Shown here: one piece after another, positions 1 to 64,000 of the stretch
How the letters are laid out: every line of letters starts with the position of its first letter
Position numbering within the stretch: position 1 is the stretch's first letter
Origin: Thunnus maccoyii
Lineage: Eukaryota > Chordata > Actinopteri > Scombriformes > Scombridae
Direction of reading: 5' to 3'
NCBI RefSeq assembly: GCF_910596095.1
Contig: NC_056539.1
Location: 12,162,501 to 12,226,500 of the forward strand
DNA length: 64,000 nt
The notes under the pieces: model-generated
Database searches by the model: none
Told to the model about the DNA's origin: nothing
The model's input: the letters and a program-made list of their open reading frames with translations, nothing else
Position numbers and translations under genes: made by a program

Positions 1-897
1 GGGGGACCACGTATTATGAAATTAATTTCCCACCCAGGCAGTGATCTCCGCCATATATCTTTGATAACCAACTTCATTATGGAAGGTGGAAGTTGTCACT
101 GTGTACAGTGAGCGGTGTGGATTTACACCCTCTGCCTCCCTCAGCTTCCATTTCAGCAGCAGCAGCAGCTTCACTGCCCACTCTCCGTGGAGACGTCCGT
201 CATCTTATGACACTTCATGCGCCCTTTTGAGCCATCGAGGTATTGAACTGATTTCCATGTGTCGGCTTTGCACCCAGGAAGCTCCATTCGCACATGGAAA
301 GATGTTAAAGAAAGCATGTGGATGAATAAATGATGCCGCCCCTCCGTAAAAGATGGGACTGGCAAGAGGAGGCTCTTTAAAAATGCATCCTTTCCAAGCG
401 CCTCTGCCCCACTTAGGAGCGTTTTAAGAAAATACTGTTCAATTCCAATAAATAAAATAAAATAAACAACGCAGCCAACACAGTTTGCCACCCTATCATT
501 TATAATAATAAATAAAATCAGAATATTAACAATATTACATGTTGATTTCCCGCGTAATCAGAAATCAAGATGGAAATACAAAGGCTGTAGAAATTATTAG
601 GTTGTTAAAAATGAATAAGAAGCTGCTTTATGAGCAAAACAGTCATAATTGGGACAAAATGCCAAAGCCCATGAATGTAAGATGAAAATATGTAAGCATT
701 GATGCTCATGATAGTGATGAAGTGTTTGGAACAGTAGACTGAAATGATTTGTGGATTAAGCTGATAAAATGTAAAAAGTGAGTCATAGCCAGACTTTCTG
801 CGTTACTATTTCAACACGGTTGAAAAGGTTCAGCTAATAATAAGCAATTATGAAGCTATATGGGGGCTTCGCAGCCATTTGAGGGGCGACACGTTAC

Positions 898-1255
898 CTT
901 TGTGCATGCCGGTGTATCGGTCCTTGAGAACTGTCAGTTCGTGGATTTTACCAAACTGTTCAAACAGGGGTTTCAGGTCTTTTTCTTCCAAGTTCCGCGG
1001 TATCTGCCCGATAAACAGCTTAATGGCATCTTGGTCTTTCATGTTGCCGCTCTCCGGATGAATTGAAATGGGTTCTGACCCGTTCATGGGTTTCGGAAAT
1101 GTGATCTGAGGGTACTGGCGCTGATGTGGGATAAGTAGAAGTGGTTGTTGGCTCGGTGGTGCCCCCGGTCCGGTGAAAACCAGGCTGGAGTGAGCGGGTT
1201 GGGGCTGCTGTGGATGCTGCTGCCTTCTTGTTTCAGTCTGCGTGAATCTGGCCAT
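898..1255 (-). CDS. celf5: celf5-like first coding exon, copy 1
   Basis: The exon encodes 119 residues plus one base, from ATG at 1255-1253 to a GT donor at 897-896 that splits a glycine codon. The N-terminus starts MARFTQTE and is rich in Gln and Pro. From about residue 72 it enters the first RRM with RNP2 core LFIGQI (residues 80-85), ending TGMHK. CELF proteins bind UG-rich RNA and control splicing and translation. The MAR start and basic/Gln-rich leader resemble CELF5 more than CELF3, 4 or 6 (family knowledge). The RNP1 half of the RRM is in the next exon, which would lie left of base 1. This copy has Thr at residue 9 where copies 2 and 3 have Arg. It is the only copy whose downstream exons could exist outside the window. 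Confidence 0.8.
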
Positions 1256-1600
1256 TCTGAGCTGGGAGCAGAGTGGATAATAATGACAACACACACACAC
1301 ACTGTGAGAGAGCAAGCACTCAGCTGGAAACCAGGCTGACTTTCTATCCGACACACAACACACACGCACACACACAGCACAAGGCAGAAGGGGGTGATAG
1401 TTGTGAAATAAGCGTACAGGAGCGATATTAGACACTCTGGAGCGACACCCAGTGCCATTTATCAAGTACTTCAATTTAGGACAAAAAGCATGCAGGGATT
1501 ATCTGTACCTGTTTGTAAAATAGTTTCCTTCTCAACAGTCGAGGAAGAATCATTTACTTGAGTAAAAGAAGCAACGCTGTCAAAAAATCTTCCATAAGAC

Positions 1601-1771
1601 CTTTTTCACAGCAGACATTTTGAGTTGTCATAGTGGGAAAAGCACAAGTGTTACTAATAATTTTAACAATGACTCCTTTCTATTCAAGTGTCCCAGTAAC
1701 CGTGACAACCATCATGAAGTTAATAAATGTTTTTCATATTGTGACATGTCAAAATGTCTGCTGTGAAAAAG
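1601..1771. mobile_element. 171-bp miniature inverted-repeat element, block A copy 1
   Basis: The two ends are perfect 23-bp inverted repeats beginning CTTTTTCACAGCAGACATTT. There is no coding capacity. The same element sits at 21268-21438 and 25896-26066, also 171 bp. No clear target-site duplication is visible, so the transposon superfamily is not assigned. Confidence 0.75.
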
Positions 1772-2181
1772 CAGTAAAAACTCTTCATTTAAAGATTTAT
1801 CTGAATACAAGTAAACATCAAGTATTGGCAGTAATGTGTACAGAAGTTGATCTACACTGTTTCAGTTATTGTGACAACAGAGTCTTACTACTTTATGTAG
1901 AAGTTTAAATGCTGATGTAAAGTAAAACACGGTGGAAAAACTTAGAAAGCCTCACAGAATTAAAGTAGTACCTCACCTGTACTAAAGTACAGTATTTGAG
2001 TAAATGTCTTTAGTTACTTTCTTTGCTTCTCAACATAAAACATTAAGTAGGTCTTCAAGTAACAATCCATCAGTTCCCAAACTATGATGATATAAATTGT
2101 CATGTGGACGTCAAGATCAACATGGATCACAGAGATCACAGATCACAAATCACAGAGGCTTATTGACACAGAGAAACTGAC

Positions 2182-2416
2182 CTTTTTCACAGCAGCAGAC
2201 ATTTTGAGCAGCAGCAGGAAAAGCACAGGTGCAATTAATAACATAAATTATGACTGAATCCCATTTAGTTTTGGTAATTCACTACATTAGTTTAGTGCAT
2301 GATGGTTCACCAGTATGACTTCCTTGGAAACTTGAATTGAACTGAGCCATTGTTGATGTTTTCACTTCCACCTGTGCTTTTCCTGCTATGACAAGTCAAA
2401 ATGCTGCTGTGAAAAG
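2182..2416. mobile_element. 235-bp relative of the 171-bp miniature element, block A copy 1
   Basis: The termini repeat the CTTTTTCACAGCAG motif and continue into a longer imperfect inverted repeat that includes GGAAAAGCACAGGTG and its complement. It is non-coding. The pair of related elements about 400 bp apart is shared by all three block A copies, so both inserted before the duplications. Confidence 0.7.
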
Positions 2417-2580
2417 TTTTTATTACTGGTATTTATACTGTTGCTCAAATGTGCGTCTATCAAAAGGCTTAAATGATACATTCAGATTATTGAAGTCCAT
2501 CTTAATAAAACATTCACATGTATTGATAAAATGATTGGTGGATGTAATCAACAGCACTCAAATCAACTGGTTATTTTTCA

Positions 2581-2898
2581 GAGTTATCCAACTAACACAT
2601 AACGTTCCCATAACATTCCTGGAACCAGGTTCTTAACAGGTTTCTATTTGGTTGCCCTTCCACAATGTTCTAAGAATGTTGTGCAATTGTTTTTGTTCAG
2701 CGCAACATGCCCAAAACGTTCTAATAACCACATGAAGTAATGTCTTTGGGGGGTTACTTTTGTAACGTTCCCTGAGCCTTTTAAAACTTGCAGTTTTAAC
2801 ATCCAAGGAATGGTAGGCAGAAACATTCAGAACCCCACGCCCCCCCAAATAAAGGTTCTCAGAACGTTTTGGGAACCAAATTTCACTAGCTGGGTACT
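2581..2898. mobile_element. Insertion unique to block A copy 1, MITE-like
   Basis: About 320 bp interrupt sequence that is continuous in the palindrome arms around 26925. The ends form an imperfect inverted repeat (GAACGTTTTGGGAACC near the right end against a diverged complement near the left), and AACGTT/GGAACC words recur inside. It is non-coding. A non-autonomous hAT-like element is possible, but I could not confirm its target duplication. Confidence 0.6.
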
Positions 2899-2948
2899 GT
2901 CTTTTAAGTTGCTCTTTGTGTTACATGCAGCTCATCAAGGAAACACTG

Positions 2949-3639
2949 TCCATACCAAAAGATTTTACTGCATCCCAGATCACTGAAGCCTCATATTAGG
3001 TTCTGAACTTCATAATGCACCACTGCACAGAACAAGGTCTGGACAAGAGGGATGATTGCAGTGTTCACTGACTCTTTCACTCCTTTCAATATGTATGTGA
3101 AAAAATCAATGATCAAAGATAAATGGAGGTTGGAAGTCCTTTTAAATGGTTAAACATTGTATTTCCTGAAAATCACAGTTCAAATAATTTATGTTACAAT
3201 ATTCAAGTTGAGAATGAGAAACTTTTATTGGTACATTCAGACTTATATTGTTTATCTGTACAACAGACAAAAGGCTCATTCAACACTTTTCAGACTACAG
3301 TCTCTCAGAATCTCTTATCTCTACTTTAGCTGTTAAAATGACAATAATCAAAAGGCAACAGGCTCTTCACTCCTTCTTGGGAATTCAACAAAGAGTTATT
3401 TTGCAGCTAGGTTGCCCAGATGATTGGACCAACAGAACATTTTGTCAGACAGGTTGATATGCATTCAAATTTTTAAAGAGCACAATGGTATAATGATCTC
3501 AAAGAGACAAAATTCATACTTACATATGTAGGACCCATCCTCTACTATATCATAAACTTCAAAAACTGCTGCATTATTAAAAAAAACCTTAAAGTTTGAA
3601 TTGTAAACTACATGCTCAGAGTGTGCCTCTGCTACCAGA
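2949..3639. other. Sequence between block A and block B, copy 1
   Basis: No gene seen. A weak repeat (CCTCATATTAGG followed by GGACAAGAGGGATGATT) at about 2975-3060 resembles pieces near 20435-20480 and 47105-47240. A minus-strand open stretch ends at a good GTAAGT donor near 3520, but neither the protein nor an acceptor is convincing. Confidence 0.4.
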
Positions 3640-6600
3640 ATGTTAAAGATACTAAGTGGCCATGTTATACAGTAAATGCTACTAGTTACAAGGGCATTCT
3701 CTATAAGCAAATGCTATCGGCAGTCAGTCATTAGATTGAGTCAAGGGACCAGCAAACATTAACCACAATTAGGAGACTTACTGTAAGTACTTTTCAAATA
3801 GCAAGCAGACTAATCCCCCAAGAGAGGTTTTATTTGCATCATTTGCCGTCTCTTTGCAGACACTGTCAGCAGCACTCTGATCCAAATCCATCATCAACAT
3901 AAAATTCTCATTTAACTGTTACTGAAATGAGAAAAACACTGACAAAACCAATGCACAACAGACAGTGTAGTACAACTTAGCCACAACCCACTCTCTTACT
4001 AAAACACATCTGCTGGACAGATTTCTAATTATAGTTTATTTAACAGTGGATTAAATAAAGTGATATACTGTCTGACACTGTCTGTGTGACAGCAGGCTCA
4101 AGGCTGCAAGGTGAATCAATATTGCTGCTACTTCTCTCACTGAGGACGAGCAGCATCACAGGGGTCCCACACCCTGCCCAGAACCTCGATTTACAAATGG
4201 CTGCCTCACTATGTGAGAGACTCGCCTTCAGCCGGCTCTGTTGCTCTGGATTGAGAAATATACCTGTGGAACAGGGAAAGGTTCACTTTTAATAGGTCTT
4301 AGTATGCAGTAGAAACAGATCTGATTGGATAACAAAGTTCAAAAGCTTGAGAGGCTTGGAGAGAGACAGGGACTATCCAGGGTGGATGGTTGTTTTCACT
4401 GACTGAGAAGTGGGGGTAATTTCAGCTCTATTGAACTCTGCTCATAATATTTCTTTCTGCAAAGTTCAATAAGTGCAAGTGTAGAGGGAAAGACATCAGC
4501 AGGCAGGGATACACATTGACATTACCGGTCAATAAAACAGTGGGTGGCAGCTTCACAGACAAAGGGCATTTTTTATTGTAAACTTGTTCTTTTGAAATGT
4601 GAATATAATTCTTTCAAGCAGTAGGTCCCAGAGTACCTTGCAAGACATAGTTTCCAAACTGTTTTCGATTTGCGCGACCAAGTCGCAGTGTTATTTTATG
4701 CTCTGTTCATCGTGTTATAAATGTATTGATTAAAGAGGCAGGGTACTCGCTGAACGTGGCTGGCCATCTGAATGGGAGTTGGCGGGGACAGGATCAAAGT
4801 CTTTGGTGGATGGCTCAGCATGTTAGCCTGCTTACATCTGTAGTGAGGAAACAAACAGGGACGCGGGGCAGCTCATATCGAATAAGAGCACTGAGCTGTC
4901 ATACTGTAGCACTGGCTCACCGGCCTCTGAGGGAGGTTGAGAGGCTATTTTTAGGGATGTGGTCAACACAGGGGGAGGGGTATTGAGAACTTCCACTTCA
5001 TGGTTTTTTATTGACCAATGCCATTAGTGTTTTGCCAAGCTGAAGGCAGAGACAAGAAATCAATAAAGGTCACACTATTAGTGCGAACTAAAAAGTTACA
5101 TACAATTTAACTGGCTGGCGTTTATTCTGCTGCTTGTTAACCAGTCTGGACCCTGAGAGGGAGGCAGCCTGACTCGATCTGTTCAGCTTGGGGAAGTCTG
5201 GAAGGTCCAGAGGGAGACAAAGACTGCTAAGGGAGTCATTTTGCATTCTGTGTGCAATTGTAGACATACAGTCAAGACAGGCAGACAGACATGCTCACAC
5301 ACACACACACACACACACACACTCCCTAATTACCAAAATTCAACATTATTCTCCACATCCAGTTACTCACTTGAATATTGTGCAAACACAGCAATGCACA
5401 TAGGCACAGAAAGCATACAGTGCATATATGCACACAATTTAACTTGCCATATGCCACGAGATGAAGTCAGTGAGTGAATGAAGAACTTGACAAAACAGGC
5501 TGTGCAACACTTCAGGGAAAGGTTCTTCTCTGCTTGGGCTGGCATGGTGAAGTTATGAAACTGTAGTTGTGGTTTAATAAGCGGTAAGAGTTGGAGTTGT
5601 CCCCTGGTGCCTAATTCACCATTGTGCTCTGGTTATGCATTGCAAAGCATGTCTGTTCAACTGTAAGGTGTTGTGCAAGAAAATTAGGGTGTGATGTGAT
5701 GATGGCCTATCACACTGGAGACAGTTTTATGGACCACTGACTTAGCAGGCAGATGAGATGTGATAAGAGCAGGCTGAACTGTGGAGTGACAGTGCCGCAC
5801 CTTTCTCTCCAGGCCACCAAAGAGAGACACTCCAGGATATTGTTTCTAATGTCGGGCCACAGACTGAAAGGGATAGGCTCTGTTAAATATGATGAAGAAA
5901 CTTCCACTTAAATAACTGAAAAAGTTACTGTCCAGCGTTAAGTGATATTCCACCTCAAAAGCTGGATTTTGTTCTAATGGAGCTTGAAGTCAAAATAGTA
6001 AGGAGCAGCACCAGCAGCTGTTTATATAAATTCTATATTATTGTTAGTGGTATGTGAATAATCAATAAATAATGAAATAAACTATCAAACACCTCAATCT
6101 CACACTTTTAATTCCAGTTTATGAATGTTGTCATTAGGAGAGAGGGCAGATAACTGGCTCTTGCATTTGGGCTTAATGTAACCTATATCAAAATGTCTTT
6201 TAGTGAGATCTTTAAGTGCACCATAGGAATTTAAAAATCTTTCTTCAAATGTACTCAAACCACTCAAAAAACTAATGCCTACTTTAGACATCATTTGATT
6301 CTGGTTGGTTCATGGCAAATTGCTGATTTAGTTCAGGCTCATTATAGCTCTACGCAGACTCAAATCCAGGATGTAGCTTTCTTCTACTGAGCAGATTGTT
6401 CTTGATCCATGCAGGATGTGAAGCAGACAATCATCTCTTTCACCGGGTCTCTTGCGGTGCGTTACCTGAGGTGCAGGATAAGAAATGGGCAGGAATTGTT
6501 GGAAATAATGAGCCAATTTTGACATGTTAAAATTTATCATCCAATAAATTTTATCATCCAAAAACTGCCTCTAAAAGAATCCCATCACCAACTGTGATTA

Positions 6601-8674
6601 TTGTCCGAGAGACAAATGATCTGCCTGCAAAGCAGATCAGAGTAGCCTTCACAACTCCCTCAATTTCAAAATTGTCAGAGTCCGGACTGCTGCTGCTTTG
6701 ATATTAATGCAATTATCTCCAGAAAAACATCATCATATCAACAGACTGTATGGTGTTCAAAATCCTGTATCCTGGGCTCAGTTTGTCTTCTTTACAAAAC
6801 ACACATTTGTATTATCTTTCCTATCATGCAAATGTACATGGCTGGAAATGTCGCAGCAAAAAAACAAATTATTATTGTAATGTTGCCAGTAAATCACAAG
6901 TAAATCCTTTCAATACTGAAACAGAAGATGTAGACGAGTTAGAGGATTTGTTCAGGTTGGTACGTGTATAAAATGATCAATTTTAATGACCCAGGTTTTT
7001 ACAGCGAAATCTTCTTTCATTCCTAAACATTTTCTGAAAAATAACTATGTAAAACTTGATTTTTAACTGAAATCTAAATCATGGTAATAGCTATTGACTG
7101 GCATATTTATCTGCATTGTAGTCTACATGCTCACCACTATCATAGCACATCATCATATAAGAAAATATAAGTGATTCTTGATCTGAGGTTGAATTTGTAC
7201 TTATAGTTTCTAACCATCAGATGGACGCTACGTTCCACTGATTCTCTTTCCTATCTATACCAGTCATGTAAGGACGTCCAAGACTAAATAATGACTAACC
7301 TCTAATAAATTATTGTTCCTCTAAAGCTGTGTCTTAAACCTCATTCTACCAACACATTTAACATACAAGGACTTCCAGCTGGGGTCCCTGGGGATCCCAA
7401 GAATAAACTACTGTAAGAAACAACCATCATTGCAAAATGTTTACTTATTTCCTCTCAAAACATTATTAGATATGTAATTAATGTCATCTGGAAAAAACAC
7501 ATATTATTACTATTTTAGGAGAGTTACCGTTCTCTTTAATACAAATTGCAGCTTTTATCCCACTGCTTCCCTGCTGCATCTGTGTCTGTTTCCTTCAAAA
7601 TGACTGACTGAGTGCCCCTACCCCCCCTGATAGCATGTGATACTTTAAATTTGGACATGACTCTGATACCTCTGGGGTCTGAGGGTATCCCAGTCAGTAG
7701 GATTAAGCTTAAATATCTCATTTGCTGTTGATAATCCATATCAACAGAAGTCATACCCATACAGAAACTGCCAGCCAAACAAACAGGGTTTAGTAGATAG
7801 CTGTCGATATTTGGCCTTCTTAGCTGGCTGGTTATCTCACTGTCCAAATTTAAAGTTGGCACAGTGTATGCAGATGAAGCTTTTGCACAACTTTTATAGA
7901 GTGTTAATAAAAAAAGCAGTGATATAAAACTTTATAATACCAATGTACATGTGAAGGAAGGAAGAGTAGCGTATAAAAGTGTTGGTATTTGATAGCTTAC
8001 ATAAGTAACAATGGTGAAGTGTGTGTGTGGCTCTGTTGAGTTTGGGCAAATTAAGATGGGACTGTTTCAGGGCCACTGAGCAGCTGCTGGATCTTGGCCT
8101 CAAAGAGAAATCAGTGGAAGGTGCCCCAAACACTCCTCCCACACATATGTCAATATTTGACAGCATGTTTTGCAACTTTCATTATTTCTATTTATGTCCA
8201 TTATTTCCACACAAGGTTTAGGTTATTCTTGTTTAGACTACTTTAATTCCTGCATGATATAATGACAGTGGCACTGCCTCGACATGCAAAACACGTTTCA
8301 GTTAATGAAAGCAACAGCAAAATAGATAAATAAATGAATAAAAATAGAAAATAATTAAGAAACAATAAACAACAACACTGAACAAAAACATAACATGTCA
8401 CTAACCAGAAAATGTGCATACTATCATCATTTTCCTTAATTCTGACTGAATGTCATGCATGTATATCATAGATGTAGGGCAAGATTCATCCAGTTTCACA
8501 TTATCACATTGATGTCCTTTGATTTCTTCAATTCAATGACCGGGATGGACACCTGAAAGAGTGAACATAGACAAAGAGCTGTCTGACGTTTCTTCATCTG
8601 TCCTTAATTGATATAAGAAAAAATACTTTTAGAGCTTTGTTTCTTTTGACCAGAACCTGTCCATCGTGCAGCAT
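3640..8674 (+). repeat. Block B, left copy (direct segmental duplication)
   Basis: This 5-kb block reappears at 31500-35100 in the same orientation with high similarity over long stretches, for example around 4730-4960 and 5100-5290. No open frame in it looks like a known protein, and reading frames shared by the two copies simply reflect recent duplication. It includes a CA microsatellite at 5296-5322. Several pieces here (about 4220-4455, 5350-5390, 6110-7060 and 7330-7705) are absent or rearranged in the right copy. Confidence 0.9.
5296..5322. repeat. (CA)n microsatellite
   Basis: About 13 CA units inside block B. The right copy has an expanded, interrupted version near 32924-32962. The inverted fragment at 11541-11752 also begins next to a GT/GA microsatellite. 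Confidence 0.9.
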
Positions 8675-8676
8675 TG

Positions 8677-8950
8677 TGTGTGTATGTGTGTGTATATATA
8701 TATATGTGTCTCTTTCTCTCTCAACCCAACCAGTCAACGCAGATGGCCGCCCACCCAGAGCCCAGTTCTGCTCGAGGTTTCTTCCTGTTAAAGGGGAGTT
8801 TTTCCTTGCTGCTGTCACCAAGTGCTTGCTGGGGGGAATGCTGGGTCTCTGTAAATTAAAGAGTACAGTCTAAATCTGCTCTACATGTAAAGTGCCCTGA
8901 GATAACTTCTGTTGTGATTTGTCATTCTATAAATAAAATTGATTTGACTT
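8677..8950 (+). mobile_element. Interspersed retroelement-like 3' tail
   Basis: After a GT/TA simple repeat comes a stretch (GATGGCCGCCCACCCAGAGC onward) ending AATAAAATTGATTTGACTTGA. A reverse-complement relative lies at 48356-48610. The tail resembles the ends of fish non-LTR retrotransposons or SINEs that I know as abundant teleost repeats. There is no coding capacity. It begins exactly where block B similarity ends. Confidence 0.65.
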
Positions 8951-9890
8951 GACACAAACACCCCTTACTCTGATCCTTTTCTATCATGAAATGCATCAAA
9001 AGTACACATGTTTTTTGTATAATTTTAGTTTAGTTTTCAATACAGTTCAACGTTTCACAGTATGGAAAATGACTTTAAAAACATTAAACACATCATGGCA
9101 CTCAGAGGAAAAAACTTTTGAAAACTGTGTTTGTATTTGCAGATCTTGGAGTTTATATTTTCTTTTCACATAATTTCTCATCAAGAACACTGCCTTTTTT
9201 TAGTATTTTATTTTGGATTTTCAAATGGTATACAAACTGTACGGCCACACAATGACAATACAAAAACACTCACTGTTCATTACAGACATCACAAAATTAA
9301 ATTAACAGATAATAAAATAAATGAAGATGTAACAATTAAAGTAAAAATGTAACTATTAATAGTAAGTAAAACAATAAAAAGAGAAATTGAGAGATAGGTT
9401 AGCCTAAACCACTACAAAATGTTAGAGAAGCAACACAAGTCATTAAAAAGTGACAACTCTGACCTTTAGTGACCCTGGCTATTGTATACGTTGTTGTTCC
9501 CAGACCTGTCAAGAATGATGGACCTTCCTAACCTGCATATCAATACATCAGGATAGTGTCTAGACAGTCTGTTCCAAAGTACCAAAGTACGTCACCAGTT
9601 AAGGCCAATCTGTAGAAAACCTGATCCAATGACACAGAGAGAGTGGAAAATTTATTTTAGGTATAACTAATAAAAGGAGATCATTTTAAGTCTGAAACAT
9701 TGGGGGGAAAGTCTGCATTAATATTTTCTGGTGCTGCATTGGCAGTGTGCAGTGTTTGGATTTAATCTGATTCAGTTTCTAGACATACCGATCCAACATG
9801 AAAGTTCTTATTTGTTAATCATCACTGCAGTTAAACATCATCAGTCACCATCATCCTGCATCAATAGCTCTTCCAGACAAACATCTACTT
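8951..9890. other. Gene-free AT-rich interval
   Basis: No gene, RNA or clear repeat recognised in this interval upstream of the DED-like broken exon. Confidence 0.5.
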
Positions 9891-9893
9891 CAG

Positions 9894-10163
9894 GTTATTA
9901 ATCTTATAGCTGAGTCTCTCAGCAGCAGTGAACACTGGAGGCTCTTCTGCTTGTGTGAAAACTTGGATACGGACGATAATGTGGCTTGTTTGAAGGAAAT
10001 GTTGAGGTCTAAAGCGATGAGCTATAAGAATGGTCACCTGTTTCCAGCAGAGCTCTGCAAAGCTGCAACTGAGGCATTACAATATCATGAGGAAGGTGTT
10101 CACAAACAGCAGAGATGAGGTGGAGAGGACTCTGACGTAAAGGGAATTTCTGTCAAGATTCAG
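9894..10163 (+). pseudogene. Death-effector-domain-like exon relic
   Basis: The exon is bounded by a TTCAG acceptor and a GTAAGAT donor. One frame reads LIAESLSSSEHWRLFCLCEN and goes on with acidic and Leu-rich sequence. A second frame then continues LRHYNIMRKVF and RDEVERTL before a stop. Helix-rich SSSE(H/Y)..LFCLCE followed by (R)..IMRKVF...EVERTL resembles a death effector domain of the caspase-8/FADD type (family knowledge, recalled not searched). The needed frame shift near 10060 and the in-frame TGA argue for a pseudogene. No neighbouring apoptosis exon was seen. Confidence 0.4.
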
Positions 10164-10440
10164 GTAAGATATGCTTTAAGATATTTGATGAATGATAAAT
10201 ATTTTAACAGCACTGAACAGATATAAATCTGTGACTTGATGCATTTCAAGGGTTATGGAGGTAATAAATGTGTTGTCAAATGTTGCCTAACAATTAACTG
10301 TCAGATATTAAAAATACAAAGTTGCAAGTATATAGCACAGTGTGGTGAATAACTGGATATTTTTCTAACATAGTGACTTAAATTGCATGAACTTTTATCA
10401 TCTCTACAATAACTGATCTGAACTGAAGAACATCTCTAAA

Positions 10441-11342
10441 GTGAGGCCATTTCTCTTTCTGTGCAACACAGAGAGAATGATACACGCTTTTATAACTAGC
10501 AGGCTAGACTATTGTAACACTCTCCTTTCTGGTCTACCGAAGAATCAGCAATTAATTCAAAATTCTGCTGCATGAATGCTGACTAAGACCAGACGGAGAG
10601 CACACATTACGCCTATTTTAAAGTCATTACACTGGTTACCTGTTAGTTTTTGTATTGATTTTAAAAAATCTTATATTAGTTTATAAGACTCTACATGGTC
10701 TTGCACCAGACTACCTCTCAGAAATGTTTTTGCTTTATGAACCAGGAGGGCCCCTCAGAGCCTCCGGTTCTTTTCTTTCAGCTGTTCCACAAAGCAGAAC
10801 AAAAACATTTGGTGATGCTGCTTTCAGCCATTATGCTCCAAGCTGCTGGAACAGCCTCCAGAGGATCTGAGAGGAGCTGAAAATATTGATATTTTTAAAC
10901 GTGAACTAAAATCCATCTGTTTAGTTTGGCTTTTATGTAGTGTTTCATAATTTTATGTTTTTATTATTTATACTTATTTTATTTATTATCATCATTATTA
11001 TTATTTATTTTTATACTATTTTGTTTTATCAACACTCTCCTGTTGATCATTATGATTTATTTTATCCTAGTTTATTCTATTAACATTTTACTGTTTTGCT
11101 ATAATCTATTAACTTGTAGGCTATTTCACAGTTGTATTTATTGCTATTTTTATTGCTTGTATTATCTTGTATTATGTATCTTTTATTATCTTAACTACAC
11201 ATTTTTTTGTTGTGGTCTTATTCAATTAACTGTTTTTTTGCCTTTTTAATTGTTTCAGTGTGCGTCAGTCTCTTAATCCACTTTTAATACATTTGATTTG
11301 TTTGAAATGTGCTCTATAAATAAAGTTTAATTGATTGATTGA
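10441..11342 (+). mobile_element. 5'-truncated L2/CR1-type LINE, 3' end
   Basis: Across frames the sequence reads SRLDYCNTLLSGLP, then HITPILKSLHWLPV, then LILVYKTLHGLAPDYLSE and FKRELKSICL. This is the conserved C-terminal tail of reverse transcriptases of the L2/Rex1/CR1 group. Stops and frame shifts break it. It ends with AATAAAG and a short TTGATTGATTGA repeat at 11328-11341, the typical tail of fish L2/Maui elements. It is a dead fragment. Confidence 0.85.
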
Positions 11343-11438
11343 ATCTGTCTCTGCATAAAGATCAATTTGTTGATTTTAAATAGAATCATAGCTGATAAAA
11401 GTATTTTCTAATCTGAGTAGAGTATTTCATCAAAATGG

Positions 11439-11752
<314 letters not shown>

Positions 11753-11754
11753 AC

Positions 11755-12010
11755 TATGCACACACACTGTGTATGTGTGTGTGTGTGGTCTGTCATAGGC
11801 TACTTTTGGGGACAAATTTCTGATTTAGGACCAGTTGACTGGGGACGGCTTGTCCAATTGGGGACAAAAGTCGTGTCCCAACTGGAAAAAGGCTGATTTT
11901 TGTGTCAATGGTTACGGTTATGGTTAGGCAAGTAGTGGTGATGGTTAGGGTCAGGGTAAGTATCCAGGAAATGAATGTAAGTCAATGTAATGTCCCCAAC
12001 AGTGACTATG
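11755..12010. repeat. Probable interspersed repeat with GT tract and GGTTAGGG motifs
   Basis: The CTACTTTTGGGGACAAATTT motif, repeated GGGGAC words, the TTACGGTTATGGTTAGG stretch and AATGAATGTAAGTCAATGTA resemble a common teleost repeat that I recall, but its class is not certain. No coding capacity. Confidence 0.5.
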
Positions 12011-12980
12011 GTCTGGTCAGACACTGACAATTCATATCTAAATAGAATTGCTCCACAACAAATAACGATCATGTTGACATGTTGTATGCCTCGATGGTGA
12101 ATAAGAATGAAATGGAAAGAAATTGAATAGCATGAATTCATTCTAGCTACCTTTTTTCATACTTGGGAGAGATTAGAATGGAGATTGGATTACAGATAAT
12201 GAAAAGTAAAAAGGCAGTGTAATCTGAAGTTAAAATTGGGAAGCTAAGAGTCGCACTGTCAAAATAATGGTGTTGCCAAGACAGAGGTCCAGAGGTTTTC
12301 AAAATGGGAGGCAGGCCTCCCCAAGGGGGCTCCAAACAGTTTCAGGGGAGGCTCAGTGAATGGAAGTGAAAAAATATTACATTAGTTATCAAAAGGAGAT
12401 CACATAGAATAGCCAAAATGTGTGTGATTTGAAGAGATAGTTCAGATATATCGTAAGTTTGGGGAATTTTTCTGTTTTTCCCACTTCTCCAGAGTCAGAA
12501 ACAAATAAATGCCTTCAGACAGACTTTTTTTTATGCATTTGGTGTAATCTGAAGTAGGTCAAACAGCAATATCAGGCTATCTTGGCTCTTTCTCTCTTGG
12601 TGGTAAGTGTCTATATTGTTTAATAGGAGCCATTTTCACTTTATAATTATTGCACTTTTCTATTGACAGCAGGTGGCGGTGAAGAGGCAAAACAAAATTA
12701 TGGGTGACAATCCTGTGATTTCATCCAATAGGAAACCCCCAAATACACATGATTTCTTCACACTAGAGTGTAGACTGGCCAAGTCTAGCAGAATTCTACC
12801 TCTGATAAAATCACAACTGCGGTGTTTGTTACAATACATTTATTATTGTTTTTGTTTTGTTTTTTTCCAGGGAAAAAATGAATACATGTGTAAAATGATG
12901 GCCCATGCTGACATGGAACAGTATCAAACAGGTCCACCACAAATACTTTTCCCAAACTGATATAACACATTAATTATGTC
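12011..12980. other. Gene-free interval
   Basis: No gene recognised. GCAGGTGGCGGTG (near 12668) and AGTAGGTGGCAGTG (near 13848) are short words often found in fish repeats. Confidence 0.45.
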
Positions 12981-12995
12981 TCTAGTCTCTACTTG

Positions 12996-13258
12996 CTCTG
13001 GCCAGGGCGGACAGAGAGCAGTTGCTGGCCGAAAATGGCAAGATCCTGCAGCAACAGCCAGGACCAAGACTGCGAGGTCCCCAGTCACCTCTTGTACCTC
13101 ACATGGCAGCTCTCTCCCTCCCCAGCCACAGAAGACTGTCCCCCATGGCTGCTCCCACCACCAACTACCCTCCATCATCTGTCTCTCAGCTGCCTCTTCA
13201 CCCTCCTTCACTCGGCTGCCTGCCTGCATGCACTCCCCTGTCAAAGTATTAACGTGAT
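12996..13258 (+). pseudogene. GC-rich exon-like stretch, identity unknown
   Basis: After a CTGGCCAG acceptor an open frame reads ADREQLLAENGKILQQQ and then a Pro/Ser/His-rich tail ending LPACTPLSKY before TAA. The heptad-like start looks like the end of a coiled coil. Base composition and codon choice stand out from the AT-rich surroundings, as expected of coding DNA. No convincing GT donor follows in frame, and a second possible acceptor lies at about 13311. It could be a terminal exon, a relic, or chance. I do not recognise the protein. Confidence 0.3.
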
Positions 13259-13499
13259 GATTCACTATTGTTCAAGCAGTGTCCTAATACCTTATCTCTT
13301 CTCTGAGCAGGTCACAACACCCCTGAGACTAGAAGATTAGAGAGGAAGATGTAGCTTGTGAAAGCAAGCCGGCCCTCAGGACTCAGAGGGCTCGGTGTCT
13401 TGGGTCCAGGGTGACAACTGTCACAAGTGATTTCACACCACATGCATGAAATAGAAGGTGGCAGAGGGGGACAACACATTCTCAAATTTGACATTATCT

Positions 13500-14620
13500 A
13501 AATTTACCTCTATCAATTTTTGTTTTTTTCATGTATTTTTTACAAATTATTAATTGTCATTGCTTAGATACATACTTATGCAATTAAATTAAATCATGGC
13601 CACATCTACTGAAGTCTACAGATTTAATATGAGTAAAATTATAGATAATTACATTTAACCCTTGCATTAAAAGGAATTACAGAACTGATTTCTAGCATTC
13701 ATTTCACTCTTTTGTTGAATCACATAATGTCATTTTATTCAAAAAAGCTTTTGAAATGACATGAAACAGGGATTTTAACTGAAATTGTCTTAAATGAAAC
13801 AGATAGTTGAAAAAGAATTTCTAATTCATGTTTTTTTTTTAAAGTCCAGTAGGTGGCAGTGTTGTCTTAAAAACAAAATTAACACCTCATCTCTGCGATT
13901 ACTGCTGCTGCCTGTTTTTGTGGTGCATTTGAAAAATAAATATCTTGAATTTGAACCCAGTCACTTTGTAACATTACCCATGGTATTGTCAATGTACAAC
14001 CAGCATGAATACATGTGTAATATTTTAAACTGGATTATAACATGGTATTATATATGTGCAATGTTAGAACCATGGAGATACTGTGGTCAGTACCATGGTA
14101 CACAGACTAGTACTATAGTAAAACTGACAATACAATCTTGCACCATCATACTTATCATGACCCTTTTTATAGGGGGTTGTCCATGTTTTATTTGTATTGG
14201 TAAAGTAGAAGTACAAATGTGTGAACAATGAGGTCGTTTGGCGGGAGATAATAGGCATATTCATTTTTACACTGTATGAAAGGAACCGAAACGGAGGGAT
14301 TCATTGATAATCTGTCAGTAAAAGGTGCACCAGTGCACTGAAACTCCATGAACAGAGCCCTACATGATTTATTAGCAGGAATTGTGCAGTAGCCTAAATT
14401 TTATGTTTTGGATACAATTTATTTTCAATGTGGCTGTGCAGGTCAGGATCCAAGCAGATTTGTGAGCAAGAAACTTACTTTTCCTTTGTAAACACTTAAA
14501 ATTCACCACCAGTGATGGTTTATGGATGCCATTTAATGTGCTCAAAGTCTGATATAATTTGGCAACTTACATATAACAAAAAAGTCCACTCACAAAGCAC
14601 TTTCACCAGTGTTGTGGTTT
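13500..14620. other. Gene-free AT-rich interval
   Basis: No gene recognised. An open frame at 13794-14231 has low-complexity, hydrophobic AT-driven composition and no protein signature. Confidence 0.45.
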
Positions 14621-14644
14621 GAGATATTAAAAGGAGAAATTGCT

Positions 14645-15275
14645 AGTAATAGTCTGTACCTACAGAGTAAGGACTGGGGAACATTGTGAACTTAATAATA
14701 CAGCCCGCTCCCTGTTGTTACCATGTACTTATAGGGTAACTAGTCTGTACCTACAGAGTAAGACTGGGAGAACAGCACATATGTTGTGGTTTATGTGTAA
14801 TTAAAGAATAAAATCATTTTGCATAACTTCCTGCGTACCTTATTATTGTGTGATTAAAGATATACTATGTATATTATTACATTACTGTATGAAGACATAA
14901 GCATAATAAATCTCTTGAGTGTGGGTGAAGCTTGCCTGTCAAACACACGTGCATAAAAAAATGATTGTCATAACTGCCACGAGCAAAAACATTTGATTTT
15001 AGTACACATGTAACGTACTGATTCATACGAGAAAATTACACCATAAATTCCGGGAAGTTACATGGTAAATGTTGGGAAGTTACACTTTAAAACCCCAATT
15101 GTTATTCCCTTGTTTCTCGTTGTTTCGTTTTCTTCCGCTGTACCCACATTTAAGTACTAGTAAGAACCGGAAAGTATTTTATATGTACGGATTCATACGA
15201 GGAAGTTACACTGTAAATTCCGGGCAATTACATGGTAAGTGATGGGAAGTTACACCGTAAAACGCGGGTTGTATT
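14645..15275. repeat. Local tandem and near-tandem repeats
   Basis: GTCTGTACCTACAGAGTAAG occurs twice, near 14652 and 14743. A roughly 90-bp module (GATTCATACGAG, AAATTCCGGG, TTACATGGTAA, GGGAAGTTACAC) occurs at about 15017-15105 and again at 15184-15271. Non-coding; probably remnants of a fish interspersed repeat. Confidence 0.7.
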
Positions 15276-15289
15276 ATAAAGTGTTACTG

Positions 15290-15970
15290 AAAAGAGTCCT
15301 GCCCTGAACACATCCATGTGTCAAAATTGGATCTAAGTCATAGCGCCACCTACTGGCAACAGGAAGTTACATGTTTTACACTTTGAAGCCCTGTGGGTAG
15401 CACGGTGATCGGATCCACCTCAAATTTACCCAGGATAGCCTCAAGACCTTGGAGATCGTATATTATGAAGTTGGTGACTTTTCGTCGAAAGGTGTTGCCA
15501 TGACGACGTGGTGAATTTCGATGTCTCGCCATAAAATTTCAAAGCCCTATAACTTGACTCCACATGGTTTGATCTTTTCCAAATTTCATATGCTTGTTAA
15601 GAGTCCCGGTCTGAAGACATGTAAAGGCCCATATTTAGTGACAGTCATAGTGCCACCTACTGGCAACATGAAGTATTAAGCGCCACTCTTGCAAACTACT
15701 CCTAGCAGGTTAGTCAGAAACACATAAAATTTGGTAAGCCAAGGTGTAAGACCTTGATGATGATAACTCCTGAAGCCTTTGAGTTTTCATCAAAAGCCGT
15801 TGCCATGGCCACACATTGTTCGCCACAAAATACGAAGCTGTTTTTAAGGGCCAAGACATGCTTGAAAACTCCTTGCACACACGGCAGGTCTTATAGTCTA
15901 TAATATTGTATCGGTGGCTGGCATAAGTGTGGCAGAATGGCTCTACAGCGCCCCCTAAATAACATATCAC
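15290..15970. repeat. Interspersed repeat with ~310-bp modules
   Basis: ATAGCGCCACCTACTGGCAA at about 15340 recurs as ATAGTGCCACCTACTGGCAA at about 15649, and a relative (TACAGCGCCCCCTAAAT) lies at 15944. Between them are similar phrases about the loss of Thr/Val-rich noise but no true frame. I recall such modules as abundant in percomorph genomes. It ends just outside the palindrome's left border. Confidence 0.65.
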
Positions 15971-16480
15971 ATGAATGAAAAATGTTTAATGTTGTAAAAT
16001 ATGATAAAGTGGTTGGTTTTCTCGATTCAATGTAATTAACAACCAAAGAATAACATTTTTTCAACCCCTCCCACCCCTGTATTGGGGTCCCCTCCAACCC
16101 CTTGGTTGCGTCCAACTCATCCTCCCGCGTTTTTTCAAGCAGTCGCGGTAACTGCCGGTACAAAATGAAAGGAGGAGCGGCAAAAGACCAACCAACAATT
16201 TTAAGTTGTTGGTTGGTCAACAACAGCAAAGAGAAAAACCTCTTCCCAACAGGAGATATGCTACTGCTATGGCTCTACCACTCTTGAATCAAATAATTGA
16301 ATGAAAGTCTTATTTTTTGCTGTGTCATTGTGTTAGCTGAACTGTAAGCTAGCCAGGCTAACGTTAGCTATCATATAATCAGACTACTTTTACTGGAGCT
16401 ACTAGCTAGTTGCGATTATCTCGCTAATATTGGATATAACTAGTTTTTATTTCTAAATTGCATCTTATATTTCATCAGGT

Positions 16481-17528
16481 CCAAGAAGGTGAATGTAGCA
16501 GCCGGGCAGGCAGGGTTACCAGGTAATGAGGTGAAAGAGTTAAAGGATGGTTTATTAAAAAGTAATCACTTTGAGTAAAAATAATGTTTTCCAAAGTAGC
16601 GCATGTATCTTAATCCTGATGCCTTCCTTCATCTTATTTCTACTCCTCACAGGTGACGACTACACCTGCTGATGAGTTCAGTCTCTCCCCATCATCCCAG
16701 GTCTCGCTGTGCTAGGTAAGATTTTTATGTCTTTATAAGTAAGTCTTTGAAAATCCACAGACAAAGTCAATTTAGTTAGCTCTTGTGGCAGTTGTGCTTG
16801 TTATTCTATGTGCCTGTTTTTGGACATTTTATATTTATATTCATTCATTTTTTTCAATTCATTCACCTCATCAGTCATCTGCTTACATCTGTTCTTTTGT
16901 ACAAACTCATTCAAACAATGTTGTTTCTGTTGTGTACGTTTCTTAGTTTCCACAGAGAAAACAGTACTTTAAGGTAGTAGAATTGTTGTCAATTCAGTGT
17001 TTGATCATTACTCAACAGGAGAACCTGAATCTGAGATCCTGTGAGTGACCAAATGGATGCTGTTGATGGAGATCTGACTTCACCACCACCTTGGCTGTCC
17101 TCTTCACATTTTACTAAAAGTTCACCATTGAATATCAGGAGGAAACAACATCGCTGGAGTCTGTTCAAAAGGTATTACTCATTAACATTTTTACGTCACA
17201 TCTCATTTCTTTTACTTTTTTTACTTGCATTTTCCCTGTTATTGCTAAGATTGCTATTAAGATATCTTTAAAAGTTTGTTACAATAGGTAATTAAAATCT
17301 TGTTAGGTGTACCTATTCTACTTCTATGTTTGACAGTCGTAGATTGGTTATTACACTGACAGTAATGGTAAAACATTTTTGTTTTTCTCTCATCTACAGT
17401 AGCTGTCATTCAATTTGCTGAAGAACACGAAGCAGCAGTGGAGGATCAAAGTGAAATCACGTGGCTCCAGGCCTGCAAGGATCCGAAGCCTTTTGGTCCA
17501 GCGGACTTGTGATGCAAAGTGGACTGAG
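16481..17528 (+). ncRNA. Spliced transcript-like unit, exons 1-4, left arm
   Basis: Four exon-like pieces carry both splice signals. About 16480-16521 ends at CCAG|GTAATG, 16653-16714 lies between CACAG and GTAAGA, 17020-17171 between CAACAG and GTATTA, and 17400-17528 between CTACAG and GTGGGC. The third contains MDAVDGDLTSPPPWLSSSHF, and a frame in the fourth reads AVIQFAEEHEAAVEDQ and so on, but the two do not join in phase, so I favour a long non-coding RNA or an eroded gene. The signals are kept in the right arm. A terminal exon may be 19055-19540. Confidence 0.35.
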
Positions 17529-19020
17529 GTGGGCTTTTGGACTCTTTACAGACAAGTACACATGCACAAACACAATTTTAAATACCGTATAGACACCTGA
17601 GTACCTGGTGACTTGACTTCTGCCACAATTGAATATCTATGTCTAGATTACTCAAGTGTCTTGTATCAAGGAAATTATATTTCTATATATATCATAATAG
17701 TATATTGTCAAGTTAAGTGATTTAATTTATTTATTTATTTTTATACTTGTCGTGGGCTTCAGAAATTATGTCAGTATTTTTTTCATGAGTATTTGTTGAA
17801 CTGTGGCTACAGATTTAAACAAGCTTTTTACAGATTGGATTTTTAATGTTGTCTTTGTAACATGTGCTAATGTTTGTAATATATACACATTTGAAATCTT
17901 AGTTGACCTTGTTAGTTACAGAATGACTTTAGAGGACAGAAAAATGCACAAGGTCCCAGCTACTTTTATGTCCAGAGGGAACATGGTAGAATGTTTTCAC
18001 AAATTATAAGAACTGGAAATTGAAAAGAAAAAATTCTTATTTGCTGTTTTAAGTTGGTGCCCATACAGTCCAAACATTTCCTGCTGTTGCTACTTCACAT
18101 TAAAAGCTTCTCACTGGTTATTATGAAGCATGTACAGGAAATGCAAAACTGACTGCACTGGTGCCATTGGTCAGTAAATATTGGTCTACACAGAAAAATG
18201 TTTTGTGCTGTTTGGTCAGCAGATCAGTTTTGTGTATATATAGAAAATAGCAACAAAAAACTAAATTATTGGCCAAGATACATGTGACTATCGCTTAGCT
18301 ATTGTTTCAAAACCATGGACAGCGCTGAGAAAGTTTTTATGCACCTGCCCCTGCTGATTTTGACAGAGAATCGTTCATAAATTCAAAAAATATTTAGCAC
18401 TCTGCTACTGCTACGTTTAAATGTGAGTGCTCTGTCTGGTTAATAAATGTATTGATTTTGAAACACTGGCCTTAGGACTTGTGTCCATGTAGAGTTTTTA
18501 TTTCTCACTGTACAAGCACTTCATCTCAGCGCTCCCCAGCACCCTGCCACCACTTTTCTGCCAGAGAAAAACAATATATGGAGAAATACCCTCATGCTGT
18601 TGTTATTTAGCCTTTCTGAGGCTATTGCGTGGCTAAATCAATCAGTGTTTAGACCAAACCTACGTCCCTGCTCCTGTTGGTTATGCTACAACACTTCATT
18701 TGGTGCTTTTGAATAATTTGGGGGAATTTATTCAATAACTTCACTATCATACAGTGTTGTGTCCCCAAAATCACATTGATAATGAAAATTTATTTATTTT
18801 ATTGAAGACACCTGCACTTTCAAATACTTGTGTGTGTGTTTGATGTTTTATTTGCCTGTTCTATAGTTCTGTAGTGTAATATAAAGGCTACTGTCTTTTC
18901 AAAGTTTGTAAAGATTTGTGACTTTTCTTCTATTATGTGTGACTAATTGCACAGCTCTGTTTTTCTTATTTGTATTTATTTATTTTAACAATAATGGTGA
19001 GATTGATGATGACATTTAAT

Positions 19021-19050
19021 TCTTTCTTTCATTCTTTCTTTCTTTCTTTA
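19021..19050. repeat. (CTTT)n microsatellite, left arm
   Basis: CTTT units interrupted once; the counterpart in the right arm is the GAAA tract at 28276-28310, of different length. Confidence 0.9.
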
Positions 19051-19054
19051 ATAG

Positions 19055-19540
19055 TCATGTGACCATGCTGCTGAATTGGATGCCTGTTCCTGCTGAGGAT
19101 CCTCCCTGCTGACGTCTTTAGACTGTGGTTTAGCCACTCGGTTAAGAGCAGCATGGTAGTGTTCATATGGACTTTTGCTCGGGACGGAGGCTGGAGAAGG
19201 ACCCTGAATGGAGCTTGGGACGGGACAATCCAACACCTGCAGCCCTCTTTCCACCACCTACAAACCACTTCCTCTCTGGGCTACTACCTCCAGTGTTGCT
19301 TTCTGGCTTGGTTTATTTGATTGATCTTGGTTTTCTCACAGTTTCTTCTCTGTTGGTAAGGTTGGTCGACCTCAGTTGTACAGCTTTTTTTTTTCTGCTT
19401 GCACTTGACTCACTCTTCTCTGTGGAGATGCTGGGAGAGGCTATGATTTAAAGTTTTGAACCGGGTTCCTCTCGGCACCTTCTTCACAGTTATTGATTGT
19501 TATTTATTGGAACAGTGTATAGTTTTAAACATTAAAGATG
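19055..19540 (+). ncRNA. Possible terminal exon of the left-arm unit
   Basis: The stretch follows a pyrimidine tract and TTAATAG acceptor and ends with ATTAAA (about 19531) as a possible poly(A) signal. Open frames of about 80-94 codons exist on both strands here, in both arms, with no domain signature. Shared frames are expected from the duplication. Transcription is inferred only from splice-like signals. Confidence 0.3.
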
Positions 19541-19628
19541 CACTGCACCGGAGTTAGCTCAAAGGTACCCCGTATTTGGTAGTTGGGTTGAGTGTTTTGG
19601 AACCAGGGGCAGGATGCTTGGATGGTGA

Positions 19629-19998
19629 TCACTGCACCAAACCCAGTTTAGGCAAATAGTGAAAGGAAATCATGGCCGAATTCCTGAGCTGAACTCCTGA
19701 GCTGAACTCCTGAGCGATGATCTGTGGAGTCAAAAGCTTTTTCATTCTGCATTTGAGGAAACGCTTGTCCAGTATGCTGCTGACTGAGGGCCTCTCTATG
19801 GGGTTGTGTTTAAACAGATCTGCCCAGAGAGATCTCAGTTCTGGAGAGTAGTGAATAGACACGGGACAGAATGAGCCATGGATGATTTTCAAAAGTAGGT
19901 CTCGAATATTGTCAGCTTCAAATGCACGCTTAAAAGTGCACTTTTCACATAGTACACATCCAAGAGACCAAACATCATTCTTGATTGTTTACCACAGT
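19629..19998 (-). pseudogene. NEK1-like kinase C-lobe relic, left arm
   Basis: Reading leftward from about 19979, the frame gives [20 protein letters not shown], then the [15 protein letters not shown] stretch, [15 protein letters not shown] and [14 protein letters not shown]. This matches the end of the NEK1 kinase domain (helix F D-x-W-x-LGC through the last helices). A TAA lies upstream in frame (ELW-stop-TIK), and a short direct repeat has formed at the 3' end (19682-19715). It has no catalytic loop, DFG or APE. It runs away from the N-lobe piece, so it is not part of a normal gene order. Confidence 0.8.
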
Positions 19999-20091
19999 TC
20001 TGTTGATATAATATATTTTTTATGATTTATGTATTATATATTATTATATCAGGACATCATGCTGTGTTTTAATCAGCTCATATCATGGCAG

Positions 20092-20362
20092 ACAAGGCAA
20101 AGCCATCCTTATCAAATCAAAAGAGGGATGACAATATATAACTAAAGAAATTGACGAATCACAAATGTCAAGAGAGAAAAGGGAGCAATCTGCGAAAGAA
20201 GTTAAAGTCCTAGAAAAAATGAATCACCCTTATATTGTAAAATATAAAGAGTCGTTTGAAGAGGGGGACTGTCGGTATATCGTGATGGAATACTGTGAGG
20301 GTGGAGACCTCTTCAAGAAGACCAGTTCTCAGAAAGGAGTCCTTTTCTCAGTGTTTCCTTGA
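20092..20362 (+). pseudogene. NEK1-like kinase N-lobe relic, left arm
   Basis: After a GGCAG acceptor the frame reads [12 protein letters not shown], then a TGA stop (Arg codon CGA in the right arm), then QYITKEI with the ATP-binding lysine region, [20 protein letters not shown], and the hinge segment [15 protein letters not shown]. This is the N-lobe of a NEK1-type kinase. It breaks off after QKGVLF into unrelated SVFP-stop, where NEK1 would continue towards the catalytic loop. The premature stop and missing core make it non-functional. Confidence 0.85.
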
Positions 20363-20607
20363 TGAGCTGCATGTAACACAAAGAGCAACTAAAAAGACAA
20401 TAACTGGAAAATAACCAGTTGATTTGAGTACTGTTGAAGCCACATATTAGCTCAAGTATGGACAAGAGGAATGATTACAGCCACCAAGTATTTAATCAAT
20501 AAACATGTGAATGTTTTATTAAGATAGACTTCAATAATCTGAATGTATCATTTAAGCCTTTTGATAGACGTACATTTGAACGACAGTATAAATACCAGTA
20601 ATAGAAA

Positions 20608-20841
20608 CTTTTCACAGCAGCATTTTGACTTGTCATAGCAGGAAAAGCACAGGTGAAAGTGAAAACATCAACAATGGCTCAGTTCAATTCAAGTTTCCAA
20701 GGAAGTCATACCGGTGAACCATCATGCACTAAACTAATGTAGTGAATTACTAAAGCTAAATGGGATTCAGTCATAATTTATGTTATTAATTGCACCTGTG
20801 CTTTTCCTGCTGCTGCTCAAAATGTCTGCTGCTGTGAAAAG
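20608..20841. mobile_element. Miniature element (234 bp), left arm
   Basis: Counterpart of 2182-2416 and 26493-26727, with the same inverted ends (CTTTTCACAGCAG). Confidence 0.7.
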
Positions 20842-21267
20842 GTCAGTTTCTCTGTGTCAATAAGCCTCTGTGATTTACACACTGATAATAGACAAAATGG
20901 TTATTCTCAGCATCCATGTTGATCTTGATGTCCACATGACAATTTATATCATCATAGTTTGGGAACTGATGGATTGTTACTTGAAGACTTACTTAATGTT
21001 TTATGTTGAGAAGCAAAGAAAGTAACTAAAGACATTTACTCAAGTACTGGACTTTAGCACAGGTGAGGTACTACTTTAATTCTGTGAGGCTTTCTAAGTT
21101 TTTCCACCATGTTTTACTTTACATCAGCATTTAAACTTCTACATAAAGTAGTAAGACTATGTTGTCACAATAACTGAAACAGTGTAGAACAACTTCTGTA
21201 CACATTACTGCCAATACTTGATGTTTACTTGTATTCAGCTAAATCTTTAAATGAAGAGTTTTTACTG

Positions 21268-21438
21268 CTTTTTCACAGCAGACATTTTGACATGTCACAG
21301 TATGAAAAACATTTATTAACTTCATGATGGTTGTCACGGTTACTGAGACACTTGAATAGAAAGGAGTCATTGTTAATGTTATTAGTAACACTTGTGCTTT
21401 TCCCACTATGACAACTCAAAATGTCTGCTGTGAAAAAG
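21268..21438. mobile_element. Miniature element (171 bp), left arm
   Basis: Counterpart of 1601-1771 and 25896-26066, with 23-bp perfect inverted ends preserved. Confidence 0.75.
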
Positions 21439-21787
21439 GTCTTATGGAAGATTTTTTGACAGTGTTGCTTCTTTTACTCAAGTAAATGATTCTTCCTCGA
21501 CTGTTGAGAAGGAAACTATTTTACAAACAGGTACAGATAATCCCTGCATGCTTTTTGTCCTAAATTGAAGTACTTGATAAATGGCACTGGGTGTCGCTCC
21601 AGAGTGTCTAATATCGCTCCTGAACGCTTATTTCACAACTATCACCCCCTTCTGCCTTGTGCTGTGTGTGTGCGTGTGTGTTGTGTGTCGGATAGAAAGT
21701 CAGCCTGGTTTCCAGCTGAGTGCTTGCTCTCTCACAGTGTGTGTGTGTGTGTGTTGTCATTATTATCCACTCTGCTCCCAGCTCAGA

Positions 21788-22145
21788 ATGGCCAGATTCA
21801 CGCAGACTGAAAGAAGAAGGCAGCAGCATCCACAGCAGCCCCAACCCGCTCACTCCAGCCTGGTTTTCACCGGACCGGGGGCACCACCGAGCCAACAACC
21901 ACTTCTACTTATCCCACATCAGCGCCAGTACCCTCAGATCACATTTCCGAAACCCATGAACGGGTCAGAACCCATTTCAATTCATCCGGAGAGCGGCAAC
22001 ATGAAAGACCAAGATGCCATTAAGCTGTTTATCGGGCAGATACCGCGGAACTTGGAAGAAAAAGACCTGAAACCCCTGTTTGAACAGTTTGGTAAAATCC
22101 ACGAACTGACAGTTCTCAAGGACCGATACACCGGCATGCACAAAG
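21788..22145 (+). CDS. celf5: celf5-like first coding exon, copy 2
   Basis: The exon has an intact frame of 119 codons plus one base, from ATG (21788) to an AAAG|GTAACG donor. Its protein is the same as copy 3 and differs from copy 1 at residue 9 (Arg for Thr). RRM1 starts near residue 77 with RNP2 LFIGQI. No second RRM1 exon (which would read CAFLTY) was found between here and the palindrome centre, and beyond the spacer comes only the antisense of copy 3. Unless it splices to something unseen, it can yield only a truncated N-terminus with half an RRM: 135 residues if the intron is read through (16 residues added, stop at 22193-22195). I infer an orphan duplicated promoter-plus-exon. Confidence 0.75.
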
Positions 22146-23058
22146 GTAACGTGTCGCCCCTCAAATGGCTGCGAAGCCCCCATATAGCTTCATAATTGCT
22201 TATTATTAGCTGAACCTTTTCAACCGTGTTGAAATAGTAACGCAGAAAGTCTGGCTATGACTCACTTTTTACATTTTATCAGCTTAATCCACAAATCATT
22301 TCAGTCTACTGTTCCAAACACTTCATCACTATCATGAGCATCAATGCTTACATATTTTCATCTTACATTCATGGGCTTTGGCATTTTGTCCCAATTATGA
22401 CCGTTTTGCTCATAAAGCAGCTTCTTATTCATTTTTAACAACCTAATATTTTCTACAGCTTTTGTATTTCCATCTTGATTTCTGATAACGCGGGAAATCA
22501 ACATGTAATGTTGTTAATATTCTGATTTTATTCATTATTATAAATGATAGGGTGGCAAACTGTGTTGGCTGCGTTGTTTATTTTATTTTATTTAAAGCAA
22601 TTGAACAGTATTTTCTTAAAACGCTCCTAAGTGGGGCAGAGGCGCTTGGAAAGGATGCATTTTTAAAGAGCCTCCTCTTGCCAGTCCCATCTTTTACGGA
22701 GGGGCGGCATCATTTATTCATCCACATGCTTTCTTTAACATCTTTCCATGTGCGAATGGAGCTTCCTGGGTGCAAAGCCGACACATGGAAATCAGTTCAA
22801 TACCTCGATGGCTCAAAAGGGCGCATGAAGTGTCATAAGATGACGGACGTCTCCACGGAGAGTGGGCAGTGAAGCTGCTGCTGCTGCTGCTGCTGAAATG
22901 GAAGCTGAGGGAGGCAGAGGGTGTAAATCCACACCGCTCACTGTACACAGTGACAACTTCCACCTTCCATAATGAAGTTGGTTATCAAAGATATATGGCG
23001 GAGATCACTGCCTGGGTGGGAAATTAATTTCATAATACGTGGTCCCCCTTACAGTCGA
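22146..23058 (+). other. celf5 intron-1 start, left arm
   Basis: Conserved among the three copies (compare 1-897 and 24294-25190). A 106-codon open frame here (MANCVGCVV onward) is kept in all copies, but the copies are too similar for that to mean coding selection. A CAG/CTG-type short repeat (22873-22896) is longer here than in the other copies. No further exon seen. Confidence 0.55.
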
Positions 23059-23076
23059 TCACGCAGTGTAGACGTT

Positions 23077-23104
23077 ATCATCATCATCATCATCATCATC
23101 ATCT
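23077..23104. repeat. (CAT)n/(ATG)n tract near palindrome centre
   Basis: About nine CAT units, mirrored by the ATG units at 24240-24265 in the right arm. Confidence 0.9.
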
Positions 23105-23235
23105 TCGCCCATCACAACACTTGCAACCAATTTTAAATTTCTTGGATTACATTTTATTGGTATTTGCATGTAGCCACTTTGGACAAAGACCTTCCAAGTA
23201 GGTGTGTATATAGGTTGTAATAATCTAATTAATAA

Positions 23236-24105
23236 TAAGTTAGTACAGGAGATAAAGGCTTTTATTGTGGTGATATTTAGAAAAGACAAATGACAATCTG
23301 TTGCAGTGATGCAAATGACATTTATAAACATTGTTAAAGTCTGTCTCCTGCTTTGTTATGATGGCTTCTTTGCCCCAGTATTGATCCTTAAACATTGGCA
23401 GAGTATTTCAGAAATAATTTATTGCATTTGTCACACTCATTAGGCATCGCACGCTGCACCATCACACATATACACTCTATAAGTACACACATACATCCAC
23501 ACAGGCAAACAGACGGTCCTTTGTGATGTGCTGTCTATGGATCTGTTTGACTGCTGCTTGGAGGCTAGTGTAGTCTATGTGAGTGAGTAGCAACAAATCA
23601 ATGGCTGAGGTCTCCTACTCAGGGGTCAGAGAGGATACCAGGGAGGGTCCGGGGACTATTTTTTGCCCTCATGATGGGCACCTCACCGATGTTCCTCTGT
23701 GCTCTGCAACGTTCCTCCTCCCCCAGCCATTGCTCAAGGTGAGGTGATGATGGGAGGGGTAGTGAAAGGAGAAATGGAGGAGGACTTGGAGCTGGATGCA
23801 GGAGACATGAAGGGATGGAGTGATTTATGAAGGTGTGATGGAAGGGTGTAGTCAGGATCAGGAGATGGTGACTGAGCACAGTCGTTGGCTCTCTTTAAGG
23901 TGGCTGACATAATTAAGGTTTACAGGTTACGCTAGGCTGCTGCTTATATTACAGCACTCATTACAAGCCCATTAGGCCTGGGCAGAGAAAATATTGTTGT
24001 CAGAACAATGAGTGAGAGCATTTTGTAAAGTCCCTGCCAACTCCATACTCCAGCACAGAGATTAAATCACTTATTAAACCATAATTGTTACAAAAGAATA
24101 AAGCT
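23236..24105. other. Palindrome spacer (~870 bp)
   Basis: The only part of the 16018-31262 structure not repeated on the other side. It is moderately GC-rich around 23600-23860 (CTCCTCCCCC, GGAGGAGG). No gene or repeat recognised. Arm similarity ends at TAATCTAATTAATA on the left and its complement on the right. Confidence 0.8.
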
Positions 24106-25190
24106 TATTAATTAGATTATTACAACCTATATACACACCTACTTAGAGGGTCTTTGTTCAACAGTGGCTACATAAAATACCAATAAAATGTAATCGAGAA
24201 ATTTAAAGTTGGTTGCAAGTGTTGTGGTGATGGGCAAAGATGATGATGATGATGATGATGATGATAACGTCTACACTGCGTGATCGACTGTAAGGGGGAC
24301 CACGTATTATGAAATTAATTTCCCACCCAGGCAGTGATCTCCGCCATATATCTTTGATAACCAACTTCATTATGGAAGGTGGAAGTTGTCACTGTGTACA
24401 GTGAGCGGTGTGGATTTACACCCTCTGCCTCCCTCAGCTTCCATTTCAGCAGCAGCAGCAGCTTCACTGCCCACTCTCCGTGGAGACGTCCGTCATCTTA
24501 TGACACTTCATGCGCCCTTTTGAGCCATCGAGGTATTGAACTGATTTCCATGTGTCGGCTTTGCACCCAGGAAGCTCCATTCGCACATGGAAAGATGTTA
24601 AAGAAAGCATGTGGATGAATAAATGATGCCGCCCCTCCGTAAAAGATGGGACTGGCAAGAGGAGGCTCTTTAAAAATGCATCCTTTCCAAGCGCCTCTGC
24701 CCCACTTAGGAGCGTTTTAAGAAAATACTGTTCAATTGCTTTAAATAAAATAAAATAAACAACGCAGCCAACACAGTTTGCCACCCTATCATTTATAATA
24801 ATGAATAAAATCAGAATATTAACAACATTACATGTTGATTTCCCGCGTTATCAGAAATCAAGATGGAAATACAAAAGCTGTAGAAAATATTAGGTTGTTA
24901 AAAATGAATAAGAAGCTGCTTTATGAGCAAAACGGTCATAATTGGGACAAAATGCCAAAGCCCATGAATGTAAGATGAAAATATGTAAGCATTGATGCTC
25001 ATGATAGTGATGAAGTGTTTGGAACAGTAGACTGAAATGATTTGTGGATTAAGCTGATAAAATGTAAAAAGTGAGTCATAGCCAGACTTTCTGCGTTACT
25101 ATTTCAACACGGTTGAAAAGGTTCAGCTAATAATAAGCAATTATGAAGCTATATGGGGGCTTCGCAGCCATTTGAGGGGCGACACGTTAC

Positions 25191-25548
25191 CTTTGTGCAT
25201 GCCGGTGTATCGGTCCTTGAGAACTGTCAGTTCGTGGATTTTACCAAACTGTTCAAACAGGGGTTTCAGGTCTTTTTCTTCCAAGTTCCGCGGTATCTGC
25301 CCGATAAACAGCTTAATGGCATCTTGGTCTTTCATGTTGCCGCTCTCCGGATGAATTGAAATGGGTTCTGACCCGTTCATGGGTTTCGGAAATGTGATCT
25401 GAGGGTACTGGCGCTGATGTGGGATAAGTAGAAGTGGTTGTTGGCTCGGTGGTGCCCCCGGTCCGGTGAAAACCAGGCTGGAGTGAGCGGGTTGGGGCTG
25501 CTGTGGATGCTGCTGCCTTCTTCTTTCAGTCTGCGTGAATCTGGCCAT
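25191..25548 (-). CDS. celf5: celf5-like first coding exon, copy 3
   Basis: The exon has the same 119-codon open frame as copy 2, reading towards the palindrome centre, with donor GT at 25190-25189. Gln/Pro-rich leader, then RRM1 with RNP2 LFIGQI. Downstream exons are not found before the spacer. The 5' region (open upstream through a GTGTGT tract) is shared with the others, so promoter sequence may also be triplicated. Like copy 2 it is probably an orphan exon. Confidence 0.75.
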
Positions 25549-25895
25549 TCTGAGCTGGGAGCAGAGTGGATAATAATGACAACACACACACACACACTGT
25601 GAGAGAGCAAGCACTCAGCTGGAAACCAGGCTGACTTTCTATCCGACACACAACACACACGCACACACACAGCACAAGGCAGAAGGGGGTGATAGTTGTG
25701 AAATAAGCGTTCAGGAGCGATATTAGACACTCTGGAGCGACACCCAGTGCCATTTATCAAGTACTTCAATTTAGGACAAAAAGCATGCAGGGATTATCTG
25801 TACCTGTTTGTAAAATAGTTTCCTTCTCAACAGTCGAGGAAGAATCATTTACTTGAGTAAAAGAAGCAACACTGTCAAAAAATCTTCCATAAGAC

Positions 25896-26066
25896 CTTTT
25901 TCACAGCAGACATTTTGAGTTGTCATAGTGGGAAAAGCACAAGTGTTACTAATAACATTAACAATGACTCCTTTCTATTCAAGTGTCTCAGTAACCGTGA
26001 CAACCATCATGAAGTTAATAAATGTTGTTCATACTGTGACATGTCAAAATGTTTGCTGTGAAAAAG
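25896..26066. mobile_element. Miniature element (171 bp), right arm
   Basis: Counterpart of 1601-1771; one base change (GTTTGCTGTG) breaks the otherwise perfect terminal repeat. Confidence 0.75.
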
Positions 26067-26492
26067 CAGTAAAAACTCTTCATTTAAAGATTTAGCTGAA
26101 TACAAGTAAACATCAAGTATTGGCAGTAATGTGTACAGAAGTTGTTCTACACTGTTTCAGTTATTGTGACAACAGAGTCTTACTACTTTATGTAGAAGTT
26201 TAAATGCTGATGTAAAGTAAAACATGGTGGAAAAACTTAGAAAGTCTCACAGAATTAAAGTAGTACCTCATCTGTGCTAAAGTCCAGTACTTGAGTAAAT
26301 GTCTTTAGTTACTTTCTTTGCTTCTCAACATAAAACATTAAGTAAGTCTTCAAGTAACAATCCATCAGTTCCCAAACTACGATGATATAAATTGTCATGT
26401 GGACGTCAAGATCAACATGGATGCTGAGAATAACCATTTTGTCTATTATCAGTGTGTAAATCACAGAGGCTTATTGACACAGAGAAACTGAC

Positions 26493-26727
26493 CTTTTTCA
26501 CAGCAGCAGACATTTTGAGCAGCAGCAGGAAAAGCACCGGTGCAATTAATAACATAAATTATGACTGAATCCCATTTAGTTTTAGTAATTCACTACATTA
26601 GTTTAGTGCATGATGGTTCACCGGTATGACTTCCTTGGAAACTTGAATTGAACTGAGCCATTGTTGATGTTTTCACTTCCACCTGTGCTTTTCCTGCTAT
26701 GACAAGTCAAAATGCTGCTGTGAAAAG
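26493..26727. mobile_element. Miniature element (235 bp), right arm
   Basis: Counterpart of 2182-2416, same ends and internal inverted segments. Confidence 0.7.
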
Positions 26728-26970
26728 TTTCTATTACTGGTATTTATACTGTCGTTCAAATGTACGTCTATCAAAGGCTTAAATGATACATTCAGATTAT
26801 TGAAGTCTATCTTAATAAAACATTCACATGTTTATTGATTAAATACTTGGTGGCTGTAATTTTCCTCTTGTCCATACTTGAGCTAATATGTGGCTTCAAC
26901 AGCACTCAAATCAACTGGTTATTTTCCAGTTATTGTCTTTTTAGTTGCTCTTTGTGTTACATGCAGCTCA

Positions 26971-27241
26971 TCAAGGAAACACTGAGAAAAGTACTCCTTT
27001 CTGAGAACTGGTCTTCTTGAAGAGGTCTCCACCCTCACAGTATTCCATCACGATATACCGACAGTCCCCCTCTTCAAACGACTCTTTATATTTTACAATA
27101 TAAGGGTGATTCATTTTTTCTAGGACTTTAACTTCTTTCGCAGATTGCTCCCCTTTCTTTCTTGACATTTGTGATACGTCAATTTCTTTAGTTATATATT
27201 GTCGTCCCTCTTTTGATTTGATAAGGATGGCTTTGCCTTGT
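26971..27241 (-). pseudogene. NEK1-like kinase N-lobe relic, right arm
   Basis: After a GGCAG acceptor, [20 protein letters not shown] and on to [15 protein letters not shown] and QKGVLF are open, unlike the left arm where the Arg codon is a stop. The frame ends SVFP-stop. Only the glycine-loop end, the ATP lysine region, helix C and the hinge are present; the catalytic loop and activation segment are not. A short acceptor-flank motif (ATGCTGTGTTTTA) also occurs alone near 35435. Probably non-functional. Confidence 0.83.
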
Positions 27242-27335
27242 CTGCCAGGATATGAGCTGATTAAAACACAACATGATGTCCTAATATAATATAATGATAT
27301 AATAATATATAATATATAAATCATAAAAAATATAT

Positions 27336-27658
27336 CAACAGAACTGTGGTAAACAATCAAGAGTGATGTTTGGTCTCTTGGATGTGTACTATGTGAAAAG
27401 TGCACTTTTAAGTGTGCATTTGAAGCTGACAATATTCAAGACCTACTTTTGAAAATCATCCACGGCTCATTCTGTCCCGTGTCTATTCACTACTCTCCAG
27501 AACTGAGATCTCTCTGGGCAGATCTGTTTAAACACAACCCCATAGAGAGGCCCTCAGTCAGCGGCATACTGGACAAGTGTTTCCTCAAATGCAGAATGAA
27601 AAAGCTTTTGTCTCCACAGATCATCACTCAGGAGTTCAGCTCAGGAGTTCGGCCATGA
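27336..27658 (+). pseudogene. NEK1-like kinase C-lobe relic, right arm
   Basis: From about 27359 the frame reads [20 protein letters not shown], then [28 protein letters not shown] and [11 protein letters not shown], ending VRP-stop. Two Arg codons of the left arm are Cys here (CpG-type changes). An in-frame TAA precedes it as in the left arm. Divergent from the N-lobe piece with about 95 AT-rich bases between them. Confidence 0.78.
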
Positions 27659-27759
27659 TTTCCTTTCACTATTTGCCTAAACTGGGTTTGGTGCAGTGAT
27701 CACCATCCAAGCATCCTGCCCCTGGTTACAAAACACTCAACCCAACTACCAAATACGGG

Positions 27760-28265
27760 GTACCTTTGAGCTAACTCCGGTGCAGTGCATCTTTAATGTT
27801 TAAAACTATACACTGTTCCAATAAATAACAATCATTAACTGTGAAGAAGGTGCCGAGAGGAACCCGGTTCAAAACTTTAAATCACAGCCTCTCCCAGCAT
27901 CTCCACAGAGAAGAGTGAGTCAAGTGCAAGGAGAAAAAACAAGCTGTACAACTGAGGTCGACCAACCTTACCAACAGAGAAGAAACTGTGAGAAAACCAA
28001 GATCAATCAAATAAACCAAGCCAGAAAGCAACACTGGAGGTAGTAGCCCAGAGAGGAAGTGGTTTGTAGGTGGTGGAAAGAGGGCTGCAGGTGTTGGATT
28101 GTCCTGTCCCAAGCTCCATTCAGGGTCCTTCTCCAGCCTCCGTCCCGAGCAAAAGTGCATATGAACACTACCATGCTGCTCTTAACCGAGTGGCTAAACC
28201 ACAGTCTAAAGACGTCAGCAGGGAGGATCCTCAGCAGGAACAGGCATCCAATTCAGCAGCATGGT
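27760..28265 (-). ncRNA. Possible terminal exon of the right-arm unit
   Basis: Mirror of 19055-19540: acceptor CTATTAAAG complement at the upstream side, and TTTAATG (ATTAAA on the minus strand) near the far end. No protein signature. Confidence 0.3.
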
Positions 28266-28275
28266 CACATGACTA

Positions 28276-28278
28276 TTA

Positions 28279-28310
<32 letters not shown>
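28276..28310. repeat. (GAAA)n microsatellite, right arm
   Basis: About eight units; counterpart of the CTTT tract at 19021-19050. Confidence 0.9.
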
Positions 28311-29726
28311 ATTATATGTCATCATCAATCTCACCATTATTGTTAAAATAAATAAATACAAATAAGAAAAACAGAGCTGTGCAATTAGTCACACATAATA
28401 GAAGAAAAGTCACAAATCTTTACAAACTTTGAAAAGACAGTAGCCTTTATATTACACTACAGAACTATAGAACAGGCAAATAAAACATCAAACACACACA
28501 CAAGTATTTGAAAGTGCAGGTGTCTTCAATAAAATAAATTCATTAATAATTTTCATTATTAATGTGATTTTGGGGACACAACACTGTATAATAGTGAAGT
28601 TATTGAATAAATTCCCCAATATTATTCAAAAGCACCAAATGAAGTGTTGTAGCATAACCAACAGGAGCAGGGACGTAGGTTTTGTCTCAACACTGATTGA
28701 TTTAGCCATGCAATAGCCTCAGAAAGGCTAAATAACAACAGCATGAGGGTGTTTGTCCATATATTGTTTTTCTATGACAGAAAAGTGCAGAAAAGTGGTG
28801 GCGGGGTGCTGGGGAGTGCTGGGATGAAGTGCTTGTACAGTGAGAAATAAAAACTCTACATGGACACAAGTCCTAAGGCCAGTGTTTCAAAATCAATACA
28901 TTTATTAACCAGACAGAGCACTCACATTTAAACATAGCAGTAGCAGAGTGCTAAATATTTTTTGAATTTATGAACGATTCTCTGTCAAAATCAGCAGGGG
29001 CAGGTGCATAAAAACTTTCTCAGCGCTGTCCATGGTTTTGAAACAACAGCTAAGCAATAGTCACATGTATCTTGGCCAATAATTTAGTTTTTTGTTGCTA
29101 TTTTCTATATATACACAAAACTGATCTGCTGACCAAACAGCACAAAACATTTTTCTGTGTAGACCAATATTTACTGACCAATGGCACCAGTGCAGTCAGT
29201 TTTGCATTTCCTGTACATGCTTCATAATAACCAGTGAGAAGCTTTTAATGTGAAGTAGCAACAGCAGGAAGTGTTTGGACTGTATGGGCACCAACTTAAA
29301 ACAGCAAATAAGAATTTTTCCTTTTCAGTTTCTAGTTCTTATAATTTAGGTCAACTAAGATTTCAAATGTGTATATATTACAAACATTAGCAAATGTTAC
29401 AAAGACAACATTAAAAATCCAATATGTAAAAAGCTTGTTTAAATCTGTAGCCACAGTTCAACAAATACTCATGAAAAAAATACTGACATAATTTCTGAAG
29501 CCCACGACAAGTATAAAAAATAAAAAAAAAATTAAATCACTTAACTTGACAATATACTATTATGATATATATAGAAATATAATTTCCTTGATACAAGACA
29601 CTCGAGTAATCTAGACATAGATATTCAACTGTGGCAGAAGTCAAGTCAGTAGGGACTCAGGTGTCTATACGGTATTTAAAATTGTGTTTGTGCATGTGTA
29701 CTTGTCTGTAAAGAGTCCAAAAGCCC

Positions 29727-30777
29727 ACCTCAGTCCACTTTGCATCACAAGTCCGCTGGGCCAAAAGGCTTCGGATCCTTGCAGGCCTGGAGCCACGTGA
29801 TTTCACTTTGATCCTCCACTGCTGCTTCGTGTTCTTCAGCAAATTGAATGACAGCTACTGTAGATGAGAGAAAAACAAAAATGTTTTACCATTACTGTCA
29901 GTGTAATAGCCAATCTACGACTGTCAAACATAGAAGTAGAATAGGTACACCTAACAAGATTTTAATTACCTATTGTAACAAACTTTTAAAGATATCTTAA
30001 TAGCAATCTTAGCAATAACAGGGAAAATGCAAGTAAAAAATGTAAAAGAAATGAGATGTGATGTAAAAATGTTAATGAGTAATACCTTTTTAACAGACTC
30101 CAGCGATGTTGTTTCCTCCCGATATTCAATGGTGAACTTATAGTAAAATGTGAAGAGGACAGCCAAGGTGGTGGTGAAGTCAGATCTCCATCAACAGCGT
30201 CCATTTGGTCACTCACAGGATCTCAGGTTCAGGTTCTCCTGATGAGTAATGATCAAACACTGAATTGACAACAATTCTACTACCTTAAAGTACTGTTTTC
30301 TCTGTGGAAACTAAGAAACGTACACAACAGAAACAACATTGTATGAATGAGTTAGTACATAAGAACAGATGTAAGCAGATGACTGATGAGGTGTTTGTGG
30401 TTAAGCCAAATGAATATAAATATAAAATGTCCAAAAACAGGCACATAGAATAACAAGCACAACTGCCACAAGAGCTGACTAAATTGACTTTGTCTGTGGA
30501 TTTTCAAAGACTTACTTATAAAGATATAAAAATCTTACCTAGCACAGCGAGACCTGGGATGATGGGGAGAGACTGAACTCATCAGCAGGTGTAGTCGTCA
30601 CCTGTGAGAAGTAGAAATAAGATGAAGGAAGGCATCAGGATTAAGATACATGCACTACTTTGGAAAACATTATTTTTACTCAGAGTGATTACTTTTTAAT
30701 AAACCATCCTTTAACTCTTTCACCTCATTACCTGGTAACCCTGCCTGCCCGGCTGCTACATTCACCTTCTTGGACCT
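29727..30777 (-). ncRNA. Spliced transcript-like unit, exons 1-4, right arm
   Basis: The mirror counterparts of the left-arm exons keep GT and AG signals at all the borders I checked, despite scattered substitutions in the sequence between them. The frame holding MDAVDGDLTSPPPWLSSSHF is kept. Coding is not supported because the frames of successive exons do not join. Confidence 0.35.
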
Positions 30778-31262
30778 GATGAAATATAAGATGCAATTTA
30801 GAAATAAAAACTAGTTATATCCAATATTAGCAAGATAATCGCAACTAGCTAGTAGCTCTAGTAAAAGTAGTCTGATTATATGATAGCTAACGTTAGCCTA
30901 GTTAGCTTACAGTTTAGCTAACACAATGACACAGCAAAAAATAAGACTTTCATTCAATTATTTGATTCAAGAGTGGTAGAGCCATAGCAGTAGCATACCT
31001 CCTGTTGGGAAGAGATTTTTCTCTTTGTTGTTGTTGACCAACCAACAACTTAAAATTATTGGTTGGTCTTTTGCCGCTCCTTTTCATTTTGTATGCCGGC
31101 TTGCTATTGTTGGCACAGGCAGTTACCGCGACTGCTTGAAAAAACGCGGGAGGATGAGTTGGGCGCAACCAAGGGGTTGGAGGGGACCCCAATACAGGGG
31201 TGGGAGGGGTTGAAAAAATGTTAATGCTAATTATGTTACATTGAATGGAGAAATTTATTTAT

Positions 31263-31499
31263 TTATTCATTGTTGTGATATGATATTTGGGGCGGGGGGG
31301 CAAGCTAGTGCCAACTTGTCCCAGTTTAGGATACCAAGCTAGCGCAAATACCACTAAAAAACTAACGTTAGAAACTACATTTGCTACAACACATAACAGT
31401 ACACTAAATATAAAGCCTACATTACTAACAAACGGTATAAATGCTTACATGACATTTACCCACCTGAAAGTATACCTAAAAACCCAATAGTGAGACGAG
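31263..31499. other. Junction between palindrome and block B right copy
   Basis: No counterpart elsewhere in the window. A G-rich run (GGGGCGGGGGGGC, about 31290) is followed by GCTAGT/AACGTTAG words. No gene. Confidence 0.5.
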
Positions 31500-32925
31500 A
31501 TGTTAAAGATACTAAGTGGCCATGTTATACAGTAAATGCTACTAGTTACAAGGGCATTCCTTATAAGAAAATGCTATCGGCAATCAGTCATTAGATTGAG
31601 TCAAGGGACCAGCAAACATTAACCACAATAAGGAGACTCACTGTAAGTACTTTTCAAATAGCAAGCAGACTAATCCCCCAAGAGAGGTTTTATTTGCATC
31701 ATTTGCCGTCTCTTTGCAGACACTGTCAGCAGCACTCTGATCCAAATCCATCATCAACATAAAATTCTCATTTAACTGTTACTGAAATGAGAAAAACACT
31801 GACAAACCAATGCACCACAGACAGTGTAGTACAACTTAGCCACAACCCACTCTCTTACTAAAACACATCTACTGGACAGATATCTAATTATAGCTTACTT
31901 AACAGTGGATTAAATAAAGTGATATACTGTCTGACACTGTGTGACAGCAGGCTCAAGGCTGCAAGGTGATCAATACTGCTGCTGACTGCTGCTGCTTCTC
32001 TTACTGAGGAGGGATCCCACAGCCCACCCAGAACCTTGACTTACAAATGGCTGCGTCACTGTGTGAGCTGGCCCTGTTGCTTTGGATTGAGCAAAGTTCA
32101 GTAAGTGCAAGTGTAGAGGGAAAGACATCAGCAGGCAGGGATACACATTGACATTACCGGTCAATAAAACAGTGGGTGGCAGCTTCATAGACAAAGGGCA
32201 TTTTTTATTGTAAACTTGTTCTTTTGAAATGTGAATATAATTCTTTCAAGCAGTAGGTCCCAGAGTACCTTGCAAGACATAGTTTCCAAACTGTTTCCAA
32301 TTTGCGTGACCGAGTCGCAGTGTTATTTTATGCTCTGTTCATCGTGTTATAAATGTATTGATTAAAGAGGCAGGGTACTCGCTGAACGTGGCTGGCCATC
32401 TGAATGGGAGTTGGCGGGGACAGGATCAAAGTCTTTGGTGGATGGCTCAGCATGTTAGCCTGCTTACATCTGTAGTGAGGAAACAAACAGGGACGCGGGG
32501 CAGCTCATATCGAATAAGAGCACTGAGCTGTCATACTGTAGCACTGGCTCATCGGCCTCTGAGGGAAAGTTGAGAGGCTATTTTTAGGGATGTGGTCAAC
32601 ACAGGGGGAGGGGTATTGAGAACTTCCATTTCATGGGTTTTTATTGACCAATGCCATTAGTGTTTTGCCAAGCTGAAGGCAGAGACAAGAAATCAATGGA
32701 GGTCACACTATTAGTGCGAACTAAAAAGTTACATACAATTTAACTGGCTGGCGTTTATTCTGCTGCTTGTTAACCAGTCTGGACCCTGAGAGGGAGGCAG
32801 CCTGACTCGATCTGTTCAGCTTGGGGAAGTCTGGAAGGTCCAGAGGGAGACAAAGACTGCTAAGGGAGTCATTTTGCATTCTGTGTGCAATTGTAGACAT
32901 ACAGTCAAGACAGGCAGACAGACAC

Positions 32926-32956
<31 letters not shown>

Positions 32957-35100
32957 CACACACTCCCTAATTACCAAAATTCAACATTATTCTCCACAGC
33001 AATGCACATAGGCACAGAAAGCATACAGTGCATGTTTGCACACAATTTAACTTGCCATATGCCACGAGATGAAGTCAGTGAGTGAATGAAGAACTTGACA
33101 AAACAGGCTGTGCAACACTTCAGGGAAAGGTTCTTCTCTGCTTGGGCTGGCATGGTGAAGTTATGAAACTTTAGTTGTGGTTTAATAAGCGGTAAGACTT
33201 GGAGTTGTCCCCTGGTACCTAATTCACCATTGTGCTCTGGTTATGCATTGCAAAGCATGTCCGTTCAACTGTAAGGTGTTGTGCAAGAAAATTAGGGTGT
33301 GATGTGATGATGGCCTATCACACTGGAGACAGTTTTATGGACCACTGACTTAACAGGCAGATGTGACAAGAACAAGCTGAACTGCAGGGTGACAGTGCTG
33401 CACCTTTCTCTCCAGACCACCAAAGAGAGACACTCCAGCATGTTGTTTCTAATGTCGGGCCACAGACTGAAAGGGATAGGCTCTGTTAAATATGATGAGG
33501 AAACTTCCACTTAAATAACTGAAAAAGTTACTGTCCAGCATTAAGTGATATTCCACTTCAAAAGCTGGATTTTGTTCCAATGGAGCTTGGAGTCAAAATA
33601 GTAAGGAGCAGCACCAGCGAAGGATTTTAAATTCTGCTGTTTATATAAATGTATAAATATAATTGTCAGTGGTGTATAAATAATCAATAGATAATCAAAT
33701 AAACAAAATGCAAAAGCATTTGAGCACCCCAATCTCACCCTTTCAATTCCAGTTTATGACATGTAAAATGTGAAGTGTTAACTTTTGTCTACACAAACAC
33801 AACCTCAAATTAAGATGATTATCATGGCTATTGACTAGCATATTTACTGTAGTCTGTAGTCACTGTAGTCTACATTCTCACTATTATCACAACACAATAT
33901 ATAAGAAAATTAATAATCAAAGAGAATATATATAAGAAAAACAATATATATATTACGACTCACTATATAAGTGAGTCGTAATCTGAGGTTGAATTTGTAC
34001 TTACAGGTTTTAACCACTAGATGGAAGCTACATTCCACTGATTCTCTTTCCTATCCTTACCAGTCATGTAAGGACGGTCAAGACCAAATAATGACTAACC
34101 TCCAATAAATTATTGCTGGTTCCCCTAAAGCTTAAATATCTCATTTGCTGTTGGTAATCCATATCAACAGAAGTCATACTCATACAGAAACTGTCAGCCA
34201 AACAAACAGGGCTTAGTAGATAGCTGTCGATATTTGGCCTTCTTAGCTGGCTGGTTATCTCTCTGCTTTGGCACAGTGTATGCAGATGAAGCTTTTGCAC
34301 AACTTTTATAGTGTGTTACTAAAAGCTGCAGTGATATAAAACTTTATAATACCAAAGTACATGTGGAGGAAGGAATATTAGCGTATAAAAGTGTTGGTAT
34401 TTGATAGCTTACATAAGTAACAATGGTGAAGTGTTTGTGTGGCTCTGTTGAGTTTAGGCAAATTAAGATGGGACTGTTTCAGGGCCACTGAGCAGCTGCT
34501 GGATCTTGGCCTCAAGGAGAAATCGGTGGAAGGTGCCCCAAACACTCCTCCCACACATATGTCAATATTTGACAGCATGTTTTGCAACTTTCATTATTTC
34601 TATTTATGTCCATTATTTCCACACAAGGTTTGGGTTATTCAAGTGTAGACTACTTTAATTCCTGCATGATATAATGACAGTGGCACTGCCTAGAGATTCA
34701 AAACACGTTTCAGTTAATGAAAGCAACAGCAAAATAGATAAATAAATGAGTAAAAATAGAAAATACTTAAGAAACAATTTATGAATCAATAAACAACAAC
34801 AATGAACAGAACATAACATGTCACTAACCAGAAAATGTACATACTGTCATCATTGTTCTAAACTCTGACTGGATCTATTTACGTATATCATAGATGTAGG
34901 ACAAGGTGCATCCAGTTTCACATTAGCACTTTGATGTCCCTTGATGTCCTCACCGTCAATGACCGGGATGGACACCTGAAAGAGTGAACATAGATAAAGA
35001 GCTGTCTGACGTTTCTTCATCTGTCCTTAATTGATATAAGAAAAATACTTTTAGAGCTATCTTTCTTTTGACTTGAACCTGTCCATAGTGCAGCATTGTA
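31500..35100 (+). repeat. Block B, right copy (direct segmental duplication)
   Basis: Starts at ATGTTAAAGATACTAAGTGG (same as 3640) and ends at GTGCAGCATTGT (same as 8674). It is 1.4 kb shorter than the left copy because of internal deletions: about 0.2 kb near 32090, about 0.95 kb near 33760 and about 0.37 kb near 34130. It carries a private 31-bp perfect hairpin at 33952. No gene recognised. Confidence 0.9.
33952..33982. other. Perfect 13-bp-arm hairpin
   Basis: ATTACGACTCACT, loop ATATA, then the exact complement AGTGAGTCGTAAT. The left block B copy has TATAAGTGATTCTTGATC here and no hairpin, so it arose after duplication. The left arm also matches 16 of 17 positions of the T7 phage promoter core by chance or otherwise. 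Confidence 0.9.
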
Positions 35101-35425
35101 AATTCACAAAATAAACTTTGTATTTCGAATTTCAAAATGAACCTATCTGTAGGCAGCATCCCATGAAATAGTGCAACTACAACCTCCGAACCGGTCGACC
35201 TTTTGCTGCGATGAACGGTGGGATAGATTTTATGCCGGGAGCATCGACTGCATTATTGCTAAAAAGGAGGAAAAACAAGTAAACATATAAACTGGGACTG
35301 AAATTCACTTTGTTTGGCAGTCATCTCTGGTGATTCCCATGATTCTGTTGTTATAATTTATCTTTAATGATTTGCCACAACATGAGGTGGAGTAGTGATC
35401 TTTCCACTAAGTTCACTGTTGTATA

Positions 35426-35470
35426 TATCAGGACACCATGCTGTGTTTTATTCAGCTCATACCATAGTCA
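35426..35470 (+). pseudogene. Fragment matching the NEK-relic acceptor flank
   Basis: ATATCAGGACACCATGCTGT and following bases match 20047-20087 immediately upstream of the N-lobe acceptor, then similarity stops before the exon. A fourth trace of the kinase-bearing unit. Confidence 0.6.
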
Positions 35471-35565
35471 CTTACCAAAGAAACTGTTTATATATTCAGA
35501 TCATCGTTTTTCTTTGAAGTTTGCTTGTTTGAAGCCAATTTAAATCCTGTTTTCAATAAGTTAAT

Positions 35566-35920
35566 TTAAAGGTGCAGTGTGTAGAATTTAGAGGCATCTA
35601 GTGGAACGGACTTGGCAGAAATTGAATATCATATTCAAAAGTATATTATAATTAGTTTATAATCACCTGAAAATAAGAATAATTTTGTTTCTGTTACCTT
35701 AGAATGAGCCCTTTATACCTGCATAGAGAGTGGGTCTTCTTCCATGAAGCCTGCCATGTTGCACCGCCATTTTTCTACATTAGCCCAAAACGGGAAAACC
35801 AAACACTGGCTCTGGAAAGGACCTTTCGCATTTTTCGCAAGTGTCATGGCCACCATAGGTTCTCCTACACACTTCGAAGGGTACGGGTGGGGGGGTATTC
35901 AGTTGGTTCTTTCCCTTTAA
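35566..35920. mobile_element. TTAA-bounded miniature element, copy 1 (internally deleted)
   Basis: Starts TTAAAGGTGCAGTGTGTAGA and ends CTTTAA. In reverse orientation it matches 63551-63940. TTAA at both ends fits a piggyBac-type target site. A family common in teleosts (recalled). About 35 bp near the right end are lost. Confidence 0.75.
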
Positions 35921-36111
35921 GGAAATGCAAAAAGCAAAACAAAACTAACATCCATTCTTATAGGCATTCACTGTGACAGGAGAGCAAAACAACCCAGCAA
36001 CCCTGTTCAGCAGAACCCCCTTGAGCTCTGCCGTGATTGATTCCCTGACATTCCCATACAGCTGGGAGGAGTCCCTGCAGCATGTTTGTGGGCCAGCCCA
36101 AAGCAAGGACC

Positions 36112-36852
36112 AGTGGTGGAAGATGTACTCAGATCCTTTACTTAAGTAAAAGTACCAATGCAGCAATGTAAAAATACTCTATTACAAGTAAAAGTCCTGC
36201 ATGAAAAATCCTACTTAAGTAAAAGTACAGAAGTATTATCAGCTTTATGTGAAGTATTAAAGTAAAAGTAGTGTTTTTGTCCCTCTGACTGATGACATCA
36301 TTTGATTATTAATACTGAAGCATCAGTGTGTAAGCAGCATGTTACCGTTGTAGCTGCTGGAGGTGGAGCTAGTTTGAACTACTTTTTATACAATTAGCTA
36401 GTTTAGTCCAGTGGTTTCCAACATACGGGCCGGGCCCCTCCAAAGGGTCACAAGATAAATCTGAGGGGAGAAGAAGAAAAAACAATGTTCTAATACACAA
36501 ATCTATTTTCAGTTTTTGGTGAAATACTGTATCATTTGAACATTTATTGAAATTAAACCATGTGAAAAGTTTAGATGGTAAAATCACTATTTGGTGGTGC
36601 TGTTAACAACTCACAGACATCTGAAATGTGACCCTGAGGTTGTTATTGTATCCATTGTGTGAAATCTTCATCTGAAAAGCAACTAAAGCTGTCAAATAAA
36701 TGCAACGGAGTAGAAAGTACAATATTTCCTTCTGAAATGTAACAGAGTGGAAGTATAAAGTTGCATCAAATGAAAATACTCAAGCAAAGTACAAGTACTT
36801 TGAAGAATTGTACTTAAGTACAGTACCTGAGTAAATCTCCTTAGTTACTTGG
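36112..36852. mobile_element. hAT-like non-autonomous element
   Basis: Left end AGTGGTGGAAGATGTACTCA with many ACTTAAGTAAAAGTA words; right end TACTTAAGTACAGTACCTGA then AGTAAATCTCCTTAGTTACTT. These are the termini of a very abundant fish element class I recall as hAT. No transposase frame. Related end sequences also occur in block A near 1980-2030. Confidence 0.7.
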
Positions 36853-37515
36853 CAAGGACTCCTGTCTGCATGGGGCAGACTTCCTCCTGCACAATGCAGT
36901 GCTTGAAGCTATAGAAAACTTGATTTCAGAGAAACTTTCTTTCTTCTTTTAAGCAATTGGTAAAAAAAAAATAAAAAATAAAAACAAACACCTTCCTCTC
37001 AGGCAGATTTACTCTTGCAAATATAAACTTAATTTCTCTGAGACCTAGTTGCGTCAATGAGGTGCATACAGACAGATGGGCATTCGTTATTTTTATGCAA
37101 ATGACATCAAGAAGTCCACTTAATTCATGCGAATCACCTCTAGACCTCACACAAACAATCACACGTGGTTGAGGTTGCTAGGCTACAGTGGTTGGATAAC
37201 TTCTACATTATGAGGGTAACAGAAGAATCCTATAGCCACTGTATGTATGTTTAGGTCAGAGTAGCTTTAACAGCCTGAACAACCTGGAGGAGCTGCTGAA
37301 ATTACTGTGAAGCTCACCATGTTAAAATGTCTTTATTTTCAAAACCAACAGAGCATTGATAGACATGAGAAGTCGAACCAATTTTATGCAATGTGCCCAA
37401 AGTGGATTGAACAAAACAGCCTAACAAATGTCATACCTGAAAAGGCCTGTGCTTCATAGTCTTTGAGGCAAAGAGAGACACACACAGAAGGAGAGACATA
37501 GAAAGAAGCATTCAC
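36853..37515. other. Gene-free interval
   Basis: No gene or clear repeat seen. Confidence 0.5.
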
Positions 37516-37726
37516 CTTTCTGAAAGCACAACATTTTGACTTGTCAAACGCAGTGGCATTACTAATGGCTAGATTCCGTTAATTGTGGCATTGCCAGGGC
37601 CCTGGTAGTGCACTGGTTCACGGACATGTTTTACAGGTAGAGTGAAATAAAACTAAGCAAACATTAATGTTGTTTATTACACCTGCTCTGAGTCAAAATG
37701 GGTCAAAATGTCTGATGTGAAAAAAG
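37516..37726. mobile_element. Diverged member of the block A miniature family
   Basis: CTTTCTGAAAGCACAACATT with TTTTGACTTGTC at one end and TCAAAATGTCTGATGTGAAA at the other; the inside shares TAGTGCACTGGTTCAC with the 235-bp elements. An independent insertion outside the duplications. Confidence 0.6.
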
Positions 37727-39159
37727 CCTGACAGAAAAGTTGTGATGCTAACAAGGTGGTGGGAAGCTGCGTTATCACAACTCTGATATACTATCAGCTC
37801 ATCATGTTCTTATGGCTAATGTGTTGTCTAGACATCCACAGGACGCAGAGCAACACAAGCATCCCATGTTTGTCATACCTGATAAATATAAGTCAAATAA
37901 TTATCATATTTACTAACTAATTATGATTAGTAGCTTTTTAGCTTTGGCTTGATCCACCAACTCCTTAAAAAATATTGGGTGCTTTAGATTTCAAGATGAC
38001 TCTCTCCACCAGACGTTTCTGTACTCTAATTGATTTTGCACTTGACATAGTGCAATCACATTGTCTGAGTCAACCATACAGACCAGTGAGCCACAAAATA
38101 AATGAGTGGAAAGAGGCTCACTCCAACATGAGCAGTTCAGGCTTCTGTTGTTCAGGTTTGAAAGTTACTTGCATGGTTCTCAGAAACTGTAGTTCCTCTT
38201 TACACATGATATTTTTAAAGATATCGAACTTGGTTCTCAGCTTTAAGTTCAGTTGCTTTTTGCTGCAGTGCTACTTGTCACTAGAAAAGAGAGAAGTCAC
38301 TAATTGGATGGTGGTAAAGTGGCACAATGAGCCATTAATGCCCCAGTGCTAGGTTTTCACTCTGTGATTCAGCATGGCCTTCCTGATGTTGGTGTCTTAT
38401 GAATATTTCCCAGACGGTATTAAACAGATCTCTACTTCACCTTTATTTCAAGAATCCTTGGATTTAAGGCTCAAACTCAGCAAAATGAATTGCAGTGAAA
38501 GAAGTCATATGGTACAAGTCAAACTGTCCCTTTAATATCACAGTCAGCTCATATGAGAAAAATATCCTTAACTCACTGTTGCGCTACAACAGTGTTAGTA
38601 TACAATAGTAAATATATATAGTAGTATATATGTGGAAGAAAAGATGTTCAATATATGAATTTATGTTCATAAAGGAATGTTCTAATTAATCTAGAGGGCG
38701 TTTCTGGCCTTCATGGTCTCTCACACAAGATGTTTTATGTTCTGGGCCTGGATATGAGATGAGGTTGTAGCCTTGGATGGCTAATGAAGCTAGCCTTATT
38801 ATTTTCAATTAGAGTTCACTGTGACCCAGAGATGTCCTCATTTCTGCCCTCCTAGGTGGCGTGATCTAAGCCACCCTATAAGTATTATTGTTTTACTGTA
38901 TGTGTTAAGTTTTTGGTGTAACTGTATCCATGTTTACGCTTCTCTGATATCAGATACTTGTTTTGTAATAAACCTCATATATTCAAGTAAGAATCAGCTG
39001 GAGCCTGTAGGGTGTTTTTCATCTTTATTCATCATCAAAGTGCTGTTAGACAGTTATTGGATAAAGTACAAGTTTTCTTCATCAATATAGTAAAGTCCTT
39101 TTGGAATATTAGAGGAAAACAATAGAGGACCGAGAATGATAAACTCAGTGAACTTACTC
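37727..39159. other. Gene-free interval
   Basis: Open frames at 37975-38352 and 38821-39090 show no domain or splice context. Nothing else recognised. Confidence 0.5.
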
Positions 39160-39395
39160 TATCCATCATTTTCTGAACAGTTTATCCTGTTCAGGGTCAT
39201 AGGAGGCTGGAGTGTATTCCAGCATGCACTGGCACCCACTGGCCACATACAGTAGGGCTAACACAAACAGACAATCACATTCACACCCACATTCACTGCT
39301 ACAGGTAATTTTGTGTTTCAGATTCACCTGACCTGCATCTCTTTTGACTGTGGAAGAATTGAAGGAAGTGTAGACACAGGGAAAACATGCTCTAA
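39160..39395 (+). mobile_element. Degenerate interspersed repeat (fish RTE/SINE-like)
   Basis: TCCATCATTTTCTGAACAG, TTTATCCTGTTCAGGGTCA, GGCTGGAGTGTATTCCAGC, CATTCACACCCACATTCAC, CCTGCATCTCTTTTGACTGT and ACACAGGGAAAACATG follow the order of a very common teleost repeat. It is clearly old. Confidence 0.65.
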
Positions 39396-42300
39396 GCTGC
39401 TGTTACTCTGTTAAGAGTAAAAACAACTAGAAGGTGTTTCCCATTGGATGTGCTGTTTATTCTCAAAGAATATGACTTCTTTTGGCCAGAGGCTCATGCA
39501 TGTCAAGGTGAACTAAAACCTTATCACCAACTGTGATAAGGCTTTAGTTTATATGGCCAACACACTCAGCTCATTAATTTTAAGCAGCCCTGACATTTAA
39601 CTCCTTTACTGCTGATAACTGTGCTGATATTGCCAATGTTGATTGTGACTTATGATACAGTTTACTGCCAATGCCATGAAACCACTTGCCAGAGTGTGTT
39701 TGCATAATACATATCCCAGAGACTTGTGTTGTATGGACTCTCTCCCAGATATGCTCTTTTTTGACAAAACAGAGACAGAAATTTGTTTCAGTTAAGTTTA
39801 CCCAGTTGCATAGGTTAAACCAAATTATATATATGCCCCATATCCATATAAGAAACAGAAATTACATTCCCCATCAAATATTTTCACCTTCACAATCACC
39901 TTTAAATTCAGTTCCTTTCTGTTATAGAGATTGTGGTGAGTTGTGTGTGTTAATGAGTGTGAATAGCTTAAATTCAGTTCAGTCCAGTTGTATGGTGTAA
40001 TGTATATGTGTGTGTTTGATTGTGTCTTTGATTAATTATCCATTGATCAAATAATTGACTAATCTATTCAGTTGATCTAGACTCCCACAAAAACATCACA
40101 CAGATCTCGAGTTATTCATTCAGCCTTAATGTAAACCTTAACTCACACAAGACTTTAAATGCAAATGAACCTATTATCACATTGTTGGACTGATATGCTA
40201 ATTGTCTCTGAGAGACAGACCTTGAGCGGTACTTGGCATGCTTGGTAGATGCATTATTATCTGCCAGAGTATTTTTTACTTCCATTATTTAGCTAATTGG
40301 GTTGAAAAAAGAAGTCTCAAGATACACAAATATATTGTAAGATTAAGCAAAATGCTGCCTTATAATCAGTTTAGAGTAAAAGACAGATCAGCTCAGCAAA
40401 CTCTTAGCTCCCTTTCATAAAACATTTCAAACAACTCACTGTTAAACATGTCCCAGTGGAAACAACATGCATGACTGAAACATCCCCATATTATAAAAGT
40501 GAAAGGTTAATAAGTGAGAAATCAATTATGGTATTCATGTATGCACAATATGTTTTAAATAAACACATCCACCAAATGCCACATCTGTCAGCCAAGCTAT
40601 CATGGCACAGCCAGATTATATTCCAAATTATGAGTTTTGGATTTTTATTTCAAATTATGCATGCCCTCTGAGAGGTCTTGCAGTGTGACAGTTGTTGTCA
40701 GACTGGCATTTAGTGTAATTATTGGCATTTGGTCTCCAGCATCTGTAGCTCGGTGCAGTGTTGTTTTTCTCCGAAGGCTCATTATCATATTTTTCCCCCC
40801 AACTTTCAATTATGAATGTGTTGTCATCTGACCTTCATTTTAGATCTCTGGGATATGAAACACAGTGCTGAAATGGGGAATTAATAGTGCTCTGTCAAAT
40901 ATCAACTCATCAACAACAGCCGCTGACTCTATCCAGTTCGGTCATAATGCACACTTAGCTTTTTTCCCCTACAGTGCTCTCATCACTGCAGAGTGATGGC
41001 AGCTATCCTCAACTTTAAAAATAAGAGCGGTCCCTCAGGAATTGAGATGGAGCAGTCTGACATACAGTAAATTAATACAAAAGTAGGTGTTGTAGTAACA
41101 GTAAATCAAGTACCTGACTGCATCCTCCCAGACACCTTCAAATTAATATTTCACACTGCTGTCAGGCTGCTGACCTTATACTTTGAAGGCAGGTGTCTCC
41201 TGAGGCACAGGTGAACGTGGCATTTATGCATCCCAACCCAACAACCACTTTACACCCACAGAGAGACTCACGCAGCGATACTGTGTGCAGGTTGGCTAGC
41301 TGTTACTGACTGTAATAAAATCTGAGTTTTGGATTCGTGCTGGGGAGGGAAGTCATCTAGAATCACATTGCTTTTGTTTGGTTGTGTTTAGTTTGTTTTT
41401 CCTTCCTGTGTACAGAAACTGCTGGATTGAGGCTGAGCATGTAAACAGTTCCAACAAGCAAACTCAGATTCAGCCAGGAATAAGTTATTTAGCTGAAATC
41501 ATTTTTACTTGTTTTATTTTGAGAATACATTTCACAAAGACACAGTGTAATCACATTTGTCTTTGTTTAAATTACAGCTGCATGGAAAAAAAAGTTGACA
41601 AAACTTGGCTCAATATAATCTAATTAACTGGTAAACAATTAAGAAAAATTTAAATAAATTCCTGAGTTCCTCTTGAGTGATGACAAATGAAAATAAGATT
41701 TCCTACAATCACGACACTGGGTGTCAGTCACAAACACAAACAGTGAGAGATAGTGGGAAGAACTAGACACTCTCAGTACACATGAAACACGTATCTGTAT
41801 CTGAAGATGCTAACCAAGATGAAGTTGAGGCAGCCAAACTTGACCTTAACAGTATTCTACTGTTCGCTCATTCTGTATTTGTATTGAACATTTCATTTGA
41901 TAAGCCATTTTTCAGAGTTTAAGTTTTCAAAAACAGATTGTGGAGTAATGAAAGAGCTTTTGCCCTTTGGAACCTTCCTCCATCAGATAATAAAGCAATA
42001 ATGATTATGTAATGCTTCTTCTGTGGAAGCTCAATAGACTAGTCCTGGCAAGACACTCACACTTCATTCTGTGCTGCGTCAGCTGACAGCTAGCTTATCA
42101 TACCCATCAAATCTCTGCAGTGATGTGGTGGTCTTTTTAAAAGCCTTCATGCTCATACTCCCTGTTGACGCTTTACTGCTGCTGCCTCAACAAAAGCCTC
42201 CTTCACCGTAGCCTCCAACTGCTGTGGCTTGAGTCTGTTTTATCCTCCCTGCTGAGGTCACACTACTAGGTTAAATATGGGACTATGGTTTGCTGCATCC

Positions 42301-43790
42301 CCTTCAAGTTATTTATCATGTGTTGTCTATTCTGTTCTGTTATGCTGTACTGCGGCGACAGAGGGCCTTTCCGACAGCAATTCCATGCTGCCAAGTCAAA
42401 TAAGCTATTGCCATCTCTAACTGCAATACATGACATCAGTGACTAATAAAACGATAGTTACTGTCAGTGACCTCATTCTACCTTTCTACATGGTAGTGAG
42501 CTCAGCTCAGAGAGGATGTGAGGGTGAGTTTTTGGGTAGAACAGCAGAAACTGGTGGTTCTTGTGCCTTGCAGGCCATATTGTAAAGATTTTCACTGTCA
42601 AGCAAAGACTGAATTATTTACTCACAGGTAAATAATTAATTTATTATTCACGTCATTTTTTTATTGGTTTATCTGACAGGGACAGTGATCATTGATCAAC
42701 AGACAAGCCTGTTGTCCCAGCCAGTGGTTTAAAAAGGCTCTCTAAATATAGATATATCTTATAAAATTCAAATTCTCACAGTATAACACAGTAATCAGCC
42801 ACAGTTTATAGGCTTACTAAACCTGAAATCCACCAGTGATGGAGACATTGGTGGATAAACCTTCAGCCTACTGTAGGGATGCTTTGACACTTAAAAGAGG
42901 ACCCAATTTAGCATTGCACTCCTATGTCATTGTTGGACTGACGATAGATCGTTTAAAACTTGATGCAGCAGAATCAGAGATATTGTCTTATCAAAACCTG
43001 GCACCTACATTGCCCACAATGCAACTTGACTCAATTCACTCAGCTGTGCAGATTCTGATGTGTTATGCTAGTAGCAGTTAATGTAGCCTCCATCTGCTGC
43101 CCTCAAGCAGAAATGTGGGGCGAGCTACAAAAGTCTGGTAACTTCATTTCTTTCTATCTCAACACCCACAGATGATCATTTTCAAACTTGTAGCCACGAC
43201 TCACTTGTGACATCATTAGAGGTAATTTATATCAGACTTTGCGCAACTCTCACTGGAGTCACAAACCATATGTGATATGCAGTAGCACTCCTCAAGACTT
43301 GTTAACAGGCTTTGATGTGTAAAATTGATGGAGCTCCCCTTGTTCATGTATTTGTTGAGGTACAAGCAGAGTTTTGAAGCTTTGTTGGAAAAAATAGTTA
43401 GATCCTCAACCAAATCACATATATTATGTGTTATTTATTATGTTTTCATTCGCTTCTTTGCAGCACATTCATGTTTTTAAGCCTCCTTAAAGGCTGATTT
43501 GTGCCTCAAGGGTCCTCAGGCCTACTTGTCCTCTTCTACAAATAAATTATTCCCTTAATAATCATGTTCTTTCAAGAATTACCATTATACACTAATATGC
43601 AAACTATGTATATTTAGTTATTTATTTTTCTAACAACTAAATGTAACATTTTATTAACTTCACAAACTGGGTTTAAGATAAACACATATGGTGTATGACA
43701 ATAATTTAATAAACAGCGCTATTAGGGCTCAGTAGAAATGTTTGTATTTTATATTTTTTAAAACCAGTGTTGTTTCTAGAACCAGGCCAT
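39396..43790. other. Gene-free interval upstream of creb3l3
   Basis: Long AT-rich stretch with no recognisable exon on either strand. Possible regulatory DNA for creb3l3 but nothing specific seen. Confidence 0.5.
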
Positions 43791-44046
43791 GATACATTCA
43801 TTGTGTTATGAATATATGCCAAAGGTCAGATCTATCTCTTTGTCAATACGCTATCAAAAAAATAAGAGGAAAGGAAACAATAGACTTTGACCTTTCTGAT
43901 GTTTTACATCTTAGTGGAGACTTAATGTCCGTACTAGATAGACCAACTTGTGAAGTTCTTTCATTGTGTGTTCTAGGCTACCAATCAGATTATATCTTCT
44001 TACAGCCAATTGGGACAAAGTAGGCTAGCTGGCTGGGTGTGTTGGA

Positions 44047-44066
44047 GTTTAAACTTTGGACCTGAG
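44047..44066 (-). promoter_or_regulatory. Possible DR1-type nuclear-receptor site
   Basis: On the minus strand AGGTCCAAAGTTTA resembles an HNF4/PPAR direct repeat with one-base spacing, though the second half-site is poor. It lies about 145 bp upstream of the creb3l3 ATG. Mammalian CREB3L3 is liver-enriched and controlled by HNF4A and PPARA (known). Function here is inference. Confidence 0.25.
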
Positions 44067-44205
44067 AAGAGGAGCTGAGAGATACAGTAGAAACTCTTTA
44101 GGAACAGAGAGACAAAGCTTTTACACAACAAAGTAAATTGGATATTTTAACTAGATCTCTGTTGTCTTGGGAGTTTCTTTGGTGTGCTACCCAAGCAGGG
44201 AAACT

Positions 44206-51408
<7,203 letters not shown>

Positions 51409-51822
51409 AAGAAATGAAGACACATGAATTCCCCAAAGTGTCCTTCTTCTAATAGAGCAGGGAATCATCTGGGGCTGCTGTTTACATAGAAATTAAGTTT
51501 TAATCATTCCTGTTTTGCCTTTCATATACATGCATGTCTGTTTGCCTTTTTTTCTTTATTTGTGATACTGTTTTATATCAATATATAGATTTGAATGTTA
51601 AACTGAAATTGCCTGTCGAAGTGAACTGTGTATCCTTTGCCTTCTGGTTTTGATAAAATGCCAGTGTAAATTAGTGTGTGTGGGTAAATAGAGCGATGAT
51701 GATGTGTACAGTTTTGATCTCAGCAGATGATTTGTAATATGTTTAAGGCTTTTAAAAGCATGTTTTCACTGAAGAATTGATTAGAACTGTTAAGATTCAT
51801 TTATGGATAAAAAACCGCCTCA

Positions 51823-51828
51823 AATAAA
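51823..51828 (+). terminator. creb3l3 poly(A) signal
   Basis: AATAAA in CTCAAATAAAAGATG, 415 bases after the stop codon; the first canonical signal downstream. Confidence 0.7.
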
Positions 51829-51849
51829 AGATGTCAGAAAGAGAAATGT

Positions 51850-54210
51850 GGTTCAAAATACTGTGGATGCATTTTAGGGCTTTAATAATTAAAAAAGCCA
51901 CTCCAAGCACAAGGTACAATATTTCCCCTGATAGTTCTGCCTCAAAAGATATGGTCCAATGTCTAGACAAGCCATCCCCTAAAGGTCGAGTACAGTAGGT
52001 TTGATGTCAGTGGAGGCATGGTTAACAGAGAGAGAGACAGAAAACTAGGCCAAAGGTGCAAAAGATGACCTCTTATCTTTTGACTCAGACTTCTTACCTA
52101 ATAACTGACATGTTGATATATTTACTCACTGAAGACAGGCTGCTGCTTGTGTCTACAGCACTCATGTGTCTGTCTTGTCAGTGCAGACAAGTGCTGATGG
52201 GATGAAAGTGTTCTTAAGCCTGCTGCCTCTCAGACCAGAATTTCATCTAACATTTACGGTCTGACTTGTTCAGGTTGACATTTTCTGTGGCTGGCAAGAC
52301 TTAACTTCACCGGGGAAGCAGAGATGCACTTGTGAAATTAAAAGACTCCACTGTAGAAACTGGCTTTTTTTTGACAGCATAGAGTAATAATTGAAAGAAT
52401 GTATAAATAAAACACCAACATGGTTCATATTAAAACAAAAAATCATCCTGGAACAGGAATTTTATGTGAAATTATTTCATCCTTTACACTTTTTATAACC
52501 TTGAAGGCACAGAAAACATTATTGTGAACTTTCGTTTGGGGAGACATAACATTTCATTATTCTGTTTTTTGGGGAGGCATTTTCTGCCTTTAGTAGATTG
52601 TACCAGTAGAGAGGGAGAGAGAGATGCAACACAGGTCTCAGTCAGACTCAAATCAGGAACATTGCAGTTCATGGTCGATGTTGAAGACCGGGGGTGCCGC
52701 AGGGTTAGTTCAATAAAGCAATGGAAAGACTTTCAAAAACAGATCTGTGTTTCATAACACATTAAAATGGATAAAAAGAGAATTCAACAAAGAGAATTTT
52801 ACAACTCCCACAATACTTTTTCTCTAACTTGAGGCTCTTTTTTTAAGACTCCTGACACACCAAACCAGCAGTCGGCCGCCGGGCATCTTTGGTTCGTCTG
52901 TGACTCACCAAACTGACTGTCAGCAGTTCTTGCAGTGCGTTAGTGAGAACATTTTAACAGCAACTTCAAGCAATGCGTTGATTTTTACTGGCACTAGTTC
53001 TTCGAAACTGGTGTATTAGGGTCCTAAAGATGTCAGTATGCAACACTATGAATGCCCTCCAGGGTCTAGATTGTGTAAAAGTGTGTGCCATTATCCTCAT
53101 TTTTATACGATGATTGCATCTTGCCCCTCTCTGTTACAGCCGGCTCAATCTGCTTTCAAGTGTGGCTTTTCAGAACAACTATAAACACTTCTGCCTTCAA
53201 ACGTGGCCAGACTGCACTTTGTACAAACTAGTTTAGAGACACAGCTGTTGAGTTTTAACTTTTGTGGTTATACTGATATTACTGTACTAAAACTGAGGAT
53301 AAAATCAGATTCTAGTTGACATTGTTTTCTAATATTTATTTTACTTTTATGTATGATTAATAAAGGATTAAACTATGTAGTCAGATTTCATTCCTCCAAT
53401 CACTACAAATATAATATATTGTCATCTTTATATTTATCAATGACACTCAACTGCCTGCACAAGAGAGGACTGTGTATTCTGTAAAGTCACAGTATTAAAT
53501 CAACATCATAAGTTATGCTACATGAAAGTAATAAGCTTTCTATATGCCTTGAAAAACACAATATGATGTGTTGACTTGTCTTTCTATCTCTTGTCTTCAT
53601 CTGTTCCTTTTCCTCTTTTATTCAACTTTGTCTTGTTTTTCCTTTAATCAGGGTGAAAGTCTCTTGACCCTCAGTATCTCTAATCAGCACCTTAACCCCT
53701 TGCTTTGATTATCCAAATCCCCATGGAGCCGACAGCCCCTACACATAGATTGGCTACCACTGAGTTTGTGTAGCCATTAGTGGAATGACAGGAAAACTGA
53801 GTGTCCATCAAAGAAAGCCCTCTTCTTCTTTTTTTAATCTACAAATTGGCTTTTATTTTCAATGTGAGGTGTGACGCTGGCCCAGATAAACTTGGCTTCT
53901 TACTTGTTTGGTGGAGGATTCCCAAGCACCTCCAAACTTTGGTATTAACAAAATTGTTTTTCCAATTTCAGCGAGAGAAGGAGGAAATTAATATACCCCA
54001 GCACATACTCAAGCTTCAGAGCTGAATCTTTCATTTTAAAGAGGTGCAAGAGCAATTAAATTATGTTTTCTTTTTTTGTCTTGTTTTCTTGTTTTTTAGG
54101 CATGTCAGTGCAGTTCTCTGCTGCAGCACTAATTTGACAGTAAGTCTAACTAGGAAGACACCAGCTGCAGTATTTTGATTAATAGAAAATATTGAAAGCA
54201 ATATATTTTG
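51850..54210. other. Gene-free interval downstream of creb3l3
   Basis: No exon recognised on either strand; only scattered AT-rich frames. Confidence 0.5.
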
Positions 54211-54212
54211 TA

Positions 54213-54450
54213 TACAGCCGTGGCCAATAGTTTTAAGAATGACACAAGTATTGGTTTTCACAAAGTTTGCTGCTTCAGTGTTTTTAGATCTTTTTGTCAG
54301 ATGTTACTATGCTATACTGAAGTATAATTACAAGCATTTCATAAGTGTCAAAGGTTTTTATTGACAATTACATTAAGTTTATAGTGTCAATATTTGCAGT
54401 GTTGACCCTTCTTTTTCAAGACCTCTGCCATTCGCCCTGGCATGCTGTCA
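54213..54450 (+). mobile_element. Tc1/mariner-like terminal fragment
   Basis: TACAGCCGTGGCCAATAGTT then AAGAATGACACAAGTATTGG, ATAAGTGTCAAAGGTTTTTA and GACCCTTCTTTTTCAAGACC match, in order, the terminal inverted repeat and subterminal region of Tc1-like fish transposons (recalled). The body and transposase are missing. Confidence 0.8.
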
Positions 54451-54459
54451 TGCTGACAT

Positions 54460-57400
54460 GTAATGCATGTCAGTGGATTCTTAGAAAGTCCAACACATAT
54501 AATTATCTAGCATAATCTGTTTACAAAAGTTAAGGGTGTATTACTCAACATGAGTGACTAATCTGTGAATCACAATTAATGCTTGAGTTAATGGAATATG
54601 CAGATGTGAGAAATTTGTGTGACTCTAAACAAATAAGAAAATGAGTCATAACCTGGTTCCTATTAGTTTGTGCTGGTGAGAGTATCTTTGCCCATAATGA
54701 TTTGGCATTGATTAATTTTGTAAACAAGCAAATTTAATTACAGTATGAATTCAATGGTGGCACTAGTGAGTGAATTATTTATTTGTTTGTGTAGTCTTAT
54801 CATAAAGTCTTAACAATGCAAGAACTGAAAATTGATTTAAACTCCACATCACAATCACATTTAATCATCCCTCTTTGCAGTCAAAAATAATGTCAACATG
54901 TTTTTTAAATGTGTTGGTCATACTTTCGTATTTAAGAGAACGAAGAAAAATGGTCTTTGAGGAAATATCAGAAATGCTCTTTTTTGTCTCAGCTGGCTGG
55001 AGGGGCACATGACAAAGTAAGCAAACTGCTGTAGCCGCAAACCAGAGACAGGGATTTTGAAGAGCAACAACCAGCATCTAACGGGTCCGAAGTTACATTT
55101 GCAGGAATGTTTTACAAGCTGTTTACTGTGCTGCAGCTGAGCAGTTAATTAGCTAGTTGATGTTAGCGGCGCACTTTGTTTGAATGTTTGGTTGGTGGCT
55201 CTTCCGAATGGCTAATGCACAAGACGTGTGTTCATGTTTGAAAGTTAGATAAGGAGACTTTAGCAGACAAGCTAATGTGGGATGTTGTTCAGAGTCTGAG
55301 GCTCTTGTGTTGCGTAGCAGGATGCAATCAGGCTCAGTGTGACTGTCAATCAGTTTCATTGATTTAATACAAAACTAGGGGGAGCCATCATGAAACCAGA
55401 GAATTTAAAATATAATTTTTTCCATTTTGGTTCTATTTCAATTGACACATGAGCTTCACCCACAACTAATAAGAAGAAAACTGAGGTGTCGTGACCGTCA
55501 CAATATACACAATGTCTATTTCTTTCTTGTTTCTCTATTCAGTTTTAATTCGACATACTGACATAAGGACACAAATCCAAGGAGGAACCAAATACAAGCA
55601 ATTACCAAATCAATAAAACCACAACTGTCTCAACAGTGATTGTACCAGAAATGTCTTCAACAATGTAACAGTAGTGGAGAGTTTGTATTTGGTGGAAAAA
55701 GATAAAATTATATCACAGTCAGTAGCTGTAAAAGCTCGCGCTGGGCTGGATGGAGAAATCTAAATACATTCTGAAGGCACCAACAGTTTCTGTCTAAAGA
55801 TGTCTGCAAGTCACTACAATTACTTCTGCCTCTGATCACTGTGTCAAAACTTTAGTAGGGTGAATAGTGTTAAATGTTAGCAGAGCAGACACCTCGCTGT
55901 TAGTCGGAAGCATTTTACATCAACTTTGGATCCAGTCACCTTAGTTTGTAATTGATACACTCTAAGACTCAAGAAGGTGATTTAACACAAACAATACTCA
56001 TAGTTCTCCCTTTTTTGTTTTATTTTATTTTGATTGGCATAGTTGTAATCTTCTGGTTCTTCAATTAAGCAAGGTAAATGTTAATTTATTGTAATGTCCA
56101 AGACACCAATCTGTGTATTTTTTTGATCATTATTGCTGATTTTAAGATGATGTGAAACTTCAAAAAGAAAACTCCAGTTGACAAAGGAAAATACAAGAGC
56201 AAAACAGGCCACACCTCAGTTCAGTCAGCTCTGATGCAGCATGATAAAAGTGCATTTGGATGGAGGCAGAGGGGGTGGTAGCGGGCTTGAGTCAACACAA
56301 ACACAAACACATGCAGTGCAAACAAATGAAGGTTTCATTAACCGGGCACTGTGTCACCCCAGAGCTGGTGGCTTCACTCCACATTAAAGCTGATTAAAAA
56401 AACCACTAAATAAATTCTGTGTCCCATACTGAGCAATTGACCTCAGTCTTTAAAGTCGCTGTAAGTGCAAAGAGATGTAATAACAGCAGAAATATGTCAA
56501 GGATCTCAAAGACTAGATGTAAGTCTGGTATTCCATATAAACTGATTCTTGTGTATTTCTCTTAAATTATTAAATAAAATAATACATTTTTGAAGCGCAA
56601 ATAAAAGGAATCTTACCCTTGCTTGTTCTGAACAAAGGGAACAAAGGAATCTATTTGTGGCTCAGGATTGAGAATGGTGCTTTAAAAAGCATGAATTTAA
56701 ATAATCTTTAAATCACTCTGAACTCACATGGAGGTGTCTGGTCATAGATGAATGTTTGACAGGAGAATTTCATCCTGAGAGTTAGGTCTACACCAAATAT
56801 TGGGCTAACAGATGAAAATCAAAAATTATTCTTTTTCGGCTCCAGAATACTAATCATTCTCAAGGTGAACCTGACTGTGAGCCTGAAGCCAGCTCTATGA
56901 ATTAGTGGTGTTATGGTTCTGTATGCAGTCTGACTCGGTGTCCTAAGCTAAAGAGGTCAAAACTCCAGCAACACTTGTAGTATACAGAACAAGTTTATTG
57001 TTTGACCAATGTGTTTCGGCTTGTGGCCATCAGGGTCATCCTGTGTCCCTAGCTGCCATTCTCTATCGGTCCTCCAGAGGCCCTTCTCCAGAGACTTTTA
57101 TCCCTTTTTGTTTGGACTGAACTGAGTGGGAGAAAGCTGATTTAAGTTATAAATTTAAAGACTTCTGGCATGATATCTTAAGTTGCCTTTATTAGTTAGA
57201 CTGTATTCATTGTGTTTTCGGGTTTTTGGTCCTGTTTGCTCTGTGTTTTTCCTCCTGTGTTCATATACTCCTACCCAGCCTGCTTTTCTCTTCACATCTG
57301 CCCTGCCCTTGTTTCTTGCCACCTGTTACTGGTTGTTTCATTATTTCAGTTTGTATTTAAGTCCTGGTTTTCAGTTCATTATTGTTGGATCCTTTTGTCG

Positions 57401-59905
57401 TCTCTGTTTGTGCTGCATTCTGTTTCAGTTCTGTTTCACGCTTCTATGTGAGATGCTGCCATCAAAAATATATCAGTATGCAGTCAGCTTCATCTCTGGC
57501 CCCGCTGGGACAAGATAGTGAACTGAAATGGCGTACTGATTGATCAATCAGGAGAGCCTCAACAACCCCTAGCATGCCAGCTGTCTAATTACACCCTAAC
57601 AGTTTATTTACTTTCTCTAAGCAACTAAAAGAGCATCATGACAACTAAGATTGTTACCTATGGTCCTTGGCGTCCCTCCAGATGTGGCACTTTCCCTCCG
57701 ACTATCTGGATGACAAAACGCTTCTGTTCATTCAACAATGACAAATTGTTGCCTCTGACTCAGCACACACATGAAGCGAGTTTAAGCTCTCTTCATGGAC
57801 GAGTTTTGTGCGTGACTGGATCATCCTGACAGGAACTCTTGTTGGTGTTTTCCAGCTTCCGTGATTTTACAAGAACAATGGCAAATGTGACCACACTTCA
57901 GAAGAAATCCAGCTTGTTTTTTGCACCTGTGGTCAGTAGAGTTTTTTGCCTCACTGCAACACGGTATATCTTAGCTGTGTTTTTTTGTTTTTTTTATTGG
58001 TGAATTTCACATAAGCTGACTGGCTTGGACCCTCCAAACTCAGAAAGCAAAATATGGTTACCTCAACAGCTCTATCTTTGCTAAAGTCTGTTGAATCATT
58101 GGTCTGCTTTATTTTTTTACCCTCTGCTACTTATACTTGTTTTATTGTATTTTGTTTTTGAAAAGTGTATTATAATTAAGTTACACTGGAAGTGACCAAA
58201 TGGTACAACACCAGCTCTGCAACTTCACACTTGTCACTGTGGGTGCATCAAGTAGACTGCTTGTTAGCAAGCATTGTGTAAACAGGCAATCTGACTCTCT
58301 CCAGCAATTTGCGCGCCTTTTGCCGAACAGCATTTCATTTTGTTTTTATCTGTGATCTTATATACAAGGGACACACAAACTACAATAAGGATCTCACCTT
58401 CACTGATATTTATGCATTGCTAAAGACAAAACTTCCTAACCCACTTCCCACTTCCTGCATCACTTTTTCTTTGTCTGCAGATCAGTAGGGGGTTTCCTGG
58501 TAAATTTAACCTTCATTTTCATAAAGTTTTTCTCACATTGCATTGTATGTTATTCCAAAATGCTTTGAGAGTCAATTCACTACAAATCTATATCAACTGA
58601 ACAGAGTAAACTTGCAGCGCAGTGCACTGTGCTCATTAGGTCTTCTTCAACCTTCGAGGGTAAAATGCAAAATAAATGTAAAAAAAAATGCAGGTTACAC
58701 ACTGTAATCTCAGTCATATGAGCATAGCTGGAGCCCTTCAACTATGACAGGGTGGTTTTACAGTACAATATATAGGCAGCGATGGGAACATATGGAGTGC
58801 TCATTCTGACTGGCCAACCATTAATATTTCAGTGTTATTCTGAAGGGGTAACAGGTCTACAGAGGGCTCCATGTGTGCTCCTATAACCTTTATTATACAC
58901 ACAAGCAGGGGACAAAAACAAACTGTGTTTACTGATATGGTAAGTAGTCTACTTTCCATCAGCCATGGCAATTACTGCTGGTTTTATCCTAATTTCAAAC
59001 ACAGCATTAATATGGGGTGTCCTCCGAGGAGATGCAAGGTGGTTTTGCTGTGCAACCTCTGAAATGTCAGGTGCAGGTCACGCAGACTTATTATACATCA
59101 CAGATTTGGACACTTAGAACATTAAACCAGCCATACTGTCAGCCCTTGCACATTTGGGGGTTTAGGGGTTGTTAAGATAACAAGTGGGTCGCAAAGGATT
59201 AGAACAGTGTAGATTAATTTTTTTCATCCACTCATGTCTTTCTAATTTTCTCGAAAACATGCAGGGAAGGATTACTTACAGACAAGGGAACTTATTCATA
59301 AACTCCTGCTCTTTTTCAGAAGAGACGTTAACTCGGCTACATTTTGTTTTCAACTGTTTGTGCTCTTCAGTCTACCTAAACTTCACTGTTGGAAAATATG
59401 ACAGAAGCTATTGCACAGGTTTCTCCACTTGATGCCGGCTGGAAGCTGGACTGAAGAAAACAGAATTTTGAACAAACAACTGTTTTTGCATCAATTAATG
59501 AAGCCACTAAAAGCATATTTGAGTTCACAAAAAAGCACAAATAGAATAGAAAGAGATATTTCAACAAGCACAATACAAAATTAATTCTGAGCCAGAAAAC
59601 ATTTTACAATCAGTCTGTTGGGAATATCAACAAAGAGCTCAGTGAAATGTTTCACCCTGTCTGTAGCTATTCCCCAATGATTTTATTTTTAAGATATTTA
59701 CTTTACTATTTACAGTGATTTGTTGTGGGGTAGTTTTAGGCAAAACTCACTGTTCTGAATACATATGATGAGCTGGAGATGATACAATTCCTCAGTGAGT
59801 TTATGTCTTATTTAATATTTAATCTATTTATTCTGATGAAATTACACTTGAGATGACTAAGACGCTCATTTCACTGTCAGTAAAAAATAAGTAGCTAAAA
59901 TATTA
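54460..59905. other. Gene-free interval between creb3l3 and the receptor gene
   Basis: No coding exon recognised. TTGACCAATGTGTTTCGGCT with a CATCAGGGTCATCC phrase (about 57001-57043) resembles ends of retroelements I recall in fish. A T/C-rich stretch (57183-57440) that opens a 111-codon frame looks like repeat sequence, not a gene. Confidence 0.45.
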
Positions 59906-59907
59906 TA

Positions 59908-59931
59908 AAGCATAATAATAATAATAATACA

Positions 59932-59992
<61 letters not shown>

Positions 59993-60067
59993 GTTGTTGT
60001 TGTTGTTATTATTGTTATTATTATTATTATTATTATTATATAATAAATATTATTATTATTATTATTA
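59908..60067. repeat. Long (ATT)n trinucleotide tract
   Basis: An AAT run, then about 18 TTA units, a TTG-interrupted section and more TTA units. About 600 bases before the receptor promoter. Confidence 0.95.
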
Positions 60068-60608
60068 CATCTTTATGTTTTTTTAAGCAGATTCATTTTT
60101 ATGATGCTCCTGACCTCCAGACGTTTCTTTTCCCCTTCAAAAAGTTGAATTTGTAAGAATAATTTGTAGAAAGCACATATATTGAGGGTGATAATAGGAA
60201 TACGCAAGATTTGACTTTATCCCATGAAATTTATTGCCAGAGCGCAATATGAGACGATGCCCTTTAAAAAAACAAAACAAACAAAAAAAACACAATCCTC
60301 GAGTAAAGGTTCACTGTAGCCTTATTATTTTGCGTGTCCTTGATCCTTCTCTTGAGCCCCCTCATCAGATGTGTGGAGCGAGAACATCAAACACAGCACT
60401 GTGTAAAGCATCCGCTCCACACCTTTGCATATTTTACGCGCATCATTGTCTCCACGTCTCCAAAGCTGCCTATAAAACTTGCACAGCACAAACATGATTA
60501 TATACGAGGTGCCGGTGTTGCGTCAAAACACATTAAGCCTCACTCTTGATGGACATGCTGGGAGACTTTGATCTGGCTGTGGCTATCAGAGAGTGGATTC
60601 GCTCTGGT

Positions 60609-60683
60609 CCAATCATCCTGCTGGTGAGGAGAGGAGCGTCGCCCGCGCGACTGAGCTTTGCGCGTTCATGTGAAACCTATAAA
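60609..60683 (+). promoter_or_regulatory. Core promoter of the rxfp3-like gene (CCAAT + TATA)
   Basis: CCAAT at 60609-60613 and TATAAA at 60678-60683, 70 bp apart, in a CpG-rich patch (GTCGCCCGCGCGAC). A start site near 60710 would give a 5' leader of about 170 bases. A second TATAAAA lies at 60471. Inferred from spacing and base composition. Confidence 0.5.
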
Positions 60684-60879
60684 CGGACGCAGAGGCGCGC
60701 AGAGCTGTGAGTAGTCGTGGAGAGAGGAGAAGAGGATAATCGTGGCAGAAGAGAGCCTCTGTATCGCTGTGGGAGGCAACCTGACACAGATATAGAAGGG
60801 ATGCTCAAAATACCATCAACACAAACTTTTTTCTCTCTCTTTTGTAACACACAGCTTTCCAACTTTGCTGTGCAAGGTG

Positions 60880-62106
60880 ATGTGTGATCAAGAGAGTCCA
60901 GCCATGCAGCTGAATGAGACTGAAGTTCAAACCCTGGCTCCAGAGCCATGTGAGCAACAAATACTACAGGAGGACAATACTGGAAACTGTAGTGGAGGCT
61001 CCACCAGCAACCTGTCGCTACACTGCTGGCTGCAGCTCCTCACCAGGGAATCTATCATGGAATTTCAAGGAGACAGCTCCAGTCTGGTGGTGCGTGTGAT
61101 GATAGCATGTGTCTACTCTATAGTCTGTGCGCTCGGGCTGGTAGGAAACTCACTGGCTCTTTATCTGCTGCACTCACGTTACAGGCAAAATCAGTCATCC
61201 ATCAACTGCTTTGTGATGGGACTGGCTATCACAGATTTACAGTTTGTTCTGACTTTGCCTTTCTGGGCAGTGGACACAGCCCTGGACTTCCGCTGGCCAT
61301 TTGGCCGTGTGATGTGCAAAATCATCAGCTCTGTCACCACCATGAACATGTATGCCAGTGTTTTCTTCCTTACAGCTATGAGCATGGCACGCTATTACTC
61401 TATCTCCTCTGCACTGAAGATGCACAGCCGGCGAGCAGCAGCCACCAGGGCCAAGTGGACCAGCCTGGGAATCTGGGCTGTCTCTTTGCTGGCCACGTTG
61501 CCTCATGCCATCTACTCCACAAGCGCCCAGGTATCAGATGAGGAACTTTGCCTGGTGCGCTTCCCGGACTCAGGCACCTGGGATCCACAGCTTCTTTTGG
61601 GTCTATACCAGCTGCAAAAGGTCCTGCTGGGCTTCCTTATTCCTTTGATCATAATAACTGTCTGCTACCTGCTTCTATTGCGCTTCATCCTCAGCCGACG
61701 CATTGCGGGCACTGCGGGCCCAGAGGTGGAGCAGTGCCGGCAAAGTCGTCGCTCCAAAGTGACCAAATCTATTGTCATCGTGGTTCTGTCCTTCTTTCTG
61801 TGCTGGCTTCCCAATCAGGCACTGACACTGTGGGGAGTGCTCATAAAGTTTGACCTTGTGCCCTTCAGCAAGGCTTTCTACAACGCACAGGCTTATGCCT
61901 TCCCCCTGACTGTGTGTTTGGCACACACCAACAGCTGCCTCAATCCTGTGCTCTACTGCCTGATTCGCAGGGAGTTTCGAGCGGGTCTCAAGGAGCTTCT
62001 CTTCCACACCACACCATCCTTCAGGAGCCTTACTCATCTGCTGCGTCGCAAGGCCAAAGTGGCTGAGGCACCCCCTGTTCTGGTGCTGGTCCAAATGGAT
62101 GTCTGA
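60880..62106 (+). CDS. rxfp3: Relaxin-3 receptor-like GPCR (rxfp3 family)
   Basis: Single exon, 408 residues from ATG 60880. ATG 60904 (400 residues) is also plausible, and an in-frame TAG precedes both. The seven helices start at about residue 72. Motifs: GNSLALY in TM1, DLQFVLTLPFWAVDTALDF in TM2-ECL1, ARY (170-172) in place of DRY, the Cys pair (146 and 224, EELCLVRFPD), KVTKSIVIVVLSFFLCWLPN in TM6, and LAHTNSCLNPVLYCLIRREF in TM7. Near-identity at these places is to RXFP3 (ligand relaxin-3; Gi-coupled; known). Three N-glycosylation sites lie in the N-terminal tail (NET, NCS, NLS). Teleosts keep several rxfp3 paralogues, and which one this is needs a tree. It could equally be named an rxfp3-2-type receptor. 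Confidence 0.93.
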   Translation: MCDQESPAMQLNETEVQTLAPEPCEQQILQEDNTGNCSGGSTSNLSLHCWLQLLTRESIMEFQGDSSSLVVRVMIACVYSIVCALGLVGNSLALYLLHSRYRQNQSSINCFVMGLAITDLQFVLTLPFWAVDTALDFRWPFGRVMCKIISSVTTMNMYASVFFLTAMSMARYYSISSALKMHSRRAAATRAKWTSLGIWAVSLLATLPHAIYSTSAQVSDEELCLVRFPDSGTWDPQLLLGLYQLQKVLLGFLIPLIIITVCYLLLLRFILSRRIAGTAGPEVEQCRQSRRSKVTKSIVIVVLSFFLCWLPNQALTLWGVLIKFDLVPFSKAFYNAQAYAFPLTVCLAHTNSCLNPVLYCLIRREFRAGLKELLFHTTPSFRSLTHLLRRKAKVAEAPPVLVLVQMDV

Positions 62107-62792
62107 CTGGATGACTGATTTTCTGTGACTGAGGAGTTGAAGGAATGAATGACTCACAAAGTAAAGAAGTGAGAGCAGCTAACAGAACTTGATTTGGAGT
62201 TGTTTACCATGAAGGTGCATTCATCTCAACCTTGTCAACACAGAAAATCAAATATCTTTTAAGCTTCAGAAAACAATATAATGATAATGGACCACCCAGT
62301 GGGATGTGCCCCACTTTCACTGCGTGCGCTAAGAAACACTCTGTCACAAATATTTTCACTTGTTATACAATGACTCTCTCTTTCTCGCAGCATCTCTGTT
62401 TCTCTCTCTGCCGCTGACAGGCAATACTTGTAATGCTCCCAGTGTAATGTTTAATGAATATGTATAAACGTCATAGTTGCAGCAATCGGACACTTGTCTG
62501 AGAGGAGCTCAGTTAAATCCTCAATTAACATTTGCCACTCCATCAACATCATGTGATTAACCATTTTTTCACACTCATGGAAGGCTGAAAACATCGCATG
62601 AGTAGTGATAAAACTCTTGATTGACTTGGATAAAAGAAGAGCAAATCAAGATCAAGAAGTTGTAAAGAAGAACAAAACACAAATAGAATATATGTAATGG
62701 GGAGGTGTCCCTGTGTGATGGTTGCCGTGTTTGTGCTTGTCCTTTGGTGCAATTGTGTGCATTGTCTCATAAAGTAAAGGTAAAATGAAAAA

Positions 62793-62798
62793 AATAAA
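62793..62798 (+). terminator. Possible poly(A) signal of the rxfp3-like gene
   Basis: AATAAA 687 bases after the stop, the first canonical hexamer I see downstream. Confidence 0.5.
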
Positions 62799-63313
62799 CA
62801 TAATTTTAAAAGTAGGATAATTGTGCATAGTAATATTTGCTATATCTAAAAGACAATGAATGAGCAAAGTACCTGAAAAGTCTATTGGTGCATATTTTTT
62901 TAAAACTGTAAAAATGGCAAGGTCAAGCCCAGTAAAACATGTGTGCAATTTATTTTTCTGGGAGCAAAAAAAAAGAATAATAGTTGTTTGGTGCATTGTG
63001 TTGGAGAAAAGCTTGTGCCTGAAATAATGGTGAAAAAAAGAAATTAGTAGAAGTTACAAGAATCTTTCCTGTTCTTTTTCAAGATGACACTAATTCATCA
63101 AAGGGTTCAGTATAACAAGTGTATAGTTAGTGAGATGAAGGCTGTCCTTGAGAATGACTGAGTTGAGGTATAATATGAGATTCATACTCCTGTGCAGTAA
63201 ATCCTACACTACTCACACGAGAGCTGATAATATATATTGTACTGTACGCACACAAATAGTAAAATTTATGTGCACTATCTCCTTTTTTCTCTCTCACTGA
63301 CCCTACACAGCTA

Positions 63314-63316
<3 letters not shown>

Positions 63317-63375
<59 letters not shown>
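63317..63375. repeat. (CA)n microsatellite
   Basis: About 29 uninterrupted CA units. Confidence 0.97.
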
Positions 63376-63376
<1 letters not shown>

Positions 63377-63550
63377 TGTACATGTATCTGCAGTTTTCTC
63401 ATCGCTGTAAATTGAACCACAAAATTAATAATTTAGAATTTATGCAGATTTGTGCATCTTTGCAGCATATTTAAACCAGGCCATTCATAAAAAATGAAGC
63501 ATTTCTCAATGGATAGTCCATTGCTGCCAGCACCTGCCTCTCCTTCTATG

Positions 63551-63940
63551 TTAAAGGACCAGTGTGCAGGATTTAGTGGCATCTAGCGGTGAGGTTGCAG
63601 ATTGCAACCAACTGAATACCCCTCCCCTCACATTCCCTTTTCAAGTATGTAGGAGAACCTATGGTGGCCGCGAAACTCACAAAAAACACAAAAGACCCTC
63701 TCTAGAGCCAGTGTTTGGTTTGTCCGTTCTGAGCTACTGTAGAAACATGGCGGTGCAACATGGCGGGCTCCATGGAAGAGGACCTGCTCGCTATGTAGAT
63801 ATAAAGGGCTCATTCTAAGGTAACGAAAACACAACAATTCTTATTTTCAGGTGATTATACACTAATGAAAACATAATTATGAATATTATATTCCATTTCT
63901 GCCAGTAGATCCACCTAAATCTTATACACTGGTGCTTTAA
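63551..63940. mobile_element. TTAA-bounded miniature element, copy 2 (near full length)
   Basis: TTAAAGGACCAGTGTGCAGG at one end and ACACTGGTGCTTTAA at the other are imperfect inverted termini, 390 bp long. Relative of 35566-35920 in opposite orientation. An open frame of 84 codons inside is part of the repeat, not a gene. Confidence 0.8.
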
Positions 63941-64000
63941 ATTACACAGTCAGGAGCACGTAACTGAGTAACACTGACGTGATAATGTGATCTTGTATGA

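Follow-up and report, generated by a model that had tools for sequence, protein, structure and literature searches.

Large inverted repeats with gene conversion between their arms are best known from sex chromosomes. DUP-TRP/INV-DUP rearrangements occur at the MECP2 and PLP1 loci in people, and templated insertions have been reported at their second junction (PMC4352052). The ODIRA model concerns inverted triplications with palindromic junctions, as at yeast SUL1 (PMC10766186). For palindromes of the mammalian X and Y chromosomes, PMC8981503 gives an arm identity above 99%, a median arm length of 37 kb and arm-to-arm conversion. Among the literature matches listed, no title dealt with a celf5 palindrome or with an autosomal fish palindrome showing conversion.

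The locus described here lies in a stretch of 64,000 nucleotides of Thunnus maccoyii NC_056539.1 (the window), whose assembled sequence contains a palindrome of about 15 kb. Self-BLAST and an end-to-end alignment of the arms give the following layout, in window positions.

16018..23235, plus strand: palindrome arm 1
23236..24104: spacer of 869 bp between the arms
24105..31253, minus strand: palindrome arm 2

This is the structure that an earlier note on the same DNA had described, with 7-kb arms and an 870-bp spacer. Its left boundary, 16018, agrees with ours; its right boundary, 31262, lies 9 bases past the BLAST end. Self-BLAST returns the inverted matches 18001-23235 with 29347-24105, at 97.5% identity, and 16018-17909 with 31253-29348, at 95.5%. 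Aligned end to end, the arms show 132 substitutions over 7,090 aligned bases (1.86%, an identity by substitutions of 98.1%) and 20 indels, the largest of which, 91 bp at 17910-18000, is private to arm 1. A palindrome by chance is excluded, since the longest inverted match in ten windows shuffled in two-base blocks was only 37.

The mirroring of contents that the note had reported is also borne out: celf5 exon 1, pieces of a nek1-like kinase, and an interspersed repeat that has inverted ends within it recur in both arms. The contents other than exon 1 are ordinary, consisting of kinase relics and repeats, as follows.

19698..19988, minus strand: nek1-like kinase C-lobe relic in arm 1 (NEK1 4apc match, E 2.4e-33)
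20087..20347, plus strand: nek1-like kinase N-lobe relic in arm 1, interrupted by a single in-frame stop and facing the C-lobe piece head to head
26986..27246, minus strand: nek1-like N-lobe relic in arm 2
27353..27643, plus strand: nek1-like C-lobe relic in arm 2
16542..18237: mostly interspersed repeat within arm 1, with its mirror image in arm 2; 16542-17018 and 18001-18237 have matching repeat copies on other chromosomes
14646..15961: further interspersed repeat, found where arm 1 has its outer end, with no arm 2 counterpart and with many copies on other chromosomes (best 40 candidates scored per search)

A processed kinase gene carried by a repeat is not supported: the nek1-like relatives in the genome comprise nine matches in the 37.2-39.05 Mb interval of C1 plus a single match at C7:8.32 Mb, and the arm pieces stand head to head, which marks them as pieces of a broken gene. 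No known RNA family reached its gathering score in 1-36000, and a further four open frames in the window yielded no Pfam domain at E 0.01.

The palindrome is part of a larger duplication, in which three copies of the inner arm (A) are ordered direct-inverted-direct. A flank segment (B) and a part of the spacer (S) have second copies as well.

1..2550, plus strand: left (third) copy of A, direct to arm 2 and inverted to arm 1; its start is an edge only, the preceding bases reading N
3640..8677, plus strand: left copy of B, in pieces matching 31500-35099 with unmatched stretches between them
31500..35099, plus strand: right copy of B, adjoining arm 2
11539..11756, minus strand: inverted fragment of B, 218 bp, left of arm 1; 97.7% identity with 5296-5079 and with 32924-32712
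23332..24054, plus strand: S, 723 bp; the single other genome copy found is at window -9984..-9263, inverted, 96.6% identity
896..1255, minus strand: coding part of celf5 exon 1, left copy, 120 codons with a GT donor; exon 2 lies closer to this copy than to the other two
21788..22147, plus strand: coding part of celf5 exon 1, arm 1 copy, pointing away from the celf5 gene
25189..25548, minus strand: coding part of celf5 exon 1, arm 2 copy, oriented as the celf5 gene
-16548..-16658, outside the window: celf5 exon 2

The three celf5 exon copies counted in the note are all present, the third being the left copy. The direct-inverted-direct array around the palindrome, and the partly copied spacer, had been overlooked.

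The left copy of A is 97.3% identical with 24294-26860 in arm 2, from which it differs at 53 of 2,547 sites, and 97.1% identical with 23048-20472 in arm 1. The two copies of B differ by 142 substitutions in 3,177 aligned bases (4.47%, three longest pieces), distributed unevenly, from 1/199 to 18/182 per 200-bp bin. The second copy of S lies inside celf5 intron 1, about 10 kb outside the window and 33 kb from the spacer; S has abrupt ends and differs from the intron copy at 16 of 718 sites (2.23%). B is common to the left and right copies, and S to the spacer and celf5 intron 1. Therefore, the copy number across the array is 2 (S), 3 (A), 2 (B), with B doubled on one side of A and S on the other. 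S, only 723 bp long, does not adjoin A in the celf5 gene, and the 8 to 9 kb separating them there are absent from the palindrome. Nothing in the left copy corresponds to 26985-31499, where the nek relic and repeats lie; in that place the left copy carries 2949-3639. A collinear inverted copy reaching into 8678-16017 was looked for and not found, save for the 218-bp fragment of B. A foldback mobile element is rejected because S has just two places in the genome and the non-repeat parts of 93 matches to 1-8677 (best 40 candidates scored) are all at this locus.

One part of the arms is free of substitutions.

21308..23105, plus strand: substitution-free tract in arm 1, 1,790 aligned bases with two indels, of 2 and 6 bp
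24237-26026: counterpart of the tract in arm 2

The tract surrounds celf5 exon 1 and has sharp ends, at 21307 and 23106; outside it, 132 of 5,300 sites differ (2.49%). A run of this length was reached in none of 20,000 permutations (maximum 754), the next longest observed run being 224, and again in none of 20,000 (maximum 988) when substitutions no more than 10 bp apart were merged into 95 events. Between the left copy and arm 2 there are substitution-free runs of 588 and 444 (0/20,000 permutations; 104/20,000 with merged events). The tract is as arm-to-arm gene conversion would leave it, and from this signature we infer conversion as its cause; the innermost 1.8 kb looks recently copied from arm to arm. 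The idea in the earlier note that conversion keeps the copies alike is matched by a signature in the tract but is not supported for the arms as a whole, which differ outside it, including at 7 sites (5.2%) in the 134 bp adjoining the spacer; the excess of this value over the remainder of the arms is not significant (p 0.085).

We propose that the array probably arose by stepwise local segmental duplication, with a later replicative template switch and then patchy gene conversion; as a natural rearrangement it belongs to a type already known. A stretch with the promoter and first exon of celf5 and the flank upstream of them (A and B) would have been copied in direct orientation, giving the left and right copies. 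A template switch of the DUP-TRP/INV-DUP type would then have inserted A and its neighbour, in inverted orientation, between the direct copies; with 723 bp from celf5 intron 1 captured as the spacer, this would have formed the palindrome. Non-allelic gene conversion among the three exon 1 regions would have followed, the latest between the palindrome arms over about 1.8 kb. The similar divergence of S and of the arms outside the tract (16/718 and 132/5,300; Fisher p 0.8), together with the higher divergence of B (p 1.2e-6 against the arms, p 0.0045 against S), fits an inverted event that came after the direct duplication, but these differences may reflect conversion or uneven mutation instead of age. 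While homologies, orientations, breakpoints and uneven substitutions are directly observed, we infer the order of events and the replicative mechanism. The unclean layout counts against the stepwise reading: the stretch between S and A is missing, 26985-31499 has no left counterpart, and 8678-16017 matches neither copy apart from the 218 bp.

A single DUP-TRP/INV-DUP event could also have produced all three copies, with uneven divergence and gaps owed to later conversion and deletions. The direct-inverted-direct order with 2-3-2 copy number is the layout of such events, S and the arms are equally diverged, and the divergence of left A from arm 2 does not exceed that of the arms outside the tract (p 0.3). 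We nevertheless consider a single origin rather unlikely, given the excess divergence of B over both arms and S and a left copy without the nek-relic block. Still less probable is an assembly artefact, in which two haplotypes or a fold-back read were joined head to head. Repeated regions are prone to such errors, and the 2,500 bases preceding the window read N and could be an assembly gap, but the round coordinates of that block (C7:12160001-12162500) suggest something other than a gap. A fold-back read would be expected to give near-identical arms without such a spacer; here the arms carry 132 substitutions and 20 indels, including the 91-bp block of arm 1, the 869-bp spacer is unique-like and has a second copy of its own, diverged and 33 kb distant, the third copy is diverged from both arms, and only arm 1 has a repeat at its outer end. 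There is similarly little to recommend the view that the tract owes its lack of substitutions to purifying selection, acting on exon 1 and the promoter of celf5, instead of to conversion. In favour of that view, exon 1 lies at the centre of the tract, the observed/expected ratio of CpG is 0.57 in each of the three copies and 0.26 in 36000-60000, and the one variable site of the 360-base coding part is a difference of the left copy. But the tract extends far past those 360 bases and ends abruptly, and constraint alone is insufficient because 9 sites in 445-641, inside the stretch corresponding to the tract, set the left copy apart from both arms.

The gene amh determines sex in several fishes, and the sole amh locus found in this genome lies on the same chromosome, 415 kb from the palindrome, which adds interest to the rearrangement; the label "autosomal" given to the locus in the note is an assumption. 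The neighbouring genes run in the same order as in the LG23 sex region of Nile tilapia, which includes Amh and CELF5 (PMC3276181, Table 4). The palindrome could be read as an early sex-linked amplicon on a young sex chromosome, where crossing over would be reduced near amh and arm conversion would therefore keep it, and the distance to amh, the tilapia region and the conversion signature would agree. We hold this to be highly improbable: no second copy of amh was found in this genome, arm identity is just 98.1%, and large amplicons are reported to lack evidence on the stickleback Y, with its candidate Amhy (PMC7368989). Arm 2 could provide a second promoter and first exon for celf5. A working double promoter would be a bolder proposal, and we think it very unlikely: arm 2 would act about 24 kb upstream of the first promoter, conversion would keep exon 1 identical, and read-through of the arms would give a long hairpin RNA tuning celf5, within the amh-celf5 block that became the tilapia sex region. 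Nothing in our reading requires the palindrome itself to have a function.

With three comparable copies, a dated-looking spacer and a sharp conversion tract over a coding exon, the celf5 locus would be a compact natural case in which inverted duplication and conversion can be studied in fish. It resembles DUP-TRP/INV-DUP rearrangements in its three copies with the middle one inverted. Its two-copy flanks may be a further likeness to their 1-2-3-2-1 pattern, with B on one side and the short S on the other, and so may the inserted piece at one junction: where such events have two junctions with microhomology or templated insertion, S looks like a templated insertion and the other junction is masked by repeat. 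Unlike them, the celf5 array is much smaller, is fixed in the reference assembly, has gaps in collinearity and bears a conversion signature. Its segments also depart from a one-event, one-age origin in their unequal divergence (B 4.47%, arms 2.49%), which conversion or uneven mutation could mimic. With ODIRA it has in common a palindromic junction with a short spacer within an inverted triplication, but the right junction at celf5 bears a copied piece, and the likeness is one of layout that does not take in short inverted repeats or an origin of replication. With the palindromes of the mammalian X and Y, the locus shares inverted arms around a unique spacer and conversion between arms, here as a signature only; in contrast, its arms measure 7 kb against a median of 37 kb, their identity is 98.1% against more than 99%, and conversion is visible in 1.8 kb only.

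The earlier note claimed a 15-kb palindrome with 7-kb arms, and it is present as a real feature of the assembly (782 Mb in 54 contigs), laid out as follows.

16018–23235, arm 1
23236–24104, spacer of the palindrome
24105–31253, arm 2

Self-BLAST finds inverted matches of 97.5% (18001–23235 with 29347–24105) and 95.5% (16018–17909 with 31253–29348); no inverted match above 37 appeared in 10 shuffles of the window. Aligned end to end, the arms differ by 132 substitutions in 7,090 aligned bases (81 transitions and 51 transversions) and by 20 indels. The window itself is C7:12162501–12226500. A block of 2,500 N with round coordinates, C7:12160001–12162500, abuts the window start (positions −2499 to 0, minus and plus signs denoting positions outside the window) and may not be a true gap in the assembly.

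The inner arm segment carrying celf5 exon 1, A, has a third copy at 1–2550 that is direct relative to arm 2 and inverted relative to arm 1 (self-BLAST). The left and right (arm 2) copies also share a flank, B, in which 3640–8677 matches 31500–35099 in pieces of 89–92.5% BLAST identity (142 substitutions in 3,177 over three pieces); arm 1 lacks B except for a 218-bp inverted fragment, 11539–11756. Part of the spacer, S (23332–24054), occurs at a single other place in the genome, inverted at −9984 to −9263 within celf5 intron 1 (S′), with 16 substitutions in 718. The ends of S are abrupt, with 96 and 50 bp of spacer flanking it. The nek-relic block, K, is confined to the two arms. From these homologies, the plus-strand order is S′-A-B, followed by (B fragment)-K-A-S in inverted orientation and finally by A-K-B. 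The layout matches duplication/inverted triplication/duplication.

Each arm contains two head-to-head kinase pieces, with NEK1 as the best match and a stop in arm 1. Relatives of the relic lie at C7:8.32 Mb and on C1, where nine nek1-like matches in 1.8 Mb (37.2–39.05 Mb), 53–61% identical to it, appear to be a local gene family. Interspersed repeats are present both in the outer parts of the arms and to the left of arm 1 (best 40 candidates scored per search). Other copies of the repeat at 14646–15961 hold tandem arrays of a unit of ~91 bp, seen as successive matches among the best 40 candidates scored.

Divergence between the arms is uneven. The tract around celf5 exon 1 (arm 1 21308–23105) has no substitution in 1,790 aligned bases, where the arms differ only by a 2-bp and a 6-bp indel, and all 132 substitutions fall in the remaining 5,300. 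The second longest substitution-free run is 224. A run as long as the tract arose in 0 of 20,000 random placements (longest 754) and again in 0 of 20,000 (maximum 988) when substitutions within 10 bp were merged, leaving 95 events. Within the tract, the left copy departs from arm 1 and arm 2 alike at 445–641 (9 sites), 1230, 1416, 1576, and others. Judged from these alignments, gene conversion between the arms would be the simplest cause of the tract, and the palindrome appears to bear a clear conversion signature; selection near exon 1 may contribute to the low divergence. Less surely, conversion may also have involved the left copy, which shares with arm 2 substitution-free runs of 588 (642–1229) and 444 (1–444), found in 0 of 20,000 random placements and in 104 of 20,000 with merged events. 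The three-way alignment of A gives 55 left-only, 7 arm-2-only, and 4 arm-1-only sites; 8 of the 55 are at 2551–2560, beyond the end of homology, and 13 cluster in 2128–2146.

We propose that an older direct duplication would have been followed by a younger inverted duplication, capturing S, and then by conversion among the copies, because S (2.23%) and the arms outside the tract (2.49%) are alike in divergence (p 0.8) and B is higher (4.47%, p 1.2e-6 relative to the arms). For A, the left copy and arm 2 diverge by 2.08%. Weighing against the proposed order are the very uneven divergence along B, the seven differing sites in the 134 bp of arm adjoining the spacer, and the possibility that conversion reduced any of the divergences given here.

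The celf5 gene would span ~186 kb with its 5′ end toward the palindrome; we take it to be celf5 rather than another celf from the protein start and the gene order. The gene is recognized by its exon 1 peptide, an RRM match, and the following further exons.

−16548 to −16658, minus strand, celf5 exon 2
C7:11980421–11980573, minus strand, celf5 third-RRM exon
C7:11977591–11977722, minus strand, celf5 third-RRM exon

Intron 2 contains a direct tandem duplication of ~2,057 bp, 98.5% identical, at −41182 to −37076. All three exon 1 copies keep the 120-codon frame and GT donor. The exon is identical between the arms, lying in the orientation of celf5 in arm 2 and the opposite one in arm 1, whereas the peptide of the left copy differs at one amino acid. 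Every copy has a CpG observed/expected ratio of 0.57, versus 0.26 in 36000–60000, which would fit promoters that lack germ-line methylation; conversion would likewise preserve the ratio.

The genomic address of the palindrome is unusual. To its right lie the following.

60886–62103, relaxin-3 receptor (E 3.5e-116 to relaxin-3 receptor 1), a single exon that looks intact
~+92 to +96 kb, elongation-factor pieces (EFG_III over its cut-off, GTP_EFTU under)
+102 kb, HMG box
+126 kb, unc-13 homolog A piece
+157 kb, IQ motifs and a myosin head piece (the latter under its cut-off)

The stretch at 44.8–52.8 kb may be CREB3-like; Pfam found no domain in two of its frames. The sole amh locus found in the genome is at C7:12608872–12610186, ~382 kb beyond the right end of the window. 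Together with the intervening genes, it follows the order listed for the LG23 sex region of Nile tilapia in Table 4 of PMC3276181: Amh, MYO5b, UNC13A, HMG20b, EEF2, Rxfp3, CREB3, CELF5. Therefore, neither the autosomal status given in the earlier note nor sex linkage of the locus should be assumed. In mandarin fish, amh and celf5 are named together in the legend of a sex-gene figure (PMC8262678).
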